Positions 1-64,000 of a stretch of 64,000 nucleotides of DNA are shown piece after piece. Each line of letters starts with the position of its first letter. Positions within the stretch are counted from its first letter, which is position 1. This DNA comes from a virus. Position numbers and translations under genes: made by a program. The notes beneath the pieces are model-generated. The model saw only the letters and a list, made by a program, of their open reading frames with translations, searched no databases and had not been told where the DNA came from. The stretch covers positions 1 through 64,000 of IMG/VR virus record IMGVR_UViG_3300032223_003183. One strand, given 5' to 3'.

Positions 1-222
1 ATTGTTCCTTTAATTAAAGATTACTTAGATGTATCAGTTAAGAACGATGATTTATTAATCAAAATGGCGGGTATAGTTCAAAGAGCTATGAATACTTCTT
101 CAAGTGAAGATAGTATGTTAATTTCTGATGCTGAAAAAGAAATGCTTTTTGAATCAATTCAACAATTAAATTCTAAATCTGAAGAAGAAGTACCAGTTAG
201 AAAATTAAGTATAAATGAGTAG
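1..222 (+). CDS. C-terminal end of an unidentified protein (cut by window start)
   Basis: An open frame in phase with base 1 runs without a stop to TAG at 220-222 and gives the last 73 residues of a protein whose start lies outside the window. The tail is acidic and helical in appearance (SDAEKEMLFESIQQLNSKSEEE) with no motif I recognise. It overlaps the next gene by 8 bases, so it is most likely the upstream member of the same tail/baseplate operon. Function unknown. Confidence 0.7.
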   Translation: MVPLIKDYLDVSVKNDDLLIKMAGIVQRAMNTSSSEDSMLISDAEKEMLFESIQQLNSKSEEEVPVRKLSINE

Positions 223-1063
223 TTTATATCCTAGTTTACAGCAGAGCATATCTAACATTTCATCGAATAAAGGAAAAGGTTCAGCAGCACCTTTTTTCTT
301 TGCTCGTGTTAATGATATTGTTTTGTCTACTAATACTAAGACTTCTAATTTTTTTACAGCAGCCGGTGGTTGGGCTGGGTTAGGATCTGTTAAATTTACT
401 CCTTTAAATTCTAAACCTGATACAGATAATCCTTCTAATTTAATAGCTAAGCCATTATTTAATAATATGGCTAAATATCCTCTTTTAAATGAAATAGTTT
501 TAATATTAAGTGCTCCTTCATATGATTTGAATGAAAAACCTAATGCTAAAACTTTTTATTATTTAACAACAGTTGGATTATGGAATAGTATCCATCATAA
601 TGCTTTTCCGGATATAGCAACGTATAATGGTGGAGATTTAAATTTTGGTAATACATTTACTGAAAAAGAAGATATACGCAGTTTATTACCTGAAGAAGGA
701 GATGTATTATTAGAGGGAAGATGGGGTAATTCAATTAGATTTTCTTCAACTACTAAACAAAAACAACCAAATAATCCTTGGAGTTCTATAGGAGAAGTAG
801 GAATGCCTATTACTATTATTAGAAATAATCAATCAATGGTTGATATAAATCCTGATCCATGGGTTCCTGTTTATGAAGACCCTAATAATGATGGTTCATC
901 AATTTATATGTGTGCAGGACAAGATATTCCTTTGGAATATGCTTCTAAAAACCTTCAATCATTTGGGGTAACAATAGGATCAGCATTTAACAGTTCATTA
1001 CAAATACCAGATCCTTCCTTCCCAAATTTAGATCAAACACCTAAAAATGCAGATAATTTATAA
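215..1063 (+). CDS. Putative baseplate/tail-spike base protein (gp5 N-terminal-like)
   Basis: The 282-residue product contains LLEGRWGNSIRFSS near residue 165 and PITIIRN near 200. I associate this pattern with OB-fold baseplate hub proteins that seat the central spike of T4-like phages. The next gene encodes a short beta-repeat protein of spike type, so the two together resemble the two ends of T4 gp5 encoded separately; no lysozyme domain is visible. The ATG overlaps the upstream stop region by 8 bases and there is no Shine-Dalgarno sequence. The assignment rests on remembered family pattern and on gp25 and gp6 being close downstream. It could also be another wedge protein. Confidence 0.45.
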   Translation: MSSLYPSLQQSISNISSNKGKGSAAPFFFARVNDIVLSTNTKTSNFFTAAGGWAGLGSVKFTPLNSKPDTDNPSNLIAKPLFNNMAKYPLLNEIVLILSAPSYDLNEKPNAKTFYYLTTVGLWNSIHHNAFPDIATYNGGDLNFGNTFTEKEDIRSLLPEEGDVLLEGRWGNSIRFSSTTKQKQPNNPWSSIGEVGMPITIIRNNQSMVDINPDPWVPVYEDPNNDGSSIYMCAGQDIPLEYASKNLQSFGVTIGSAFNSSLQIPDPSFPNLDQTPKNADNL

Positions 1064-1068
1064 ATAAT

Positions 1069-1503
1069 ATGGCTTCATCTTATAAACCAGAATTCCCTTA
1101 TACAGGAAACCATTTAATTTTTAATTCTGATAGAGTTACTATTAATTCTAAAAAGGATTCCATATTACTATTTGCTAAAGAATCTATTAGTTTTTCAGCT
1201 GCAGGTTCAATTCATTTTAATAGTGATGATAATTTAATTATAAATTCCCCTAAAATTTATTTAGGACTAGAAACAGACGTTGATAAACCAGAACCAGCAA
1301 TCAGAGGACAAAAATTATATGATTTAATAGATTATTTAATTACAACTTTACAAGATTTAGGAGAAGGTTTATCATATGCTACAGATAGTAATGGAGTAGG
1401 AATACCTTCAGTATCAGTACCTGGAGACTCTTTAATATCAGATGCTTTAGAATTACAAAATTTATTAGAAAAAATTAAATCTGAAAAAACCTTTCTATTA
1501 TAA
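1069..1503 (+). CDS. Putative spike beta-helix protein (gp5 C-terminal/VgrG-like)
   Basis: The first 65 residues of this 144-residue protein alternate short strands: LIFNSDRVTINSK, ILLFAKESISFSA, SIHFNSD, LIINSPKIYLG. This is the look of the intertwined beta-helix in the T4 gp5 C-terminus and VgrG-type spikes. The rest is helical and probably mediates attachment or trimer contacts. It lies five bases after the OB-like protein gene, and its stop overlaps the next start by one base (TAATG). I infer a membrane-puncturing spike or its cap. The strand pattern is seen directly; the function is inferred. Confidence 0.5.
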   Translation: MASSYKPEFPYTGNHLIFNSDRVTINSKKDSILLFAKESISFSAAGSIHFNSDDNLIINSPKIYLGLETDVDKPEPAIRGQKLYDLIDYLITTLQDLGEGLSYATDSNGVGIPSVSVPGDSLISDALELQNLLEKIKSEKTFLL

Positions 1504-2990
1504 TGGCAGTACCTAAAGGATTATCTAGAATATTATGTGATGTAGCCCCTAAAAGAATTAGTAAGGTTACAAATCAAATTATTAAAATTTTAACTCAAAT
1601 CAATGATGTGTTGATGGAGGTTAATTCTATTGATTTTTGTAACCCATTAGGATATATTTTAACTAAAGCTTTACCTCCAGGAGGTGCTGCTGAAGCTAAA
1701 CTTTTAAAATACGGAAAATCCGTAACTGATTTTATTAATAAAACAGGTGAAAAATTAAATCCTGCAAGATTAGATAGTGAAAGATACAAATCTGGGGATA
1801 CACCTGAACAAATAGCAGCTAAAGATGAGGCTTATAAAATTAGAATTCAATCATATCAAGCATCTATTGAAGAAATCAGATTATCCTTAGAAGACATAAT
1901 CCCTCCAGATGATTTAATATCAATTATCCCTGGTGGAGAAGGTTTAGCTAAAACCATCCAATCTTTAAATTTAGCATTAGTTGCTACTAGCGATACTATA
2001 GATCCTACTGTAAGTACTATTAATAAAATTACTATATTAAAGGCATTTGTTAGAAAATTATCTCCTTTCTTATCTCCAATTAATATTGCTACCTTAGCTA
2101 TAGGTGGTCAAGAAGCAGAAATTAATAAAAAATTAGCAGGTATTATTAAACCTGAAAGATTTAGAGAAAGTGTTGGATTTTTAGTTAGACAAGTAAAAGC
2201 AGTTGATCAAGCTATAGTTCAAATACAAGCTACAATTAAATTAATTAATGCTATTATAAGAATTATTAATACTCTAGCTAAAATATATAAATTTGTAGTT
2301 AAAATTTTAACTCGTTTAAATACTCCTTTAGCAGTTGGAGGTGGAGGTAGTCCTGTATTTTCTCAAACTAACGCTTCAACTAATACACAAGCGGATAGAA
2401 TTTCTAAAAGTAATCAAATAGTTGATGATTTAGAAAAGATTACAGATATAGTTGCTAAATTCTTAAGCGGTACTGTTTTATTAAATATAAAACGTATAAG
2501 AAAACAAATATTACGATTATTAACAGGACTTAATATTTTATATCAAAATCTTCAAGCCTGTCCATATACTAATGAAGATAAAGTATTATTAGCTTCAGTA
2601 CAAGGAAGTATTGATTCATTAAATAGTAATTTAACTACTTTAGATAATTTATTCCCTACTGCAAAAACACAAAATTTGCCATTACTATATAATGGTTATA
2701 CAATTAATATAATAAAAGAAGAAGTAACAGATACAGGTATTCAGTTAGTAAGAAGAACTGTAGTAGTAGCTGATCAAAGAGGAGTTATTGAATATGAAGG
2801 TACTCCAACATATGCTACTGACGATCAAGTTTTAATTAAAGAAGGTCAATATTATATTAATAAACAAGGTCAAACAAGTACTAGTAATACAGGTAATGAT
2901 TCACCAACAGACCAAACAGTAATAGATATAACAACCCAAACTGGACTAAATCCTAATGATACTATAGGTGGTCCTATAACACCAAATTAA
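1503..2990 (+). CDS. Structural protein of the baseplate region, function unknown
   Basis: This 495-residue protein has no enzymatic motif that I can see. It is mostly long helical stretches, with a repetitive Ile/Lys-rich block around residues 225-270 that could form coiled coils or a hydrophobic helix bundle, followed by a Gly-rich hinge (VGGGGSP) near residue 277. The C-terminal 100 residues are Thr/Asn/Asp-rich and low in complexity. It is translationally coupled to the spike gene by a one-base overlap and sits upstream of gp25, so a role in hub or wedge assembly is likely. I do not recognise a family. Confidence 0.5.
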   Translation: MAVPKGLSRILCDVAPKRISKVTNQIIKILTQINDVLMEVNSIDFCNPLGYILTKALPPGGAAEAKLLKYGKSVTDFINKTGEKLNPARLDSERYKSGDTPEQIAAKDEAYKIRIQSYQASIEEIRLSLEDIIPPDDLISIIPGGEGLAKTIQSLNLALVATSDTIDPTVSTINKITILKAFVRKLSPFLSPINIATLAIGGQEAEINKKLAGIIKPERFRESVGFLVRQVKAVDQAIVQIQATIKLINAIIRIINTLAKIYKFVVKILTRLNTPLAVGGGGSPVFSQTNASTNTQADRISKSNQIVDDLEKITDIVAKFLSGTVLLNIKRIRKQILRLLTGLNILYQNLQACPYTNEDKVLLASVQGSIDSLNSNLTTLDNLFPTAKTQNLPLLYNGYTINIIKEEVTDTGIQLVRRTVVVADQRGVIEYEGTPTYATDDQVLIKEGQYYINKQGQTSTSNTGNDSPTDQTVIDITTQTGLNPNDTIGGPITPN

Positions 2991-3009
2991 AATAAGTTTT
3001 AATATTAAA

Positions 3010-3017
3010 TATTTATA
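3010..3017 (+). promoter_or_regulatory. TATTTATA promoter-like motif
   Basis: An exact TATTTATA ends only 3 bases before the ATG at 3021. It is one of 21 such intergenic motifs in the window. If it is a -10-type element, the transcript would start at or after the ATG, so this copy implies a leaderless mRNA or a role other than promoter. Confidence 0.45.
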
Positions 3018-3020
3018 TTC

Positions 3021-3518
3021 ATGAAATTAGACGCATTTAGAAAAGTAATTAGAGAAGAAGTTAAAAAGGCTATTCAAGAAGAAATGAGAGATATTCTACT
3101 TGAAGCAGTTAAAGCTGCTAGTAAACCTGAATTAACCGAAAACAAATCTACTCAATCTTACCAACCTTATTCTAGAATAGAATCTACTTACAAACCATCT
3201 CTCTCAGAAACTTTGATGGAAAAATCAAAACCAATTCCTTCAACAGGTAACCCAATGTTAGATATTTTAAATGAAACCGCAGCAGCAGGTGAATGGAGAA
3301 CTTTAAACGGAGGAGAATTTAATGCTTCTCAAGCAGTAGGATGGAATGGGGGAGCTCCAACTATGATGGGTGGAGAAAATACAGTTCCTGTAGTAGCAAC
3401 TGTAGATGAAATGATTAAATCACAAGGACCTGTTAGAGATATAAATGACGTAAGTATTGATGTGGTACCTGATTTTTCAAAATTAATGGGAGCATTAAAA
3501 GAAAAAGGTAGTATTTAA
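3021..3518 (+). CDS. Hypothetical structural protein with acidic helical leader
   Basis: The 165-residue product begins with an amphipathic helix (MKLDAFRKVIREEVKKAIQE) that continues to a possible prohead-protease site, ILLE then A, at about residue 28. The middle is Ser/Pro/Tyr-rich and probably flexible. The C-terminal third (VDEMIKSQGPVRDINDVSID) looks folded. I do not recognise the family. The leader resembles those of the 20-28 kb cluster, so it may be packaged in the head even though the gene sits just upstream of gp25, with which it shares a one-base overlap. Confidence 0.5.
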   Translation: MKLDAFRKVIREEVKKAIQEEMRDILLEAVKAASKPELTENKSTQSYQPYSRIESTYKPSLSETLMEKSKPIPSTGNPMLDILNETAAAGEWRTLNGGEFNASQAVGWNGGAPTMMGGENTVPVVATVDEMIKSQGPVRDINDVSIDVVPDFSKLMGALKEKGSI

Positions 3519-3931
3519 TGGCATATAATATAGTACATATTGATCCTTTAGATCTACAACCTAGTAAGGGTGTAGGTATTAAATTACCATTTGATGGTTC
3601 AACTGGATTAAATATTACTTATACTACTGCTGATTCTATCAAATCTAATATTTTAAATTTTTTCTTAACAGGAAAAAGAGAAAGAATAATGAATCCTTCT
3701 TTTGGAGCAGGTATTAGAGAACAATTATTTGAACAAATTACACAAGGTACAACTCAAAATATAGAAGATATTATAAAATTTGGATTACAAGATTATTTCC
3801 CTCAAGTTAGAATTGATCAACTTAACATAAGTTCTTCCCCAGATCAAAATTTAATCCAAATACATTTTAGTTATACTATATTGAATACCAACATACAAGA
3901 TCAAATTGCAATAAATTTTAATAATGGCTAA
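3518..3931 (+). CDS. gp25: Baseplate wedge subunit, gp25-like
   Basis: The 137-residue protein matches the gp25/GPW family in length and in its core motif: a helix followed by TGKRERIMNPSFGAGIREQLFE (about residues 52-73), where the Arg-rich turn and FG are diagnostic. gp25 is the sheath-initiating wedge protein that touches the first ring of sheath subunits in contractile tails. The gene overlaps the next one, gp6, by 8 bases, and gp25-gp6 adjacency is the usual T4-like order. Start ATG overlaps the previous stop (TAATG). Confident. Confidence 0.9.
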   Translation: MAYNIVHIDPLDLQPSKGVGIKLPFDGSTGLNITYTTADSIKSNILNFFLTGKRERIMNPSFGAGIREQLFEQITQGTTQNIEDIIKFGLQDYFPQVRIDQLNISSSPDQNLIQIHFSYTILNTNIQDQIAINFNNG

Positions 3932-5798
3932 TACTAAAGCAGTACAATATTTAAATAAGGATTTTGATAGTTTAAAAGCACAGTTAATTAACTTTGCCAA
4001 AACCTATTATCCTAACACATACAATGATTTTACAGATGCCTCACCAGGTATGATGCTTATTGAAATGGCTTCATATATTGGTGATATTCTTTCATTTTAT
4101 ACCGATAATCAAATTCAAGAGAATTTCTTGCAGTTTGCTAAACAAAGAAAAAATTTATTAGCTTTAGCTTACAATTTTGGATATCGCCCTAAAGTTACAA
4201 GTGCTGCTTCAGTTGAAGTTTCTGTTTTTCAATCCGTACCTTCTACTTTAGTAAATAGTGAATATGTACCTGATTTTAATTATGCTTTAATTTTAGAAGA
4301 AGGAACTCAACTTCAATCTGTAATAGGAGATGTTGCTTTTTACATTAATGATAAAGTTGATTTTTCAAATTCAGGATCATCTCTAACAAATATTTCTGTT
4401 TTAAATTATGATATTAATGGTAACCCATTATTCTACTTACTACAGAAAACTGCGAAAGCTACGGCTGGAGCTTTAACTACAACTACATTTACATTTGGTA
4501 GTCCTGAACGTTTTCCTACCGTTACTCTTACTGATACTAATGTGATTTCATTGGTTAGTGTAATTGATTCTGATAATAATAAATGGTATGAAGTACCTTA
4601 TTTAGCTCAAGATACTATTTTTGAAGAAGTTGAAAACACAGCTACAAACGATCCAAATTTATCACAATTTAGTGATACTACTCCTTATTTACTTAAATTA
4701 AAAAAAGTACCTAGAAGATTTGTTTCTCGTTTTAAAACAAATAATTCATTAGAATTACAATTTGGCCCTGGAGTATCATCAGGAGCTGATGAAGAAATTA
4801 TTCCTAACCCAGATAATATAGGTTTAGGTTTGCCTTATGGAGTTGATAAAATGATGACTGCATGGGATCCTTCAAACTTTTTATATACACAAACATATGG
4901 TATAGCACCTTCAAATACTACTTTAACAGTAACTTATTTAAAAGGTGGAGGAGCTACTTCAAATATACCTTCTAATACCTTAACTAAAAAAATAGGTGGT
5001 ACTACTATATTTGCTGGATCTAATTTAGACCCTACTATGAGTACTACAGTACTTAATTCATTAGCTTTTACTAATGATAGTGCTGCAGTTGGAGGAGGAG
5101 ATGGAGATACAAATGAACAAATAAGACAAAATGCCTTAGCTATGTATCCTACACAGTTAAGAACCATTACAGCTGATGATTATATTATTAGAACTTTATC
5201 TTTACCTTCTAAATTTGGATTAATTGCTAAAGCTTACCCAACACAGGATATGGGAATAAGTGTTAATTACCCAACAGATTTATTAGCTACTCAAAATCCA
5301 AATGCTATTTCTTTATACATTTTATCTAAAGATACAAATAATAATCTATCAGTTTCAAGTTTAGCTTTAAAACAAAATCTAAAAACATTCCTTTCAGAAT
5401 ATAGAATGTTAACTGATGGTGTAACTATAAAAGATGCTTTTATTATTAATATAGGAGTAAATTTTGATATTGTAGTAAGACCTAATTATAATGGAAAATT
5501 AGTTTTAAATAATTGTTTAACTTCATTACAATCTTATTTTAACATAGATAAATGGCAAATAAATCAACCAATTATTTTATCTGAAATTTATAATCTTTTA
5601 GGTCAAATAGATGGAGTACAAACAGTACAAAAAGTAACCATTACAAATAACGCAGGAACCAATTCAGGGTATTCACAATATTCATATGATATTAAAGGAG
5701 CTACAATTAATAATATTATTTATCCTTCTTTAGATCCTAGTATTTTTGAAGTTAAAAATTTAACATCTGATATTCAAGGTAGAGTAGTTACTTTCTAA
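3924..5798 (+). CDS. gp6: Baseplate wedge subunit, gp6-like (baseplate J family)
   Basis: At 624 residues this is close to T4 gp6 (660). The N-terminal region carries the family signature: LNKDFDSLKAQLINFAKTYYP, then SPGMMLIEMASYIGDILSFY, then the QRKNLLALAYNFGYRP block near residues 75-95. gp6 dimers form the inner ring that joins the six wedges and control the sheath contraction signal. A short Gly-rich stretch occurs near residue 390. The start lies inside the gp25 gene, suggesting coupled translation and matched amounts. Confident from motif, length and context. Confidence 0.9.
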   Translation: MANTKAVQYLNKDFDSLKAQLINFAKTYYPNTYNDFTDASPGMMLIEMASYIGDILSFYTDNQIQENFLQFAKQRKNLLALAYNFGYRPKVTSAASVEVSVFQSVPSTLVNSEYVPDFNYALILEEGTQLQSVIGDVAFYINDKVDFSNSGSSLTNISVLNYDINGNPLFYLLQKTAKATAGALTTTTFTFGSPERFPTVTLTDTNVISLVSVIDSDNNKWYEVPYLAQDTIFEEVENTATNDPNLSQFSDTTPYLLKLKKVPRRFVSRFKTNNSLELQFGPGVSSGADEEIIPNPDNIGLGLPYGVDKMMTAWDPSNFLYTQTYGIAPSNTTLTVTYLKGGGATSNIPSNTLTKKIGGTTIFAGSNLDPTMSTTVLNSLAFTNDSAAVGGGDGDTNEQIRQNALAMYPTQLRTITADDYIIRTLSLPSKFGLIAKAYPTQDMGISVNYPTDLLATQNPNAISLYILSKDTNNNLSVSSLALKQNLKTFLSEYRMLTDGVTIKDAFIINIGVNFDIVVRPNYNGKLVLNNCLTSLQSYFNIDKWQINQPIILSEIYNLLGQIDGVQTVQKVTITNNAGTNSGYSQYSYDIKGATINNIIYPSLDPSIFEVKNLTSDIQGRVVTF

Positions 5799-5815
5799 AA
5801 AATTTATCTAATGTA

Positions 5816-5823
5816 TATTTATA
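5816..5823 (+). promoter_or_regulatory. TATTTATA promoter-like motif
   Basis: An exact TATTTATA lies in the 40-base gap after gp6 and ends 15 bases before the ATG at 5839. The surrounding bases (TATATTTATATT) also partly fit the Bacteroidota -7 consensus TAnnTTTG, without its final G. Confidence 0.5.
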
Positions 5824-5838
5824 TTATATATTAGATTT

Positions 5839-6858
5839 ATGGCTGTATACAAAATATTCTCCGAAAAAGATACCTTTATTTCTTCATATCGTTCATCTCA
5901 AAACTTTGGTAGAGATGAAATATTAGAAATTTTTAGATATGCTTCTGATACTACTACTAATTTAGATACTACAAGAGCATTAATTCAATTTCCAAATTCT
6001 TCTCTTCAAAGTGTAATTACTAATACTATTAGTGGAAGTGCTTATAGTGCTTCTCTTAGATTATACTTAGCAAGTGCTACTTTACCTGCTAATTATACTA
6101 TCTTTGGTCATAGATTAACTACCGCTTGGGATATGGGATTAGGTAAATCTGCTGATATTCCTGTAACTACTATTGGGTGTTCTTGGAATTCACCTTGGAC
6201 TACAGCTGGTGGTGATTATAATGCTACAGCTTATACTCAAAGTTTCCTTTATTTAGATAATAAAGATATTAATATGGATATTACTTCACTAGTAAATTAC
6301 TGGTATAGTAATCCTAATTCTAATTATGGAGTTTTATTAAAACAAAGTAGCAGTATAGAAAGTAGTACTACATCTTCATTTGGTACTAAATTTTTCTCAA
6401 TGGATACTCATACTATATACCCACCTCAAATTGAATTGAAATGGGATGATAGTTATTACTCTTCATCTTTAACTTTAGTCACATCATCAGATTTTGTACC
6501 TACAATTTCAAATTTAAAAAGTGAATTCCCTGAAGGAACTACCTATACTTTTAGATTAAAAGTAAGAGATAAATTTCCTGCTAGAGCATTTACTACTACT
6601 TCTGTATATTTAGTTCCAAAAAGATTACCTATAACTACTTATTGGGCATTAAAAGATGCTAAAACTGAAGAAATGGTAATTGATTTTGATACTACATTTA
6701 CTAAAGTAAGTTGTGATAATGATAGTAATTATTTTAAAATTTATATGGATGGTTTAGAACCTGAAAGATATTACAAAATTGTAATAAAAACCATACTTCC
6801 AGATGGTGAAACCATAGTTATAGAAGACCCACTAAATTACTTTAAATTAGTTAGATAA
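5839..6858 (+). CDS. Baseplate-associated DNRLRE-like (CBM96-type) protein
   Basis: The first 200 residues of this 339-residue protein look like a DNRLRE/CBM96 beta-sandwich. They show an opening FSEKDTFISSYRSSQNFG, a central ASLRLYLASATLPANYTIFG strand pair, a W-rich loop, and MDITSLVNYWYSNPNSNYG followed by LLKQSS. DNRLRE domains are found in secreted and adhesive proteins and bind polysaccharide in some cases. The remaining third is a beta-rich tail resembling a fibronectin-type domain. Placement directly after gp6 suggests an attached baseplate or short-fibre component that could touch host glycan. Domain call is from pattern memory; function is inferred. Confidence 0.55.
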   Translation: MAVYKIFSEKDTFISSYRSSQNFGRDEILEIFRYASDTTTNLDTTRALIQFPNSSLQSVITNTISGSAYSASLRLYLASATLPANYTIFGHRLTTAWDMGLGKSADIPVTTIGCSWNSPWTTAGGDYNATAYTQSFLYLDNKDINMDITSLVNYWYSNPNSNYGVLLKQSSSIESSTTSSFGTKFFSMDTHTIYPPQIELKWDDSYYSSSLTLVTSSDFVPTISNLKSEFPEGTTYTFRLKVRDKFPARAFTTTSVYLVPKRLPITTYWALKDAKTEEMVIDFDTTFTKVSCDNDSNYFKIYMDGLEPERYYKIVIKTILPDGETIVIEDPLNYFKLVR

Positions 6859-7199
6859 TGGCTGAAGTTATTCAATTAAATAGAAACGTTTATGGTAAAA
6901 TTACTTACCCTAACGTAGTCAATACTGAATTTTCCCAATTAACTAAACCTGCTACCCAAGTAACTGCTTCTGTAGTAACTGTAGAGCAGTTTTTTAAAGA
7001 ATATAATGATTTATTTTATGAAATACCTACTGAAGGAGATTTTAATTCACATTTAGAATTAATAAAAAGAAGTACTGAGTACGTAGGTGTAAATCAAAAT
7101 GCAGGAGAGATAGATGCCTTACTAGACGAAATAAACCAATTAAGACTAGAAAATCTAACATTACAACAAACCGTAGATGATTTAACAAAATCTAAATAA
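6858..7199 (+). CDS. Small structural protein with C-terminal coiled coil
   Basis: The 113-residue product ends in a clear heptad-like stretch (EIDALLDEINQLRLENLTLQ, about residues 83-102) that should form a coiled coil, preceded by a mixed alpha/beta segment. It has one-base overlaps with both neighbours, so it is probably made in step with the giant protein that follows and may be its assembly partner or trimerisation clip. I do not recognise the family. Confidence 0.55.
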   Translation: MAEVIQLNRNVYGKITYPNVVNTEFSQLTKPATQVTASVVTVEQFFKEYNDLFYEIPTEGDFNSHLELIKRSTEYVGVNQNAGEIDALLDEINQLRLENLTLQQTVDDLTKSK

Positions 7200-10100
7200 T
7201 GGAAATTACCAACATATCAAATATTGATTCAACTCAATTTTTAAACCAAAACTATACTTCAAAAGATGAAGCTTTATTAAATTCATTAAATGTAAGTAAA
7301 GAATTTGGTTTACCTGAAGATAATATAGAGTTACATATTATATCACCTAATGGTGATTTATTAGATATTGTATATGATTTTAAAAATTATACTACATACA
7401 AAACTAATGAAGGAACTTCTTTATATAGTCAAATAGTTGTTGATCCCAAAGCAGATTTAGAATCATTTGGTTTAACTCAAGGTCAATATGATGTAGTCTA
7501 TAATTTTTATAGAACTATGTTTTCTAGCTCTGAAGCTAACCAATTCTACATTTCAGAAATATCTTCAGATAGAACTGAGATTAAAGTTTCTACTAATAAT
7601 ACTTCATATACTGCCTTAGGTCAATCTTATCTAACATTTGTTGCTGAAAGAAATTCAAGAGCTTTTTACTCTGATTTTATTTTAAATTTTGGTGATAATA
7701 AAACTTTTATAGGGGTTAATGTTGCTTTTGATAATATAAACCAAACATTACCTAGTTTATATATTAAATTATATGAACCATTACCTACAAGTGTTACCCT
7801 AAAAGATACATTTTGGTTAGTAGAAAGTATTTCTGATCCTTATGCTTTTCAAGTTACTACTGATTTTATAGCAGAAGCTACAACAGATAGTTCTCCTTTA
7901 AGAGGACCTAATATTAATATTGAATTAGCAGAAAAAGCTAATTTAACAACACCATACTTAAATCTATCCAACTTATTAAGTTCAGATATTTCTTCTTCAT
8001 ATCAACAATTACAATCTTGGTTAGAAGAAAAAAGTATTGAAATTTCTGTTGATTATAGTGATTTTTCAAATTTTGTTCACTTCTCTTCTGCAACTGAACG
8101 CTTACAGAATTTTCAATATAAATTATCTCAAATACAATCATTACAAGCAGATATTAATGCTATAAATGGATTAAGTATTTCTTCAAGCATAACTTACACT
8201 TCAGCTAGTGTAATTACTTTACAAAATCAATTAGATACTCTTATCCAAAAATTAGATGGGTACGAATATTACTTATATTATGAATCTGGAAGTAATGCTT
8301 GGCCTAAAACTAATACCACTAAACCTTATATTAATTATAGTGTAACTGATCCAACTGCTGTTACTTGGTTTAATAACCAAATTCAAACAGCTTCTGATTA
8401 TGATACTGAAAATAGAGATTATGTTTGGAATAATTTACCTGAATATATTACGGTAGATCAGCAAAATTCAAATTTACAATTATTTGTTTCAATGCTTGGT
8501 CAACATTATGATTATATTTGGACTTATATTAAGGATATCACTGATTTACAAGTAGCAGATAATAGAATTGATCATGGTATTTCAAAAGATTTAGTAGCAG
8601 ATACTCTAAGAAATTTTGGTATTAAACTTTATACTAATTCAAGAGGACAAGATGATTTTTATATTTCATTATTAGGAATAAATCCTGATAATAGTACTTT
8701 ACCTACAACGGGTTCTTATGTAATTGATAATTATGTAACTGCTTCTCAATATACTATACCGGGTAATGATATTGTAAAAGAAACTTATAAAAGAATTTAC
8801 CATAACTTACCTTACTTACTTAAAACTAAAGGTACAAGAAGAGGATTACGTGCTTTAATTAATTGTTTTGGTATTTCGGATACTATATTAAAAATAAAAG
8901 AATATGGTGGGAATAAGAAAGATCAAGATATTATTGAGCAAATTACACCTAAATTCAATTATGCCTTAAATTTAAATGATTCTGGTCTTTTAGTTAATTA
9001 TTTAAATCCTTCTTATAAACAATATCTTAATACAGGTTATGGCGATATAATGCCTGATACTTTAGAATTTAGATTTAAATTAGGTTCTTCTAATATACAA
9101 CCTACCCAATCTCTTTTAGAAAGTCTTAATAATTATAAAATTATAAGAGTTATTTCTACTACAGGTTCTAATGCTAATATTGATTTTGGTTTAGATTCTA
9201 ATGCAGGTTATATTTATTCAAATCCTATAGAATTACCATTATATAATGACGATTGGTGGACTTTAAATTTAACTAGAGAAAACGGAGGGTTAAGACTTTC
9301 TCAAACTGGGTCGGATCAAACTTATACTTTAACTATTGGTAATAAAGGATCTAATGGTATTCAATATTTAGTTTCTAGCTCAATTAATATAAATGGAGCA
9401 ACACAATTTGAATATAATGATTATGGATGGTCAGAACCTGATACCTTATTTCTTGGTGGAACTGGTCAATATAGTCCATTTTCTTGTTCATTACAAGAAT
9501 ATAGATGGTGGATAGGATCTATTCCTATTAATGATTTTAAAGATCATATTTTAAATCCTCGTTCTATTGTTTTTAATGGGACAACAGGATCATATAATAA
9601 TTTAATTTTTAGAGCACCTTTAGGAAGTGAACTAGACAATACCCCAACAAATTACTTATACTCAGTTCATCCTTCTCAGACAGCTTCATTTTGGGATGGA
9701 ATAACTCCAACTTCATGGGTTTATTTAGATAATTTTTATTTAGTAACATATAATACTAATCATGAAACCTATTTAATTAATACTCCTAATATAGGAAATT
9801 ATACCGAAATAGATGAAAAAGTAAGAATTGCTACTCCTAATTTAGTACCTGGAAACGTATTGACACCTTACATTTCAATACAAAAACCAGAAGAATATCC
9901 TTATTCTACTGATTTAAATGTAGTTGAAGTAGCTATTTCTCCACAAGATTCAATTAATGCTGATATTGTGGAGCAATTAGGTTCATTTAGTATAGACGAT
10001 TATATAGGTGATCCAAGATTAGCAGCTTCAAGTTCATATCCTGCTTTAACAGATTTAAGAAATTTTTATTTTAAAAAATATTCTAATAAAGAAAATGTTT

Positions 10101-12850
10101 TTGATTTAATAAAACTTTTATCTTATTTTGATAACTCGTTATTTAAAATGATAAAGGATTTTGTTCCTGCTAAAGTTAACTTATCAACAGGATTAGTTAT
10201 TAATACTAATATCTTAGAAAGAAACAAAATTGCAAGACATGAACCTGTAATGACTTTTGTAGATTATAGTGGTTCAATAGAAACTGCTTTTATAAGTGGA
10301 TCAAATGGACTAGATAAAGTATATAATACATCTTATACTTCTTCTATCCCAAACCTTTCAGGTAGTATACAAGTAATTCATACCCAAAAGAAAGAATTAT
10401 TTACAGGTGAATTAGGTGGTACTGTTTTAGTTGCTCATTCTCAATCCCAAGAAAATATTGTATATGAATTAAATCATATAGCAACTGATGCTACACAAGG
10501 TTTACATGATAATTTTTATAGATTGCCCTTAAATCCAACATTAAATAATGTAATGGGAGCAAGAGTATCTTCAAATTATTTAACAGTAGATTATTCTTCA
10601 AATCCTATTTTACCTACTAATTACAATTACTTAACAGCAAGTTTAGGAGCTAATTTAAATACTACTTTATATCCATTTTTAAATGCTACTGTTCAAGATA
10701 GTAATTATACCTTAGCAAGACATATCACTCCAAGATATGATGGAAGTAAATTATTTAGTAACAAATATAATGTTTATACTAATGGAGACAATTCATTTGG
10801 TAATAACCCTGTAATTGATTATAACTCAATTAAATTTGCTTATTTTAAAGAAATTACTTCCCAATCATTAACATTACCAGGTAGAGTAAATGCTAATATC
10901 AAATACTTAATTGATAGTGCATCTAGTGTAGTTGAATTAACAGAAGCCAATAAAAATTTATTTGATGTTCAATCTATTTTTAATAAAGTAAATGCTAACG
11001 TATCTTTAGACAATATTAATCAACCTTCAAAACAAAAGCAATTAAATGGTTTAAAACCAATTTATGCCGGAGGATTTAAATATTATCCTATATTACAGAA
11101 TATAAATTCTCCTTCTGCTAGTTTAACATTTGAATTAATAAATCCTATATCAACATTAGTACCTTCTGGTTCTGGTACAGGTTCTATAGTTCCTATAAAT
11201 GATCCTAATTTAGTACATGTAAATAATATTAAATTTAACACATTACCTACTACGGGTTCAACTGATTCTCAACATTGTTTTACATCATTAAACTCATACC
11301 TTACAGCTGATATAACTAAAAATATAACACTTAATCAAGATATCTATGTTAGAGTAACAGGTACTGTATCTTTTACAAGTTATGTTTCCCCTGGTGGATC
11401 AGGAGAAAGACCTAGAATTTATAGAAATTTTGATTTTACAGGAACTCCTTACTCTCCACCATTTAATGGACCAAATGGAAGTTGGATAGGAGGAGATTAT
11501 GGTTCTGATAATAATTATGGACCACAGTTTTGGCCTAGTGATGGTGGTAATGGGTCATGGGACTGGGCGGGTTCTATGTATTTACCAGCAGGAGTACATG
11601 TAGTTTTACTACCTGATTGGGGTAATTGGAATATTAGAGAAGAATTTGATGGTCCTAAATACCTTTCAGGTCAGACAGGTCCGGGTCGTACTTACTCTTC
11701 AGTATTGCATAATAGAGATAATGGAGGTGGTGTAGATGTTTACGCTTTTACATTATTAACTACTTCAGGATCACTTTCAACAGAAAATTTATTTAATCCT
11801 TTTTCATCAACCGGTATTTCTCAAACAGAGTTAGTTATAGATACTGTTGATCCTATTACTGGACAGCCAGCTTACAGCTCTTACCCATTTACAGATGGTA
11901 CTAATTTAGCCCCTAAATCATTAACTCAGATTAATGGGATAGGATGTACTATAACTTTTACAATTGATGGTATAATTAAAATACCTAGTAATACTACTAC
12001 TGGAATAACAAATTCATATCCTATATGTACATTAAATAATCCAACTACTCCTGCAGTATTGACAGCAACAGCTAAATATAAAACTACAGATTCTTCAGGA
12101 GCTGTAAATATAACTCAAAAACCAACAATAAATTATTCTGTAAATCCACAATCATCTAATGGGATTTATTATTATGGAGCACCACCAACCCTTAATTATA
12201 CTTATGTAATTCAAGATTTAGGTCATAGTGGTTCATCTGCTCCAACCCAATATTATTTTGAAAGAGGAACAAATGGAACTGATAATTTTTATTATTTAAC
12301 AGCTTCTTATTATATGTCTCAACATTATTATAAACATATTTCTCCATGCCCTACTCCAACAGATTACAACCCATTTGTACAATTCAGTTGTTCTTTTGCT
12401 GGATATGAAAATATTGAATTGCCTTTTAAACCAAAAGTAGGAGATTTAGTTAGATTATATGATCATGATAGAGGTATATTTCCAATAGAATTTGAAAGTG
12501 AAATTTTAGAAATCATTCCTCCTGCTAGTTATCCTACAGATAGTGGTTCATATAACAATAGATTATTATTCAAGATAAATAATCCTGTATTAAATCAATC
12601 ATGTTGGGATTATACATCACAAATTCAAAACTTTATTTTCCTTTCTAAAGTAGAAGATGAAACTAATGTAGTATTATTCACAGAAAAAAATCAAGGCCAA
12701 ACATCAGCTGGTATTTTACTTCCTGAATATTTAGATCCAAAAACTAAAGAAGACGCAGGTAATATTGTTAAAAAATTAAAATCACAAAATTTATTAGATG
12801 TTGGACAAACTACTTATACTATTAGTGACATTAATGGAGGTGGATTTTAA
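7199..12850 (+). CDS. Giant baseplate/tail protein with P2 gpI-like and LamG-like regions
   Basis: This 1883-residue protein is the largest complete one in the window. Around residues 525-570 it has IYHNLPYLLKTKGTRRGLRA followed by a fGI...KEYGG pattern. I know this block from large baseplate wedge proteins of marine T4-like phages, and it resembles the P2 gpI fold. Residues about 615-800 form a LamG/concanavalin-like sandwich (TLEFRFKLGSS, WWTLNLTRENGG, DTLFLGG). A Gly/Trp-rich stretch lies near 1400-1500. I infer the functional equivalent of T4 gp7/gp10 with built-in glycan-binding domains. It is much longer than T4 gp7 (1032 residues). The start is coupled (TAATG) to the coiled-coil protein. 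Confidence 0.65.
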   Translation: MEITNISNIDSTQFLNQNYTSKDEALLNSLNVSKEFGLPEDNIELHIISPNGDLLDIVYDFKNYTTYKTNEGTSLYSQIVVDPKADLESFGLTQGQYDVVYNFYRTMFSSSEANQFYISEISSDRTEIKVSTNNTSYTALGQSYLTFVAERNSRAFYSDFILNFGDNKTFIGVNVAFDNINQTLPSLYIKLYEPLPTSVTLKDTFWLVESISDPYAFQVTTDFIAEATTDSSPLRGPNINIELAEKANLTTPYLNLSNLLSSDISSSYQQLQSWLEEKSIEISVDYSDFSNFVHFSSATERLQNFQYKLSQIQSLQADINAINGLSISSSITYTSASVITLQNQLDTLIQKLDGYEYYLYYESGSNAWPKTNTTKPYINYSVTDPTAVTWFNNQIQTASDYDTENRDYVWNNLPEYITVDQQNSNLQLFVSMLGQHYDYIWTYIKDITDLQVADNRIDHGISKDLVADTLRNFGIKLYTNSRGQDDFYISLLGINPDNSTLPTTGSYVIDNYVTASQYTIPGNDIVKETYKRIYHNLPYLLKTKGTRRGLRALINCFGISDTILKIKEYGGNKKDQDIIEQITPKFNYALNLNDSGLLVNYLNPSYKQYLNTGYGDIMPDTLEFRFKLGSSNIQPTQSLLESLNNYKIIRVISTTGSNANIDFGLDSNAGYIYSNPIELPLYNDDWWTLNLTRENGGLRLSQTGSDQTYTLTIGNKGSNGIQYLVSSSININGATQFEYNDYGWSEPDTLFLGGTGQYSPFSCSLQEYRWWIGSIPINDFKDHILNPRSIVFNGTTGSYNNLIFRAPLGSELDNTPTNYLYSVHPSQTASFWDGITPTSWVYLDNFYLVTYNTNHETYLINTPNIGNYTEIDEKVRIATPNLVPGNVLTPYISIQKPEEYPYSTDLNVVEVAISPQDSINADIVEQLGSFSIDDYIGDPRLAASSSYPALTDLRNFYFKKYSNKENVFDLIKLLSYFDNSLFKMIKDFVPAKVNLSTGLVINTNILERNKIARHEPVMTFVDYSGSIETAFISGSNGLDKVYNTSYTSSIPNLSGSIQVIHTQKKELFTGELGGTVLVAHSQSQENIVYELNHIATDATQGLHDNFYRLPLNPTLNNVMGARVSSNYLTVDYSSNPILPTNYNYLTASLGANLNTTLYPFLNATVQDSNYTLARHITPRYDGSKLFSNKYNVYTNGDNSFGNNPVIDYNSIKFAYFKEITSQSLTLPGRVNANIKYLIDSASSVVELTEANKNLFDVQSIFNKVNANVSLDNINQPSKQKQLNGLKPIYAGGFKYYPILQNINSPSASLTFELINPISTLVPSGSGTGSIVPINDPNLVHVNNIKFNTLPTTGSTDSQHCFTSLNSYLTADITKNITLNQDIYVRVTGTVSFTSYVSPGGSGERPRIYRNFDFTGTPYSPPFNGPNGSWIGGDYGSDNNYGPQFWPSDGGNGSWDWAGSMYLPAGVHVVLLPDWGNWNIREEFDGPKYLSGQTGPGRTYSSVLHNRDNGGGVDVYAFTLLTTSGSLSTENLFNPFSSTGISQTELVIDTVDPITGQPAYSSYPFTDGTNLAPKSLTQINGIGCTITFTIDGIIKIPSNTTTGITNSYPICTLNNPTTPAVLTATAKYKTTDSSGAVNITQKPTINYSVNPQSSNGIYYYGAPPTLNYTYVIQDLGHSGSSAPTQYYFERGTNGTDNFYYLTASYYMSQHYYKHISPCPTPTDYNPFVQFSCSFAGYENIELPFKPKVGDLVRLYDHDRGIFPIEFESEILEIIPPASYPTDSGSYNNRLLFKINNPVLNQSCWDYTSQIQNFIFLSKVEDETNVVLFTEKNQGQTSAGILLPEYLDPKTKEDAGNIVKKLKSQNLLDVGQTTYTISDINGGGF

Positions 12851-12884
12851 TTAGAAACTTAATTTAAAAAATAAAAACTATACA

Positions 12885-12892
12885 TATTTATA
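12885..12892 (+). promoter_or_regulatory. TATTTATA promoter-like motif
   Basis: An exact TATTTATA in the 63-base gap after the giant baseplate gene ends 21 bases upstream of the ATG at 12914. It probably drives the following adhesin operon. Confidence 0.5.
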
Positions 12893-12913
12893 ATTGTAAA
12901 TTAACAAAAACTT

Positions 12914-13573
12914 ATGGGATTCTTAAATAACACATCTGTAACCGTAGATGCTATTTTAACTAAAAAAGGTAGAGAATTATTAGCTAAAAATGACGGTTCA
13001 TTTAAAATTACTCAATTTTCATTATCTGATGATGAAATTGATTATACTTTATATAACCCTTCTCATCCATCTGGATCAGCTTTTTATGGTGAAGCTATTG
13101 AAGCAATGCCTATATTAGAAGCGTTTCCTGATGAAACACAAATAATGAAGTATAAACTTTTAACCTTACCAAGAGGTACAGCTAAATTACCTGTATTAAA
13201 TGTAGGTTATACTACTATAAGTTTGAAACAAGGTGCTTCATTAGCTATTACTCCTCAAACATTAAATTATTTAGGAGCTTCTACTGCATTTGAATCCTCA
13301 GGTTATACAGCTACTATTGGTGATTCTAGATTAATGTCTACATTTAATGGAGTAGGTATTAATACTACTGAAGCTACTACATTAAACTCAACTACTACTA
13401 TTGGAACTAATGTTTCGAAAACAGTAATTGGAACTACTATAAATTTAACAGCAACTACTGTTAATACATTATTTGGTTCTCAATCTACCTTATCAACTAT
13501 ATTAACTATAATTGGTAGAGATTCAGGAGCTAGAATAACAATCCCTGTAACAATAACTAAAGTAACTCAATAA
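12914..13573 (+). CDS. Conserved tail structural protein
   Basis: The N-terminus (FLNNTSVTVDAILTKKGREL, then FKITQFSLSDDEIDYTLYN) is a block I recall from conserved structural proteins next to baseplate genes in environmental T4-like phages. The first 110 residues should be globular. The C-terminal half is Thr/Ser-rich, beta in character and ends in ITIPVTITKVTQ. Likely a tail-tip or fibre-attachment component of 219 residues. No enzyme motif is present. Confidence 0.6.
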   Translation: MGFLNNTSVTVDAILTKKGRELLAKNDGSFKITQFSLSDDEIDYTLYNPSHPSGSAFYGEAIEAMPILEAFPDETQIMKYKLLTLPRGTAKLPVLNVGYTTISLKQGASLAITPQTLNYLGASTAFESSGYTATIGDSRLMSTFNGVGINTTEATTLNSTTTIGTNVSKTVIGTTINLTATTVNTLFGSQSTLSTILTIIGRDSGARITIPVTITKVTQ

Positions 13574-13577
13574 TAAT

Positions 13578-14627
13578 ATGAGCTTTGTATCTTTTAACCC
13601 TGAAGACTTTGTAGTAAGTGCTGATTCAATTACTTCAGTATTGTGGAGTAGTGGAAATACTACTTTAACTACTTTTACTACATCTTCAACTGCAATTAAT
13701 AATAACGCTTATTTACCTGTATATTGGAGAAACCCTTCAATTTACACTTCAGACCTACCACAATTTTCAATTGCATATGGTCAAATAAATGGAACTGGTT
13801 CAGCTCCTATTAATTCATCAGTTGCTGGATTATCACCTTCAAGAATTACTTATGGTCAATTTAGAACATTAGTTAATGGTGATGAAACCCTACCATTTAA
13901 TTTTGGAACAGGTAATACAACATCTCCAGATATTTTTGTAATAAACATTAATAGAACTAATTATAAAGAAAAATTATTCCCTGGAACTTTCAATTTAGCA
14001 TTATCAGGTTCTGATGGAACTAATCAAGCATTAATTAACTTAACAGATAATAGCAATCAAGTAACTACTTTAACTTATTGTGATGCAGGTAGAGTATTTG
14101 ATATAGTAAGTGGATCAAATGGAACCTCTACTACTGCTATACCAGTTTCTAGTTCAGCAGCCGGATATACAATTTCAGGTTCATATGGTAAATACTTACC
14201 AGATGTAGGTTTAATTATATTAAATCCAAGAGCTTTAGCATTATCTGCTAGTTTTGGTGGAATAGGATTAACTTTACCAACTTCTAATACTTCTATTAAT
14301 CTAGGTAATATAAATAGTACCCTATTTACAGCTATGAATTTAGCAAGTGCTACAGGATTTTCTTTAAATAGTGAAGAAACTATAACTTCAGATTATATCT
14401 TTGTTAGAGTAAAAAATAGTGATTTTAATTATACTACTAACCCTTCAATGATAAGTGGTAGTGGAGATTTTTATTACCCAACCTTAGTAAATAACCCAAG
14501 AACATACGTTACTACAGTAGGTATGTACAATAATAATAATGAGTTATTAGCTGTAGCTAAATTATCAACTCCATTAGCCAAAGATTTTACAAAAGAAGCT
14601 CTTGTTAGAGTAAAATTAGACTTTTAA
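13578..14627 (+). CDS. Tail adhesin-like structural protein with shared C-terminal module
   Basis: This 349-residue protein is rich in Ser, Thr, Asn and Gly and is predicted to be beta. Its last 75 residues carry YIFVRVKNSDFNYTTNP, then YVTTVGMYNNNNELLAVAKL and a final R-V-K-L-D-F strand. The same module makes up nearly the whole 101-residue protein at 17642, so the two ends of this adhesin block are related. It is probably a fibre tip-attachment or capping domain. Its position between baseplate genes and the SprB-like adhesin supports a virion surface role. Confidence 0.55.
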   Translation: MSFVSFNPEDFVVSADSITSVLWSSGNTTLTTFTTSSTAINNNAYLPVYWRNPSIYTSDLPQFSIAYGQINGTGSAPINSSVAGLSPSRITYGQFRTLVNGDETLPFNFGTGNTTSPDIFVININRTNYKEKLFPGTFNLALSGSDGTNQALINLTDNSNQVTTLTYCDAGRVFDIVSGSNGTSTTAIPVSSSAAGYTISGSYGKYLPDVGLIILNPRALALSASFGGIGLTLPTSNTSINLGNINSTLFTAMNLASATGFSLNSEETITSDYIFVRVKNSDFNYTTNPSMISGSGDFYYPTLVNNPRTYVTTVGMYNNNNELLAVAKLSTPLAKDFTKEALVRVKLDF

Positions 14628-14630
14628 TGA

Positions 14631-17600
14631 ATGAGTTTTTCATACAAAACATTAAATTCAAATGATATAGCACTAACCTCCTATATTGCCAACAAGCAAT
14701 GGGAGGTTACTGATGCTACCCTATCTCAAAACGGCGTTACAATTTATATAGGTGAAAACTTACCTATTAATAAAACTAATCCATTTGATTCCATAAATGA
14801 CTCTCAAACCGAAAATGAAGAATATAGAAGATTAATATTTGATTCTATAAAAAATCTTTATTATCAAAACTACGTCTCTGGAACACTTTCAGGACAATTT
14901 TATCAATCATCTTCATTTTTTAACTATGAGCAATCTACTATAGTATCAGGTACTATTAGAAATTTACCTACAATTACAGGTAGTTCAGCTATAGGTAATA
15001 ACCCAACATTATTTGGTACATCTTTATATGATATTTCTTCTAGTTTATATGATCAAACCTCATTTGACCCTGATAAGGGAAGCAAAATAGTAGTAATATC
15101 AATTGACCAAAAAATATTTGGATCAGGATTATCTCCTAATACTGTAATAATTTCAGGTTCAACTTATAATTTGCAGGATGATGGTGAGGGTAATATAATG
15201 GATACTTTGACTTCTACTTATGTAGGTAACGTATTTTATTCTCAAGGATTAATAGTAATAACTAATCAAGATTATTTATGTGTATTTGGAGCCCCTCCAA
15301 CTACCACAAATGATTATTTTTCATATCTAAATGTTAATTATAATCCTCAAGTATTAGATATATTAGCAAATGATTTTGCTGACTGTGGAGTATTAAATCA
15401 AACCTCAGTTCAAATATATTCAGTACCTGGATTTAGTTTTCCTAATTATACTTTAAGTAATGGTCTTATAACAATAACACCTAATCAATCAAGTATAATA
15501 CCTGGTAATTATCAATTAAATTACACAGTTGGGAATCTTAATGGAATTAGAAGTAATACTAGTTCAATTAGTTTAACAGTAACTTCTCAATCATTACAAG
15601 TAACTAATATAATAACATCTTCAGTTTGTTATGCTTCTACAGCATCTATACCTGTAACTTTTTCTATTAATTATGGAGTACCACCTTATAGTTACTCTTT
15701 AGATAATGGAGCTCATTATACAGGAGTACCTGGATTTTTTAATCAAACTGTTAGTGGAAGTATGACTGCTTCTTTAAATAGTATAATCTATGTTAAGGAT
15801 TATATGGGAACTATAGCTACTGCATCTTTTACTTCATGGTATTCACCTGTAACTTATACTACTCTTTTAACTAAAAAACCATGTTCTTCTACTGATAATA
15901 GTGGTAAATTTACAGTTGATAATACTGGAGGATATACTGGGGTCTCAGCATCATTTGTTTTAACTGGTTCAGCAGATTCTTATTATGCTTTACCAAAACA
16001 ATTTACAGCCTTATCAACTGGTTCTTATACTTTAAAAGTTAAAGATTCTCATGGATGTGTTACTAGTTCATTAGTTATTTTAGGAGTATACCCTGCTTTA
16101 ACATCTAGTGCAACTCAATCAAATGTATCTTGTTACGGAGCCTCTAATGGATCCATTTCAGTAGCATTTACCAATGTTACAGATACATTAATAGTTAATA
16201 TGTTAAATACTGCTGGTACTGGTAGTTATATATATTCAAGTATTAATTTGAGTGATTTTCCTAATAATACTGTTACTGCTTCTAACTTAGTAAGTGGAAG
16301 TTATAGTTTAGTATTATCTTCTATAGGAGCAAATCAATGTCAATCATATAATAATACATTCACTATAACATCTCCAACTACTCCAACATTTGTAACAACA
16401 GCATCTTACATAAATTCATGCTCTAATGCTATTATATTCTCAGGTTCAGGAGGTACTTCTCCTTACACTTATTATGCTGTAGAAACTTCTTCAAATACTA
16501 TATACTCATCTAATTCTAGCTCTGTAGCTTTAAATGGATTAAATGGGGGTACTTTTAATACTTACATTGTAGATAGTAATGGATGTATTTCTACTTCTTC
16601 ATTAGTAACAACTTATGGAAGAACTTACAATTATACAGGTTCGTATTGTGTACTAACAGGATCTAATAATACAGGATATATTTCAAGTTCAGGAATACAA
16701 CAAAATTTTACAACAGGTCCTTACTCTGGTTCATTAGTAACTTCTAGTTATTCTAGTGGTTCTATTTTATTAGGCCCAACTGTTAACTTTAAACAATTAT
16801 TTACATCAGGTACTGTAGATTCTATAATAGCTTGTAACGTTAATTATAGTAGATATTATTATAATGCAGCTATATGCCCTCCAGGAGGATGTTATGCACC
16901 TATTTTAGTAACAGCTACACCTTTATATTGTGGTACTAGTAACTGGACTTCATCTTACTCAGTAACTTATAATTCGGGTTCATCTTTAGCTACTACAACT
17001 ATAATTGAATATAGTTATAATTCTAGTTTTTCACCTAAAGTTACTCATAGTATAAATAATGCTTCGCCTTCAATGACTCCTTTCTCTACAATTACTGATT
17101 TTGGGCTTTTTAATACTCAAGATCAAATAATGTATTTTAGAGCATATAATAGTTGTAGTATAGGAACTACCTCATCTTACAGTAATGTTTTAACTGCAAG
17201 TTGTGTAACAGCACCTCCAACTCCAACATTTACAGTAAAAATAAAAAATCATTCAGGAGTATCTTTAAAATACTCAACAGGGTCAGCTTTATACAGTGTA
17301 TCTAATAACCAATCCGCTAGTGTTTCATTTACTAGCCAAACTAAAGATATAAATTTATATACTATTAATGGAGTACATTCTAGTGGTGTAGGTAATGAAT
17401 ACACAGTAAATGTTTCTAGTAGTTTAGATGTAAATAATAATGTTTATACCGTATTACATTGCCCAATAGATTCTATCAACTACCCTGATTATACAGTAAT
17501 ATCTGAATACATTGACGGAGGATATGATTTTGGATTTATAGATGATACATCTAACAATACTCCAGATTTATCAGTTCATATAGATAGAAATACTTATACA

Positions 17601-17642
17601 AACTCAGGAACTATAACTTTAGATATAAAACCATTCTTATAA
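14631..17642 (+). CDS. Large tail adhesin with SprB-like repeats
   Basis: The 1003-residue protein contains several Ig-like units of about 75-95 residues. One reads SNVSCYGASNGSISVAFTN, followed by LVSGSYSLVLSS, a Cys and a TFTITSP strand. This is the plan of SprB repeats found in flavobacterial gliding adhesins. Other units start with VCYASTASIPVTF, KKPCSSTDNSGKFTV and YINSCSNAIIFSGSGG, so 4-6 repeats are likely between about residues 320 and 700. I infer a receptor-binding fibre whose repeats were acquired from, or mimic, Bacteroidota surface proteins. No signal peptide is seen, as expected for a virion protein. Confidence 0.6.
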   Translation: MSFSYKTLNSNDIALTSYIANKQWEVTDATLSQNGVTIYIGENLPINKTNPFDSINDSQTENEEYRRLIFDSIKNLYYQNYVSGTLSGQFYQSSSFFNYEQSTIVSGTIRNLPTITGSSAIGNNPTLFGTSLYDISSSLYDQTSFDPDKGSKIVVISIDQKIFGSGLSPNTVIISGSTYNLQDDGEGNIMDTLTSTYVGNVFYSQGLIVITNQDYLCVFGAPPTTTNDYFSYLNVNYNPQVLDILANDFADCGVLNQTSVQIYSVPGFSFPNYTLSNGLITITPNQSSIIPGNYQLNYTVGNLNGIRSNTSSISLTVTSQSLQVTNIITSSVCYASTASIPVTFSINYGVPPYSYSLDNGAHYTGVPGFFNQTVSGSMTASLNSIIYVKDYMGTIATASFTSWYSPVTYTTLLTKKPCSSTDNSGKFTVDNTGGYTGVSASFVLTGSADSYYALPKQFTALSTGSYTLKVKDSHGCVTSSLVILGVYPALTSSATQSNVSCYGASNGSISVAFTNVTDTLIVNMLNTAGTGSYIYSSINLSDFPNNTVTASNLVSGSYSLVLSSIGANQCQSYNNTFTITSPTTPTFVTTASYINSCSNAIIFSGSGGTSPYTYYAVETSSNTIYSSNSSSVALNGLNGGTFNTYIVDSNGCISTSSLVTTYGRTYNYTGSYCVLTGSNNTGYISSSGIQQNFTTGPYSGSLVTSSYSSGSILLGPTVNFKQLFTSGTVDSIIACNVNYSRYYYNAAICPPGGCYAPILVTATPLYCGTSNWTSSYSVTYNSGSSLATTTIIEYSYNSSFSPKVTHSINNASPSMTPFSTITDFGLFNTQDQIMYFRAYNSCSIGTTSSYSNVLTASCVTAPPTPTFTVKIKNHSGVSLKYSTGSALYSVSNNQSASVSFTSQTKDINLYTINGVHSSGVGNEYTVNVSSSLDVNNNVYTVLHCPIDSINYPDYTVISEYIDGGYDFGFIDDTSNNTPDLSVHIDRNTYTNSGTITLDIKPFL

Positions 17643-17947
17643 TGTCAGCAATAGTACAAGATCCAAATGCAACTTTAAGTTTCAAAAACGAGTATATCGT
17701 TTATGAACAGGAAGTTCGTTGTAAAGTAGGAGAAAATGACTTTAATATGACTTTAAACCCTACAATATCAACTGATAATTCAGGTTCATTAAGAGACTTT
17801 GCTACAGGATCTGAGTTTTCTCCTTATGTTACTACAGTAGGACTTTATAATAATAGAAGTGAATTATTAGCTGTAGCTAAATTAGCTCAACCAATTCCAC
17901 TTTCTTCAACAACAGATACAGTTTTTGTAGTTAGGTACGATATTTAG
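17642..17947 (+). CDS. Small tail protein sharing the adhesin C-terminal module
   Basis: The 101 residues include VRCKVGENDFNMTLNP, YVTTVGLYNNRSELLAVAKL and a final V-V-R-Y-D-I. They align by eye along nearly their whole length with the C-terminus of the 349-residue protein at 13578. The gene is coupled (TAATG) to the SprB-like adhesin and is probably its base or attachment subunit. This is a duplicated module rather than a fragment, since the frame is intact with its own start and stop. Confidence 0.6.
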   Translation: MSAIVQDPNATLSFKNEYIVYEQEVRCKVGENDFNMTLNPTISTDNSGSLRDFATGSEFSPYVTTVGLYNNRSELLAVAKLAQPIPLSSTTDTVFVVRYDI

Positions 17948-17948
17948 T

Positions 17949-17970
17949 ATTGCGTATTGCAATATGCAAT
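17949..17970. promoter_or_regulatory. Imperfect 22-base palindrome over the start of the GIY-YIG gene
   Basis: The halves ATTGCGTATTG and CAATATGCAAT are complementary at 10 of 11 positions, and the odd pair is G-T in RNA. The ATG of the next gene (17964-17966) lies in the right half. It could be an operator, a nuclease site, or an RNA hairpin hiding the start codon. This is an observation only. Confidence 0.4.
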
Positions 17971-18428
17971 CTAAAAACAAAATTATGTGGTTATACGAAA
18001 ATAAAGAAATAAAAGAAATAACAGATATGCCCGAATCTACATTCGGGTTTATTTATGAAATAACACATTTACCTACAGGAAGAAAATACCTAGGTAAAAA
18101 ACAATTAATATCTGTCCAAAGAAAAGCTTTAGGTAAAAAAGAATTAGCTTTAATTACTGATAAAAGAGCTTCTAAAAAGAAAACTGTTACTAAAGAAAGT
18201 GATTGGAAAACTTATTACGGATCTAATCCAACAATTAAACAGATGTTGAAAGAAGGTAAACAAGATGAATTTACCAGAGAAATTCTTATGTTTGTACCTA
18301 ACAAAAAATTACTAACTTATTATGAAGACAAATATCTTTATATTAATGAGGTAATAGAAAAAGGAGACACATACTTTAATGATAATATTTCAGGTCGTTT
18401 CTTTAAAAAAGACTTTATAAAAAACTAG
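17964..18428 (+). CDS. GIY-YIG-type endonuclease (Seg-like)
   Basis: The 154-residue protein has the GIY-YIG core with GFIYEI followed about ten residues later by KYLGKK (around residues 28-48). A WKTYYGSNPTIKQ block follows, and then basic residues and a conserved Glu-rich helix. GIY-YIG enzymes make nicks or double-strand breaks; in T4-like phages, relatives are free-standing Seg homing endonucleases or genome maintenance nucleases. It sits between adhesin genes and the primase. The first ATG is inside a palindrome, and a second in-frame ATG exists at 17985, which would still include the whole domain. Confidence 0.7.
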   Translation: MQSKNKIMWLYENKEIKEITDMPESTFGFIYEITHLPTGRKYLGKKQLISVQRKALGKKELALITDKRASKKKTVTKESDWKTYYGSNPTIKQMLKEGKQDEFTREILMFVPNKKLLTYYEDKYLYINEVIEKGDTYFNDNISGRFFKKDFIKN

Positions 18429-18472
18429 GATACCACAAAATAATTTATTATATTTCCCCAAAAACCAATTTT

Positions 18473-18625
18473 ATGAAACGCTACGGTCTTTTTACTAAAA
18501 ATTCAAATGAAGCTATTAATCAAATAAAATCTTCTCATTTAGAAGGAGCAATATTATTTTTTGCTTCTCAAAAGAGATTAGAACTTGATAAATTTCATAA
18601 ATTATTTGAAGTAAAAGAAATATAA
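18473..18625 (+). CDS. Small protein of unknown function (50 residues)
   Basis: A complete frame runs from ATG 18473 to TAA 18623-18625 and starts MKRYGLFTKNSNEAINQIKS. It fills most of the gap between the GIY-YIG gene and the primase, and its base composition matches its neighbours. The charged, helical sequence and its position suggest a small accessory protein of replication or a regulator, but I recognise no family. Confidence 0.55.
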   Translation: MKRYGLFTKNSNEAINQIKSSHLEGAILFFASQKRLELDKFHKLFEVKEI

Positions 18626-18641
18626 TAAATAAAATAAGGTT

Positions 18642-19577
18642 ATGGTAAACGGAATATTATTAGGTCTAGTACAATCTGTACTAGGAAAAGGACATGCTAC
18701 CTCTAAAGGTAATTATGCTTTTCATTGTCCCCTATGCAATCATAGAAAACCCAAATTAGAAATTAATTTAGTACCAACAACTAAGAATGAAAATCCTTGG
18801 CATTGTTGGGCTTGTGACGTTAAGGGAAAAACCATTGCTTCTTTATTTAAAGCTGTAAAAGTAGATAAAGAAAAATATTCTGAACTAAACTCCATACTAG
18901 GTACTACAACTAAAATAGACCAATCAGAATTTAATCTTAGCGTTGAATTACCAAAGGAATATAAACCATTATACAATTTATCAAAAACAGATATTATTGC
19001 AAAACATGCCCTGTCTTACGTTAAAAAACGCGGTATAACACCCACAGATATACTTAAGTATCAAATAGGATACTGTGAAACAGGAAGATATGCTAATAAA
19101 ATTATCATACCCAATTACGACGCAAATGGTAAGTTAAATTATTTTATAGCTCGTTCATTTGAAAAAGATCCATCTAGAAAATACGATGCAGTATCTGCTG
19201 ATAAAAATTCAATAATTGGATTCGAAAATTTAATAAATTGGAACTTACCTGTTATACTTTGTGAAGGAGCATTTGATGCAATTGCAATCAAAAGAAATGC
19301 TATTCCTTTATATGGTAAAACAATGTCAAAACAATTAACAAAAAAATTATTGTCTAACGATATTAAAGACATATATTTAGCATTGGATAGTGATGCTCTA
19401 AAAAGCACATTAAAAATTGCCGGAGATCTACTCCACTCAGGAAAACGATTACATGTTGTGAAATTAGAAGGTAAAGACCCATCCGATATGGGCTTCGAGC
19501 ATTTTACACATTTAGTACAAAATTCTCAAGAATTTACCTTTTCTGATCTTTTCTCACTTAAATTAGAAGTAAACTAA
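18642..19577 (+). CDS. DNA primase (DnaG/gp61 type, CHC2 zinc finger plus TOPRIM)
   Basis: The product is 311 residues. An N-terminal zinc finger is visible as CPLCNH (about residues 29-34) paired with WHCWAC (about 53-58). The TOPRIM domain shows ILCEGAFDAIAI (about 205-216), with the catalytic Glu, and YLALDSDA (about 244-251), with the acidic DxD. Primases of this type make RNA primers for lagging-strand synthesis. The length is near that of T4 gp61 (342), so this is primase without a fused helicase. The exonuclease that follows overlaps it by one base (TAATG). Confidence 0.88.
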   Translation: MVNGILLGLVQSVLGKGHATSKGNYAFHCPLCNHRKPKLEINLVPTTKNENPWHCWACDVKGKTIASLFKAVKVDKEKYSELNSILGTTTKIDQSEFNLSVELPKEYKPLYNLSKTDIIAKHALSYVKKRGITPTDILKYQIGYCETGRYANKIIIPNYDANGKLNYFIARSFEKDPSRKYDAVSADKNSIIGFENLINWNLPVILCEGAFDAIAIKRNAIPLYGKTMSKQLTKKLLSNDIKDIYLALDSDALKSTLKIAGDLLHSGKRLHVVKLEGKDPSDMGFEHFTHLVQNSQEFTFSDLFSLKLEVN

Positions 19578-20341
19578 TGAAAAAATCTTACGACAGAATT
19601 CTCCAAATTTCAGATGACCACAAACAAATCACATTACCTGATTCTAGGTTTTACAGACGAAATGGAGATTATTATCCTTCAATAACACACGTTTTATCTT
19701 ATTACCCAAAAGGTGTTCATTTTGAAGATTGGTTAAAAAAGGTAGGTTATGCCTCAGAATACATTGTAAAAAAAGCAGCTGAAGAAGGAACCCAAGTACA
19801 TAGTTTATGTGAAGATTACTTAAATGGAGAAGAATGTTCATTCTTAAATCAATATGGTAATCCTGCTTATCCACCTCAAGTATGGCAAATGTTTTTAAAC
19901 TTTGTTGATTTTTGGGAAACTCATAAACCAACCTTAATTGAAACTGAAGTACATTTATTTTCAGATACTTTAAGAGTAGCAGGAACTTGTGATTTAATTG
20001 TTGAGTTAAATGGTGAATTATGGGTTTTAGATTTAAAAACTTCTAATCACTTACAAACCACTTATGATTTACAAACAGCTGTTTATAGCCAATGTTATGA
20101 AGAATGTTATGGTAAAACCATAAATAGACGTGGTATTTTATGGTTAAAATCTAAATCAAGAGGTGAAGATAAAACTGGTAAACGTTTAAAAGGTAAAAAT
20201 TGGGAAATTGTTGAATCTGAAAGATCACAAGAACAAAATTTAAGTATTTTTAATAATGTTAAGGCTTTATTTGATTTAGAGAATCCTGCTCCAAAACCAC
20301 ATATTTTAACATTAAAAACCACAGTTAAAAGGGAAGTGTAA
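19577..20341 (+). CDS. PD-(D/E)XK exonuclease (RecB/Cas4-like)
   Basis: This 254-residue protein shows the nuclease motifs in order: GTQVHSLCEDYL (about 71-82), GTCDLIVE (about 136-143) with the catalytic Asp, LWVLDLKTS (about 148-156) with the D-x-K, and TYDLQTAVYSQCYEE, the QxxxY motif of RecB-type nucleases. It is probably a phage recombination or DNA-end-processing exonuclease acting with the adjacent primase. All catalytic residues appear intact. Confidence 0.85.
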   Translation: MKKSYDRILQISDDHKQITLPDSRFYRRNGDYYPSITHVLSYYPKGVHFEDWLKKVGYASEYIVKKAAEEGTQVHSLCEDYLNGEECSFLNQYGNPAYPPQVWQMFLNFVDFWETHKPTLIETEVHLFSDTLRVAGTCDLIVELNGELWVLDLKTSNHLQTTYDLQTAVYSQCYEECYGKTINRRGILWLKSKSRGEDKTGKRLKGKNWEIVESERSQEQNLSIFNNVKALFDLENPAPKPHILTLKTTVKREV

Positions 20342-20342
20342 A

Positions 20343-20350
20343 TATTTATA
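20343..20350 (+). promoter_or_regulatory. TATTTATA promoter-like motif
   Basis: An exact TATTTATA ends 14 bases before the ATG at 20365, at the head of the leader-bearing gene cluster. The same 14-base spacing recurs before 23291, 41206 and 45216. Confidence 0.55.
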
Positions 20351-20364
20351 TTAATAACATAAGA

Positions 20365-21162
20365 ATGATCAAATTAGCTACTTTATTAAAAGAAATAAAA
20401 GGTACACCTAAAGCTATATTTTTAGCTGGTTCAGCTGGAGTAGGAAAATCTTCTACTTACAAAGCAAACCCTAAATTTCCAACCCAACTTGATAATCTAC
20501 TTCCATCATCTTTCGAAATAATTAATTCAGATATTATTTATTCTAAATTACTTAATGCAAGTGGTATTGGTGGAGACCAAAAGAATTTTACTCCTGATCA
20601 ATTATCTAAATCTTCTGAATTTCAATCTCAAGCTAGAAAAGATACAGATAAATTATTAGTTAAATCACTTGAAGATAAAAAAAATATTATTATTGATGGA
20701 ACAGGTGCTGCTTCAGGCCCTATTTTAAAGAAAAAACAACAATTAGAAGATTTAGGATACGAAACATTTATGGTAATGGTTTATGCCTCACCTTTAACTG
20801 CACTCCAACGTAATCAAGATCGTATAGAAAAAGGTGAAAGAAGTTTAATGCCTAGTATTGTTTTACGTACTTGGAAAGATGTTAATAAAAACATTGGTGT
20901 TTACAAACAAGCGTTTGGAGATAATTTTGTTTTAATAGATAATGATTCTAAAGATTCAAATAAAGGTTTTTCACCCGAATTACTTAAACCATTCTTACAA
21001 GCCTCTTCTGCTATAGGAAAACCTAAAACCCCAGAAGAAATGGCTAAATCAGCAGCTGAAAAAGATGCTATGAATAAAGATATTGAAAATATGGTAAAAA
21101 CATTACCTAAATTTGATGATATAAGTTCTGCTAAATCAAAAATTCAAAACTTTATACAATAA
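20365..21162 (+). CDS. P-loop kinase/zeta-toxin-like protein with capsid-type leader
   Basis: The 265-residue protein starts MIKLATLLKEIKG and then has a strand and P-loop, AIFLAGSAGVGKSS (about 18-31). Further conserved-looking features are IINSDIIY, IIIDGTGAAS and a lid-like stretch, ALQRNQDRIEKGERS. This layout fits the AAA_33/zeta-toxin/polynucleotide-kinase group, which phosphorylates nucleotides, nucleic acid ends or UDP-sugars. The substrate cannot be read from sequence. The leader with a possible L-K-E cleavage site matches those of its neighbours. The stop overlaps the next start (TAATG). Confidence 0.75.
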   Translation: MIKLATLLKEIKGTPKAIFLAGSAGVGKSSTYKANPKFPTQLDNLLPSSFEIINSDIIYSKLLNASGIGGDQKNFTPDQLSKSSEFQSQARKDTDKLLVKSLEDKKNIIIDGTGAASGPILKKKQQLEDLGYETFMVMVYASPLTALQRNQDRIEKGERSLMPSIVLRTWKDVNKNIGVYKQAFGDNFVLIDNDSKDSNKGFSPELLKPFLQASSAIGKPKTPEEMAKSAAEKDAMNKDIENMVKTLPKFDDISSAKSKIQNFIQ

Positions 21163-22151
21163 TGAATATTGGTCAAGAAATAGTAAAAGAATTATTAGAA
21201 CAAACCTCTAAAAATATAGCTATATTTGGTGGTGGTTTTAAACCACCCACAAAAGGTCATTTTGAAGTAGCTAAACTAGCCCTAGAAAAATATCCTAATA
21301 TAGACGAATTTATTATAACAGTTGGAGGAGGTAAACCAACCAAAAGGAGAAATGGAGTTACACAAGAACAATCTATAGCCATTTGGAATATCTATAAAAA
21401 TTATCTACCAAATTCCAACAAAATTAAAGTTATAGCTTCACCAAGAACACCTGTACTTGATCCTAAAAAACTAGCAGTAAACCAACCTGAAGATAATATT
21501 ATTTGGATTCTGGGATCTAGAGAAGGTAATGATGAAGATGAAAAAGATGCAATATTACGTACAGCAGATATTGATAACTACCCTAACTTAAAAGTAGACG
21601 TAATATCAACCCCAGGTGAAGTTTCAGGTACTAAAGCTAGACAAGCTCTTAATGTTTCTAAAGAAGAATTCTTTAAATTTTTACCTGATGAAATAGGAAA
21701 ACAGAAAAATGATGTTTATGATCTTTTAACTGGAGATCAATCCCAAGAAAAATTTGTTCCTGGTCCTTTAGTTCACGAATCTAAAATTTTGAAGGAATCA
21801 TTTACCCCACAAAAAGCTCCATTAATGAATAGATTTGTGGATTACACTTGTGATAGATTAAATATAGACAAACCACAAATTTTTGTTATTAATTCCCCTT
21901 CATATGCCCCAGAGCATAAAAGTTTTGGAGGTTATTACCCACAAGAACAAAAAATAAACGTTGTAGTTCATAATAGAAATATGGCTGATATTTTAAGAAC
22001 ATTAGCTCACGAATTAGTTCACCACATGCAAAATTTAAATGGGGTAGAATTAAATGGTGAAGATGGTTCTAATACTGAGAATGAAGCTAATGCTATGGCA
22101 GGAATAATAATGAGAGAATTTGGGCGTGAAAATCCTGAAATATTTGAATAA
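21162..22151 (+). CDS. Nucleotidyltransferase fused to an HExxH metallopeptidase-like domain
   Basis: Residues about 17-190 are a Rossmann-type nucleotidyltransferase. They include IAIFGGGFKPPTKGH, with the T/HxGH signature at about 29-32, ITVGGG, and VSGTKARQAL as the ISSTxxR equivalent near 155. This group includes NMN, FAD and glycerol-phosphate (cyt/adenylyl)transferases. The C-terminal 100 residues contain AHELVHHMQ, with H283, E284 and H287 forming an HExxH zinc site, and a later NEANAMA helix that may give the third ligand. The single frame has no break. The leader MNIGQEIVKELLEQ fits the cluster. Fusion of these activities is unusual. Confidence 0.8.
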   Translation: MNIGQEIVKELLEQTSKNIAIFGGGFKPPTKGHFEVAKLALEKYPNIDEFIITVGGGKPTKRRNGVTQEQSIAIWNIYKNYLPNSNKIKVIASPRTPVLDPKKLAVNQPEDNIIWILGSREGNDEDEKDAILRTADIDNYPNLKVDVISTPGEVSGTKARQALNVSKEEFFKFLPDEIGKQKNDVYDLLTGDQSQEKFVPGPLVHESKILKESFTPQKAPLMNRFVDYTCDRLNIDKPQIFVINSPSYAPEHKSFGGYYPQEQKINVVVHNRNMADILRTLAHELVHHMQNLNGVELNGEDGSNTENEANAMAGIIMREFGRENPEIFE

Positions 22152-22691
22152 ATGATATCATTAAGTAGTCTTTTCGAAGAAGAAAAACCAAAAATAAACT
22201 ACACTATCTATTGCGACATGGATGGTGTTCTTTGTGACTTTGAAGGTCGCTTTGAACACTTTACAGGAATGTCTCCTGATCAGTATAGAGCCGAAATGAC
22301 TAGAAAATATGGCGAGAAAAAAGCTGTAGATATGTTTTGGAAATTAATTGATAATGAAATTGGAGTACGATTTTGGAGAGGAATGCCTTGGATGCCTGGT
22401 GGTAGAGAATTATGGGACTATATTAAATCCTCCAATCCTACTTTACTTACAGCTCCTTCATATCATGATTCAAGTAAAATTGGAAAAACCTTATGGGTTA
22501 AAGATCATATCCCAGGAGCTAAAATAATTTTTAAACAAGCTAAACAAAAATCTGATTTAGCAGGTCCAAACAAAATATTAATTGACGATAGAGAAGATAC
22601 CATTATGGATTGGAAATCTAAAAAGGGTATTGGAATTTTATATAAAAACACAGATCAAGCAATAAACGAATTAAAACAATTAGGAATATAA
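22152..22691 (+). CDS. HAD-superfamily 5'-nucleotidase-like phosphatase
   Basis: The 179-residue product has HAD motif I, YCDMDGVLCDF, with Asp22 and Asp24 as nucleophile and acid/base. Motif II is Thr in LLTAPSY, and motif III/IV is ILIDDRED near residues 141-148. The cap region (FWRGMPWMPGGRELW) matches 5'(3')-deoxyribonucleotidase-like phage proteins. It would dephosphorylate nucleoside monophosphates. The protein starts MISLSSLFEEEKP, a short leader ending in L-F-E. The gene starts immediately after the upstream stop codon. Confidence 0.8.
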   Translation: MISLSSLFEEEKPKINYTIYCDMDGVLCDFEGRFEHFTGMSPDQYRAEMTRKYGEKKAVDMFWKLIDNEIGVRFWRGMPWMPGGRELWDYIKSSNPTLLTAPSYHDSSKIGKTLWVKDHIPGAKIIFKQAKQKSDLAGPNKILIDDREDTIMDWKSKKGIGILYKNTDQAINELKQLGI

Positions 22692-22694
22692 GTT

Positions 22695-23267
22695 ATGTCA
22701 ACACAATTAAATAGAGAATTTTCTGAAAGAGACATTCAGAGAATGAGAAATATTATTACAGGTAATACTGCAGGTAATACTAGAATTCAAGCAGGTTACA
22801 CTAAAGAACAAGTAAAACATACTGAAGGTGATGTATGGGAAGAAAACGGTAAAACCTGGACTATTCACAACGGTATTAAACAAACCGTCACTAAACATGA
22901 CTCGCTAAAGGCAATGGTTGAATTCCCACTTACTTGCCCTTGTTGTTCTAAACCAATGAAAGATATTTCATTAAATAGAAAAATGTATAATATACATCAA
23001 AAATGTTTTGATTGTGTTGTTGAAATGGAAGGTAAATTAAGGGTAACAGGTGAGTATGAAGCATATGAAAAACAAATGCTAAATGATAATAAAAATGCTA
23101 CTATAGACGATGCTGAACAAATGTTTGATGAATATTTTAATTCAAAAAATAATACATACGTTACCGAAGCAGGTGACATAGAAAAATGGGATGGAGGTAG
23201 TATTGATCCTGAAGTTATCAAAATGATCAAAGATAACATAAAACGACTAAGAAACTTAGAAATATAA
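22695..23267 (+). CDS. Hypothetical protein with zinc-ribbon-like cysteines
   Basis: The 190-residue protein has CPCC near residues 81-84 and HQKCFDC near 102-108. This spacing fits a treble-clef or zinc-ribbon site. The N-terminus (REFSERDIQRMRNIITGN) looks helical, and VWEENGKTWTIHNGIKQTV resembles a strand-rich DNA- or protein-binding patch. I recognise no named family. It lacks the hydrophobic leader of its neighbours, so it may be cytoplasmic. Confidence 0.6.
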   Translation: MSTQLNREFSERDIQRMRNIITGNTAGNTRIQAGYTKEQVKHTEGDVWEENGKTWTIHNGIKQTVTKHDSLKAMVEFPLTCPCCSKPMKDISLNRKMYNIHQKCFDCVVEMEGKLRVTGEYEAYEKQMLNDNKNATIDDAEQMFDEYFNSKNNTYVTEAGDIEKWDGGSIDPEVIKMIKDNIKRLRNLEI

Positions 23268-23268
23268 A

Positions 23269-23276
23269 TATTTATA
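23269..23276 (+). promoter_or_regulatory. TATTTATA promoter-like motif
   Basis: An exact TATTTATA starts right after the upstream stop codon and ends 14 bases before the ATG at 23291. Confidence 0.55.
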
Positions 23277-23290
23277 TCAAAAAATAAACC

Positions 23291-23905
23291 ATGAGCAAAC
23301 TAGACTTAAAAAACATAATCAAAGAAAGCATTTCTGATTACTTATCAGAATTAAACTCCGTTAATGAAAATGATCCTGCTGTGCCATCTGATTCTACAGG
23401 TATGGCTACTGATATGATGAAAAATGGATTACCTACACAAACCGGAACTCCAACTCTTAGAGAAAAATCCCCAGATATCGTATTAGAAAATAATATTTCT
23501 AGAGACGGTAAACTTTATTTAGTTAAAGAAGCTTTAAATGAATCAACTGATTCAAATATGATAGAGGAAAAACTATTATTAGACTTGATTGGTGAAGGGT
23601 ATACTGGTGTTTTTAATGATAAAAACAAAGCTATAACTCATAGTAAAAAAGCTCTTAAAGAGAGAGATTTAATGATGAAAGAAAATGTTAAAAAGGGTCA
23701 AGCTAAAGTTGGTGGTTTAGAAAAACAAGTAGCTGATTTAAAAGCACAAATGCAAAAATTAATTGATAACCCTGAAATGAGAGGTGAATTATCAAATTAT
23801 ACTGCTAAATTAGAAAAAACTGAACAAGTATTAGAAAAATTAAAAGCAGCATTAGAAAAATCTTCTCCTAAAAAAGTAAAGAAAGAGAAAAAAGATGACA
23901 AATAA
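23291..23905 (+). CDS. Leader-bearing coiled-coil protein of unknown function
   Basis: This 204-residue protein starts MSKLDLKNIIKESISDYLSE, an amphipathic helix containing I-K-E and L-S-E sites of the prohead-protease type. A disordered Pro/Ser/Thr section follows, and then a long Lys/Glu-rich coiled coil from about residue 140 (LEKQVADLKAQMQKLIDN) to a very basic end (SPKKVKKEKKDDK). It could bind DNA or pack in the head core. The next gene overlaps its end by 11 bases. Confidence 0.55.
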   Translation: MSKLDLKNIIKESISDYLSELNSVNENDPAVPSDSTGMATDMMKNGLPTQTGTPTLREKSPDIVLENNISRDGKLYLVKEALNESTDSNMIEEKLLLDLIGEGYTGVFNDKNKAITHSKKALKERDLMMKENVKKGQAKVGGLEKQVADLKAQMQKLIDNPEMRGELSNYTAKLEKTEQVLEKLKAALEKSSPKKVKKEKKDDK

Positions 23906-25409
23906 TCTTGAACTTTTAAAAAATCATCTATATAAGTTAATTAAAGAGGAACTTGAAGGTGGTGAAGAGGAAAAACAAGCAGGACCTGAAAAGGTTCTGT
24001 ATGATTTAGTACTTGAGCCTGCTAATTTACAAGCAGCTTTAGATGCATTGCAAAATTCCAAAAATTATGGAATGTATGCTAAAAACTTAACAGATCGAAA
24101 TGAATATAATTCAATTTTTGGTCCTAGTAATCCTCCACAAAAAACCAATGCAGCCTGGAAAGATTGGGATTCTATGTTTCCAAAACCTGGAGCTAGTGAA
24201 GATCAAATAGATTCTTTACTTAATAAAAGACTTTGGAAAATAAAACAGATTAAAAGTAATAATCCTGAAGATTGGGAAAAGTTAAAAAATGTATTAGGTG
24301 ATAAGTTTAAGGACTACTCTATTGAAACCGGAAATGATTCTTTTGATGAATTTGTAGCATCATTACCTTCATCTGAATTAAAATTTGACAATGGTATTCC
24401 TTTCTTTGGTAAATCAGCAGGAAATTATTTTTTACCTAAAACAAAAGCAAATTCTGATAGATATACAGGTGTCTTTAAAGGCGATCAATATGTTGTAAAG
24501 GGAGACAAAATTATTTTTCCACAAAAGAAAAACCCATTCGAAACTAAAGATTACTTAACTAAAGTACTTAAAACTATAATGGGTAATGCTAAATTACAAT
24601 ATAGCATATCTCAACAGGAATCAGAAGGTCAACCTGCAACTACTTCAAATGCCCAAGGTGCAGTTGAAAAAATTAACTTTGTTAAAACTTTTGATACACC
24701 TGAATTAGCAAATAAATTTAAAAAATTAATACCAAAAGATTTTGCTTCAAAAACTGCTATTGATGGTAATAAAATCACAGTAGCTGATATTACTGATTCG
24801 CAAAAGAAAAATTTAATACTAGCCTCACAAAAATTTATAGAATCTCAACCTAAAAAACCAATGAAAGAATCATTAAAAGAACAATTATCTCAAGTAATAA
24901 GAGAGGTATTGGCTGAAAAAAAATTAACTAAATCTCAACTTATAGCTAGAGATAAAGAAGAAAAAGACATTAAAAAGAAAAATCCTAAAATGCCTGAAGG
25001 TGAAGCTTATGGTATTGCTACTAAAAATGTAGAAAAGAAAAAAGCTGTAAAAGAAGGTGAAACTCGAGTTAATTCAAATACAGAAGATAGAATATCTTAT
25101 TTAAAACATGTTTTACAACATGTTTGGAATATGGGTAAAGGTAATAATATGATTGATTTTGATTCTATGGCTGGAAGCACTGTTAGTGATTTATTTGGTG
25201 ATAATTTAGACGAAGCTCGTTTTCCAAAAGGAACAGACATTGGTCAAAAAGGATCTGGATTTGAAAAAATTGAAAAAAGTGTAGAAAAAAAATATATTAA
25301 ATCCCATACTAAACCTGGTGAAAAACCTAGTACTGCCGTTAAACAACATGCTAAAACAGCAGGTGGGAATGTCGCAGGAAATATACTTAAAAAAGTAATA
25401 AAAAAATAA
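23895..25409 (+). CDS. Large leader-bearing protein of unknown function
   Basis: The 504-residue product opens LELLKNHLYKLIKEELEGG, the same kind of helical leader with I-K-E and E-L-E. A second copy of a leader-like sequence, MKESLKEQLSQVIREVLAEK, occurs near residue 323. Either two proteins have fused, or an internal processing site separates two halves. The end is very basic (KPSTAVKQHAKTAGGN, then KKVIKK). No catalytic motif is apparent. Its stop overlaps a 35-residue gene by one base. Confidence 0.55.
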   Translation: MTNNLELLKNHLYKLIKEELEGGEEEKQAGPEKVLYDLVLEPANLQAALDALQNSKNYGMYAKNLTDRNEYNSIFGPSNPPQKTNAAWKDWDSMFPKPGASEDQIDSLLNKRLWKIKQIKSNNPEDWEKLKNVLGDKFKDYSIETGNDSFDEFVASLPSSELKFDNGIPFFGKSAGNYFLPKTKANSDRYTGVFKGDQYVVKGDKIIFPQKKNPFETKDYLTKVLKTIMGNAKLQYSISQQESEGQPATTSNAQGAVEKINFVKTFDTPELANKFKKLIPKDFASKTAIDGNKITVADITDSQKKNLILASQKFIESQPKKPMKESLKEQLSQVIREVLAEKKLTKSQLIARDKEEKDIKKKNPKMPEGEAYGIATKNVEKKKAVKEGETRVNSNTEDRISYLKHVLQHVWNMGKGNNMIDFDSMAGSTVSDLFGDNLDEARFPKGTDIGQKGSGFEKIEKSVEKKYIKSHTKPGEKPSTAVKQHAKTAGGNVAGNILKKVIKK

Positions 25410-25516
25410 TGTCAAAGTCAAGAAAAAAAGGTAAGCAAAAGCCTAACCACGGTAATCAAGTTAAAAGACAAAACGTTATTAAAAGTAACGAGCAAATCTT
25501 AGCTAAATTAAAATAA
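25409..25516 (+). CDS. Very small basic protein (35 residues)
   Basis: A frame from ATG 25409 to TAA 25514-25516 encodes a Lys/Asn/Gln-rich peptide that begins MSKSRKKGKQKPNHGNQVKR. It is coupled to the upstream gene by TAATG and separated from the next ATG by one base, which supports translation. The strong positive charge suggests nucleic acid binding or head-core packing. No family is recognised. Confidence 0.5.
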   Translation: MSKSRKKGKQKPNHGNQVKRQNVIKSNEQILAKLK

Positions 25517-25517
25517 T

Positions 25518-26162
25518 ATGAATAATTTAGATATAAAATTCTTAATTAGAGAAACTTTAGAAAGAATATTACTAGAAGATAATTCAAAACAACTTCAAGA
25601 AAATGTTCTATTAGTTGAAGATAAAGTATCTAAAAATTTACAATATCATTTAGATAAAAATATTCCTTTACATGAGAATGCTTTTAGATATGGTACTGAA
25701 GCTCAACTTAAATTATTTAAAGAAGTTAGAAGTCTTTTTAATGAAGGGAAATTATATTTAAATCCTGAAGATAGATGGTTAGTTGAAAATACTGACATTG
25801 GAAATTATGGATTATATGAAGGTCAATTTGTGGCTTTAGATGTACCTTTTCTTGAAGAAGAATTAAATGAAGCTGAATACCACGGTAAAAAAGTTGAATT
25901 AGGTAAACCACATAGAGGAGGTTCTAAGAAATTTTTCGTGTATGTTAAAGATCCTAAAACTAAAAAAATTAAAAAAGTACAATTTGGTGATTCAACAGGA
26001 CTATCAGTTAAAATAAATGACCCAAAAGCAAGACATGCATTTGCTGCTCGTCATAAATGTGCTCAAGAAAAAAACAAATTATCAGCTAATTACTGGGGTT
26101 GCCATATAGGACGATATTGGAAATCATTAGGTGGTAGTTCAAACTTTAGTGGGTACTGGTAA
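25518..26162 (+). CDS. Leader-bearing conserved phage protein with basic C-terminal motif
   Basis: The 214-residue protein begins MNNLDIKFLIRETLERILLE, with L-L-E as a possible cleavage site. The C-terminal half starts at a short hinge and has GKKVELGKPHRGG, KKFFVYVKDPKTKKIKKVQF and VKINDPKARHAFAARHKC, followed by a second Cys in YWGC. I recall this basic block from hypothetical proteins of marine T4-like phages. It may bind a metal or nucleic acid. The leader plus conserved cargo domain fits a packaged protein. Confidence 0.6.
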   Translation: MNNLDIKFLIRETLERILLEDNSKQLQENVLLVEDKVSKNLQYHLDKNIPLHENAFRYGTEAQLKLFKEVRSLFNEGKLYLNPEDRWLVENTDIGNYGLYEGQFVALDVPFLEEELNEAEYHGKKVELGKPHRGGSKKFFVYVKDPKTKKIKKVQFGDSTGLSVKINDPKARHAFAARHKCAQEKNKLSANYWGCHIGRYWKSLGGSSNFSGYW

Positions 26163-26191
26163 TAATTAAATAACAATAAAACATAAAAATA

Positions 26192-26557
26192 ATGAGAAAT
26201 TTTAATAAACTAGTTTCCCTTTTACTTCATTCAAGTACTCAAGTACATATATTTCACTTACAGACAAATTCATATTCTGAGCATAAAGCATTAAACAAGT
26301 ATTATGATGAAATTGTAGAATTAGCAGATTCTTTAATTGAATCTTATCAAGGTAAATATGACATCGTAACTAATTATGAAAACCCACCTTTACAAAATTA
26401 TTCAGATAATGCACAAATAGTTGCTTATTTTTCTAGATTATCTGAACTTGTAAAAATGTTAAGACAAGAAATAGAAGATACATACCTTCAAAATCAAATT
26501 GATTCTATAGTTGAATTAATAGAATCAACTAAATACAAATTAAGATTTTTAGCATAG
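26192..26557 (+). CDS. Helical protein resembling Dps/ferritin-like proteins
   Basis: The 121-residue protein appears all-helical. The stretch VHIFHLQTNSYSEHKALNKY, followed by YDEIVELADSLIESYQG, resembles the iron-site helix of Dps (His, then an acidic helix after about 12 residues) and the helix after it. Dps proteins bind DNA and oxidise iron. Length is shorter than typical Dps (about 150-180). It lacks the leader found in its neighbours and could simply be an unrelated four-helix bundle. Confidence 0.45.
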   Translation: MRNFNKLVSLLLHSSTQVHIFHLQTNSYSEHKALNKYYDEIVELADSLIESYQGKYDIVTNYENPPLQNYSDNAQIVAYFSRLSELVKMLRQEIEDTYLQNQIDSIVELIESTKYKLRFLA

Positions 26558-27303
26558 TGATTAAACTTTCTGAAATATTAAACGAAATATTATCTGAAAA
26601 AAAGCTATGTCCAAAAGGTAGAGCTTACTATGATCGTCGTATAAATGCTGGGGAAAAACCATCTGCTTATTTATCTGGTCGTGCTGAAAAAGTATGTAAA
26701 GGACTAATGAAGGAAGATGAATTAGATGAAGGTTTAGAAGATACATCTTGGACTGGAAATAATGGCCAAAAAATAACACTACAACAACTTTTAGATGTTA
26801 TAAAAAATTATCCTATTATACAAGTACCAATTGAAAAAGTTGAAAAAATAATTCTTAAAAAAGATAGTGGTGGTATTGAATCAGATAGATTAAGCACAGC
26901 TGATGTAAAATATCCTATCATTATTGTAATAGATGATAGCGGAAATTTTAAATATGTTTTAGATGGTAACCATAGGGCTAATAAAGCAATATCAGCAGGC
27001 TTAAAATCAATACCTGCAAAATTAGTAAATATTAAAAAATTACCACAAGAATTTCAAGACATTTTAAGTGAATCACTTGATGATTGGTTTAAAGAAAAAT
27101 GGGTTCGTATAGATACACAAGGTAATATAACAGGTCCTTGTGGTACAATGAAAAAAGGCCATAAAACAACTCGTTGTTTACCACTTAAAAAAGCCCAAAG
27201 TTTAACCCAAGATGAACGTGCAGCAACATCTCGCAAAAAAACAGCGTCCAATAAACAGTTTGTACCTAATACAGATAAAGCAAAAGTAAAACATAAAAAA
27301 TGA
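26557..27303 (+). CDS. ParB-like domain protein with flanking basic Cys modules
   Basis: This 248-residue protein starts at GTG 26557, which overlaps the upstream TAG (TAGTG). It has the leader MIKLSEILNEILSE. A first module, KKLCPKGRAYYDRRINAGEK, ends near residue 50. The central part carries YVLDGNHRANKAISAGLKSI near residue 128, the GNHR-type pattern of ParB/Srx nuclease-like domains. The end, GPCGTMKKGHKTTRCLP and ERAATSRKKT, is a basic Cys-containing module I recall from several marine phage proteins. It probably acts on DNA, but no activity is certain. Confidence 0.6.
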   Translation: MIKLSEILNEILSEKKLCPKGRAYYDRRINAGEKPSAYLSGRAEKVCKGLMKEDELDEGLEDTSWTGNNGQKITLQQLLDVIKNYPIIQVPIEKVEKIILKKDSGGIESDRLSTADVKYPIIIVIDDSGNFKYVLDGNHRANKAISAGLKSIPAKLVNIKKLPQEFQDILSESLDDWFKEKWVRIDTQGNITGPCGTMKKGHKTTRCLPLKKAQSLTQDERAATSRKKTASNKQFVPNTDKAKVKHKK

Positions 27304-27539
27304 TAAAATTAAGCCAATTATTAGAAGGACAACAACTAACAGAATTTAATTTTCCTGATGGTTTTCAACCTGCAAAATCTGTTCCTCAAGGAGGAGCAAT
27401 GTGTGCTAATTGTGCTAAATGGGATAAAAAAAATCAAGTTTGTAAAGGGCAATATTATATTGAATGGAATGGTAATGGTGAAATACCTGCCGATCCTACA
27501 GAATACGTTTGTATTTGGTGGGTAGATAAAAGAAAATAA
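27300..27539 (+). CDS. Small leader-bearing four-cysteine protein
   Basis: After the leader MIKLSQLLEGQQLTE, this 79-residue product has four cysteines in a C-x2-C-x8-C...C arrangement (AMCANCAKWDKKNQVCKG, then YVCIWW). This would suit a small iron-sulfur cluster (HiPIP-like) or a zinc site. Its start overlaps the upstream stop by 4 bases (ATGA). The L-L-E and L-T-E positions match the predicted prohead-protease consensus, leaving a mature protein of about 65 residues. Confidence 0.6.
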   Translation: MIKLSQLLEGQQLTEFNFPDGFQPAKSVPQGGAMCANCAKWDKKNQVCKGQYYIEWNGNGEIPADPTEYVCIWWVDKRK

Positions 27540-27541
27540 TT

Positions 27542-27886
27542 ATGATATCATTAAAAAACTTATTAAACGAAGGTACATTAGATAAAATATTCCACTTAGA
27601 TGGAATATTAATTGTAGATGATGCCGCTAGAAATCAAAAAGATATTTTATCTGATATTCGTTCCTTACCTGGAATTACAGTAGTAAGAAACGTAGAGATG
27701 GAACAAGATCCAACTTCAAGATATTTTAGAAGTAGAATAGAAACCAAAATTGATCCATACCCATATGTTAAACAAGATAAATTTGATTCTAATACTACTA
27801 TAAAATTAATCTTAGATAACATTAGAAAAGTACCTGGAGTAATAGGATTTAAAGAACAAGGAAATGTAACCTCTACAGAAAGTTAA
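27542..27886 (+). CDS. Small leader-bearing alpha/beta protein
   Basis: The 114-residue product starts MISLKNLLNEGTLDK, almost the same leader as the HAD protein (MISLSSLFEE). The remainder has a ferredoxin-like alternation: ILIVDDAARNQKDILSDI, TVVRNVEM, SRIETKIDPYPY, IKLILDNIRKVPGVIG. This resembles small ACT-like regulatory folds. No binding residues can be assigned. Three bases separate it from the flanking genes. Confidence 0.55.
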   Translation: MISLKNLLNEGTLDKIFHLDGILIVDDAARNQKDILSDIRSLPGITVVRNVEMEQDPTSRYFRSRIETKIDPYPYVKQDKFDSNTTIKLILDNIRKVPGVIGFKEQGNVTSTES

Positions 27887-27888
27887 AC

Positions 27889-28149
27889 ATGAGGCCCTAC
27901 CAAGAAGTTATACAAGATAATACTAAAATAAGAAAATTTAGTTTAGATATAGATTCAAATGAATTAATGTGGCATAGAGATGAAAAAGATCGCTATGTCA
28001 CTATTTTAGAAGGTAAAGATTGGGAATTTCAACTAGATAATGAATTACCTTTGGAACTTAAAAAAGGAGATTGTATATTTATACCTAAACAAACATATCA
28101 TAGAGTAATAAAAGGTACAACTGATTTGATAATTCAAATACAAGAATAA
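27889..28149 (+). CDS. Small cupin-fold protein
   Basis: The 86-residue sequence fits a minimal cupin. It has SNELMWHRDEKDR (a possible metal-binding His/Glu motif), a short strand pair YVTILEGKDWEF, then ELKKGDCIFIPKQTYHRVI with the G-D-x4-P-x4-H motif that closes cupin barrels. Cupins may be isomerases, dioxygenases or binding proteins, and the reaction is not predictable here. It lacks a leader. Its TAA overlaps the next ATG by one base. Confidence 0.7.
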   Translation: MRPYQEVIQDNTKIRKFSLDIDSNELMWHRDEKDRYVTILEGKDWEFQLDNELPLELKKGDCIFIPKQTYHRVIKGTTDLIIQIQE

Positions 28150-28301
28150 TGACTAAAGCCGAATTAAAAGAAATAATTAAAAAAATTGTACTTGATGAGA
28201 TGGTTAACATCCCTTCAGCACATAAAAGTATTAATGATAAGTTAATGCAAATTGCTAAACGTGAGAAGAAGGATGAAAATGAAGATAATCAACAAAAATA
28301 A
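28149..28301 (+). CDS. Small leader-like helical protein (50 residues)
   Basis: ATG 28149 to TAA 28299-28301 encodes MTKAELKEIIKKIVLDEMVN, followed by a short basic/acidic tail. The entire N-terminal half looks like the leader of the neighbouring proteins, with L-K-E and L-D-E sites. Coupling to the cupin gene (TAATG) and the three-base gap to the next ATG support its reality. If the leader is cut off, only about 33 residues remain, similar in scale to small internal peptides of T4. Confidence 0.55.
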   Translation: MTKAELKEIIKKIVLDEMVNIPSAHKSINDKLMQIAKREKKDENEDNQQK

Positions 28302-28303
28302 AA

Positions 28304-29890
28304 ATGAATAAATTATCTATATTAAAAAGATTAATCAAAGAAGAGATTGAGGATTTCCAAAATTCTCAACCTTTGACTTTTGAAAATGATCCATTAGAAT
28401 ATATTCTTCAAAAGTATCAATCATTAAATGATACATTAGAAGACTTAATGACACCTCACTATAGAGATTTAATTTCGGGTGTATTTGTAATAGCTTATAA
28501 ACCAACTACATTTAGAATTATACTTCATAATAAACAAGAATTCTATTTAATTTATGGACCAACTTGTTATACTGCTAAGATAGCAGGTAAAAAATATTAT
28601 TTAGAAAATTTATCTGAAGAAGAATTTGCTATCACTTCTATTGCTCAATTATTAGAATTAGGTTTACCTCCAGGAAGTACTGGACCAGAAACCCCAACAA
28701 AAAACGAAGCTAATCCAACTGAGGAAAAACCAGCAGAAGAAACTCCACCAGCAGAAGAAAAAAAACCTGAAGAAGTAAAAGAAGGATTAAATAAAATCAT
28801 TAAATTTAGAATATTAACTGAAGCTAGTGATAGAAATGTTAATACAAATACTGCGAAAGCAATTTCTTTTTTTTTAACTAAAGCAGATCCTTCATTAGGA
28901 TTTAAAGCTCAAAGTGATAAAAAAAGATTAGGTAATACTAAAAAACAAAGCCCTGCAGATGTAGAAGCAGCTTTTACTGATATTTTACAAGCTAAAAACA
29001 TTACCCCAATTCCACCAGGTGTAGCACCTAACCCATCAGGTAAATTTACCATGTATGAGTTTGAAACTCCTGATTTTGGATTAGTAAGAATAATTGTAAG
29101 TGGAGGTGGTAATGAAGGTGAAAAATACGAACAAAATTTTGTAGCTAGTGCTAAAGAATTAGCAGGTACTCCTAATAAAGATTTACCTAAAGCATTACAA
29201 ACTTTATATAGTACTCTAGGTATAGATAATACTAAATTAACATCAGAAGATATTTCATTTGCTGGAGGTACGGATACTAAAAGAGATTTAAGTTTTGAAG
29301 GGCCTAAAGATATTGGATCAACAATATCCGATATTACTATTATGTATGAAGGTGAACCTTATTATATTTCATTAAAAAATAAAAGTGGAAGTGGGTTATA
29401 TAGTGGTAAAAACGTTCCATTCTTTGCAATGCAAGGTGATAAAGTAGTTTATGATGCTTCTAAAAATGATCCAGCTTCTGATTCTAGTCAATTAATTGAT
29501 ATATTTAATATAGATGAAGATAAAGTAGCTGAAGGTTTAAATAATTATATTAATAAAACTGGAACTCCTACTACTTGGGAACCAATTAATATAGAAACAG
29601 GTAAATTTAAAAATTTCTTAGCTTCATCATTTGGGTATGGTTATTACTATGTAAAAGAAACCAAAGGAGGAGATGTTAAAGTAGTTCCAATTTTAACAGC
29701 AGAGGATGCTGATAAAGCAGTTGGTAATATAACCCAAACATTTGTTAAATATCCAGGTCCAAACACTAAAATAGCTGCATTATTAATTAAATCAACTGGT
29801 GGAATATTTGGTGATTCACAATTTTTAGTAACATTAAGAAATGCTCAAGGTAAACTATTACCATTATCTTTAAGGATAAGCAAATTATAA
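28304..29890 (+). CDS. Large leader-bearing protein with Pro/Glu-rich linker, function unknown
   Basis: The 528-residue protein begins MNKLSILKRLIKEEIEDFQN. Residues about 30-125 look globular. Residues about 125-160 are a linker of repeated PAEE and PEE units. A second leader-like sequence, EGLNKIIKFRILTEASDRN, follows near 163. The rest (about 175-528) is a large domain with GLVRIIVSGGGNEGEKYEQNF, DLSFEGPKDIGSTISDITI and YYISLKNKSGSGLYSG, a pattern that hints at a nuclease-like fold (E/D...S-L-K-N-K). I cannot assign it confidently. This is the last gene before a terminator. Confidence 0.55.
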   Translation: MNKLSILKRLIKEEIEDFQNSQPLTFENDPLEYILQKYQSLNDTLEDLMTPHYRDLISGVFVIAYKPTTFRIILHNKQEFYLIYGPTCYTAKIAGKKYYLENLSEEEFAITSIAQLLELGLPPGSTGPETPTKNEANPTEEKPAEETPPAEEKKPEEVKEGLNKIIKFRILTEASDRNVNTNTAKAISFFLTKADPSLGFKAQSDKKRLGNTKKQSPADVEAAFTDILQAKNITPIPPGVAPNPSGKFTMYEFETPDFGLVRIIVSGGGNEGEKYEQNFVASAKELAGTPNKDLPKALQTLYSTLGIDNTKLTSEDISFAGGTDTKRDLSFEGPKDIGSTISDITIMYEGEPYYISLKNKSGSGLYSGKNVPFFAMQGDKVVYDASKNDPASDSSQLIDIFNIDEDKVAEGLNNYINKTGTPTTWEPINIETGKFKNFLASSFGYGYYYVKETKGGDVKVVPILTAEDADKAVGNITQTFVKYPGPNTKIAALLIKSTGGIFGDSQFLVTLRNAQGKLLPLSLRISKL

Positions 29891-29916
29891 AAATAAATAA
29901 TTTTCTATTTTCAAAG

Positions 29917-29952
29917 AAATCTGCAATTCCATTTGGATGAGCAGATTTTTTT
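29917..29952 (+). terminator. Rho-independent terminator after the leader-protein cluster
   Basis: The stem AAATCTGC (29917-29924) pairs with GCAGATTT (29941-29948) around a 16-base loop, and the T run continues to 29952. It lies in the 94-base gap between the 528-residue protein and the FAD oxidoreductase gene and closes the preceding operon. Confidence 0.7.
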
Positions 29953-29984
29953 ACGTATATTAATCCCTAGTAAAAATTTAAAAC

Positions 29985-31289
29985 ATGAGTAAAAAAATTG
30001 TAATTGTAGGTGCTGGTGTAGCAGGTATTAATGCTGCTACTAAATTAGTAGACAATAACTATAAAGGTAAAATTACTATTATTGATATGGGGAAAGATCC
30101 TCATAAACGATTACCAAGTGAAGTAATGTGTGGTTTTGCAGGTGCAGGAGCATGGAGTGATGGTAAATTAACTTATCATACAGCCATTGGTGGTCAATTA
30201 AAAAAATACTGTGGTGAAGATAAAGCCATGGAATTAATGGATCAAGTTATTACTAACTTCAAACGTTTTCATCCTAAACCAGAAGAAGTACAATGTTCAA
30301 ATCCTGAAGCTGAACCTGAATTTATTAAACCATACTTTGGTTTAAGATTATTTCCTGTATGGCACGTTGGAACTGATTATCTATTAGAAATTGCTAAAAA
30401 TTGGTATTCATATTTAGTTGATAATGGAGTTGAATTTGTATGGGAAACCAAAGTAACAGATATTAATTTTAGTAAACAAATATTACGCTTTAATGATCCA
30501 AATATGTTTTGTACTTATGATGAACTTATTTTTGGTGTAGGTAAATCAGGTATTGACTTTGGTAAACAATTAGCTGAAAAATATGATTTACCAACTGAAC
30601 CTAAATCAGTACAAATTGGTGTTAGATTTGAAGCACCCCAAGAACACTTTCAAAAATTAATTGATATTTCATATGACTTTAAATTATATAGAAAATTTGA
30701 TGATAAAGGAGTATCACTTCGTTCATTCTGTACTAATAATAATGCTGCTTATGTTGCAGTAGAAGAAACATACGGAAACTATACTTACAATGGTCATGCT
30801 AAAAAAGATGAGAAGTATAGAAACAATATGACTAATTTCGGTATTATTATGGAATTAAATGGTATTGAAAATCCATTTGAATGGAGTAGAGAAATTGTTA
30901 AACAATGCCAATCACTAGACCATAGAGGATTATATTATTCACCTTCAAGAAAACCTTCATTCACTTCAGAAGGAGAACATGTTGATGCTTTTCAAATATC
31001 AGAAGCTGATATGGTTAGTGTAAGAAGAACATTCCAAGGTTATTTTAGATACATTGATGATTTTATTGATGATATGAAAAAAGTATTTCCTACATTAAAA
31101 GACGATTGGGGTATGTATATACCTGAAGTAAAATATTTATCACCTGAGCCACTTGTTGATTATACCAACTTAGCCTTGACCAAGTATCCTAACGTACATT
31201 TTGTTGGTGATGCCCTTTCCGCTAGAGGTATAACAGTAAGTGGTGCACAAGGTATTTATGTTGCAGAAGATATTTTGAAATACGAATAA
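29985..31289 (+). CDS. FAD-dependent oxidoreductase (COG2509-like)
   Basis: The 434-residue protein opens with an ADP-binding beta-alpha-beta unit, KIVIVGAGVAGINAA, with an acid (IID) at the end of the second strand. It contains GAGAWSDGKL near residue 50 and closes with VHFVGDALSARGITVSGAQG, a flavin-binding GD motif. This order fits FAD-dependent dehydrogenases of uncertain substrate (COG2509). Such an enzyme is unusual in a T4-like genome and may be an auxiliary metabolic gene, for example in cofactor, tRNA or pigment redox chemistry. The length is near the family's usual 450-550. Its own operon follows a terminator. Confidence 0.75.
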   Translation: MSKKIVIVGAGVAGINAATKLVDNNYKGKITIIDMGKDPHKRLPSEVMCGFAGAGAWSDGKLTYHTAIGGQLKKYCGEDKAMELMDQVITNFKRFHPKPEEVQCSNPEAEPEFIKPYFGLRLFPVWHVGTDYLLEIAKNWYSYLVDNGVEFVWETKVTDINFSKQILRFNDPNMFCTYDELIFGVGKSGIDFGKQLAEKYDLPTEPKSVQIGVRFEAPQEHFQKLIDISYDFKLYRKFDDKGVSLRSFCTNNNAAYVAVEETYGNYTYNGHAKKDEKYRNNMTNFGIIMELNGIENPFEWSREIVKQCQSLDHRGLYYSPSRKPSFTSEGEHVDAFQISEADMVSVRRTFQGYFRYIDDFIDDMKKVFPTLKDDWGMYIPEVKYLSPEPLVDYTNLALTKYPNVHFVGDALSARGITVSGAQGIYVAEDILKYE

Positions 31290-31308
31290 TTTTTATTATA
31301 TTATACAC

Positions 31309-31557
31309 ATGGAAGGAAAAGAACAAGATTATAAATCAAGAACATTAACTACCCAAGATGGTAGAACAATTACATATTTTGATGGTAAATTACATAACTG
31401 GGATGGTCCAGCATTAAAATATGCTAAGGAATTAAAGAAAAAAGACGAATACTATCTTTATGGTTTTCAGTACACTAAAGAAGAATGGCTAGAAGCACGT
31501 AGAGATAGACATGGAGTACCACCAGATAAGAATCCACAAGTAACATCAAGATTTTAA
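31309..31557 (+). CDS. Small conserved phage protein (DGKLHxxDGPA type)
   Basis: The 82-residue protein has YFDGKLHNWDGPALKYAKEL and YYLYGFQYTKEEW. This is the DGxLHxxDGPA...Y-x-G-x-x-Y-x-K-E-E-W pattern of small phage proteins of unknown function that resemble MORN-like repeats. It lies between the oxidoreductase and the kinase without obvious coupling. Function is unknown. Confidence 0.55.
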   Translation: MEGKEQDYKSRTLTTQDGRTITYFDGKLHNWDGPALKYAKELKKKDEYYLYGFQYTKEEWLEARRDRHGVPPDKNPQVTSRF

Positions 31558-31587
31558 TAATATTAATACAATTTTAAAAAACAAGTT

Positions 31588-32118
31588 ATGAAAATAGGTT
31601 TATGCGGTTCTATGTCTGTTGGCAAAACAACATTAGTTAATGCTTTAAAAGAGCTACCACAGTTTAAAGACTATAATTTTGCTACTGAACGTAGTAAATA
31701 TTTAAGAGATTTAGGTATTCCATTAAATACTGATTCTACATTAAAAGGTCAAACTGTATTTTTATCAGAACGTTGTGCTGAATTAATGCATGAGAATATT
31801 ATTACTGATAGAACTGTTATTGATGTAATGGCTTTTACACAGGCTGCTAAATCAATAAATCAAACAGATAAAATTGCATATGAAGAATATGCTCGTAATT
31901 TTATTGGAGAATACGATTATATTTTTTACATTTCTCCTGATGGAGTAGAAATAGAAGATAATGGTGTAAGAGAAACTAATGCTGAATATAGAAATTTGAT
32001 TGATTTTATTATTAGAGATACTTTAATATCATATAATCATAGATTAAAATGTTGTGTACCTATAAAAGGTACTACTGAGCAACGTATTAAACAAATATTA
32101 GAAACTATTTCTCTGTAA
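31588..32118 (+). CDS. P-loop nucleoside kinase-like protein (NadR-kinase/AAA_28 type)
   Basis: This 176-residue protein begins directly with a strand and Walker A: KIGLCGSMSVGKTTLVNAL (residues 2-20). It continues with TERSKYLRDLGIPLN, ERCAELMHENIITDRTVIDV (Walker B-like DR) and IFYISPDGVEIEDNGVRE. This is the layout of the NadR ribosylnicotinamide kinase and related deoxynucleoside kinase-like ATPases in AAA_28. The substrate is therefore probably a nucleoside, such as nicotinamide riboside or a deoxynucleoside. No leader is present, so it should act in the cytoplasm. Confidence 0.7.
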   Translation: MKIGLCGSMSVGKTTLVNALKELPQFKDYNFATERSKYLRDLGIPLNTDSTLKGQTVFLSERCAELMHENIITDRTVIDVMAFTQAAKSINQTDKIAYEEYARNFIGEYDYIFYISPDGVEIEDNGVRETNAEYRNLIDFIIRDTLISYNHRLKCCVPIKGTTEQRIKQILETISL

Positions 32119-32126
32119 TATTTATA
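32119..32126 (+). promoter_or_regulatory. TATTTATA promoter-like motif
   Basis: An exact TATTTATA begins one base after the kinase stop codon and ends 29 bases before the ATG at 32156. It is at the head of the packaging and head operon. Confidence 0.5.
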
Positions 32127-32155
32127 TCAAAACATTAATTTAAAAAATATAAAAC

Positions 32156-33160
32156 ATGGACATTAACGATAATTTTGATTTACGTAAGCATAGAGATTTC
32201 TTACTATCTGAATCAAGAATTAATGAGAGATTTGCTGACAAAATGTATGATGTAAATCCTCTTACTGGTGAGAAAGAAAGAGTAATCTACGAAAATGAAG
32301 TAGAAAGATTAGGTATTTTTGACGATATTGATCAAGATTTACTTCATGGTGATTATGGAGATGGAGAAGATAGACTAGAATATTTAGATGCTGTTATCAA
32401 ATATTGTACTAAAAAAATGGAAGACCAAGGTGATGATAATGGTGGATTATATGATATTGAACCTTCAGATGATATTGAATCTTTAGAGGAAAGCGAAGAA
32501 TTAGAAGAACTGGCTAAATTAACTAGTGCAGGTGGTACTTTTACCCCACTAGGACAAAGAGCAGCTGACATCATTAAAACTAATCCAGAATTAGAAAAAT
32601 CAGCATTATTGAAAGCTTTAAACTCAGATCCTGAAATTTCTAAAATTTTAGATGCTAGTGAAGAAGAATTACACCAAAACCAAACAAATAAATTTGCTGC
32701 TTTAGTTCGTGGTTCAAGAGAATTAGGACAAAGAGGTAGAAAAGCAGATCCAAATAAACCAGCTGCTGAACCAAAAGCAAAAGCTGAAAAACCAGCTTCA
32801 CAAAAATTAAAAATTACAAACCCTAAAGCAGACGAAAAACCAGTTCCTTCTGTATTTGATGGTGGAGAAGCTGATGCAGAAGATATTGCGGATGAAATGG
32901 CTGCAACAAGAGCTGCTAAGGGTGGTAAAAGATTAGGTACTGCTGCTGAAAAATTAGCTCAAGTAACTAAAGAAATGAAAGCTTTAATTCCTGCTTATCA
33001 AGCTGCTAAAGGTACTGCTAAAGAAGCTGCTATTGTAGCCCAATTAAAAGATTTAACTGCTGAGAAAAAAGCTTTAGAAGCTAAAGTAAACAAAATGATT
33101 AAAGCTCCAAAAACACAAGCTGCTTCTGATTTATATGATTATGGAGATGAAAATCTTTAA
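32156..33160 (+). CDS. Hypothetical protein upstream of the terminase; possible small terminase or core protein
   Basis: The 334-residue protein begins NFDLRKHRDFLLSESRINER, a leader-like helix with L-L-S-E. Residues about 75-125 are very acidic. Residues about 200-240 are an Ala/Lys/Pro-rich linker. The last 90 residues are a helical, coiled-coil-like Lys/Ala/Glu segment (KLAQVTKEMKALIPAYQAAK). Its place directly before gp17 is where T4 encodes the small terminase gp16, but it has no clear gp16 motif. It could equally be a packaged internal protein. Two hypotheses are open. Confidence 0.45.
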   Translation: MDINDNFDLRKHRDFLLSESRINERFADKMYDVNPLTGEKERVIYENEVERLGIFDDIDQDLLHGDYGDGEDRLEYLDAVIKYCTKKMEDQGDDNGGLYDIEPSDDIESLEESEELEELAKLTSAGGTFTPLGQRAADIIKTNPELEKSALLKALNSDPEISKILDASEEELHQNQTNKFAALVRGSRELGQRGRKADPNKPAAEPKAKAEKPASQKLKITNPKADEKPVPSVFDGGEADAEDIADEMAATRAAKGGKRLGTAAEKLAQVTKEMKALIPAYQAAKGTAKEAAIVAQLKDLTAEKKALEAKVNKMIKAPKTQAASDLYDYGDENL

Positions 33161-33177
33161 TCAAACCAAACTAAGTT

Positions 33178-34782
33178 ATGTCTGAAAATCAAAATCCAGT
33201 CCCATTAAAGGACATGATAAAACAAGAGTGGATAAGATGTGCCCAAGATCCCGTGTACTGGATGAAAAAATATTACTGGATTCAACACCCACAAAGAGGT
33301 AGAATCCAGTTTAACCTTTTCCCCTTCCAAGAAAAAGTATTATACCAACTACAAAAGAACGAGTATACAATTATTAATAAATCTCGTCAGTTAGGTATAT
33401 CAACATTAGCCTCAGCCTATGCTTTATGGTTAATGTTATTTAACAAAGATAAAAACGTACTGTGTATTGCAACCAAGCAGGAAACTGCTAAAAACATGGT
33501 AACTAAAGTACGTTTTGGTTATGATAATTTACCTAAATGGTTAAAAACAAGTGATAAACCATCAGAAAATAATAAGTTATCACTTAAATTAACTAACGGA
33601 TCACAAATTAAAGCAGTTGGTGCTACAGCGGATGCGGGTCGTTCAGAAGCCGTTTCTTTTCTTATTATTGATGAGGCCGCTTTCATTGAAGGTATTGATG
33701 AGATTTTCGCTTCAGCTCAGCAAACCTTAGCTACTGGGGGTCAATGTTTAGCCTTATCTACACCTTATGGTACAGGTAACTGGTTTCATAGAACATTTAC
33801 TAAAGCACAAGCTAGAGAAAATAGATTTGTTCCACTATCTTTACCTTGGACTGTTCACCCTGAACGAGACCAAACATGGAGAGATGCTCAAGATGAAATC
33901 TTAGGACTAAGAAACGCAGCACAAGAGTGTGATTGCGATTTTAGCACCTCAGGGGATACTGTTATTGAACCAGATTTACTTAACTTTTATGAATCTGCTT
34001 TTATTTCAGAACCAATGGAAAGAAGAGGAGCAGGTGGAGATTTATGGATTTGGGAATTACCTGATTATTCAAAATCATATATGGTAGTAGCCGACGTTGC
34101 TCGTGGAGATGGAACTGACTACTCTGCATTTCATATTTTTGATGTAGCTGAAGCAAAACAAGTAGCTGAATTTAAATCACAAGTTCAAACAAAAGATTAT
34201 GCTCACATATTATTTTCAATAGCCACTGAATATAATGATGCCTTACTAGTAGTAGAAAATGCTAATATTGGATGGAGCGTAATAGAAAATTTAATAGACA
34301 GAGGTTATAGAAATTTATATTACTCCTCTAAAGCCGATACCACAATGGGTGCTAATGAAAATCAATTAGCAAGAATGGAAAACGGTCAAGGTATGATACC
34401 AGGTTTTACAACTTCAATGAAAACAAGACCACTTTGTGTTTCAAAATTAGTTTCGTACCTACAAGAAAGATCAGTTATTTTCCAATCTCGTAGACTAATG
34501 GATGAATTAAGAGTATTCGTTTGGAAGAACGGAAAAGCTCAATCCCAATCAGGTTATAATGATGACTTGGTAATGTCTTTTTCCATTGGTTTATTCCTGA
34601 GAGACACTGCATTACGTTTTAGACAACAGGGTCTAGATTTAACTAGAGCTACTTTAGGTAGTTTCCATACTACAACACAACAAGCCCCTGGTATTTTTTC
34701 TTACAATTCTCAAGTTGATAATCCATATCAAATGAAAGATAGTATGGGGAATACAGAAGACTTAAATTGGCTTCTTGGTTAA
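33178..34782 (+). CDS. gp17: Terminase large subunit, gp17-like
   Basis: The 534-residue protein has the two-domain plan of phage packaging motors. The ATPase domain shows a deviant Walker A, KSRQLGIST, at residues 68-76, where the usual GK[T/S] lysine is replaced and a Lys sits at the N-terminal edge. Walker B is FLIIDEAAF near residue 160. The RNase-H-like nuclease starts MVVADVARGDGTDYS near 301, continues with LLVVENANIGWS, and ends with DDLVMSFS supplying further acidic residues. It translocates DNA into the prohead and cuts it. Confident in family. Confidence 0.92.
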   Translation: MSENQNPVPLKDMIKQEWIRCAQDPVYWMKKYYWIQHPQRGRIQFNLFPFQEKVLYQLQKNEYTIINKSRQLGISTLASAYALWLMLFNKDKNVLCIATKQETAKNMVTKVRFGYDNLPKWLKTSDKPSENNKLSLKLTNGSQIKAVGATADAGRSEAVSFLIIDEAAFIEGIDEIFASAQQTLATGGQCLALSTPYGTGNWFHRTFTKAQARENRFVPLSLPWTVHPERDQTWRDAQDEILGLRNAAQECDCDFSTSGDTVIEPDLLNFYESAFISEPMERRGAGGDLWIWELPDYSKSYMVVADVARGDGTDYSAFHIFDVAEAKQVAEFKSQVQTKDYAHILFSIATEYNDALLVVENANIGWSVIENLIDRGYRNLYYSSKADTTMGANENQLARMENGQGMIPGFTTSMKTRPLCVSKLVSYLQERSVIFQSRRLMDELRVFVWKNGKAQSQSGYNDDLVMSFSIGLFLRDTALRFRQQGLDLTRATLGSFHTTTQQAPGIFSYNSQVDNPYQMKDSMGNTEDLNWLLG

Positions 34783-34790
34783 AAAACAAA

Positions 34791-34798
34791 TATTTATA
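34791..34798 (+). promoter_or_regulatory. TATTTATA promoter-like motif
   Basis: An exact TATTTATA ends 17 bases before the portal start codon at 34816. Confidence 0.5.
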
Positions 34799-34815
34799 AT
34801 ATATAATAGAATTTT

Positions 34816-36744
34816 ATGGTAGATACTTCATTTTTCGGTAGATTACAACGATTATTTTCAACAGACGTCATAATAAGAAACGTTGGAGGTAACCAATTAA
34901 AAGTAATGGATACTGATCGTATCCAACAACTTGGTACAATCCAAACTAACTCACTTTTCGATAGATATAATAAGGTTTATACTACAACTGGTGGTTTAAA
35001 CTTCAATTTTAATAGCGACTTAACATACCCTACTACTCGTATTCAGTTGTATACTGATTATGAAATGATGGATCAAGATTCTATTATTGCTTCTACATTA
35101 GATATCTTAGCTGACGAGACTTGTTTGAGAAATGATATGGGAGAAGTATTACAGATACGTTCTTCTGATGATACCGTTCAAAAAATTCTTTATAACTTAT
35201 TTTACGATGTATTAAATATTGAATTTAATCTTTGGTCATGGACTCGTAATATGTGTAAGTATGGTGATTTTTATCTTAAACTAGAAATTTCAGAAAAATT
35301 TGGTGTTTATAACGTTATACCATTTTCTTCTTATTCTATTATTAGATTAGAAGGTAAAAACCCAGAAAAACCACAAGAAGTAAAATTCAGATACGATCCT
35401 ACTTTTACATCACAACAATCAGCAACAGGCCCACAAGTAATGTCTTCATATACTCGTAATAATAGTGAAGCAATTATATTTGATAATTATGAAATGGCAC
35501 ACTTCAGATTATTATCTGATTTTAACTATTTACCCTATGGTAGAAGTTATATTGAACCTGCTCGTAAAGTATTTAAACAATTAACATTACTAGAGGATGC
35601 AATGCTTATCCATCGTATTGTTAGAGCTCCTGAAAAACGTACTTTCTTTATCAATGTTGGTAATATTCCACCTAATGAGGTAGAAAACTATATGCAAAAA
35701 ACCATCAATAAGATGAAAAAAACTCCATATATGGATCCTACAACAGGTGAATATAACTTAAAATATAATATGCAAAACATATTAGAAGATTTCTACATTC
35801 CAGTTAGAGGAGGAGATACTACTACTAAAATTGAAACTACAAAAGGTTTAGATTATACTGCTATTGAAGATATTGAATACTTAAAAGATAAATTATTTGC
35901 TGCCTTAAAAATGCCAAAAGCATATCTAGGGTATGAAAAAGACTTAACAGGTAAGGCTACATTAGCTGCTGAAGATATTCGTTTTGCTCGTACAGTAGAA
36001 AGATTACAAAAAATATTAATTTCAGAATTAACAAAAATTGCTTTAGTTCACTTATATTCACAAGGATATGATGGAGAAGCGTTAACCAATTTTGAATTAT
36101 CATTAACTGTTCCTTCTATTATTTACGAACAAGAAAAAATTGCTTTAATGAAAGAAAAATCTTCATTAGCAACAGAATTAATTCAAAATAAAATTGTTCC
36201 AACTGATTGGGTTTATGATCATATATTTAACTTTAGTGAAAATGAATATGATGAATATAGAGATCTAATTATAGAAGACGCTAAACGTAAATTTAGAATT
36301 GATCAAATTGAAACTGAAGGAAACGATCCATACAAAACTGGTGAAGCATATGGTACACCACACACTTTAGCTTCATTATATGGCCCAGGAAGATATCCAG
36401 GTACTGAAGGTACCCCTAAAGGATATGATGAAAAAGGAGATACATATCCTGATCAAGTTTTGGGTAGACCAAAAGAAAAAGCATCTAATATTAATACACA
36501 AGAAAACCCATTAGGTAAAGATAGATTAGGTAGAGCAGGAATGAAAAATGGAGATGATGAAGCTAAAGGATTTAAAACCGCATATAAAGGTGGATCTCCA
36601 TTAGCATTAGAGAATGCAGGTACACAAGCTGTATACCATCAAATTTCAAGTAATTTAAAAAGTATGTTCCCACAACGTAAAGTAAGTTTATTTGAGGAAA
36701 GCGATTTATTAAATGAAGATAATCTTCTAAAAGAAGACAAATAA
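34816..36744 (+). CDS. gp20: Portal vertex protein, gp20-like
   Basis: At 642 residues, this protein has the T4-like portal sequence features: DYEMMDQDSIIASTLDILAD (about 87-106), YGDFYLKLEI, LPYGRSYIEPARKVFKQLTL, and the highly conserved LKMPKAYLGYEKDLTGKATL near 370-390. The portal forms a dodecameric ring at one capsid vertex, docks the terminase and nucleates prohead assembly. The C-terminal 120 residues are Gly/Pro/Lys-rich and end in an acidic tail (EESDLLNEDNLLKEDK). Confident. Confidence 0.93.
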   Translation: MVDTSFFGRLQRLFSTDVIIRNVGGNQLKVMDTDRIQQLGTIQTNSLFDRYNKVYTTTGGLNFNFNSDLTYPTTRIQLYTDYEMMDQDSIIASTLDILADETCLRNDMGEVLQIRSSDDTVQKILYNLFYDVLNIEFNLWSWTRNMCKYGDFYLKLEISEKFGVYNVIPFSSYSIIRLEGKNPEKPQEVKFRYDPTFTSQQSATGPQVMSSYTRNNSEAIIFDNYEMAHFRLLSDFNYLPYGRSYIEPARKVFKQLTLLEDAMLIHRIVRAPEKRTFFINVGNIPPNEVENYMQKTINKMKKTPYMDPTTGEYNLKYNMQNILEDFYIPVRGGDTTTKIETTKGLDYTAIEDIEYLKDKLFAALKMPKAYLGYEKDLTGKATLAAEDIRFARTVERLQKILISELTKIALVHLYSQGYDGEALTNFELSLTVPSIIYEQEKIALMKEKSSLATELIQNKIVPTDWVYDHIFNFSENEYDEYRDLIIEDAKRKFRIDQIETEGNDPYKTGEAYGTPHTLASLYGPGRYPGTEGTPKGYDEKGDTYPDQVLGRPKEKASNINTQENPLGKDRLGRAGMKNGDDEAKGFKTAYKGGSPLALENAGTQAVYHQISSNLKSMFPQRKVSLFEESDLLNEDNLLKEDK

Positions 36745-36750
36745 AATTAA

Positions 36751-36758
36751 TATTTATA
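36751..36758 (+). promoter_or_regulatory. TATTTATA promoter-like motif
   Basis: An exact TATTTATA 25 bases before the ATG at 36784, in a 39-base gap after the portal gene. Confidence 0.5.
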
Positions 36759-36783
36759 ATTAGAAGTTAACTATATTGAATAA

Positions 36784-37644
36784 ATGGCTAATATAAAGCA
36801 TAACAAATATAAAAACACTGGGATCCTATTTGAATTACTTGTAAGAAAAATTACAGCTGATACAATGTCCAGTCAAGATTCTAAGGCTGTTTCTTTGATT
36901 AAAAAGTATTTTGTAAATACAGAATTATCTAAAGAAAATAAACTGTATCAATCGATATCTAAATCACAAAACATTAGTGAGGCCCAAGCAGATTCAATTC
37001 TTTCAACTATCTTAGAAGTAAATAAAACTTTAGATAGAACTAAATTATCAAAAGAAAAATATAATTTAATTAAAGAAATTAAAGCTAATTTTGATATTGA
37101 TGATTTTTTCAAAGCCAAAATTAATAACTACAAATTATTATCTTCCACTTATACATTATTAGAAGCTAGTTTATCACCATCTAAAAATTTAGATGATATT
37201 CTTTCTTCTAAAATGAATATCTTAGAAAATATAGCACAAACTAATACTGTAAGCGTTCCACAACCAACAGTAAGTGAGTTTGAAACTTTAGATAAAGGAA
37301 CTCGTGCATTAGTTTACAAAATAATGTTAGAAAAATTTAATGATAGATTCAATACTTTATCTGATGAACAGAAAGAGGTATTAAAAGAATATATTAATAA
37401 TATTTCTAACACTACCAATTTAAAAAAATATGTGGATACTAAATTCACATCATTAAAAGAATCTCTTTTAAAATTCTTACCTAAAATAGAGGACGCTACA
37501 ATTAAAATTAAAGTGAATGAGACAATAAATCTTATTAACCCTATTTTAGAATCTAAAGTTGTAAAAGACGATAATATAGTTGCATTATTACAATATCAAG
37601 AATTACACAGTGAATTAACAAAAATTCATAATGCAAGTAGATAA
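36784..37644 (+). CDS. Conserved head-region protein, function unknown
   Basis: The 286-residue helical protein begins HNKYKNTGILFELLVRKITA, a block I recall as conserved beside the portal in marine T4-like phages. It has repeated Leu/Lys/Asn helices, no cysteine, and no enzyme motif. It sits between gp20 and gp21, the position of the small core genes 67 and 68 in T4. It may be a prohead core or portal-assembly factor. Its end overlaps the next gene by 14 bases. Confidence 0.55.
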   Translation: MANIKHNKYKNTGILFELLVRKITADTMSSQDSKAVSLIKKYFVNTELSKENKLYQSISKSQNISEAQADSILSTILEVNKTLDRTKLSKEKYNLIKEIKANFDIDDFFKAKINNYKLLSSTYTLLEASLSPSKNLDDILSSKMNILENIAQTNTVSVPQPTVSEFETLDKGTRALVYKIMLEKFNDRFNTLSDEQKEVLKEYINNISNTTNLKKYVDTKFTSLKESLLKFLPKIEDATIKIKVNETINLINPILESKVVKDDNIVALLQYQELHSELTKIHNASR

Positions 37645-38368
37645 ATTAAAAGAATTAGTAAAAAAATATTTAGCTGAACTTCTTGATGAAGAATCAGCTT
37701 CTGGAGATGCTGGTGGGTTTTTACCTAGAATGATGGTTAAAAAACTTAAGAAGGAAGATACTAATAAAGCTTTTACTCGTAATCCTGCTCGCCCTAAAAC
37801 TGCACAAGATATTAATTCACCTACTGGGTTTGAATCAATGCCTGATTCAGCTAAAGTTTATATTAAAGGTGGATTTAAAGCAATTAAACCTGAAGAAAGA
37901 ATTGATGCTAAAGATTTATGGAAAGAACAACACTTAAAAGAAAATGAAATGACTGTTGTTCACGATAAACATGCTTTTATCAAACCAAAAAAACACCATG
38001 AAACTTCTAGACCAGGACATGAAGATTTACCTAACCCAGATAAATACTTTGAACTAGTGAAATTTAAAATTGTTGATCCCGAAAAAAAGAAAAAGAAAGA
38101 AAAACCTCTTAACGAAGTTCGTTACTCTCAATTTAAAGCTCAATCTAAAAATAGAACACCTCAAGAACAATTGCATATGGGTGTTAAACAAATTCAACAT
38201 AAATTAGATGAAATTAATAAATTAGTTGAATTTGCTACTAGAATGAAAACAGAATTAAAAGGTGATGCTGATCAAATGAATTACTTAAAACGTACTCATA
38301 ATGCATTATTTAAAATAAACGAAAGAATACAAGATATTAATAATAAAATAAAAGGTTTAACTGAGTAA
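37631..38368 (+). CDS. Leader-bearing head-region protein
   Basis: The 245-residue protein opens MQVDKLKELVKKYLAELLDE, with L-K-E, L-A-E and L-D-E sites, like the capsid-leader proteins of the 20-28 kb cluster. A Gly-rich break follows, then a basic Lys/Pro/His region (KAFTRNPARPKTAQDIN), and a C-terminal coiled coil (LHMGVKQIQHKLDEINKLV onward). Its place beside the portal and protease supports a role in the prohead core. It is coupled to a 48-residue gene by TAATG. Confidence 0.55.
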   Translation: MQVDKLKELVKKYLAELLDEESASGDAGGFLPRMMVKKLKKEDTNKAFTRNPARPKTAQDINSPTGFESMPDSAKVYIKGGFKAIKPEERIDAKDLWKEQHLKENEMTVVHDKHAFIKPKKHHETSRPGHEDLPNPDKYFELVKFKIVDPEKKKKKEKPLNEVRYSQFKAQSKNRTPQEQLHMGVKQIQHKLDEINKLVEFATRMKTELKGDADQMNYLKRTHNALFKINERIQDINNKIKGLTE

Positions 38369-38514
38369 TGGCAGCAAAAGTAAAAGCAGCTTCATCTACT
38401 ACTAAAGTAGAAAAAATTAAGGTAAAAAGACCTGGTGTTCACGCTAAATGTAAAACATCAAAATTGAAAAGTTCTAAGAACTATAAAAAATTATACAGAG
38501 GACAAGGTAAATAA
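38368..38514 (+). CDS. Small basic head-region protein (48 residues)
   Basis: ATG 38368 to TAA 38512-38514 encodes a Lys/Ser-rich protein with KVKRPGVHAKCKTSKLKSSK and a final YKKLYRGQGK. I recall a small conserved VKRPGVHAK-type protein near the portal in marine T4-like phages. It is strongly basic and may bind packaged DNA or neutralise the acidic scaffold. The start overlaps the upstream stop by one base. Confidence 0.55.
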   Translation: MAAKVKAASSTTKVEKIKVKRPGVHAKCKTSKLKSSKNYKKLYRGQGK

Positions 38515-38517
38515 AAA

Positions 38518-38525
38518 TATTTATA
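38518..38525 (+). promoter_or_regulatory. TATTTATA promoter-like motif
   Basis: An exact TATTTATA ends only 3 bases before the ATG at 38529, the same tight spacing as at 3010-3021. Confidence 0.45.
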
Positions 38526-38528
38526 CAC

Positions 38529-39800
38529 ATGACAGTTCAAAACTTATACACACAATACCTAGATGGTAAGATAACTAAACAAAAGTTTCTTTACGAGGTA
38601 CGTAGAGATCAAAATCTTACCATGATATCACCTAACAACTCATTTGATGATGTTGTTAAGATATTAAAAAACAAATCTATAATCTCAGAAAAAGCTTCTA
38701 AGGAATCTACAGGAAAACAAGAAGTAGATATTATAGCTAAAACTATTGATATGGTTAACCCATATGAATATGCTAAAGGTATGAAACTTGAACTTGACAT
38801 GATTGATGTTCCTACCAGAACTGATTTAACTGAAGAAGAAGTACTTAAAGCTCAGAAAAAAGTATTAGCTAATTTAACTAAAAATCCTTCTTATTATACT
38901 GAAAAAATGTATGGTAAAGTTAAATTCGATGGTGATGATACTGTTGAAATTAACAAAAAATCAATTGATGCCCTAGATAAAGGTAAAAAAAACGTTATTA
39001 GAGAAGGAGTAGATACTAAAACTAGATTTGATGTAACTCTTAGAAATGGTAAACATTTTTCTGGAGTAACATTTATTAATAAAAATTCATTTAATACACC
39101 TAATGGTGGAACTTATATTAACCAAGATATTGAAAAAGTAACCCCTTCAGATAATCAATTAGGAGAAGAAACTCCTACAAAACCAGGTTATCATGCTGAT
39201 GGTACTCCAAAATCTAATGAAGAGATGAGTGATGACGAACGTGAAGCATTTTACAACGACTCAGATTTTATAAACGAAAGTTACAATCCCTTCCCAATGA
39301 ATGAAAAACAAGAAGCAGTATTACAAAGATATGCTGAATCAACAGGTATTCCTTTAGATAATCTTAAAAACATGGTTGCTGAAGCTAAATCCAAAAAAAA
39401 ACAATCTAGTGAACCTGTAATGGAAATGGATGAATTTGAAGGTGGAACCGAAGCCTTTGAAGACGATAATGAACCACACGAACTACATATTTTATTATCT
39501 CAATTAGCTAAAAATGCTATTGAATTAGCTAAAGATCTAAGAGAACTTGAAGCTGAAGGAGTTGATAATTTACCACAATGGTTCCAAGCTAAAATTATTA
39601 TAGCAAAAAATTATATAGAAGGAGCTAGAGAATATTTAGAAGGAGAAATGGGTAATGAATTAGATGAAGGCGAAACTGCTAAAACTAATGATGCTACTCA
39701 CAACGCTGCTGTATTACAACAAATAAACCAAGTACCTAACGCAGGAGCTAAAGCAGAATTAACAAAAGCATTTAACTCAGGGCAAGCAATAAACATTTAA
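38529..39800 (+). CDS. Head/prohead-core region protein, function unknown
   Basis: The 423-residue protein begins MTVQNLYTQYLDGKITKQKF and has a short beta-rich domain near residues 160-210 (TRFDVTLRNGKHFSGVTFIN). The C-terminal half is acidic and helical (ELHILLSQLAKNAIELAKDL). It lies directly upstream of the gp21 protease with one base between. High acidic content and position suggest a prohead core component that the protease degrades or trims. No family is recognised. Confidence 0.5.
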   Translation: MTVQNLYTQYLDGKITKQKFLYEVRRDQNLTMISPNNSFDDVVKILKNKSIISEKASKESTGKQEVDIIAKTIDMVNPYEYAKGMKLELDMIDVPTRTDLTEEEVLKAQKKVLANLTKNPSYYTEKMYGKVKFDGDDTVEINKKSIDALDKGKKNVIREGVDTKTRFDVTLRNGKHFSGVTFINKNSFNTPNGGTYINQDIEKVTPSDNQLGEETPTKPGYHADGTPKSNEEMSDDEREAFYNDSDFINESYNPFPMNEKQEAVLQRYAESTGIPLDNLKNMVAEAKSKKKQSSEPVMEMDEFEGGTEAFEDDNEPHELHILLSQLAKNAIELAKDLRELEAEGVDNLPQWFQAKIIIAKNYIEGAREYLEGEMGNELDEGETAKTNDATHNAAVLQQINQVPNAGAKAELTKAFNSGQAINI

Positions 39801-39801
39801 T

Positions 39802-40425
39802 ATGAGCAAATCACTATTAATAGAATACGCTTTATTTACACCTAAATCTGCAGTACTAACTGAAGGTAAAGGTGATAGAAACTTAGTAGTTCAAGGTGTT
39901 ATTCAAAGAGCAGATGCTAAAAACCAAAACGGTAGAATTTATCCTAAAGATATTTTAGCTCGTGAAGTTGAAAAATACATTGAAGGACCTGTTGCTGAAA
40001 ACAGAGCATTAGGTGAACTAGATCACCCTGAATCAATGGTTATTAACCTTAAAAATGTATCTCACAACATCAAACAATTATGGTGGGAAGGAGATGATTT
40101 AATGGGTAAAGTAGAAGTATTACCAACTCCATCAGGTAACATCTTAAAAGAACTTTTTATAAACAAAATTACAGTAGGTATTTCTTCTCGTGGTATGGGT
40201 TCAGTTAAACCTTTAGATGAGGGTACTGTAGAAGTGCAGGACGATCTAGAATTATTATGTTGGGATTTTGTAAGTACTCCATCTACACAAGGTGCCTTTA
40301 TGAGACCTGTGGGTTTATCTGAAAGTTATAATCCTCTAGATGTTAATTCCTCAAAGTATTCTAAAGTAAACACTTTAATATCTGATATAATTTGCTCTCA
40401 AAGTGGAGTTTGCTGTATAAGATAA
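39802..40425 (+). CDS. gp21: Prohead core protease, gp21-like (S77 family)
   Basis: The 207-residue protein has the herpesvirus/T4-type prohead protease fold motifs. It shows RADAKNQNGRIYPKDIL (about 41-57), a catalytic His75 in ALGELDHPES, and a catalytic Ser in ITVGISSRGMGSV (Ser128 or Ser129). It cleaves scaffold, capsid and internal proteins after (L/I)-x-E, and its own LLIE and LTE sites near residues 8 and 21 would fit self-cleavage. Length is close to T4 gp21 (212). It is probably the enzyme that would process the leader-bearing proteins described here. Confidence 0.9.
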   Translation: MSKSLLIEYALFTPKSAVLTEGKGDRNLVVQGVIQRADAKNQNGRIYPKDILAREVEKYIEGPVAENRALGELDHPESMVINLKNVSHNIKQLWWEGDDLMGKVEVLPTPSGNILKELFINKITVGISSRGMGSVKPLDEGTVEVQDDLELLCWDFVSTPSTQGAFMRPVGLSESYNPLDVNSSKYSKVNTLISDIICSQSGVCCIR

Positions 40426-40453
40426 TATTCATAGATTCCTAAAAACTTATTTG

Positions 40454-40494
40454 GGTTTTGCCTCTTTCTCAATATTTATTGACGGAGCAAAACC
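40454..40494 (+). promoter_or_regulatory. Inverted repeat enclosing a TATTTATT motif before the HNH gene
   Basis: GGTTTTGC (40454-40461) is an exact inverted repeat of GCAAAACC (40487-40494), with TATTTATT (40473-40480) in the loop. The motif ends 22 bases before the HNH start at 40503. The arrangement could hide or mark the promoter, or be part of the arrival point of the homing gene. Confidence 0.4.
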
Positions 40495-40502
40495 TAAAAT
40501 TT

Positions 40503-41177
40503 ATGGAAACCAAAATATGCCCTACTTGTAAAGTAGAAAAAATTCTAGAAAATTATAATAAAAATAAAAACCGTAAAGACGGTTTACAACGTGAATGTAA
40601 AGAATGTTGTCATTCTCATCATAATAAACATTACCATACTAAAAAATCTCCTCGCTTAAAAGAGGATTTAAAAGAAGGGTATAAAGTATGTACTACTTGC
40701 AATCAAGAGCTTTTATTAATAAATTTTACTACTCAAAAGGCTGGAAGATTTGGAGTAAATAGTACATGTAAAGTTTGTTTTAATTTAGACTGGAATGAAT
40801 ATCAAAAAAGAACCGGTCAAAATAATGCCTATAATAAACATCGTAAAGCAACTGACCCTCAATTTAAGCTTAAAACACTATTAAGAGGTAGATTACTTGA
40901 TGCTTTAAAACGTCATACTAAAGGAGGTAAAGTAAATAAAACCCATTCAGCTATAATTTTAATAGGTTGTACAATTGATAAATATAAAACTTATCTAGAA
41001 AAACAATTTAAACCTGATATGAGTTGGGATAATCATGGGGTTGTATGGGAAATTGATCATATAATACCTTGCTCTAAATTTGATTTAACTAACCCTATAC
41101 AACAAAGTAAATGTTTTAATTATAAAAATACTCAACCTTTATATAAATCTGAAAATAGAAGTAAAGGAAATAGATAA
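40503..41177 (+). CDS. HNH homing endonuclease with zinc fingers
   Basis: I start this at ATG 40503, because the frame upstream opens only with TTG at 40458 and includes the promoter-like motif. The 224-residue product has METKICPTCK, then ECKECC (Cys6, Cys9, Cys32, Cys35), a second C-x2-C pair (VCTTCNQ) and a third (CKVC). The HNH core near residue 180 reads WEIDHIIPCSKFDL, followed by NYKNTQPLYKSENRSKGN. It should nick or cut DNA. Located between the protease and scaffold region, it looks like a mobile free-standing homing gene of T4-like phages. Confidence 0.85.
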   Translation: METKICPTCKVEKILENYNKNKNRKDGLQRECKECCHSHHNKHYHTKKSPRLKEDLKEGYKVCTTCNQELLLINFTTQKAGRFGVNSTCKVCFNLDWNEYQKRTGQNNAYNKHRKATDPQFKLKTLLRGRLLDALKRHTKGGKVNKTHSAIILIGCTIDKYKTYLEKQFKPDMSWDNHGVVWEIDHIIPCSKFDLTNPIQQSKCFNYKNTQPLYKSENRSKGNR

Positions 41178-41183
41178 TTATAA

Positions 41184-41191
41184 TATTTATT
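41184..41191 (+). promoter_or_regulatory. TATTTATT promoter-like motif
   Basis: A TATTTATT variant ends 14 bases before the ATG at 41206. Confidence 0.45.
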
Positions 41192-41205
41192 ATAAAGTAT
41201 AAAAC

Positions 41206-41484
41206 ATGGAAAATTTTGACTTTAAAAAATACATTGCTGAAGGTAAATTATTGACTGAGAATGAATCTATTACTATAACTAAAATAGAAAAAGGTAGAGA
41301 TACAGGTATGGCATTTGGTGCAATAGGCGCAGGGTATACTATAACATTATCTAATAATAAAATTGTTGATTCTGATGATGAGGATTTATTAGATAGATAT
41401 TCTGAACTTAGACAAGATGGCAGAAAAAATTTAGACCAGTTAAATAAGATATTAGTTGGTAAGCCATGGGATATGGAATATTAG
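41206..41484 (+). CDS. Small leader-bearing protein beside the scaffold gene
   Basis: The 92-residue protein starts MENFDFKKYIAEGKLLTE. Its YIAE-G junction is close to T4 internal protein leaders such as MKTYQEFIAE, which target proteins into the prohead and are cut after Glu by gp21. After the leader, a beta-rich part (TKIEKGRDTGMAFGAIGAGY) and an acidic helix follow. It lies between the HNH gene and a terminator, with its own promoter-like motif. I predict an internal head protein of about 80 residues. Confidence 0.6.
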   Translation: MENFDFKKYIAEGKLLTENESITITKIEKGRDTGMAFGAIGAGYTITLSNNKIVDSDDEDLLDRYSELRQDGRKNLDQLNKILVGKPWDMEY

Positions 41485-41527
41485 ATAAAAATACTCTCCC
41501 GATTTTACAAGTCTATTGTAAAAGACT

Positions 41528-41558
41528 AATGCACTCCCTAAAAAGAGTGCATTTTTTA
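41528..41558 (+). terminator. Rho-independent terminator upstream of the scaffold gene
   Basis: AATGCACTC (41528-41536) pairs with GAGTGCATT (41545-41553) around an 8-base loop and is followed by a T-rich tract. It lies in the 189-base gap before gp22, which otherwise holds a TATTTATA motif and no gene I can support. Confidence 0.8.
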
Positions 41559-41569
41559 TTTCTCTTATA

Positions 41570-41577
41570 TATTTATA
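41570..41577 (+). promoter_or_regulatory. TATTTATA promoter-like motif upstream of gp22
   Basis: An exact TATTTATA lies just after the terminator and 96 bases before the scaffold start at 41674. This would give a longer leader than the other copies, possibly for regulation of scaffold and capsid. Confidence 0.5.
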
Positions 41578-41673
41578 GCCGTCTTATGATAGATTATCCC
41601 AATATAATCTCCCTCACAATAAAAAAATTCTATATTACTTCCTAATAAGTAATCAAACAATCACAAAAATATT

Positions 41674-42705
41674 ATGGCAAACGAAAACACTAAAATCTTT
41701 AGTGAAGCAATCGCTGAAGCAAAGGCTATTAGAGAAACAGCTATGGTTAATGCAAAACTTGCTCTAGAAGAAGCTTTCGCTCCTCGTATTCAAGAAATGA
41801 TGAATGAAAAATTATCATCAATGTATGAAGACGAAGATTTGGAAGAAGATGATCATACTAAAAATGGTATGGCACCTGAAGATCAAACAGATTCAATGGA
41901 AGAAATTTCATTAGAAGAACTTTTAGCAGAACTAGAAGATCTAGAAGAAAACGAAATGGAAGAAGGTACTAGTTACTCAGAAAAAGACGGAACAGTAGAT
42001 CCAGGAGTAAACGATCCTTACGAAAAATCAACTAAATTCGTAGACCCAGGAGTAAACGATCCTTACGAACAATCATTAGAAGAAGCTGAAGACAAAGACA
42101 CAGTAACTGAAATTACAGTTAAAGATTTAAAAGATATCTTTAGAGATGTAGTAGCAGATTTACTAGGTGGTCCAGAAAGCGAAGAAAATGATGAAGATGA
42201 AGGTGAACCAGGTCACGAAGAAGGAGAAACTCCTGAAGAAGAAGCTGGTGAAGGTGAAGAAAAAGAACTAAGTTTAGAAGAAATCTTAGCTGAACTTGAA
42301 GAAGATATGGATCCTTCAGAAATGGTAAGTGAAGAACAAACTGAGGAACTTGAAGAAGCAATGAATACAATTGCTCAATTACGTTCTGAACTAAACGAAG
42401 TTAATCTTTTGAATTCAAAATTACTTTACGTTAACAAGTTGTTTAAATCTAAAAACTTAACAGAAGCTCAAAAAGTAAAAGTAATTAACGCTTTTGATAG
42501 AGCTGAAACAGTTAAAGAGTCTAAAAACATCTATGAAACATTACAAGAATCATTAACATCTATGACTTCAACTTCTAACGCTAAGTCTCAAATCAAAGAA
42601 TCTCTTTCATTTGCTTCTAAACCAGCTGGAGTTGCTGACAGAAAACCAATCGTTGAAAACAACGATTTTGTAGCAAGAATGCAAAAACTTGCAGGAATTA
42701 TTTAA
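41674..42705 (+). CDS. gp22: Prohead core scaffold protein, gp22-like
   Basis: The 343-residue protein is very acidic (Glu-rich from about 50 to 230) with helical ends, as expected of gp22, the major prohead scaffold. The N-terminus contains IFSEAIAEAKAIRE, with I-A-E protease sites, and the C-terminus has LRSELNEVNLLNSKLLYVNK and a KPIVENNDFVARMQKLAGII ending typical of gp22. It is followed by the capsid gene, as in T4. A 36-base near-exact repeat duplicates a VDPGVNDPYE segment. The protein should be degraded to peptides by gp21. Confidence 0.85.
   Translation: MANENTKIFSEAIAEAKAIRETAMVNAKLALEEAFAPRIQEMMNEKLSSMYEDEDLEEDDHTKNGMAPEDQTDSMEEISLEELLAELEDLEENEMEEGTSYSEKDGTVDPGVNDPYEKSTKFVDPGVNDPYEQSLEEAEDKDTVTEITVKDLKDIFRDVVADLLGGPESEENDEDEGEPGHEEGETPEEEAGEGEEKELSLEEILAELEEDMDPSEMVSEEQTEELEEAMNTIAQLRSELNEVNLLNSKLLYVNKLFKSKNLTEAQKVKVINAFDRAETVKESKNIYETLQESLTSMTSTSNAKSQIKESLSFASKPAGVADRKPIVENNDFVARMQKLAGII
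41995..42075 (+). repeat. 36-base direct repeat inside the scaffold gene
   Basis: Positions 41995-42030 and 42040-42075 match at 34 of 36 bases and encode VDPGVNDPYEKS and VDPGVNDPYEQS. The copies are spaced 45 bases apart, so the frame is kept. This suggests a recent in-frame duplication in the disordered acidic part of gp22. Confidence 0.8.
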
Positions 42706-42742
42706 AAACATTAAAACAACAAAAATCTAAAATTACATTATT

Positions 42743-44422
42743 ATGTCAAACATGATTAATTCATTATTAGAGACTGCTAACCCTTACCAATCATTGCAGA
42801 AAGATACTGCTAGATTGGCTGGAAAATGGGCTAAATCAGGTCTTTTAGAAGGTATTTCTAACGAAACAGATAAGTCTAACATGGCTCTTATCTTAGAAAA
42901 CCAAGCAAAACAATTAGTAGTAGAATCTTCTGCTACAGGAACAGGTGGTACTTTTACCGCTGGTACAGGTGAGCAATACGCTGCAGTAGCATTACCATTA
43001 GTACGTAAAGTATTTGGTCAATTAGCTGCTAAAGAATTCGTTTCTGTTCAACCAATGAGCTTACCAGCTGGTTTAGTATTCTTCTTAGATTTCCAATATG
43101 GAACTTTAACTGATCCACTTTCTAACGTAGCAGGTCAAAACTCACTTTATGGTAACCAAACAGCTAACTTCGGTAACGATAGAGCAGGTGGTTTATATGG
43201 TGCTGGTAGATTTGGATACTCAATCAACCAATTCTCAGCTTCTACTTTAACTGCTGTAACTTCAAACGGTTCAACTTTAGCAACTAATACATACGCTACT
43301 GCTTCATGGCCTAACGTATATTTTGATGCTGATTTATCTGCTTCTGTAGCTGCTGGTAACATTAAAGCTGTAACAGTTCCTACTTCATCTATTCCTAATT
43401 TTGATCCAAACGGAATCAGAGCATTTGTATTCCAATCATCTTCTGCTTTTGTTAATGCTAATGCATTACCACAATTTACTCAATTAGAGTTAGTAAGTGG
43501 AAATATTACTTTCTTCTTTACTGCTTCTCAAGCTATTTTAGCTGCTTCTTCTACACCAACTGCTATTCTTTATAACAAAGGTACTAAAGATAACGCAAGA
43601 GGTGATTTCGAAGATGCTGCAGGTGGTGGATATCCAAACAATGACTCTTCAACAGCAATCTCTATTCCAGAGATTAACGTTCAAATGAGATCAGAAGCTA
43701 TTGTTGCTAAAACACGTAAGTTAAAAGCACAATGGACTCCAGAGTTCTCTCAAGACCTTAACGCATTCCACTCACTTGATGCTGAAGCTGAATTAACTTC
43801 TATCTTATCAGAGTACATCTCATTAGAGATTGATCTTGAAATTTTAGATATGTTGATCCAAAACGTTCCAACAAACCAAGTTGAATACTGGTCTGCAAAA
43901 GTAGGTAGTTCAGTACAAAATGGTAACTACGTTTCTGGTAGTACATCAGGTGTTTACTACACTCAAATGTCTTGGTTCCAAACTTTAGGAATTAAATTGC
44001 AAAAAATCTCTAACATCATCCACCAAAGAACTTTAAGAGGTGGTGCTAACTTCATCGTTGTTTCTCCAACAGTTGCTACAGTATTAGAATCTATCCCTGG
44101 ATTTGCTGCTGATACAGATGGTGATTCAGCTAAAATGACTTATGCATTTGGTGTTCAGAAAATTGGTTCATTAAACTCTAGATATAAAGTTTACAAAAAT
44201 CCTTACATGTTAGAGAACACTATCTTGATGGGATTCAGAGGTAACCAATTCTTAGAATCAGGTGCTGTTTATGCTCCATATGTTCCACTTATCATGACTC
44301 CATTAGTGTACGATCCTAATACTTTCACACCAAGGAAAGGTATCATGACTCGTTACGCTAAGAAAATGGTAAGACCAGAATTCTATGGTAAAGTATTAGT
44401 TGCTGATACTAACATTATCTAA
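42743..44422 (+). CDS. gp23: Major capsid protein precursor, gp23-like
   Basis: The 559-residue product has T4-like capsid hallmarks: ILENQAKQL followed by a Val-Val-Glu at residue 61, which is the likely gp21 cleavage site (T4 gp23 is cut after residue 65). It also has VRKVFGQLAAKEFVSVQPMS, SEAIVAKTRKLKAQWTPEFS and LHSLDAEAELTSILSEYISL, and RRTLRGGANFIVVSP-like text near 430. It forms the HK97-fold hexamers of the shell. Codons here use more C-ending and preferred forms than its neighbours, consistent with high expression. A strong terminator follows. Confidence 0.95.
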   Translation: MSNMINSLLETANPYQSLQKDTARLAGKWAKSGLLEGISNETDKSNMALILENQAKQLVVESSATGTGGTFTAGTGEQYAAVALPLVRKVFGQLAAKEFVSVQPMSLPAGLVFFLDFQYGTLTDPLSNVAGQNSLYGNQTANFGNDRAGGLYGAGRFGYSINQFSASTLTAVTSNGSTLATNTYATASWPNVYFDADLSASVAAGNIKAVTVPTSSIPNFDPNGIRAFVFQSSSAFVNANALPQFTQLELVSGNITFFFTASQAILAASSTPTAILYNKGTKDNARGDFEDAAGGGYPNNDSSTAISIPEINVQMRSEAIVAKTRKLKAQWTPEFSQDLNAFHSLDAEAELTSILSEYISLEIDLEILDMLIQNVPTNQVEYWSAKVGSSVQNGNYVSGSTSGVYYTQMSWFQTLGIKLQKISNIIHQRTLRGGANFIVVSPTVATVLESIPGFAADTDGDSAKMTYAFGVQKIGSLNSRYKVYKNPYMLENTILMGFRGNQFLESGAVYAPYVPLIMTPLVYDPNTFTPRKGIMTRYAKKMVRPEFYGKVLVADTNII

Positions 44423-44445
44423 GAATAACGATTCTTAATATAAAG

Positions 44446-44472
44446 AAGCCTAGCGAAAGCTAGGCTTTTTTT
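44446..44472 (+). terminator. Rho-independent terminator after the capsid gene
   Basis: AAGCCTAGC (44446-44454) and GCTAGGCTT (44459-44467) form a 9-base-pair stem closed by a GAAA tetraloop and followed by T residues to 44472. It is the cleanest terminator in the window. Confidence 0.9.
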
Positions 44473-44476
44473 ATTA

Positions 44477-44484
44477 TATTTATG
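44477..44484 (+). promoter_or_regulatory. TATTTATG promoter-like motif
   Basis: A TATTTATG variant directly after the capsid terminator ends 20 bases before the PhoH-like start at 44505. Confidence 0.4.
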
Positions 44485-44504
44485 TTAAACTAAACGTTAC
44501 TAAT

Positions 44505-45191
44505 ATGGCTTCAAACCACCACACTGATGAGGTTTTTACTCAAAAAAGAAAACCTAAAAACCCAATTAAGTTCCAACTCCAACTTAATGAAGAACAAAAA
44601 CAAGCAAAAGCACTTATTATTGAAAATCCAGTTGTCGTTCTAAAAGGAATGGCAGGTTCAGGAAAAACACTAGTAGCGGTACAAGCAGCTCTAGATATGC
44701 TTTTCAGTAAAGAAGTAGAAAAAATTGTTATAACAAGACCAACTGTAGCCAAAGAAGATTTAGGATTCCTTCCAGGTGATTTAAAGGAAAAAATGGATCC
44801 TTGGTTAGCACCAATCTATCATAACTTATACATGTTATATGGTAAAGATAAGGTAGATAGAGAAATAGAGCAAGGTAATATTGAAATTGTACCATTTGCT
44901 TTTATGAGAGGTAGAACATTTGTTGATTCATTTGTTATTGTAGATGAAGCACAAAACGTTACTCACGATCAAATGGAAACTGTTTTAGGAAGACTTGGTA
45001 AAGGATCTAAAATGGTTATTTGTGGAGATTTAGCTCAAATAGATTTAAAAACCAAAAAGGATACTGGGTTTTCATTTTTAACAAGAATAGAAGAACAAGT
45101 AAAAGGGTTTAGAGTATTTGCTCTACAAGCCAATCATAGACATGATATAGTATCTCCTATACTAAAAGTATACCAAGACTTCAGAGATTAA
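44505..45191 (+). CDS. phoH: PhoH-like ATPase
   Basis: The 228-residue protein has a Walker A, VVLKGMAGSGKTLVAV (about residues 44-59), followed by ITRPTVAKEDLGFLPGDLKE, a highly diagnostic PhoH block, and a Walker B, SFVIVDEAQNV (about 143-153), then ICGDLAQID. PhoH proteins are P-loop ATPases linked to phosphate starvation and RNA metabolism and are common in aquatic phages; their role in infection is not settled. The gene has its own promoter-like motif and lies between capsid and neck genes. Confidence 0.92.
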   Translation: MASNHHTDEVFTQKRKPKNPIKFQLQLNEEQKQAKALIIENPVVVLKGMAGSGKTLVAVQAALDMLFSKEVEKIVITRPTVAKEDLGFLPGDLKEKMDPWLAPIYHNLYMLYGKDKVDREIEQGNIEIVPFAFMRGRTFVDSFVIVDEAQNVTHDQMETVLGRLGKGSKMVICGDLAQIDLKTKKDTGFSFLTRIEEQVKGFRVFALQANHRHDIVSPILKVYQDFRD

Positions 45192-45193
45192 AA

Positions 45194-45201
45194 TATTTAT
45201 A
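45194..45201 (+). promoter_or_regulatory. TATTTATA promoter-like motif
   Basis: An exact TATTTATA begins two bases after the phoH stop codon and ends 14 bases before the ATG at 45216. Confidence 0.55.
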
Positions 45202-45215
45202 TCAAATAATACACT

Positions 45216-46379
45216 ATGGCAAATTCACAAGTCTGGTCAGGAACAGCAACTTTTACAACAGGATCAACTCCTTTTGGTTTTTATGATACCGATACTCAAT
45301 TTCAAACAGATGCTGTAAAAGTAGCAAAATTCTGTGCTCAAAGATTAGGATACCCTTCAATGGATGTTGAAATGGGTGATGTTGAATTTTTTACTTGTTT
45401 TGAAGAAGCTGTAACAACTTACGGAAATGAACTTTACCTATATCAAATTAGAAATAACTTCTTATCATTAGAAGCTAATTCAACTCAAGTTACTCTTAAT
45501 GATAAAGTTATTAACCCTTCATTAGGTAATTTAATTAGAATGGCTGCTGATTATGGTAGTGAAGCAGGAGTAGGTGGTCATACTGCTTATTATACTGGTT
45601 CTATAGATATGCAAGCAGGTGTACAGGATTATGATTTAAAGGCATGGGCTTCATCATCAGGAGTAATAACTGGAAGTGATTCAATTGAAATAAAAGCAGT
45701 TTATTATGAAAATGCTCCTGCTATTGTAAGATATTTTGACCCTTATGCTGGAACAGGATACGGATCACAACAATTATTAGACGCATTTGGATTTGGTAAT
45801 CAATCTCCTGCTATTAACTTTATGTTAATGCCTCTTAATTATGATATTGCAACAATTCAAGCAATTGAATTGAATGATCAAATTAGAAGATCAGCATTTT
45901 CATTTAACATTGTGAATAATAAATTAAAAATATTCCCAGTCCCAAATGTTGCTAAAAAATTATTTTTTGAATATATTAAAGTCTCAGAAAGAGATAGTGT
46001 GATAGCTACTACAGGACCTGGATCAGGAGCCAATTTAATTACTGATATATCAAATGTACCTTATACAAATCCAACTTATACACATATAAATGCTCCGGGT
46101 AGGTATTGGATATTTGAATATACATTAGCATTAGCAACCGAAACTTTAGCATTTATTAGAGGTAAATATACCCAAGTACCTATACCAGGTGCAGAAGTAA
46201 CGTTAAATCAGGCCGATTTACTATCTAAAGCTAGAGATTTACAAACGGCGTTAATTGATAAATTACGTACCGATTTAGACGAGGCTTCACGTAGAACTCA
46301 ATTACAAAGAAAAGCAGACGAAAACGATGCAATGGCTAGAACCATGCAACAGGTTCCAATGAACATTTTTATAGGATAA
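45216..46379 (+). CDS. gp13: Neck protein, gp13-like
   Basis: The 387-residue protein has CAQRLGYPSMDVEMGDVEFF and FEEAVTTYGNELYLYQIRNN near residues 45-85. I recall this block as conserved in the gp13-like neck protein of T4-like marine phages. gp13 and gp14 form the neck that joins a packed head to the tail. The C-terminal section (PIPGAEVTLNQADLLSKARD) is helical. The gene is longer than T4 gp13 (309). The order gp13, gp14, then a tail completion protein matches T4. Confidence 0.7.
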   Translation: MANSQVWSGTATFTTGSTPFGFYDTDTQFQTDAVKVAKFCAQRLGYPSMDVEMGDVEFFTCFEEAVTTYGNELYLYQIRNNFLSLEANSTQVTLNDKVINPSLGNLIRMAADYGSEAGVGGHTAYYTGSIDMQAGVQDYDLKAWASSSGVITGSDSIEIKAVYYENAPAIVRYFDPYAGTGYGSQQLLDAFGFGNQSPAINFMLMPLNYDIATIQAIELNDQIRRSAFSFNIVNNKLKIFPVPNVAKKLFFEYIKVSERDSVIATTGPGSGANLITDISNVPYTNPTYTHINAPGRYWIFEYTLALATETLAFIRGKYTQVPIPGAEVTLNQADLLSKARDLQTALIDKLRTDLDEASRRTQLQRKADENDAMARTMQQVPMNIFIG

Positions 46380-46380
46380 T

Positions 46381-46905
46381 ATGGCATATTTTGGACGAAG
46401 TCGAGACATAAGCATGTTTACTAACATTAACAATGAATTGTTAAATCAAGTAATAGAACAAAAAGTTGGTTTTTATCAATGCATTTTGGACGAAACTGAT
46501 CATAACATTTATGGTGAAAGTTTACATAAAAAATATATTGGACCTGTATTATTATCTTGTTTATTAGAAAGAGGTGATACAGAACCTGTAACTGATGAAT
46601 TTGGAATGGATTTTACAAGAAAACTAGTTGTAAGATTTTTTCAACCACATTTAATAGCAGCAAATGCTAATCCTGAAGTAGGTGATATAATTTTATGGAA
46701 TGAAGATTACTATGAAATTAATAATGTAAATGAAAATCAATTAGTAGTAGGTAAAGATCCATTATACGCTTATACAAGTGATGATTATGTTCCTGATGCA
46801 GGTACTAGTTTATCAATTATAGTAGAATGTTTCTATACCCACCCAGAAAAAGTTAACATTAGAGAAAATAGATTCCCAGGTGATCCTGGTTCAATGGTAG
46901 TATAA
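46381..46905 (+). CDS. gp14: Neck protein, gp14-like
   Basis: The 174-residue product carries the INNELLNQVIEQKVGFYQCI region and FTRKLVVRFFQPHLIAANAN with EVGDIILWNEDYYEINNVNE. This set fits gp14-like neck proteins, though T4 gp14 is longer (256). It is one base downstream of the gp13-like gene, so the two are likely cotranslated. It should cap the portal together with gp13. Confidence 0.65.
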   Translation: MAYFGRSRDISMFTNINNELLNQVIEQKVGFYQCILDETDHNIYGESLHKKYIGPVLLSCLLERGDTEPVTDEFGMDFTRKLVVRFFQPHLIAANANPEVGDIILWNEDYYEINNVNENQLVVGKDPLYAYTSDDYVPDAGTSLSIIVECFYTHPEKVNIRENRFPGDPGSMVV

Positions 46906-46907
46906 TT

Positions 46908-47783
46908 ATGCAAACTAAACCACGTCCTTTAAATACTAGAGAGTTTTTAACAACTCTTTCAGAGCCCTACCAAGAACCGGAGAAGGTTATACAACCTTAT
47001 GATAATCCTAACTCTAAGGCTTCATTAGATGCGCAACCTGGTCAACCCGAATTTAATAGAGCATCTCAAATTTCTTTAAAAGATGATAATCATGCTACTA
47101 TTAATTTAGGATTACAAGAGCATGATGATGCCGTATTATATTACTTAGAAAATGTAATTAGACCTACCGTAACTCACAACGAAAGACAAATACCTGTTCC
47201 AATTATATATGGTTCGCCGGAAAGGTGGAAGTCGATTCAATACGACGGGTTTTATCGTGATAAAAACGGTAAAACAATGGCTCCACTAATTATGTTTAAA
47301 AGAGAATCATTTGAAAAAAATAGAACTTTAGGTAATAAATTAGATGGTAATGTAGTTCATAATGTTCAATATTTTGAAAAAAATTATTCACAAAGAAACG
47401 TTTATGACAATTTTGGAGTTTTAAACAATCAAAAACCCCAAAAAGAATATATGTTAGGAGTCATACCTGACTATATTAATATAACATATAAATTAGCTAT
47501 TTTTACTGATTACGTTGAACAAATGAATCAAATCATAGAAGGATTAGAATTTTCTTCAGATTCATATTGGGGTGATCCAGAAAAATTTGTATTTAGAGCT
47601 ATTATAACTTCATTTCCTACTCCAGTAACATTAGAAAATGCTGTTGATAGAGTAAGTAAAAGTGAAGTTAGTATAACCCTTCAAGGTTATATTATACCTC
47701 GTAATATAAATGTTGCAATGGCCGGACCAAATCCAAAATCATACAATGTAACCAAAACAACATTTACAGAAAAAGTACAATAA
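46908..47783 (+). CDS. Tail completion/sheath stabiliser-like protein (gp15 or gp3 type)
   Basis: The 291-residue protein has AVLYYLENVIRPTVTHNERQ, PVPIIYGSPERWKSI, RDKNGKTMAPLIMFKRESFE and EYMLGVIPDYINITYKLAIF. I recall these as a conserved virion protein downstream of the neck genes in T4-like marine phages. Its position fits T4 gp15, the proximal sheath stabiliser, or gp3, the tail terminator. I cannot separate these from sequence. It lies two bases after gp14. Confidence 0.55.
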   Translation: MQTKPRPLNTREFLTTLSEPYQEPEKVIQPYDNPNSKASLDAQPGQPEFNRASQISLKDDNHATINLGLQEHDDAVLYYLENVIRPTVTHNERQIPVPIIYGSPERWKSIQYDGFYRDKNGKTMAPLIMFKRESFEKNRTLGNKLDGNVVHNVQYFEKNYSQRNVYDNFGVLNNQKPQKEYMLGVIPDYINITYKLAIFTDYVEQMNQIIEGLEFSSDSYWGDPEKFVFRAIITSFPTPVTLENAVDRVSKSEVSITLQGYIIPRNINVAMAGPNPKSYNVTKTTFTEKVQ

Positions 47784-47787
47784 ATAA

Positions 47788-48213
47788 ATGGCTACATTAG
47801 TAATTCTTAAAAATAGTAAAGTAGCTGGTGATTCACCAGCTCAATTAGCTCCCGGAGAGTTAGCTATTAATATAGCTGATGGGAAACTTTACTATGGAGA
47901 TGCTAACAATACAGTACATTTATTAAGTTCAGGAGGTGGAGGTGGTGTAACACAAATAATAGCAGGATCTAATATTTCTATTTCTCCTACTAATGGAACA
48001 GGTAGTGTTACTATTAATGCTATAGCTACTAGTACAACTCCAGGTGGTTCTACTCAACAGATTCAATATAATAATGGAGGATCTTTTGGTGGGGTACCTA
48101 ATTTAATTTGGAATGGATCAACTTTAAGTGCAACTGGTTCATTTTCTGGTAGTTTAATAGGCTCAGCATCATATGCTACAACTGCTAGTTATATAAATGG
48201 TGGAACTTTTTAA
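47788..48213 (+). CDS. Short tail fibre protein with GELAIN motif
   Basis: The 141-residue protein has SPAQLAPGELAINIADGKLY followed by a Gly stretch, then a low-complexity beta region ending SASYATTASYINGGTF. GELAIN...DGKLYYG occurs at the start of many phage fibre proteins as a virion attachment element and is repeated in the large fibre at 49466. The TASY repeat links it to the same family. It is probably a head- or tail-attached fibre base. Confidence 0.6.
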   Translation: MATLVILKNSKVAGDSPAQLAPGELAINIADGKLYYGDANNTVHLLSSGGGGGVTQIIAGSNISISPTNGTGSVTINAIATSTTPGGSTQQIQYNNGGSFGGVPNLIWNGSTLSATGSFSGSLIGSASYATTASYINGGTF

Positions 48214-48275
48214 AAGAAATTTGGTTTCCTGAAAGGGATTTATTATATTAGGATACTATTATATAGTTTAAAATA

Positions 48276-48605
48276 ATGATTAGAACTCCTTTTAATTGGG
48301 ATAATGCAAATTTTGCTTGGAATGCTAACCCATTTGGTGTATTGCAAAGTTCAAATCCATTCACTTGGGATGATGTAGCATTACTTCAAGAGTTAGCTGG
48401 AATGATCCAAGGAGGTGCTGGTGAAGAAGAAATTAACCACCACCTTAAAAAAGAAAAAAAGAAAAAGCAGTTCGTAACTCTTTGGTGTGAAGTGCAAGGT
48501 ATTGAAACAAAAAGTACAAAAGAAATAAAAGACTTTAAAGTTAAAATTTCTGATGTAGAAATGGTAATTAAAGAAGTATTTAATTCAATTAAAATAGAAC
48601 TATAA
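48276..48605 (+). CDS. Hypothetical structural protein
   Basis: This 109-residue protein has an aromatic N-terminus, IRTPFNWDNANFAWNANPFG then SNPFTWDDVALLQELAG, followed by a Lys-rich linker and a beta/helix C-terminus. I recall no named family. The stop overlaps the next start by one base. The product may be a fibre connector. No regulatory feature is visible in the 62-base gap before it. Confidence 0.5.
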   Translation: MIRTPFNWDNANFAWNANPFGVLQSSNPFTWDDVALLQELAGMIQGGAGEEEINHHLKKEKKKKQFVTLWCEVQGIETKSTKEIKDFKVKISDVEMVIKEVFNSIKIEL

Positions 48606-49177
48606 TGTATAAATTATTCACTGACAAAACTGAACTTTTCGAGTGTAATGTCAAACTAGAAGGAGCTTCCTTAAAAAGTAGTGTAGCTAGAATAATAATA
48701 GAATCAGATGATGTTAATCTATTATTCAATGGTACAATTGATTCTAATGGAAAATGTACTATTCCTATTAAAAAACTAAAAGGATTACTTGGTGAAAACA
48801 CTAAAGGTAATTTAAAATTAGAAGTAATAGCAGACGATACATATTTCGTGCCATGGTCATCGGATTTTTCGGTTGAAGCAGCGCGTAAAGTGACAGTAGA
48901 AGTGAAATCACAGAATGCTGAATTAATAGTAGAATCGGCGCCTAAAGTGCAGGTTTCTAACGTTAAAAATTCAAATCAAGATATACCATTTTCTATACAA
49001 GAACATGTTGTTAAATTAGTTTCTTTATTATTAAAAGAAAATATCAAATTAGACAATTTAACTTATAAAAAAGACAAATTAAATAATATTGTAGCAACAT
49101 ATTTACAAGAAAACACAATTAAAGAAACAGAAAAACCCGAATTAATCCAAGGTATTTTAAACAAACTACCAAAATAA
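48605..49177 (+). CDS. Conserved virion-associated protein of unknown function
   Basis: The 190-residue product has LFECNVKLEGASLKSSVARI, LLFNGTIDSNGKCTIPIKKL and KLEVIADDTYFVPWSSDFSV. This is a beta-sandwich-like block that I recall from hypothetical proteins near the neck and fibre genes of T4-like phages. The C-terminal 60 residues are helical. It could be a fibre collar or an assembly factor. It is coupled to the preceding gene (TAATG). Confidence 0.5.
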   Translation: MYKLFTDKTELFECNVKLEGASLKSSVARIIIESDDVNLLFNGTIDSNGKCTIPIKKLKGLLGENTKGNLKLEVIADDTYFVPWSSDFSVEAARKVTVEVKSQNAELIVESAPKVQVSNVKNSNQDIPFSIQEHVVKLVSLLLKENIKLDNLTYKKDKLNNIVATYLQENTIKETEKPELIQGILNKLPK

Positions 49178-49183
49178 TAAGTT

Positions 49184-49438
49184 ATGGCATTCCCAGATTT
49201 AACAGGTCAAAATATAGAAGCCACCTATCAAAGGGTGGTTCAAACTGACGGTACCCATTATTATGATGGTACCGGATCTTTGTTAAACATAGGAGGAGGA
49301 ACCATTAATACAGGTTCATTTGCTACAACTGGTTCAAACATTTTTGTAGGTAGTCAAACAATTACTGGTTCCGTAAATGTAACAGGAAGTGTTACCGCTA
49401 CTTATTTAAATGGAATAGTAGACGGAGGAGTATTTTAA
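49184..49438 (+). CDS. Short tail fibre protein sharing sequence with the large fibre
   Basis: The 84-residue protein is mostly low-complexity fibre sequence: TYQRVVQTDGTHYYDGTGS, GGGTINTGSFATTGSNIFVG, and a final VTGSVTATYLNGIVDGGVF. Bases 49292-49320 match 49613-49641 in the next gene at 28 of 29 positions, so the two share a recently duplicated or recombined segment. It is likely a small fibre base or a cassette in fibre diversification. Confidence 0.55.
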   Translation: MAFPDLTGQNIEATYQRVVQTDGTHYYDGTGSLLNIGGGTINTGSFATTGSNIFVGSQTITGSVNVTGSVTATYLNGIVDGGVF

Positions 49439-49641
49439 AAAAATATATTTATATTAAAATAAGTAATGAGTATAATAATTACAAGAAATAGTAGCACATC
49501 TGGTAGTAAACCATCAACCCTATATCAAGGAGAATTAGCAATTAATGTAACTGATGGTAAATTATATTATGGAAGTGGTTCATCTAATATTGTAAAAGAA
49601 TTTTCAGGAAGTGGAGGTGGAACCATTAATACAGGTTCATT
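49292..49641 (+). repeat. Direct repeat across the two fibre genes (29 bases, one mismatch)
   Basis: Copies at 49292-49320 and 49613-49641 encode GGTINTGS in both genes. At the DNA level they differ only by an A/T at one position, so they may serve as recombination points between fibre genes. Confidence 0.7.
49446..49453 (+). promoter_or_regulatory. TATTTATA promoter-like motif
   Basis: An exact TATTTATA ends 12 bases before the ATG at 49466, in front of the main tail fibre gene. Confidence 0.5.
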
Positions 49642-52615
49642 ACTTACTACTGCATCTTTTAATTCATATACTTCTTCTACTACAAGTACATTTGCAGGTA
49701 CTGCATCTTATGCTATAAGTGCTTCTTGGGCACCAACAGCAGTTTCTTCTTCAAATTCATTAACAGCATCTTATGTTAATCCTTTAAACCAAACTGTTAT
49801 CATAACAGGATCTTTAAATATAACAGGTTCTACAACACAAATTGGAACTAACAATTTATTTGGAAATACTACACTTTCAGGTTCAATTATAATATCAGGT
49901 TCAACATCACCTGCTACTCCAACGGTAAGAATATATGGAGATTTAGATACAAATGGTGTAATAAGATTTGACCCAGTTACTAGAACTATTGATAACTCAA
50001 TATCTGCTTCATACATATACGCATCAGGATCAACACAGGATTTATATTTTACACAAAACGGACAAGGATACGCCAATACTACTCGTTTAAGATGGTTAGA
50101 GGGTAATTTATACACCGGATTACTATCAGGAGGAGTTATTTCTTCAACACCTGGTTCTACAACATTCAATGTATCATCAGGTTCAGGTATTATAGTATCT
50201 TTAAATGCCGCTACTGCTTCTGCAGACCCATACCCAACCATCCAATATGTAAAATGGCCAACCTACACAGGATTACCAATTACAAATTCAGGATCAGCTA
50301 AAATTACATATTTAAGTATAAATTCAGCAGGTTCGGTAGCACAACAAACAGTTCCAATTGGTAGTACCGATACAACTCAATGGGATACTCAAATTGAACT
50401 AGGAGTAGTACTCCATTTATCAGGATCTGTATCAACAGGAGTTTATAATGCACCACAAGTTGCATATGGTTCATCACAAAGAGCAGATGATTTTATTAGA
50501 GCATTTGGACCTGTTAAAGTATCAGGCCATACTCTCCAAGCTAGTGGTAGTTCACCAACACTAAGCATTATCAAAGGATCAGGTACAGCTTATAATAATG
50601 GAGCAAATTATGTAAATAATCCAAACCATCCATCTGTAGTATCTGATCCAGCAGTTAATACATCTAAAATTTATAGATACTATATATCGGGTTCAACACC
50701 GGTTATTGACACAGGAGTTGCAAATGCCGGATACACAGCTATTGATAGTAAAAATTATGTAGACACTACTACAGGAACTCTAACAACTGTAGGTGCGGGC
50801 TATTGGTCAATTCAAAGAGTATTTTGGATTCCAAATTCTCCAACAAATGCATTTATCGTATATTACGGTAATGCTAGATACGGTAATTTAGTAGATGCTA
50901 CAAATGCTAAAGATTCTGAACCTTTTATTGAAGCTCCTAATACTGCTCAAAACGCTATATTTTTAGGGTATATTATTATTCAAGGTGGTGGTTCTGGAAC
51001 ACCTGCTCGTGATTTACTAAATGCTAATGAGGCAACCATAATACAAGGTGGATTATTCAGAAACGTAGGAGGTATAGGATCATCAGGAACCTCTCCAATT
51101 GCATCCACATTTGCAGGACTTTCAGACGTATCTGTTGCATCAAGAACTAATGGAGATTTACCAATATATAACGGTTCTCAATGGGCTAATGGAAAAGTAT
51201 TAACTGGAAACTATTCTGTAAATGGTAATCTTACAGTAACTGGAAGTATAATAGGAACAGCTTCATTAGCAACTACAGCATCCTATACCCAAAATGCGCA
51301 AAGTGCTTCTTACGTATTAAATGCAATAAGTGCTTCTCAAGCAACATCAAGTTCTTTCGCAAGTACAGCATCTTATGCTCCAAACTATGTTTTAAATAGC
51401 AGTACAAGTTCAATGTTATCCCCATATGTGTTAACGTCTGCTACAAGTTCAATGTCTGTAGCAACCGCTTCATTTGCAGTAACTGCATCTTACGTAACAG
51501 GGTCAGTATACAATAGTGCAAACCCTGCCTTATCAGCTTCATATGCTTTAACAGCTTCTTATGCAACACAAGCATTAAGTGCTTCATACGCACCAACAAC
51601 TCCTGCTTTCCCTTATACCGGATCAGCTATAATAACAGGTTCATTAGTAGTAACAGGATCAGGAACTTTTAAAGGAGTTTTAAACACCTCAGGATTTGAT
51701 TCAAATGGTAATTTATCTGTAATAGGTACTGACGGTACTTTTGCTGCATCATCAACTTTTACCTTAGGAATAAATGTAGGTAACAATACTCCACCATATC
51801 TTATTATGTACAAATCAAACGGAGGTTACGTTGCAACATCGATGCCGTTAGGTGTAATACAATTTAAAGGAGTTGCAGGAAGTACACCAGCTGAAGGAGC
51901 TAGAATAACAGCAGTCCCTACAGCAACTTGGGGTTCAACATCCTATCCAACCGCTTTAACATTTAACACAGTTCCTGTAAACACTACCACTCAGCTAGAA
52001 AGAATGAGAGTAGATTCAACAGGATATGTTGGTATTGGAGTAACAGCTCCACTATCAACTTTACACGTAGCAGGTACAACACTTTTATCAGGTTCTTTCA
52101 ACACAGCTACTTCAGGTTCAATCCTAAAAGTAGTAGGGTCAGGTTCAACACAACCAATCTTTACAGTACAAGGATCACAAGGAGAATTATTCTCAGTTAC
52201 AGATTCATTATCAGGATCTTTATTCTCAGTAAATGATATTTCAGGTTTACCAATACTAGAAGTATTTTCAGATAATACTACTTTAGTAGGAAATTATCAA
52301 GCACCTGCTTTAATAACAACTGCTAAAAACGTATTAACAAATTCAGGATCATTTACAGTATATTCTATACCAACAGCATCTTATGATGGTGCATTTTTTG
52401 ACTACACTGCTAAATCAGGTTCAAATGCAAGAGCAGGACAAATCATGGCAATATGGTCTGGTACTTCAGTAAACTATACAGAAACAACAACAACTGATTT
52501 TGGCACAACATCAGGTTTATCACTTAACGTATCAATCTCAGGTTCAAATATGGTATTAACAGGATCAGCTTCTACAACAGCATGGACTATTAAAACAATT
52601 GTAAGATCAATATAA
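49466..52615 (+). CDS. Large tail fibre with TASYA-type repeats and a GELAIN head
   Basis: The 1049-residue protein begins with GELAINVTDGKLYYGSGSS. A long beta-rich shaft and a first region with LNITGSTTQIGTNNLFGNTT follow. A stretch of about 120 residues (about 615-735) is built of repeated short units such as SASYA, TASYA and SSTSSM, probably a trimeric shaft. The final 300 residues contain GYVGIGVTAPLSTLHVAGTT, a form common at fibre ends near chaperone or tip domains. It should be the main receptor-binding fibre. No lectin domain is evident here; those are in separate genes. Confidence 0.75.
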   Translation: MSIIITRNSSTSGSKPSTLYQGELAINVTDGKLYYGSGSSNIVKEFSGSGGGTINTGSLLTTASFNSYTSSTTSTFAGTASYAISASWAPTAVSSSNSLTASYVNPLNQTVIITGSLNITGSTTQIGTNNLFGNTTLSGSIIISGSTSPATPTVRIYGDLDTNGVIRFDPVTRTIDNSISASYIYASGSTQDLYFTQNGQGYANTTRLRWLEGNLYTGLLSGGVISSTPGSTTFNVSSGSGIIVSLNAATASADPYPTIQYVKWPTYTGLPITNSGSAKITYLSINSAGSVAQQTVPIGSTDTTQWDTQIELGVVLHLSGSVSTGVYNAPQVAYGSSQRADDFIRAFGPVKVSGHTLQASGSSPTLSIIKGSGTAYNNGANYVNNPNHPSVVSDPAVNTSKIYRYYISGSTPVIDTGVANAGYTAIDSKNYVDTTTGTLTTVGAGYWSIQRVFWIPNSPTNAFIVYYGNARYGNLVDATNAKDSEPFIEAPNTAQNAIFLGYIIIQGGGSGTPARDLLNANEATIIQGGLFRNVGGIGSSGTSPIASTFAGLSDVSVASRTNGDLPIYNGSQWANGKVLTGNYSVNGNLTVTGSIIGTASLATTASYTQNAQSASYVLNAISASQATSSSFASTASYAPNYVLNSSTSSMLSPYVLTSATSSMSVATASFAVTASYVTGSVYNSANPALSASYALTASYATQALSASYAPTTPAFPYTGSAIITGSLVVTGSGTFKGVLNTSGFDSNGNLSVIGTDGTFAASSTFTLGINVGNNTPPYLIMYKSNGGYVATSMPLGVIQFKGVAGSTPAEGARITAVPTATWGSTSYPTALTFNTVPVNTTTQLERMRVDSTGYVGIGVTAPLSTLHVAGTTLLSGSFNTATSGSILKVVGSGSTQPIFTVQGSQGELFSVTDSLSGSLFSVNDISGLPILEVFSDNTTLVGNYQAPALITTAKNVLTNSGSFTVYSIPTASYDGAFFDYTAKSGSNARAGQIMAIWSGTSVNYTETTTTDFGTTSGLSLNVSISGSNMVLTGSASTTAWTIKTIVRSI

Positions 52616-52618
52616 GTT

Positions 52619-53329
52619 ATGGCATTTAATTATTCTCCTAAAGTAGTAACTAATGGGTTAGTTCTGTATCTTGATGCAGCTAATACAAAATCATATGTGA
52701 GTGGTTCAACTACTTGGAGTGATATTTCTAGAAGTGGAACTAATGGGACATTAACAAATGGACCTACTTTTAATTCTGGAAATGGAGGAAGTATTGTATT
52801 TGATGGAGTAGATGATAATGTTGTTTTAGGTAATGTTTTAAATATTGGGTTAAATAGTTGGACACTTTCATGTTGGGTTAAACTAAACACAGGAAGTGGA
52901 ACTATGGGGATAGTAGGAAAAACATCCCAAAGAAGTTATGTAGGAAGATATGCCATTTGGATTGAAAGTAATTTAATTAATTCAATTTTCCAACCCACTT
53001 CTAATTTCACCATAACTACCTCAGTAACTCCCTATGTTGATGGAAGATTTCATAATATTTGCTTAACCATTAATAGAACAGGATTTATGACTTTGTATGT
53101 AGATTCATCATCAGTAGGAACTCCTGTAGATGTAAGTTCAACAAGTGGGGTAAATCTAAATGCTTCAACTGATTACTTTTATGTAGGTGCATATGGTAAT
53201 TCTACAGGACAAACCCCAGCTTTATTTTTAAATGGAAATATAGCACAAACCACAGTATACAACAGAGCACTCACAGCAGCAGAAGTATTACAAAACTATA
53301 ACGCAACTAGAACAAGATTCGGATTATAA
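52619..53329 (+). CDS. LamG/concanavalin-like lectin protein, copy 1
   Basis: The 236-residue protein is one LamG domain. It has VTNGLVLYLDAANTKSY, TWSDISRSGTNGTLTNGPTF, SIVFDGVDDNVVLGN, LSCWVKLNTGS and HNICLTINRTGFMTLYVDSS, and ends QTTVYNRALTAAEVLQNYNA then TRTRFGL. This family folds as a jelly-roll and often binds sugars. It is one of three adjacent paralogues, and the C-terminal sequence is almost the same in all three. It is probably a fibre-tip adhesin with its stop coupled to copy 2 (TAATG). Confidence 0.8.
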   Translation: MAFNYSPKVVTNGLVLYLDAANTKSYVSGSTTWSDISRSGTNGTLTNGPTFNSGNGGSIVFDGVDDNVVLGNVLNIGLNSWTLSCWVKLNTGSGTMGIVGKTSQRSYVGRYAIWIESNLINSIFQPTSNFTITTSVTPYVDGRFHNICLTINRTGFMTLYVDSSSVGTPVDVSSTSGVNLNASTDYFYVGAYGNSTGQTPALFLNGNIAQTTVYNRALTAAEVLQNYNATRTRFGL

Positions 53330-54027
53330 TGGCAGGAAGAGTAGCATATTACGGAAATATAGTTAAAGATGGACTTGTATTAGATTTAGATGCAGCTAAA
53401 AGAGATTCATACCCTACTACAGGAACAGTATGGAGTGATATTTCTGGGAATAATTACACAGGTTCTCTAACAAATGGACCTACCTTTAGTTCTACAAATT
53501 ATGGTAGTATTGTATTTGATGGTACAAACGATTATACTGATTGTGGTAATATTTTAAACTTAGCATTTAACAATGCTACAATCACTGCTTGGATAAAAAC
53601 CACAGCAAACCAGGACTACGCAGCAATAGCAGGAAAACCTTGGTTTGGGAGTAAAGCAGGCAGGTACAGTATACACACCAGAACAGGAGGAGCTTTAGGT
53701 ATAATAATTCAAGGCTCAGGAAATGTTGAAGCAACTTCAACTACAGGATTAATAAATACAGGAAACTGGGTGCATGTTACAGGAGTAATAAATAGAAGTG
53801 CCGGAGTTACTATATACGTTAATAGTAGTCAAGTAGCAACTACTGCTGGAGATACAAGTGCTACTAACTTTTTAACAACTGATAGTTTTACTGTAGGGTA
53901 TTACAGTAATAATGGAAGTGGATATTTTAATGGAAACATAGCACAAGCCCAAGTATACAACAGAGCATTATCAGCAGCAGAAATACTACAAAACTATAAC
54001 GCAACAAAAGGAAGATATGGATTATAA
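53329..54027 (+). CDS. LamG/concanavalin-like lectin protein, copy 2
   Basis: The 232-residue protein has the same plan as copy 1: VKDGLVLDLDAAKRDSY, VWSDISGNNYTGSLTNGPTF, SIVFDGTNDYTDCGN, TITAWIKTTAN, VHVTGVINRSAGVTIYVNSS, and QVYNRALSAAEILQNYNATK. The variable loops differ from copy 1, as expected for binding surfaces. The ATG overlaps the upstream stop by one base. Confidence 0.8.
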   Translation: MAGRVAYYGNIVKDGLVLDLDAAKRDSYPTTGTVWSDISGNNYTGSLTNGPTFSSTNYGSIVFDGTNDYTDCGNILNLAFNNATITAWIKTTANQDYAAIAGKPWFGSKAGRYSIHTRTGGALGIIIQGSGNVEATSTTGLINTGNWVHVTGVINRSAGVTIYVNSSQVATTAGDTSATNFLTTDSFTVGYYSNNGSGYFNGNIAQAQVYNRALSAAEILQNYNATKGRYGL

Positions 54028-54040
54028 TAACAGACAATTT

Positions 54041-54268
54041 ATGATATTCAGTACAACTGAATTATCTCAAATCGATTTCACTCAAGTATGTGAAACATCA
54101 CAAGATACAGTAAGAAAATCTGTAGACGAATCTAAAACATTTGTTAAATGGGATGGAGAACAAATTCCTACTTGTGTAGAAAATTTAACAACAAAAGAAG
54201 GACCATACACCTATGAAGAAATATTAGATATTCTTTCAACAGAAGAATGGACTTTACCAATACAATAA
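54041..54268 (+). CDS. Small acidic protein between lectin genes, possible fibre helper
   Basis: I prefer ATG 54041 to the earlier in-frame ATG at 54017, which lies inside the end of the lectin gene. The 75-residue product begins MIFSTTELSQIDFTQVCETS and has SVDESKTFVKWDGEQIPTCV and YTYEEILDILSTEEWTLP. It is acidic and small. I recall similar proteins next to fibre genes in aquatic phages, which suggests a fibre assembly helper or clamp, but no function is known to me. Confidence 0.55.
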   Translation: MIFSTTELSQIDFTQVCETSQDTVRKSVDESKTFVKWDGEQIPTCVENLTTKEGPYTYEEILDILSTEEWTLPIQ

Positions 54269-54269
54269 T

Positions 54270-54974
54270 ATGAGTACAGTAGGAGGAGGAGTAAATATTG
54301 TTAGAAATGGATTAGTTCTGTATTTAGATGCTTCCAATACAAAATCCTATGTAAGTGGTTCAACTACTTGGAATGATATTTCTATAGGAGGTAATAACGG
54401 AACATTAACCAATGGACCTGGATATGATTCTGCAAATGGAGGTAGTATTGTATTTGATGGTGTAAATGATTATGCAAATTGTGGAACCTCAACATCACTA
54501 AATCCTAGTAACATTACATTTTCTGCTTGGGTAAAAAGGACAGCTGCTTGGGGTAGTGGTGCTTGTTTATTTTGGGCAAAAAATGCTGCTGATTATACAT
54601 CAAATGGATTTTATATTGAACTTTATACTAATGTAACATTTTCAACAAACGTTATTACAAATGGGGCTGCAACCAATTATTTTAAAGATTCTGTAAATTC
54701 AAATACTAGTTTTCCTTTAAACACTTGGACACATTTTTCATTTACCTTAAACGGAAGCACACCTGCTATGTACTTTAATGGAAATCCATCATCATTAACT
54801 ATTTTAGGAACTAATGCAATAACATCAACATCTGCAACAAAGTATATTTTATGGAACTCTTATACATACTATACTGCTGCTAATATAGCACAAGTTACAA
54901 TGTACAACAGAGCACTATCAGCAGCAGAAGTCTTACAAAACTACAACGCAACCAAAACCCGTTTTGGTTTATAA
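54270..54974 (+). CDS. LamG/concanavalin-like lectin protein, copy 3
   Basis: The 234-residue protein repeats the family plan: VRNGLVLYLDASNTKSY, TWNDISIGGNNGTLTNGPGY, SIVFDGVNDYANCGT, ITFSAWVKRTAAWGS, THFSFTLNGSTPAMYFNGNP, MYNRALSAAEVLQNYNATKT. The N-terminal 35 residues are closer to copy 1 than to copy 2. It is likely part of an adhesin set with a common mounting segment and variable binding face. Confidence 0.8.
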   Translation: MSTVGGGVNIVRNGLVLYLDASNTKSYVSGSTTWNDISIGGNNGTLTNGPGYDSANGGSIVFDGVNDYANCGTSTSLNPSNITFSAWVKRTAAWGSGACLFWAKNAADYTSNGFYIELYTNVTFSTNVITNGAATNYFKDSVNSNTSFPLNTWTHFSFTLNGSTPAMYFNGNPSSLTILGTNAITSTSATKYILWNSYTYYTAANIAQVTMYNRALSAAEVLQNYNATKTRFGL

Positions 54975-54988
54975 AGAAACAAATCATA

Positions 54989-54996
54989 TATTTATA
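54989..54996 (+). promoter_or_regulatory. TATTTATA promoter-like motif
   Basis: An exact TATTTATA lies 34 bases before the ATG at 55031, after the third LamG gene. Confidence 0.45.
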
Positions 54997-55030
54997 ATAG
55001 TATAACCTGGAAAGTGAAAGGTAAAATATT

Positions 55031-56821
55031 ATGGCAAACGAATTTAGAATAAAGAATGGTCTTATTGTAGACCAGGGTACTTCCCAAATCTCAGGATCAT
55101 TAAATATAAGCGGATCCACTAACCTCTCAGGATCACTATATGTAAATACCCCAAACCAAACAATGGGGCAATTTGTTGGTAACCAAAATGGATATGTAGA
55201 GTTTTCGGTTAGAAATACAAACACAGGAATATCAGCATCAGGAGATATAGCAGTATATGCAGACAACGGAACCGCTCTGAATAACTATATTGATATGGGT
55301 ATCAATAACAGTGGAATGTCTCCTACATACTATTATGGTGGTACAGATTTTGGTGATGCTTTAGATGCTTATTTATATAATGTAGGAGGAAATTTAAGAA
55401 TTGGTAATGCAACTTCTCAAGCACCTTACTCACAATCTTTATACCTATTTTCAAACCCAACAGCTACCCCAAACATTTGGATTACTGGTTCACAAGTAGC
55501 AATAGGTAAATCATCAGGTTCAATTAATGGAACTTTTGATGTAAATGGAAATACTATTATAACAGGATCATTAAATGTATCAAATGGTATAACAGGTTCA
55601 CATTTTGGAACTTCATCTTATTCTACACAAGCATTGAGTGCTTCATGGGCACCTTACCAAACATCAGCTTCGTACGCATCTACAGCATCATATGCCCCAA
55701 GCTATGTCTTGAATAGTAGTACAAGTTCGATGCTATCACCATATGTACTTACTTCAAGTACAGGTTCGATGACTGTATTAAGCTCCTCATTTGCTATAAG
55801 CTCTTCAAGATCAATATCAAGTTCTTACGCTTTATCAGCATCCTATGCTCCATCTTCACCAGCTTTTCCTTACACAGGTTCAGCACAAATAACAGGTTCA
55901 TTAGGAGTAACAGGATCATTAACAGTATCAGGTTCAATTTTTTCAACAGCAGATGCTACAATAAGTAATATGACTGTTGGTAGAGGAGCAGCAAATATTA
56001 CAAGTAATACTGTAGTAGGAAATAACTCATTAACAAATAATACAACAGGTTATTCTAACGTAGCAGTAGGACTTAATGCGTTAACAAAAAATACAACAGG
56101 TTATTCTAACGTAGCAGTAGGACCTTCTACTTTATCTCAAAATACAATAGGTAATTTTAACACAGCATTAGGAGATTCAGCTTTAGCAAATAGTGTAGGA
56201 GGAGATAATAATATAGCAATTGGGTACTTTCCTTTAGTAAATACTGTAGGAGGATCATGTAATATAGCAATAGGATTCAATGCAGGAGCAGGTATCATAG
56301 ATAATAACTTCAACACACTTATAGGGTATAATACAGGGCTGTACATTACTACAGGAGAAAGTAACATACTAATAGGAGATGAAAACAGATACTCACCAGA
56401 CGGTACTGCATTTAATGGCTCACGTACTCTAAGTATATCTAAAGCAGATAATGATTATGGATTAGGACTACCACATATATGGGCACCAACTAATAGCAGT
56501 GCTGGTATCGGAGCTAATCAATCAATAATTTCAGTACAGGTAATTTCATATAGTTCAATGTTTGTAGAATATACCATTGAAGATGAAAATGGAAGTTTAA
56601 GAGCAGGGTATATAAAAAGTATTTGGAACTCAGATGGTTCTAGTATAAAATGGACAGAAGATACAACCGACAGTATTGGTAATACCTCAAATTACATCTT
56701 TGACATGTATTACGACTCGGGCAATGAAGTAATTACCTTAAGATTAACAAATAACAGTGGAGATTACCGTGTATATATTAATGTAACATCAAGATTATTA
56801 GGTAGACCTTATCACCCTTAA
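55031..56821 (+). CDS. Tail fibre with TASYA shaft and YadA-head-like repeats
   Basis: The 596-residue protein has ISGSLNISGSTNLSGSLYVN, then a TASYA/SSSYA shaft near residues 195-280 that shares segments with the large fibre. It then has a YadA-head-like beta-roll of units ending in AVG, ALG or AIG (TTGYSNVAVGLNAL, TIGNFNTALGDSAL, GGDNNIAIG, NNFNTLIGYNTG) at about 330-440. Such left-handed beta-rolls occur in trimeric adhesins. The final 150 residues are globular and end in YRVYINVTSRLLGRPYHP. It is a likely adhesin or side fibre. Confidence 0.75.
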   Translation: MANEFRIKNGLIVDQGTSQISGSLNISGSTNLSGSLYVNTPNQTMGQFVGNQNGYVEFSVRNTNTGISASGDIAVYADNGTALNNYIDMGINNSGMSPTYYYGGTDFGDALDAYLYNVGGNLRIGNATSQAPYSQSLYLFSNPTATPNIWITGSQVAIGKSSGSINGTFDVNGNTIITGSLNVSNGITGSHFGTSSYSTQALSASWAPYQTSASYASTASYAPSYVLNSSTSSMLSPYVLTSSTGSMTVLSSSFAISSSRSISSSYALSASYAPSSPAFPYTGSAQITGSLGVTGSLTVSGSIFSTADATISNMTVGRGAANITSNTVVGNNSLTNNTTGYSNVAVGLNALTKNTTGYSNVAVGPSTLSQNTIGNFNTALGDSALANSVGGDNNIAIGYFPLVNTVGGSCNIAIGFNAGAGIIDNNFNTLIGYNTGLYITTGESNILIGDENRYSPDGTAFNGSRTLSISKADNDYGLGLPHIWAPTNSSAGIGANQSIISVQVISYSSMFVEYTIEDENGSLRAGYIKSIWNSDGSSIKWTEDTTDSIGNTSNYIFDMYYDSGNEVITLRLTNNSGDYRVYINVTSRLLGRPYHP

Positions 56822-56839
56822 CAGTTAAAAATATAAAAT

Positions 56840-57451
56840 ATGCCAGCAGCATCATCACCATGGGTATCAACATTTGATAAAACAAGCCACTTAACACAAG
56901 GATGGAGTCCTAAAATAATCTACAATTTTCAATATCCTGGAGGAGTTAGTGTAGTAGATAACGATAATGTATTTAATGCAATATCTAATTTTGGAGATAA
57001 CTATAAAGGCTCTAATGTTTTTCCTGCAAACTATTTTACAGAAACAGTAGATAATGATGGAAAGTGTTTAAGGATAACAATGTATTTTTATAGAGCATTA
57101 GACGGCACTGATATAAGTATGGCAACTCAGTTATATGATTTAAACAACGAAGATTACTACGGTGTTGATCTAGACAGGAGTGTTTCAACTAGTACAGACG
57201 GTGGTAATACCCTAGTAAAGTACGAATGCTACCTAACCCAGTACTATGCCGATAGAGATGGGCCATACGTACAAATGGTAGGAAGTATAATGTATTCTCC
57301 ATTTGGCAATGGATCAAATATGAGTATGGGATCATTTAGAGCTTCTAGATCAATGACTTACGGAGTAACAGGGCCAACAGATTTTAGAATTGTAAATACA
57401 GCTGGTACCGATATGCAAGTAGTTAGTGTTATGATAGAAGAAATAGGATAA
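56840..57451 (+). CDS. Fibre-region structural protein of unknown function
   Basis: The 203-residue product is rich in aromatic and Asn/Asp residues (QGWSPKIIYNFQYPGGVSVV, LRITMYFYRALDGTDISMAT, TQYYADRDGPYVQMVGSIMY) and looks like a compact beta-sandwich. I recognise no family. Location between two fibres suggests a tip, collar or lectin-like partner. The last residues (VVSVMIEEIG) resemble the C-terminal strands of collar proteins. Confidence 0.5.
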   Translation: MPAASSPWVSTFDKTSHLTQGWSPKIIYNFQYPGGVSVVDNDNVFNAISNFGDNYKGSNVFPANYFTETVDNDGKCLRITMYFYRALDGTDISMATQLYDLNNEDYYGVDLDRSVSTSTDGGNTLVKYECYLTQYYADRDGPYVQMVGSIMYSPFGNGSNMSMGSFRASRSMTYGVTGPTDFRIVNTAGTDMQVVSVMIEEIG

Positions 57452-57467
57452 AATTATATCTTCTTAA

Positions 57468-57475
57468 TATTTATT
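57468..57475 (+). promoter_or_regulatory. TATTTATT promoter-like motif
   Basis: A TATTTATT variant ends 19 bases before the ATG at 57495. Confidence 0.45.
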
Positions 57476-57494
57476 ATAAAATAATTACACCTAA

Positions 57495-58640
57495 ATGGCT
57501 ACAATAAGTACTTCAGGAATATCCACTCAACAAATAATTCGTTCAGAACATTTATTACGTATAATAAATGCATTAAACGGAACTAACGCAAATGATATAG
57601 TAATAGCAGGAACTCTAAATAATGGAAGTGGAAATACTGTCATAAGTGGGTCTCATGCTGAAGGATATCATGTAACAGCCTCAGGAAATTATTCACATGC
57701 AGAAGGATACCAAACTCTTTCATTAGGAGCCTACTCACATGCTGAAGGGTATTATGTAACATCCTCAGGTAATTATTCACATGCAGAAGGAGCTCTTGCA
57801 TATGCTAGCGGTAATTACTCACACGCCGAAGGAGCAACTAACATAGCTATAGGAGAATCATCCCACGCTGAAGGTAAAGGAACAATATCACAAGGTGATA
57901 ACTCACATGCTGAAGGAAATTCTACACTTTCTATAGGAATTGGTTCACATGCTGAAGGACAATACACTTCAGCTTCAGGATTCTCATCACATGCTGAAGG
58001 AATATTAACTTTTGCATCAGGAAATTATTCACATGCTGAAGGAAGATCTACAACCTCTTCAGGATCGTATTCACATGCTGAAGGGTATTTAACAATAGCA
58101 GCAGGAGATATTTCCCATGCTGAAGGATATCAATCAATTGCAATAGGAGCAGCAGCACATTCTGAAGGATATTTTACAACAGCATCTGGAAATTATTCAC
58201 ATGCTGAAGGTTATTATACAATAGCCTCAGGATTATACCAACATGTACAAGGACAATATAATATATCCTCTACAGCACAATCAGCTTGGATAATAGGAAA
58301 TGGTAGTTCAACCGGAAGTAGATCAAATCTTGCATTTGCTTCAGGATCACAATTTCAAGTAACCGGATCTTTACAAGTATCTGGATCAAATACTTTAATA
58401 GGAATTAAAACTATTACAGGATCTGTTTTTATAACAGGTTCTAAAACCGTAATAGGAACAAATACTATAACTGGTTCTTTAAATGTAACAGGATCAGTAA
58501 CTATAAACAATATATTAATATTAACACCTACAAGTTCATTACCATCAGGACAACCAACAGGATCATTTGTGGTATCAGGTTCGGGTGCTAACTGTAAACC
58601 ATATTTTTACAACGGTTCAACTTGGACCCCTTTATTCTAA
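57495..58640 (+). CDS. Fibre protein with a 14-residue SHAEG repeat
   Basis: The 381-residue protein has a helical N-terminus and then fifteen consecutive 14-residue units from residue 53. Thirteen are of the form SHAEG-x-x-x-x-x-x-G-x-x, one is AHSEG and the last is degenerate (QHVQG). This is a beta-roll of the YadA-head/trimeric adhesin kind with perfect register. A TGS-rich shaft (ITGSVFITGSKTVIGTNTIT) and a short end, SGSGANCKPYFYNGSTWTP, follow. It is probably a trimeric adhesin shaft. Confidence 0.8.
   Translation: MATISTSGISTQQIIRSEHLLRIINALNGTNANDIVIAGTLNNGSGNTVISGSHAEGYHVTASGNYSHAEGYQTLSLGAYSHAEGYYVTSSGNYSHAEGALAYASGNYSHAEGATNIAIGESSHAEGKGTISQGDNSHAEGNSTLSIGIGSHAEGQYTSASGFSSHAEGILTFASGNYSHAEGRSTTSSGSYSHAEGYLTIAAGDISHAEGYQSIAIGAAAHSEGYFTTASGNYSHAEGYYTIASGLYQHVQGQYNISSTAQSAWIIGNGSSTGSRSNLAFASGSQFQVTGSLQVSGSNTLIGIKTITGSVFITGSKTVIGTNTITGSLNVTGSVTINNILILTPTSSLPSGQPTGSFVVSGSGANCKPYFYNGSTWTPLF
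57651..58238 (+). repeat. 42-base coding repeat array, 14 full units
   Basis: Fourteen in-frame 42-base units encode the 14-residue HAEG repeat with no change of period. The core TCACATGCTGAAGG recurs with synonymous changes, so the array is old enough to have drifted at third positions while the protein repeat was kept. A degenerate fifteenth unit follows. Confidence 0.85.
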
Positions 58641-58661
58641 AATAAACAATAAAACAACGTT

Positions 58662-58913
58662 ATGATTAAACCAACTAAGTTACAAGACACAGAATTACAA
58701 GAATTAAAAGATTTTCAAACTACATCAGAAAATCTAATAGCACAATTAGGTCAATTAGGTTTTAAAAAATTGCAACTTGAAAAAGAAGAACAATTTTTAA
58801 AAAAACAATACGATCAAATTACATCTGCTGAAGTTGAATTAAGTAAAAAACTTAAAGAAACCTATGGAGATGTTTCAATCAACCTACAAACAGGTGAGAT
58901 AACGTATCCCTAA
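58662..58913 (+). CDS. Small coiled-coil protein (prefoldin-like)
   Basis: The 83-residue product is a long Gln/Lys/Glu/Leu-rich helix (KLQDTELQELKDFQTTSENL, then KKLQLEKEEQFLKKQYDQIT) with a short beta hairpin at the end, INLQTGEITYP. I recall this small coiled-coil protein type from marine phages. It could be a fibre or tail assembly helper. No known family function is visible. Confidence 0.55.
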   Translation: MIKPTKLQDTELQELKDFQTTSENLIAQLGQLGFKKLQLEKEEQFLKKQYDQITSAEVELSKKLKETYGDVSINLQTGEITYP

Positions 58914-58939
58914 AATATAGGTTTTGAGCCTTCTTGTAA

Positions 58940-58947
58940 TATTTATT
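58940..58947 (+). promoter_or_regulatory. TATTTATT promoter-like motif
   Basis: A TATTTATT variant 36 bases before the sheath start at 58984. Confidence 0.45.
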
Positions 58948-58983
58948 ATCAAATGATTAACATTAAAAACTAAATAAAACAAA

Positions 58984-60627
58984 ATGGCTGAAACTTTATT
59001 ATCTCCAGGCGTTCTAACTAGAGAAAATGACCAATCCCAAATTACACAAGGCCCTATTACTGCGGGAGCAGCTATTATAGGACCAACTGTATTAGGTCCT
59101 GTTAGAATTCCAACTTTAGTTACTTCTTATAGTGACTATTTAAATAAATTCGGTGGTTCTTTCATTAGTGGAGGAGCTTCTTATGAGTACTTGACCTCAA
59201 TCTCTGCTTACAATTATTTCCAACAAGGTGGAACTACTTTATTAGTAACTAGAGCAGTAAGTGGTACATTTGCTCCTGCAACTTCTAGCATACTTTCATC
59301 AGGTTCTGCAACTTGCTTTACACTTCAAACCTTAGCTCAAGGAGTTATAATGAACAGTACAGGTTCAGAAACTTCTAGTTCATTAGCTAGTGGTTCTTCA
59401 ACCAATATTAGATGGGAAGTTGTAAACTCAAATACAAGTAGTGGTACATTTGATTTAGTAATCAGAAGAGGAAATGATAATGCTAATTCTAAAGTAATTT
59501 TAGAACAATGGTTAGGATTATCTTTAGATCCAAACTCTCCAAAATTCATCTCAGCTGTAATTGGTAACCAAACAGTTACTACTGATAACGGATATACTCA
59601 AATTTCAGGAGATTATACTAATAAATCAAGATACGTAATAGTAAGTTCAGTTTCTCAAACAACTCCAAATTATTTGGATAATAATAGCTTGCCAGTTTCT
59701 GCTTATACATCTTCTATCCCTGTAGTAGCTAGTGGATCATTTGGTGGTGGTGCTGGAATCAACTGCGCTGTTTATGGTTTATCAAACGATAACTATACTT
59801 CATCAATTTCTTTATTAAACAATAAAGACGAATTTAAATTTAATATAATCACAACTCCAGGTGTAACAGCTACAGCAGGAAACGCAGTTATTACTTCATT
59901 AACAAACTTAGCAGTTAATAGAGGTGATTGTATTGCAATTGTTGATATGTCTGCTCTTGGAGATAGTGTAAACACTGTAATATCTAATGCTACTACAATT
60001 GATAGTTCATATGCTGCAACTTATTACCCATGGGTTCAAATTAGCGCTCCTAATACAGGAAAATTAACATGGGTTCCACCATCAACAATTATGCCAAGTG
60101 TTTACGCTTATAACGATAGAGTAGGTGCTCCATGGTTTGCTCCTGCAGGATTTACAAGAGGTGGATTAAGTGTAATTCAAGCTGAAAGAAAATTAGCTCC
60201 ATCTGATAGAGATGCATTATACGCTGGTAAAGTTAACTCATTAGCTACATTCCCTGGTCAAGGTGTTGTTGCTTATGGACAAAAAACATTACAGAAAAAA
60301 GCATCTGCTTTAGATAGAGTAAATGTAAGAAGATTATTGATTGAATTAAAATCATATATTGGTCAAGTTGGTAACGGATTAGTTTTTGAACAAAATACAA
60401 CCGCTACAAGAAACAGATTCTTAAGACAAGTAAACCCATATTTAGAATCAGTTCAACAAAGACAAGGTTTATACTCTTATAAAGTAGTAATGGATGAAAC
60501 AAATAACACTGCTGATGTAATTGATAGAAATCAATTATTAGGTCAAATTTGGCTTCAACCAACTAAAACTGCTGAGTTCATTATATTAGACTTTAATGTT
60601 ACACCAACAGGTGCTACTTTCGCATAA
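58984..60627 (+). CDS. gp18: Tail sheath protein, gp18-like
   Basis: The 547-residue protein begins LSPGVLTRENDQSQ, a typical sheath N-terminus that tucks into the next subunit, and continues with AAIIGPTVLGPVRIPTLVTS. The conserved C-terminal sheath domain contains WFAPAGFTRGGL, NSLATFPGQGVVAYGQKTLQ, DRVNVRRLLIELKSYI and the RNRFLRQVNPYLESV region. The sheath contracts during infection. Length is shorter than T4 gp18 (659) because of smaller surface domains. Codons are enriched in C-ending forms, as for other highly expressed genes. A terminator follows. Confidence 0.93.
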   Translation: MAETLLSPGVLTRENDQSQITQGPITAGAAIIGPTVLGPVRIPTLVTSYSDYLNKFGGSFISGGASYEYLTSISAYNYFQQGGTTLLVTRAVSGTFAPATSSILSSGSATCFTLQTLAQGVIMNSTGSETSSSLASGSSTNIRWEVVNSNTSSGTFDLVIRRGNDNANSKVILEQWLGLSLDPNSPKFISAVIGNQTVTTDNGYTQISGDYTNKSRYVIVSSVSQTTPNYLDNNSLPVSAYTSSIPVVASGSFGGGAGINCAVYGLSNDNYTSSISLLNNKDEFKFNIITTPGVTATAGNAVITSLTNLAVNRGDCIAIVDMSALGDSVNTVISNATTIDSSYAATYYPWVQISAPNTGKLTWVPPSTIMPSVYAYNDRVGAPWFAPAGFTRGGLSVIQAERKLAPSDRDALYAGKVNSLATFPGQGVVAYGQKTLQKKASALDRVNVRRLLIELKSYIGQVGNGLVFEQNTTATRNRFLRQVNPYLESVQQRQGLYSYKVVMDETNNTADVIDRNQLLGQIWLQPTKTAEFIILDFNVTPTGATFA

Positions 60628-60642
60628 AGATAATTAGGAATT

Positions 60643-60668
60643 GAAGCCCTAAATAAAAGGGCTTCTTT
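60643..60668 (+). terminator. Rho-independent terminator after the sheath gene
   Basis: GAAGCCCT (60643-60650) pairs with AGGGCTTC (60658-60665) around a 7-base loop, followed by a short T run. The flanking ATTAGGAA and TTCCCTAAT can extend the stem, with an unpaired base. Confidence 0.75.
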
Positions 60669-60674
60669 CCCTAA

Positions 60675-60682
60675 TATTTATC
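60675..60682 (+). promoter_or_regulatory. TATTTATC promoter-like motif
   Basis: A TATTTATC variant 38 bases before the tail tube ATG at 60721, overlapping the extended terminator arm region. Confidence 0.4.
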
Positions 60683-60720
60683 ATAAACAGATAATAATAA
60701 AATAATACACAAAATATAAC

Positions 60721-61209
60721 ATGGCAGTATTAAACCCAAACGAAATAATGTTCACTGCATTTGAACCTAAAGTAGCAAATAGATTCATAATGTACATTGA
60801 AGGAATCCCAGCTTACATGGTTAAAAAAGCTTCAGCTCCAGGATTTGATGCAGGTGAAATCGTACTAGATCACATTAACGTTTACCGTAAAATTAAAGGT
60901 AAAGTAAAATGGAATGATATGACACTAGCATTGTATGATCCAATTGCTCCTGCAGGATCTCAAGCAGTAATGGAATGGATGCGTTTATCTCACGAATCTG
61001 TAACAGGTAGAGATGGATACTCAGATTTCTATAAAAAAGATATTACAATGAACATTCTAGGTCCAGTAGGTGACGTAGTTGGTGAATGGATTATAAAAGG
61101 TGCATTCATTAAATCATCAACATTTGGAGACTATGATTGGTCACAAGGTGAATCAGCAGCTGAAATCGGTATGACTTTAGCAATGGATTATTGCATCTTG
61201 AACTTCTAA
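60721..61209 (+). CDS. gp19: Tail tube protein, gp19-like
   Basis: The 162-residue protein has the T4 gp19 length (163). It shows FEPKVANRFIMYIEGIPAYM, KKASAPGFDAGEIVLDHINV, KVKWNDMTLALYDPIAPAGS and YDWSQGESAAEIGMTLAMDY, all typical of tube proteins that bind the rigid inner tube hexamers. It lies directly after the sheath, as in T4. It is flanked on both sides by terminators, so tube and sheath have separate transcripts. Confidence 0.93.
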   Translation: MAVLNPNEIMFTAFEPKVANRFIMYIEGIPAYMVKKASAPGFDAGEIVLDHINVYRKIKGKVKWNDMTLALYDPIAPAGSQAVMEWMRLSHESVTGRDGYSDFYKKDITMNILGPVGDVVGEWIIKGAFIKSSTFGDYDWSQGESAAEIGMTLAMDYCILNF

Positions 61210-61234
61210 TACAAGTTTAAAAATAATAAAAAAG

Positions 61235-61265
61235 AACCCACCATTTTGGTGGGTTTCTTTATTTT
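61235..61265 (+). terminator. Rho-independent terminator after the tube gene
   Basis: AACCCACC (61235-61242) and GGTGGGTT (61248-61255) form a strong 8-base-pair stem with a 5-base loop, followed by a T-rich run. Confidence 0.85.
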
Positions 61266-61270
61266 TACTA

Positions 61271-61278
61271 TATTTATA
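61271..61278 (+). promoter_or_regulatory. TATTTATA promoter-like motif
   Basis: An exact TATTTATA 20 bases before the gp26-like start at 61299, just after the tube terminator. Confidence 0.55.
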
Positions 61279-61298
61279 TATAAACACAAATAAAATTT

Positions 61299-62045
61299 AT
61301 GGACAATCAAGTTACAAAACCAAAATTTCCTACGGAAATTGTAGAATTACCCTCAAAAGGTTTACTTTACCCAAAAGACAATCCTCTTTCAAGCGGTCAA
61401 ATTGAAATGAAATATATGACAGCTAGAGAAGAAGATATCTTAACTAACTCTAATTATATCCAATCAGGAGTAGTATTAGATAAATTATTGGAATCATTAA
61501 TTGTTTCTAAAATAGATCTAAAAGATATGATAATTGGAGATAAAAATGCTATTTTAATTGCTTCTCGTATTTTAGGATATGGTCAAGATTATGAATTTGA
61601 AGTTAATGGTAAACAATATAAAGTAGATTTAACTACTTTAAAAGATAAAGAATTACCAGAAGATGTAGACTATACTAAAGGTAATGAATTTTACTACACT
61701 TTACCTGCTTCAGGAGTTGAAGTTGGATTTAAAATCTTAACTCATGGTGATGAAGCTGCTGTTGAAGCTGAATTAAAAGGATTAAAAAAATTATATCCAA
61801 ACGGTGGTTTACCTGAAGTCTCAACTCGTTTAAAATATTCCATAATTTCAGTAGGAGGAAATACTGATAGAAAAGTTATTAGAGAATTTATTGATAATGA
61901 ATTATTAGCAAGAGATGCAAGATCATTACGTCAAGAAGTAAAACGTATCGCTCCAGATGTAGATTTAATTACAAAAGATGATGAAGGGGAGGACATCGCT
62001 ATACCCATTAGCCTTAACTTTTTTTGGCCTGACTTCAACCTATAG
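61299..62045 (+). CDS. gp26: Tail assembly chaperone/baseplate hub protein, gp26-like
   Basis: The 248-residue protein has FPTEIVELPSKGLLYPKDNP, QIEMKYMTAREEDILTNSNY and VVLDKLLESLIVSKIDLKDM. I know this block from the gp26-like proteins of T4-like phages. It ends SLNFFWPDFNL. T4 lists gp26 as a hub component, but in many tailed phages the gene pair between the tube and the tape measure encodes the tail chaperones. Its last 68 bases overlap the next gene in another frame, around a TTTTTTT run that may be a frameshift site. Confidence 0.8.
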   Translation: MDNQVTKPKFPTEIVELPSKGLLYPKDNPLSSGQIEMKYMTAREEDILTNSNYIQSGVVLDKLLESLIVSKIDLKDMIIGDKNAILIASRILGYGQDYEFEVNGKQYKVDLTTLKDKELPEDVDYTKGNEFYYTLPASGVEVGFKILTHGDEAAVEAELKGLKKLYPNGGLPEVSTRLKYSIISVGGNTDRKVIREFIDNELLARDARSLRQEVKRIAPDVDLITKDDEGEDIAIPISLNFFWPDFNL

Positions 62046-62298
62046 ATTAAATTTATTTGCCCAAATACATGAGATAGTATTTCATGGTAAGGGGGGATAT
62101 GATTGGAATACTATTTATGAAATGCCTATTTGGCTTAGAATATTTACTTTTAATAAATTAAAAGAATGGTATGATAAAGAACAGGAACAAGCTGATGCCC
62201 AAAACAATCAATTAACTAATAAAAATGCTGCTCAAATAGCTAGACCTAACATACCCCAAGCAAATTCATATAACGCTAAAGTGCCTACTAAAAAGTAG
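61978..62298 (+). CDS. gp51: gp51-like protein, probably made as a frameshift fusion with gp26
   Basis: The frame encodes LNLFAQIHEIVFHGKGGYDW and NTIYEMPIWLRIFTFNKLKE, the conserved core of gp51-like baseplate hub catalysts. The only start I can propose, ATG 61978, would add about 24 residues that are just the out-of-frame reading of gp26 codons, which is suspicious. More likely the ribosome shifts from gp26 at the T7 run at about 62019-62025. A terminator stem covers the stop codon (62296-62298). Functional core is confident; the start is not. Confidence 0.65.
   Translation: MMKGRTSLYPLALTFFGLTSTYRLNLFAQIHEIVFHGKGGYDWNTIYEMPIWLRIFTFNKLKEWYDKEQEQADAQNNQLTNKNAAQIARPNIPQANSYNAKVPTKK
62019..62025 (+). 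other. Candidate programmed frameshift site (TTTTTTT)
   Basis: In the gp26 frame the codons are AAC TTT TTT TGG. A +1 slip of the second Phe tRNA from TTT to TTT, or a -2 slip, keeps full pairing and enters the gp51 frame (GGC CTG). A -1 slip would not reach it. The gp26 stop is only 18 bases farther on, leaving a short window for slipping. Confidence 0.6.
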
Positions 62299-62307
62299 GC
62301 ATTTTTT
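62282..62307 (+). terminator. Rho-independent terminator overlapping the gp51 stop
   Basis: TGCCTACT (62282-62289) pairs with AGTAGGCA (62294-62301) around AAAA and is followed by a run of T. The stem includes the TAG stop of gp51 and separates the chaperone pair from the tape measure transcript. Confidence 0.85.
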
Positions 62308-62317
62308 GTCTCTTACA

Positions 62318-62325
62318 TATTTATA
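62318..62325 (+). promoter_or_regulatory. TATTTATA promoter-like motif
   Basis: An exact TATTTATA 17 bases before the tape measure ATG at 62343, directly after the terminator. Confidence 0.55.
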
Positions 62326-62342
62326 TTATATACTAAGATAAT

Positions 62343-64000
62343 ATGGCAGCCCCAGATCCTAAAGATTTACCAAAATACAGAAAAGACCTAGAAGATATAG
62401 CTAAATATACTGAAGAAGCCTTTCGTACAGTTGCCGATAATGTATCTCAAACCTTTAAAGACGCTTTAGCCCAAGGGCAATCAGTATCCAAATCTTTTGG
62501 AAATGATATAAAAAACAATATGAATTCATTAGCTCGTATAGCTACTGATAATATTGCTAATCAAGAAAAACTTAAAAAAGGTTTATTAACCCAACAAAGT
62601 ATTCAAAAACAAATTGAAACTCGTGAAGCTAAAATTTTAGCTATACAAAATAGTATAGAAGCTTCTAAATTAGCTGGAATAAAAATAAGTAAACAACTTT
62701 TAGAAGATTTAGAAAGATCTAAAGATTTAAATGAAATTTACATAGGTCAATTAAAGCAACAACAAAAATTAGTTAAAGATACTGAAGATTCCGTAAATAA
62801 ACAATTAGGTATATTTCCTAAATTGTTAGGTGGTTTAGATGCTGCTATGAAAAAATTGGGTCTTCCAAACTTTGGATTTGATGATGCCCTAAAGAAAACC
62901 CAAGCTATGGGTCAGGCCGCTAAAGCTAATGGGGAAGAATTTAATGCTACTAAAGCTTATATAGGTAATATTAAAGATAATTTAAAAGAATCTTTTAGTT
63001 CTGCTAATTTACTACAAACTGCTTTTGTAATAGCAGCAAAAACCTTCTTAGATTTAGATGATTCTATAGGTACTACTGCTAAACAATTAGGAGTTTCTTA
63101 TAATACTGCTGCCGGACTAAGTCAAGAATTTAATAATATTGCCAATTCCACAGGAAATATATTTGTTACCACAAAAGGTATAAATGAATCCTTTAACCAA
63201 ATTAATGCTGCTTTAGGTACTAATGGTAAAATTAATAGTGAAATTTTAGTTACCCAAACCGAATTAGTAAAACAAGCAGGTTATAGTGTTGAAGCAGCTA
63301 CAGCTATTTCTAAATTATCATTAGCTACAGGTAAACCTGCTAAAGAAATAACAACTCAATTTTTAGGTCAAGCTAAAGCATTAAATTTAGTTAATGGTAC
63401 TGCTATTAATGAAAAACAATTATTAGAAGAAGTATCTAAAACCTCAAAAGCTATCTTAATCACATTTGCTGATCAACCTGGAGCATTAGCTGCAGCAGCC
63501 TATGAAGTTAAAAAATTAGGTTTATCTTTAGATCAAATAAAAGGAATTCAAGATAGTTTATTAAACGTTGAGTCTTCTATTTCTAATGAATTTGAAGCTG
63601 AAGTATTAACTGGTAAACAATTAAACCTAGAAAGAGCAAGATACTACGCTTTAACTAATAATATTACAGGTTTAGCTAAAGAATTAGGAAACCAAGGTAT
63701 TACTCAGGCTAAATTTGCTGGAATGAACGTTATCCAACAAGAAGCTGTAGCTAAAGCAATGGGTATGTCTAGAGATCAAATGGCTGAAATGTTAATGAAC
63801 CAAACAGCTATTAATAAAATAACTGGGGTTGAAGGAGCTACTGCTAAAGAAAGATATAATAATGCTGTTAAAAAATATGGAGTAGAAAAAGCAAATGCCA
63901 TGTTAGGAGACGAAACATTAGCAAACCAACTCCAATCAGCTTCTATGCAAGATAGATTTAATGCTTCTATTGAAAAATTAAAAGATTTATTTGTAGGTTT
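62343..64000 (+). CDS. Tape measure protein, N-terminal part (cut by window end)
   Basis: An open frame from ATG 62343 runs without a stop to the end of the window and gives at least 552 residues. The protein is almost entirely helical with a Lys/Gln/Leu-rich coiled-coil first 200 residues (LLTQQSIQKQIETREAKILA), then helical repeats with Asn/Ala/Thr content around conserved stretches (AKTFLDLDDSIGTTAKQLGV, AAYEVKKLGLSLDQIKGIQD). This is the composition and position of a tape measure, which sets tail length, directly after the chaperone pair. T4's own gp29 is 590 residues; this one is probably longer. Confidence 0.8.
   Translation, partial: MAAPDPKDLPKYRKDLEDIAKYTEEAFRTVADNVSQTFKDALAQGQSVSKSFGNDIKNNMNSLARIATDNIANQEKLKKGLLTQQSIQKQIETREAKILAIQNSIEASKLAGIKISKQLLEDLERSKDLNEIYIGQLKQQQKLVKDTEDSVNKQLGIFPKLLGGLDAAMKKLGLPNFGFDDALKKTQAMGQAAKANGEEFNATKAYIGNIKDNLKESFSSANLLQTAFVIAAKTFLDLDDSIGTTAKQLGVSYNTAAGLSQEFNNIANSTGNIFVTTKGINESFNQINAALGTNGKINSEILVTQTELVKQAGYSVEAATAISKLSLATGKPAKEITTQFLGQAKALNLVNGTAINEKQLLEEVSKTSKAILITFADQPGALAAAAYEVKKLGLSLDQIKGIQDSLLNVESSISNEFEAEVLTGKQLNLERARYYALTNNITGLAKELGNQGITQAKFAGMNVIQQEAVAKAMGMSRDQMAEMLMNQTAINKITGVEGATAKERYNNAVKKYGVEKANAMLGDETLANQLQSASMQDRFNASIEKLKDLFVG

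Follow-up and report, generated by a model that had tools for sequence, protein, structure and literature searches.

Leader-bearing genes at the locus

We analysed 64,000 nucleotides (the window; IMG/VR record IMGVR_UViG_3300032223_003183, positions 1 to 64,000) of a T4-like virus with a genomic G+C content of 31%, whose hosts are probably Bacteroidetes bacteria. Between 20.4 and 28.4 kb, 11 open reading frames start with a hydrophobic leader of 10-25 residues ending in (L/I)xE, with L or I at P3; the three other open reading frames within this interval (22695, 26192 and 27889) have no leader. A sequence-only reading had claimed at least nine such proteins, a claim that the count bears out; open-reading-frame calling was mechanical and may have misplaced some start codons. 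The leaders and internal sites are as follows (a slash marks the candidate cut).

20365..20394, plus strand: leader MIKLATLLKE of a zeta-toxin/AAA_33-like P-loop kinase (gene 20365-21162)
21162..21200, plus strand: leader MNIGQEIVKELLE of a nucleotidyltransferase-peptidase (gene 21162-22151)
21786..21797, plus strand: internal site ILKE212, between the two folded domains of 21162
22152..22181, plus strand: leader MISLSSLFEE of an NT5C-type deoxynucleotidase (HAD; gene 22152-22691)
23291..23350, plus strand: leader MSKLDLKNIIKESISDYLSE of a coiled-coil protein (gene 23291-23905)
23895..23948, plus strand: leader MTNNLELLKNHLYKLIKE of gene 23895-25409
24873-24917, plus strand: internal leader-like site LKEQLSQVIREVLAE, inside gene 23895-25409
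25518..25577, plus strand: leader MNNLDIKFLIRETLERILLE of gene 25518-26162
25863..25871, plus strand: internal site LNE118/A, ahead of the phrog_7595 domain of 25518
26557..26598, plus strand: leader MIKLSEILNEILSE (GTG start) of a DUF5872/ParB-like protein (gene 26557-27303)
27300..27344, plus strand: leader MIKLSQLLEGQQLTE of a four-Cys protein (gene 27300-27539)
27542..27571, plus strand: leader MISLKNLLNE of gene 27542-27886
28149..28199, plus strand: leader MTKAELKEIIKKIVLDE of a 50-aa gene (28149-28301)
28304..28342, plus strand: leader MNKLSILKRLIKE of gene 28304-29890
28811-28822, plus strand: internal site FRILTE/A, inside gene 28304-29890

Profile matches place the bodies behind the leaders in unrelated families, and some in no family at all. 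This agrees with the domains proposed earlier for the P-loop kinase, the nucleotidyltransferase with its Zn-peptidase-like domain and the NT5C (HAD) protein; the ParB-like match is present but weak (phrog_723, E=0.0047) and lies on the DUF5872 protein 26557. The N-terminal domain of 21162 has the fold of the NMNAT/NadD/PPAT superfamily and is CTP_transf-like, and its second domain, with invariant H283, E284 and H287, is a candidate peptidase. The four-Cys protein 27300 belongs with the leader proteins as had been claimed, but the Glu expected at position 10 stands at 9 and 15 in MIKLSQLLEGQQLTE; its counterparts in relatives are MIKLQDILTE, MIKLQNILTE and MISLIKILKE. Because the conserved cluster genes 22695, 29985 and 31588 are without a leader, the locus does not encode putative cargo only.

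Further leaders, the head genes and a promoter-like element lie elsewhere in the window.

3021..3107, plus strand: leader-like sequence in the baseplate block, a helix similar to the leaders
20343..20350, plus strand: late-promoter-like element TATTTATA before the first putative cargo gene; also at 23269-23276 and 32119-32126
32156..32212, plus strand: class-C leader MDINDNFDLRKHRDFLLSE, in the gene directly before terminase
37631..37690, plus strand: leader MQVDKLKELVKKYLAELLDE, in the head block
39802..40425, plus strand: gp21-type prohead protease (Peptidase_S77, E=3.4e-32; phrog_207, E=3.8e-54)
41206..41259, plus strand: class-C leader MENFDFKKYIAEGKLLTE of a small protein encoded between protease and scaffold
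42743..44422, plus strand: gp23-type major capsid protein (phrog_138, E=1.3e-67)

The outlying leaders noticed earlier are thus not all of one kind: those at 32156 and 41206 form a separate class (NFDLKKFLxE), 37631 belongs to the head block, and the baseplate-block helix at 3021 is ambiguous and of uncertain role. Several leader classes occupy the 41206 slot among relatives. The gp21-type protease proposed at 39802 is confirmed by its profile matches, and it has His and Ser contexts (GELDHP and SSRGxGS) in common with T4 gp21. Of 24 long contigs, 21 combine leaders with such a protease; no S77 gene was detectable in the other three, all of them fragments. The gp23-type protein has a candidate maturation site, VVE/S, conserved in relatives as LVVE/S.

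Distribution of leaders and conserved residues

We scored the pattern F..FF.E (F, hydrophobic) where it ended within the first 15 residues. Nine of the 77 genes on the 71.9-kb contig carry it, compared with 1.2 predicted by interior windows or by shuffling, and none of 2000 shuffles reached nine. By region, matches fell in 6/18 genes between 20.36 and 32 kb and 3/59 elsewhere (p=0.004); the match at 5839 (MAVYKIFSEKD) is a false positive in a conserved tail-block gene. Because these window-only counts are modest, we brought in relatives, which are mostly held-out data since the motif had been read from the window. Across 17 contigs (the window and 16 relatives), the interval from primase to terminase has a leader in 36 of 106 protein families, where shuffles predict 2.7, as against 40/517 elsewhere (p=2.5e-11); single linkage merges multi-domain proteins into fewer families, making this count conservative. 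The excess over shuffled proteins that the sequence-only reading had proposed looking for is therefore present in both window and relatives.

Nor are leaders equally frequent in replication and tail genes: in the complete relative immuto (a Flavobacterium phage, host LMO8) they occur in none of 44 named replication or metabolism genes and none of 20 named structural genes, and in 10 of the 21 genes of the cluster and its flank. The crAss-like phage phi14:2, which has a Bacteroidetes host and is equally AT-rich, shows no excess (3/119; shuffle mean, 2.7). The motif alone is not specific, since 15 of 267 T4 genes match it, among them the known substrates IPII, IPIII, gp24 and Alt.

Within the leaders, positions 4, 7, 8 and 10 are conserved and positions 5, 6 and 9 are free. 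Genetic analysis of T4 IPIII assigned residues 4 and 7 to capsid targeting and residues 8 and 10 to gp21 processing (PMC9026906); the conserved positions coincide exactly with these two pairs, and the register is the same in T4 gp24 (MAKINELLRE) and IPII/IPIII (MKTYQEFIAE). At residue 10 we counted 201 Glu and two Asp, compared with a Glu:Asp ratio of 1.1:1 inside the same proteins, which points to a protease subsite rather than to charge.

The promoter-like element ATATTTATA precedes 20 of the interval's 44 leader genes versus 13 of 98 leaderless ones (p=7e-5), and it stands ahead of head and tail genes as well. For the T4 late promoter 8-mer TATAAATA, the window shows no excess (21 versus 21.8); only the reverse complement, TATTTATA, is enriched, upstream of starts.

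Leader exchange, and sites between fused domains

Leaders are separable from the bodies that they precede. One body can carry different leader classes among relatives, as in 27542, where the leader is swapped for MRIRIIKE or MVKLSTILAE, and homologues outside such clusters are leaderless: cluster relatives of the deoxynucleotidase 22152 keep the leader, and homologues from seven other phages are without it. Searches by body alone nevertheless bring the leader back, with L4, L7, L8 and E10 kept in relatives of 20365 retrieved in this way, and all nine members of the 23291 family retain theirs. The set of bodies differs strongly between close relatives.

Some polypeptides join two or more unrelated catalytic-type domains; 21162 has two, and still more are joined in immuto 107131 (907 aa) and G005 11768. 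At non-redundant junctions, (L/I)xE occurs in 34 of 37 cases for the phrog_7595 domain of 25518, in 41 of 58 for the peptidase domain of 21162 (background 27%) and in 10 of 11 in a third set (p≤3.4e-6). The peptidase-domain count omits the last residues, since a helix inside the domain inflated it (90/101 without the omission). Two internal sites fall in linkers that AlphaFold predicts to be disordered (pLDDT<50), at residues 194-212 of 21162 and 113-120 of 25518; in the latter, E118 is invariant across 26 sequences. The domain of 28304 has an internal leader ahead of it in immuto 114006.

Probable capsid targeting and its alternatives

Every computable prediction of a capsid-targeting reading was borne out, namely those on gene distribution, conserved residues, modularity, co-occurrence with protease and promoter-like element, and (L/I)xE sites between fused domains. 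We infer that the leaders are very probably capsid targeting sequences of an enzyme cargo that is made late, loaded into the head, cut by the gp21-type protease and injected. Under this model, which takes docking, cutting and injection from T4, the cargo would be synthesized alongside head and tail proteins, and leader residues 4 and 7 would dock it on the prohead scaffold core. Before DNA packaging, the 39802 protease would cut after the Glu of (L/I)xE, freeing the mature enzyme inside the head, and would cut multi-domain cargo at further such sites between domains. The P-loop kinase, nucleotidyltransferase, Zn-peptidase-like domain, deoxynucleotidase and others would then exit alongside the DNA, to act during the earliest minutes of infection; our guess is that they would most likely oppose nucleotide- or DNA-based host defence.

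The leaders could instead be core-binding elements of minor head proteins that are packaged and cut and stay in the head as structural or assembly factors. Loss of IPIII halves the rate of T4 head assembly (PMC9026906), leader proteins also fill the core-gene slot beside gp21, and several bodies are short or coiled-coil. We nonetheless consider this unlikely, because many bodies belong to enzyme families and keep conserved motifs, and the strong variation of the set is expected of effectors, not of structural parts.

Distinctly less probable is a role as helices that dock the proteins to some other assembly (baseplate, phage compartment, membrane or partner enzyme), with the Glu in an amphipathic face and nothing cut. 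Encapsulation peptides of bacterial microcompartments are amphipathic docking helices of this kind; the longer leaders (LIRExIExxL) resemble such helices in general, and the 3021 family places one in the baseplate block. The Glu preference at position 10 argues instead for a protease subsite, (L/I)xE is also present at junctions between domains, a place where docking would serve no evident purpose, and several leader classes share the slot beside gp21. An artefact of AT-rich starts and widespread N-terminal helices, or descent by duplication from a single ancestral protein, would suit a 31% G+C genome in which Ile, Lys and Leu codons are favoured near starts, but as a full explanation it is refuted by composition-keeping shuffles (1-3, versus 9-36 observed), by the equally AT-rich phi14:2, by the unrelated bodies and by the body-only searches.

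Capsid targeting has its closest precedent in T4, where IPI, IPII, IPIII, Alt and the gp24 propeptide likewise have 10-20 N-terminal residues with hydrophobic positions 4, 7 and 8, Glu 10 and (L/I)xE, and where the internal proteins also have unrelated bodies and the head block likewise encodes a gp21-type protease. Such proteins number about four in T4, whereas a single island of this phage encodes at least 11, including several enzymes; also unlike T4 are the exchange of several leader classes among bodies and the internal (L/I)xE between fused domains. Compared by general description, polyvalent proteins similarly fuse unrelated enzyme domains, including peptidase and ParB-like ones, and are thought to be packaged in the head and injected (Iyer et al. 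2017, PMC5512222); their separation was ascribed to built-in peptidase domains, whereas here the sites at leaders and junctions fit the prohead protease. In phiKZ and SPN3US, many head proteins are likewise cut by a gp21 homologue, with ejection accompanying the DNA, but propeptides there mostly exceed 100 residues, with S/A-x-E in phiKZ (PMC5694885, PMC9026906), a type that these leaders do not match.

In support of capsid targeting, excerpts of PMC3037559 include a nucleotidyltransferase (cytidylyltransferase), T4-GC190, in the proteome of purified virions of cyanophage S-SM1. It starts MKKFSAFLNE/A, in the register of the window's leaders, and matches the 21162 domain at superfamily level only (51 columns, E=4e-6); it is a single gene, not an island, and those excerpts neither describe it as targeted cargo nor give its mature N-terminus. 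A search of the open-licence literature yielded nothing on capsid targeting in T4-like phages that are metagenomic or infect Bacteroidetes, and no virion proteome for this phage or immuto. The T4 labelling principle is known; as far as we found, a large enzyme set that can be swapped, with cut sites separating enzymes that are fused, is undescribed.

We lean, by a small margin over even, towards a general delivery system in this T4-like lineage: a late island restocked from one relative to the next, where any enzyme bearing one of several short leaders would be loaded into the head and multi-enzyme chains would be cut apart by the prohead protease before injection. Because injected phage proteins share no common family, most have escaped identification; a leader readable in sequence would allow a search for them, and predicts dozens of families in aquatic T4-like phages as well as exact mature N-termini. 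Each predicted family might serve early takeover or counter-defence. These results suggest that the T4 capsid-targeting rule, derived from one protein, applies in phages of different host phyla, and that multi-enzyme cargo may be a substrate of prohead proteases.

Leader-bearing genes between primase and terminase

The window covers bases 1 to 64,000 of an IMG/VR record 71,893 bases long and belongs to a T4-like phage in which a terminase, a gp21-type protease and a gp23-type capsid protein are recognised. Among isolates in the phage collection, Flavobacterium phage immuto comes closest (capsid proteins 57% identical), so the host is probably a Bacteroidetes bacterium. Between 20365 and 29890, 11 ORFs start with a hydrophobic leader spaced F..FF.E (F, hydrophobic), and 9 of the 77 contig genes carry the motif inside their first 15 residues, against 1.2 expected from interior windows and 1.2 from shuffles.

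Because the motif was derived from the window itself, relatives provide the fair test. Using the window plus 16 related genomes or contigs (immuto and 15 IMG/VR contigs), we built protein families on bodies alone (residue 31 onwards) and counted a family as motif-bearing if at least half of its members carried the motif. Across these 17 contigs, 36 of 106 families were motif-bearing in the primase-to-terminase interval (2.7 expected), compared to 40 of 517 elsewhere (Fisher p=2.5e-11). Leaders in the head block or at scattered positions account for many of those 40; others, such as MAVYKIFSEKD, are chance matches. Taken alone, immuto has 18 motif-bearing genes out of 223, where 4-5 would be expected. 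The sequence-only reading, that leader proteins are capsid-packaged cargo, had held that equal leader frequency in replication and tail genes would refute it. Such equality was not found: immuto has the motif in 0/44 named replication, metabolic or lysis genes and 0/20 named structural genes versus 10/21 genes of the cluster and its flank. Cellulophaga phage phi14:2, which is crAss-like and has 30% G+C, showed no motif excess (3/119, chance level).

Three genes inside the cluster have no leader and are retained in most relatives:
22695, protein without assigned function
29985, NAD/FAD oxidoreductase-like protein
31588, P-loop kinase-like protein

Leader residues, exchange and predicted cleavage sites

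Queries for three families with leaders removed were searched against 2.9 million viral contigs; in the two strict families, nearly every distinct member found by its body also has a leader. Of 222 distinct starts that read MIx and are hydrophobic at positions 4, 7 and 8, 201 have Glu at residue 10 and two have Asp, compared to a Glu:Asp ratio of 1.1:1 in the interior of the same proteins; positions 5, 6 and 9 are unconstrained, and the per-family picture is similar. The constrained positions 4, 7, 8 and 10 are the same four as in T4 IPIII, where suppressor genetics assigned residues 4 and 7 to capsid targeting and 8 and 10 to processing, and where Asp at 10 allows entry but blocks processing (review PMC9026906). 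T4 IPII and IPIII (MKTYQEFIAE) and gp24 (MAKINELLRE) share an identical register with window-type leaders. T4 gene 61.1 (18966-19130, annotated hypothetical) starts MKTFKEFIKED, nearly a copy of the IP targeting leader; its product is possibly an uncounted internal protein.

Bodies and leaders are exchanged. The kinase body is found behind MIKLATLLKE, MISLVQLLKE or MRIRIKEA, and that of the 27542 family behind MISLKNLLNE, MVKLSTILAE or MRIRIIKE. The deoxynucleotidase (NT5C) body follows at least ten different leaders, several outside the strict motif yet with (L/I)xE. NT5C homologues of Cr30, phiM12, phiCbK, L338C, OLIVR1, phiXF1 and Atu_ph07 have no motif and start at or near the catalytic domain; the Cr30 gene neighbours nucleotide-metabolism genes. 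In Melnitz and HTVC008M, both marine T4-like phages, NT5C has short N-terminal extensions of uncertain class. The close relative G008 (IMGVR_UViG_3300042549_005585) has a leaderless NT5C and, at approximately 35.8-40.8 kb in reversed orientation, a tandem array of six unrelated bodies with near-identical leaders MIKLIDLLNEYKINNP, among them one differing leader (38587). In a small gene slot adjoining the protease, different relatives carry leader proteins of several classes, which ties these classes to head assembly.

Cargo domains also occur fused in one protein. At non-redundant junctions, (L/I)xE is present before the phrog_7595 domain in 34 of 37 (34% in windows drawn at random from these proteins), before the peptidase-like domain in 41 of 58 (27%) and before internal NT5C in 10 of 11 (23%), with p from 2e-13 to 3e-6. 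In AlphaFold models the predicted sites lie inside the only stretch with pLDDT <50: LKE212 in residues 194-212 of the nucleotidyltransferase-peptidase protein 21162, and LNE118 in residues 113-120 of the phrog_7595 protein 25518, in whose family Glu118 is invariant in 26 sequences while linker length varies. By sequence and model, this internal pattern is the one predicted by a protease site and not by an N-terminal docking helix.

Sullivan et al. (PMC3037559) detected the cytidylyltransferase T4-GC190 in purified cyanophage S-SM1 virions. Its gene is SSM1_190 (record note 'T4-LIKE GC: 190'), and the protein starts MKKFSAFLNE, then AERSF, with hydrophobics at 4, 7 and 8 and Glu at 10, followed by a nucleotidyltransferase domain of one superfamily with that of 21162 (E=4e-6, 51 columns). 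Three of 225 S-SM1 genes match the motif, of which SSM1_190 alone was judged leader-like. P-SSM3 retains this leader, as does ACG-2014f with a shift of two residues; the Melnitz homologue has a shorter one (MKKFSEIIE, then A) and that of Klebsiella phage phiKp_21 has none. Separately, proteins of several phages (immuto 114006, G008 31104, SSM1_191) share an EF-hand or dockerin-like motif, D(P/A)VG(Q/K)ED...DxxNDGxxDxxDKYLxxRR.

Protease and promoter-like element

Around its His and Ser, the window protease retains the contexts seen in T4 gp21, and an S77 protease is present in 21 of 24 long contigs with cargo families. One contig, G036 (contig of L300, 268,739 bases), has two S77 protease genes. 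Between protease and core gene, an Endonuclease VII/HNH-like ORF (40458-41177) with a zinc-binding-like N-terminal part, present also in some relatives, looks like a mobile endonuclease.

A one-box element, ATATTTATA, which lacks a second conserved box, precedes head and tail genes; reverse-complementing the T4 late promoter core gives TATTTATA. In the contig, 15 lie upstream of starts (0.9 expected), and the 17 contigs together hold 193.

Window genes, mostly structural, with ATATTTATA 3-34 bases 5' of their start codons
3021, 5839, 12914, 20365 (first cargo gene), 23291, 32156, 34816
36784, 38529, 45216, 49466, 55031, 61299, 62343

In the interval, the element precedes 20 of 44 leader genes with an upstream gap versus 13 of 98 other genes (p=7e-5); outside it, 18 of 39 leader genes versus 142 of 504 others (p=0.03). 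It resembles T4 one-box late promoters and is a candidate for the late promoter in this group of phages. In the baseplate block, 3021-3518 encodes a conserved protein with a leader-like helix and ATATTTATA, a candidate cargo or tail part.

Proposed loading, processing and fate of the proteins

Capsid targeting itself is already known, and a T4 review proposes that it may be a general loading route for proteins in T4-like phages (PMC9026906). In the open-licence literature we found no description of a large, swappable enzyme island or of several capsid-targeting leader classes, and no report of fused cargo domains separated by internal sites of the prohead-protease type.

By analogy to T4, the cargo proteins would be synthesised late and docked to the core by their leaders; cutting after the leader Glu would free them inside the head, to be injected along with the DNA. 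Packaging, cleavage and injection in the window phage are inferred from this analogy. The main rival, in which leader proteins are packaged and cut but remain as head parts, departs from this route at the last step alone. A guess at the role of the kinase, nucleotidyltransferase, peptidase-like domain and deoxynucleotidase is that they interfere early on with the host's nucleotide or NAD chemistry or its defence.

Follow-up and report, generated by a model that had tools for sequence, protein, structure and literature searches.

Frameshifting between the G and T genes of tail assembly chaperones is described as widespread in long-tailed phages except T4, in +1, −1 and −2 versions, with a −2 shift in Mu and very likely a +1 shift in HSTV-2 (PMC5009743). 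According to the same source, CUU_U far exceeded the other +1 sites in efficiency in a context that was tested. For T4, gp26 and gp51 are given as hub assembly chaperones, gp51 being essential and of unknown function (PMC3004832). In some T4-like phages, a short gene together with a fused long gene is said to take the place of a frameshift (PMC10885494, citing Vladimirov et al. 2022). Poly-T −1 signals are mentioned for T4-like chaperone genes (PMC12846349, citing Vladimirov et al. 2022), and a −1 shift at GTTTTT for Vandenendeviridae and Andersonviridae (PMC12846349). The kind of system analysed here is already known; its +1 form in the T4-like chaperone group is new, and no title or abstract describing that form in this family was found in a literature search that had most subscription journals outside its reach.

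The window, i.e., the whole stretch of DNA analysed here, comprises 64 kb out of a 71,893-nt IMG/VR virus record. On its + strand, a gp26-like ORF of 248 aa (61299–62045; phrog_150) and the overlapping gp51 frame lie between a gene for a gp19-like tail tube protein (60721–61209; phrog_4542, E 1.7e-23, and phrog_45) and a tape measure gene that continues past the window end (62343–64000). The tube protein shares 67% identity with the syntenic protein of immuto, and the tape measure protein was assigned from its 33% identity, over 305 aa, with the protein annotated as such in Flavobacterium phage immuto. This order, tail tube, gp26–gp51 pair and tape measure, is the position of G/GT-type chaperones. 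Two terminator-like hairpins on the + strand, one in the gap between the tube gene and gp26 (61234–61256) and the other at the gp51 end (62278–62305), bracket the gp26–gp51 unit; the pattern scan found three such hairpins in all against 0.5 expected. No tRNA genes were found within the window, and a nucleotide search of a phage collection with window positions 61000–64000 gave no match.

The gp51 frame is +1 relative to gp26. It is open from 61969 to 62298 if no start codon is required, and the ORF counted from its ATG occupies 61978–62298 (106 aa); the −1 frame closes at once at this site. A 68-base overlap of the two ORFs and a TTTTTTT run at about 62019, both reported by the first-pass annotation, proved exact: the overlap is 61978–62045 and the run is a T7 at 62019–62025, read in the gp26 frame as TTT TTT T|GG. 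The junction in that frame is GAC ATC GCT ATA CCC ATT AGC CTT AAC TTT TTT TGG CCT GAC TTC AAC CTA TAG. Runs of at least seven T number five on the + strand of the window, this one included, compared with 35 runs of at least seven A.

We consider, with a probability of about 0.9, that gp26 and gp51 are one gene with two readings, in which a +1 programmed frameshift would yield tail assembly chaperones of two lengths, one short and one long. This interpretation draws on the frame hand-over and constrained slip codon seen in the sequences of relatives, the absence of an independent start in many of them, and the family to which the proteins belong. The majority of ribosomes would translate 61299–62045 into the 248-aa short chaperone (TAC-N). 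We infer that in a minority, at the slip site TTT TTT TGG (62019–62027), the Phe-tRNA on the P-site TTT (62022–62024) would slip one base forward onto the overlapping TTT while a presumably slow TGG codon (62025–62027) waits in the A site. Reading in the +1 frame to 62298 would then give a 332-aa long chaperone consisting of gp26 residues 1–242 and a 90-aa helical T-like domain (62026–62298, + strand, GLTSTYRLNLFAQIHEIVFHGKGGYDW...). Such a fusion would contain the junction sequence IPISLNFFGLTSTYR, the window-type +1 peptide being DDEGEDIAIPISLNFFGLTSTYR. Phage immuto, which is cultured on Flavobacterium sp. LMO8 and has the same layout with TTT CTT TGG at the site, would correspondingly give a tryptic junction peptide ...GVDIPIGVSFLGLTPEYR. 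If the pair works as lambda gpG/gpGT does, the shorter product would be expected to coat the tape measure protein and the longer one to bring in tube subunits.

Relatives were collected by six scans of the IMG/VR viral_contigs with the window, immuto, Mel-JY01, RM378, SP-15 and LR756508 as queries, at most the 80 best matches being kept per query; the RM378 and SP-15 queries matched only their own genomes there. Among the matches listed and the named phages, 267 related loci had a complete gp26. They constitute a sample rather than a census and include duplicates (L067/L101 and L080/L115, with RM378 and SP-15 each present twice). Close relatives remain among the 230 unique junctions; the grouping into 56 clusters at 75% identity corrects for them. 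One locus ending inside gp26 (L054) was left out of one junction comparison.

With a gp51 domain profile built from the +1 extensions, 257 of the 267 loci listed showed the domain in the +1 frame and five showed it elsewhere, a count that is partly circular since the profile was trained on +1 frames. The five loci with no match comprised one at a contig end (L062), the two RM378 entries (L091 and L255), whose +1 frame is open for 71 aa and too diverged for the model, and two with the −1 frame (L092 and L093). Because of this training, more weight is placed on the stop counts, the start-codon survey and the held-out contigs from bacterial and archaeal MAGs; the stop counts and the held-out contigs are free of the circularity. 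Across the 56 cluster representatives, the 14 codons at positions −16 to −3 contained 32 stops in the +1 frame, which was then free of stops from the slip codons through +15; the gp26 frame showed the opposite, with no stop through codon +2 and frequent ones beginning at +4. All eight usable MAG contigs keep TTT TTT T(GG/TC) CCT with gp51 in the +1 frame, the ninth (L295) ending inside gp26. Four of the nine labels of these MAG hits are Flavobacteriales or Winogradskyella and one is Sphingobacteriales, with other bins differing; together with the immuto host, they point to Bacteroidota as hosts for part of the +1 group. The host of Mel-JY01 is Microcystis. Conservation of the T run among relatives had been named by the first-pass annotation as a way of checking its proposal, and the slip site indeed recurs across hundreds of related loci.

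The slip codon itself is strongly constrained. In the 230 unique junctions, the codon before TGG was TTT in 193, CTT in 32, CTA in five and TTC in none, compared with 418 TTC among 1749 Phe codons (24%) elsewhere in gp26. The 56 clusters gave TTT 50, CTT 4 and CTA 2, and the chance of finding no TTC among them was ca. 1e-8 with the codon use of each locus and 3e-6 with pooled use. The A-site codon was TGG in 219 of the 230 junctions and TAC in seven, and the base 3′ of the P-site codon was T in 227. These data favour a P-site YUU slipping onto UUU by +1, which would fit them, over a −2 shift, which would not. In the five CTA loci, the +1 slip may occur one codon earlier (UUU to UUC), the preceding TTT having C next. 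No strong downstream stimulatory RNA structure was found (mean z −0.6 to −0.7 against mononucleotide shuffles, 60–90 nt). The 60 nt upstream of the slip site were more stable than other segments but barely more so than their shuffles; thus, the extra stability is mostly a matter of composition.

Other explanations for the second frame differ in how they account for this pattern. If gp51 were a separate gene overlapping gp26 out of frame, translation from the ATG at 61978 (or 61981) would yield the peptide TSLYPLALTFFGLTSTYR. An ATG ATG is present at 61978–61983 on the + strand, 150 of the 230 unique junctions, the window included, have a possible ATG, GTG or TTG ahead of the slip site in the +1 frame, and five relatives have a gp51 with its own start. 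Nevertheless, 80 of the 230 junctions and 15 of the 56 cluster representatives lack such a codon in the open stretch that runs from the last +1 stop to the slip site; many of these have the +1 frame closed within 2–20 nt of the T run, and in 39 of the 230 junctions it opens just 2 nt before the slip site. The upstream +1 frame is also unconserved and interrupted by stops, and conservation starts exactly at the Phe codons, which bears out the earlier observation that the conserved gp51 core begins after the proposed start. Moreover, no use of Shine–Dalgarno (SD) sequences was seen in the window (3 of 53 ORFs vs. 9.5% of random windows). The start-codon survey of relatives and the lack of SD use led us to judge that the ATG ATG does not serve as an independent start, and a separate gp51 gene in the window is very unlikely.

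The same fusion could also arise from a Mu-like −2 shift, which we regard as less probable again. In the window, the Phe-tRNA on TTT TTT could re-pair two bases back, and the product would carry one extra Phe (NFFFGLT vs. NFFGLT). This re-pairing does not hold throughout the group: the codon preceding the slip codon is TTC in 14 of the 230 loci, and the 13 loci with TTC TTT TGG as well as GXN1 (TTC TTT CGT) would place the Phe-tRNA on UCU, while the T found 3′ of the P-site codon in 227 of the 230 junctions is needed only for +1. Of the +1 or −2 shift that the first-pass annotation had proposed, the codon pattern favours +1, and Mu is therefore not the best analogy. Slippage of RNA polymerase on the T run, resulting in mixed mRNAs, would suit the T7 of the window, but 37 of the 230 junctions (CTT or CTA) have at most three T in a row and another 14 have at most four, all with unchanged frames, making transcriptional slippage more improbable still. 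The least credible reading is that of a decayed or chance frame. Although the 106-aa ORF of the window has no Pfam or PHROGs match, the absence of stops after the slip in the 56 clusters, the conserved residues, the helical AlphaFold2 model of the domain (pLDDT 76) and the homology to T domains of other T4-like phages all speak against it.

The gp26–gp51 fusion through NFF-GLT, as originally suggested, is supported by the conserved frames, the missing starts, the constraint on the slip codon and the relatives that lack the slip site and have an ATG for gp51. Loci with an own-start gp51 are exceptions that occur at at least three places on the tree (five of the 267 loci listed: L034, L046, L267, L272 and L089). 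An own start without a slippery run had been put forward as evidence that would count against the fusion; it was found in these few loci, as an exception, with the slip site changed in four of the five (L046, TTC TTC TGG; L267, TTC TTG TAT; L089, TTT TTC TTC; L272, TTC CTT TGG CCA, which keeps CTT T). L034 (TTC TTT TGG CCA) keeps its T4 run. The gp51 ATG follows the start of the gp26 stop codon by 5 nt in L267, 8 nt in L272 and 2 nt in L089. In L034 and L046, the two genes are separated by inserts (L034:2867–3578, ca. 700 nt; L046:3739–3936, ca. 200 nt), and the new gp51 N-terminus still reads EFFGIT, the shift point. Inspected by eye, both inserts open with a terminator-like hairpin; the ORF in the L034 insert resembles a GIY-YIG homing endonuclease, and the L046 insert is apparently a remnant. 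A search of both inserts for a group I intron (Rfam) gave none at the gathering score and nothing convincing at E 1. Judged by their predicted genes, the own-start loci show that the gp51 domain can exist as a protein of its own as well; because they carry it in this free form, the fusion is less surely indispensable.

A conserved G-rich element, GGGGAGG (61986–61992, + strand), lies 26 nt 5′ of the T run and is a possible frameshift stimulator. SD-like 5-mers were present in ca. 70% of 219 loci in a 12-nt interval starting 36 nt before the P-site codon, compared with 1.4% in other gp26 intervals of this kind. Where this interval encodes Gly-Glu, the Gly codon is GGG in 89 of 112 cases vs. 160 of 2658 elsewhere, i.e., a rare codon is kept. 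Direct action of GGGGAGG on the slipping ribosome as an internal SD was set aside, since the spacing rule between an SD and the P site places the element too far away. It is also found in L034, L046 and L272, where it either predates the loss of shifting or has another role. Separately, a second SD-like element was noted in ca. 36% of the 219 loci, in a 12-nt interval starting 66 nt after the P-site codon; in the window DNA, it corresponds to about 62088–62096.

On the basis of profile matches, the window proteins are members of the family of T4 gp26 and gp51, the tail assembly chaperones. The gp26 ORF matched phrog_150 ('baseplate hub') at E 1.3e-7, the same family that T4 gp26 and gp51 match at E 6.7e-71 and 2.6e-84, respectively. 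Both T4 proteins also belong to PF12322, which gave no match to the window protein at E 0.1 and scored above the curated cut-off in the relatives SP-15, LIS04, GXN1 and LR756508. The extra C-terminal part of T4 gp51 falls in phrog_634 and aligns opposite the +1 product; 13 of 66 members had a match to phrog_634 at E up to 1, with a best value of 5e-4. The profile of the +1 domain also matched that of the −1 T domains found in T4-like phages (prob 91, E 1.1e-6). Comparisons of the profiles with single T4 proteins by hhalign, T4 gp51 included, were not significant and, with one sequence, uninformative; the family link of the +1 domain therefore runs via phrog_634 and the −1 T domains. The AlphaFold2 model of gp26 (pLDDT 93.7) matched predicted structures of T4-like baseplate hub proteins, including that of SP-15, and its best PDB match, a weak one, was the HK97 tail assembly chaperone 2ob9 (Foldseek E 1.3, Z 5.0, rmsd 7.4 over 80 residues). 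A Foldseek search with the gp51 model gave no significant match.

In LIS04, the second frame has no annotation, and in three other phages an internal piece of it is all that is annotated: 36 aa in immuto, where 80 aa follow the slip, 39 of 72 aa in SP-15, and 58 of 71 aa in RM378. A similar picture was noted more widely: the frame is called a short hypothetical protein or hub assembly catalyst with an internal start, or is left unannotated, in immuto (L083), SP-15 (L086), LIS04 (L087), RM378 (L091), KVP40 (L284) and cyanophages (L277–L279). This implies that phage annotations miss or truncate the second frame of the chaperone gene.

Among the closest counterparts are the cyanophages and other T4-like and related myophages with a −1 shift. 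All 10 named phages inspected by eye had the second domain in the −1 frame (Synechococcus S-RIM2, S-SKS1 and S-CAM3, Aeromonas G2, Vibrio D532, Mendera, Rhizobium I1_9, KVP40, Salmonella SP1 and Acinetobacter SH-Ab 15599), and P-SSM4, PA5oct and Atu_ph07 are further −1 phages. They share with the window the same gene, the Phe-Phe position and a homologous T domain, but their shift is mostly at T TTT TTC (9 of all 13 named −1 phages), whereas that of the window group would be +1 at YTT TGG. The named +1 phages are immuto, Mel-JY01, RM378, SP-15, LIS04, GXN1 and LR756508 (TTT CTA). In the tree, all +1 members, together with L089 and the other own-start loci, form one group with weak support (83/51) beside PA5oct and Atu_ph07. 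The simplest reading of this topology is a single change of shift direction. More tentatively, and with odds that we put clearly below even, one chaperone family might have switched its frameshift between −1 and +1, in whichever order, and yet retained the shift at the same two Phe codons. The +1 form would be helped by the conserved G-rich element 20–36 nt upstream, acting behind the ribosome in hosts without SD initiation, and repeated losses to an own ATG and the T4 two-gene encoding would complete the series. The element is a testable candidate +1 stimulator in Bacteroidota-type translation.

Among known +1 sites, that of prfB (RF2) shares the YTT T slip codon, CTT T itself being found in 32 of the 230 loci. 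The RF2 site has an SD about 3 nt upstream; the window group has no SD at ca. 3 nt and has TGG rather than a stop in the A site. With lambda gpG/gpGT and other G–T chaperones, the likeness consists of overlapping frames between the tube and tape measure genes; the comparison with lambda is by layout alone, the fold match being the weak one to HK97. T4 gp26 and gp51 likewise consist of a short protein and a long protein bearing an extra C-terminal domain, but T4 encodes the two forms as separate genes on opposite strands, whereas the window would encode them as one gene with a shift. The T4-like chaperone family, with two genes in T4 and a −1 shift in other members, gains a +1 form. The occurrence of +1, −1, own-start and two-gene encodings within one family allows the evolution of recoding direction to be addressed.
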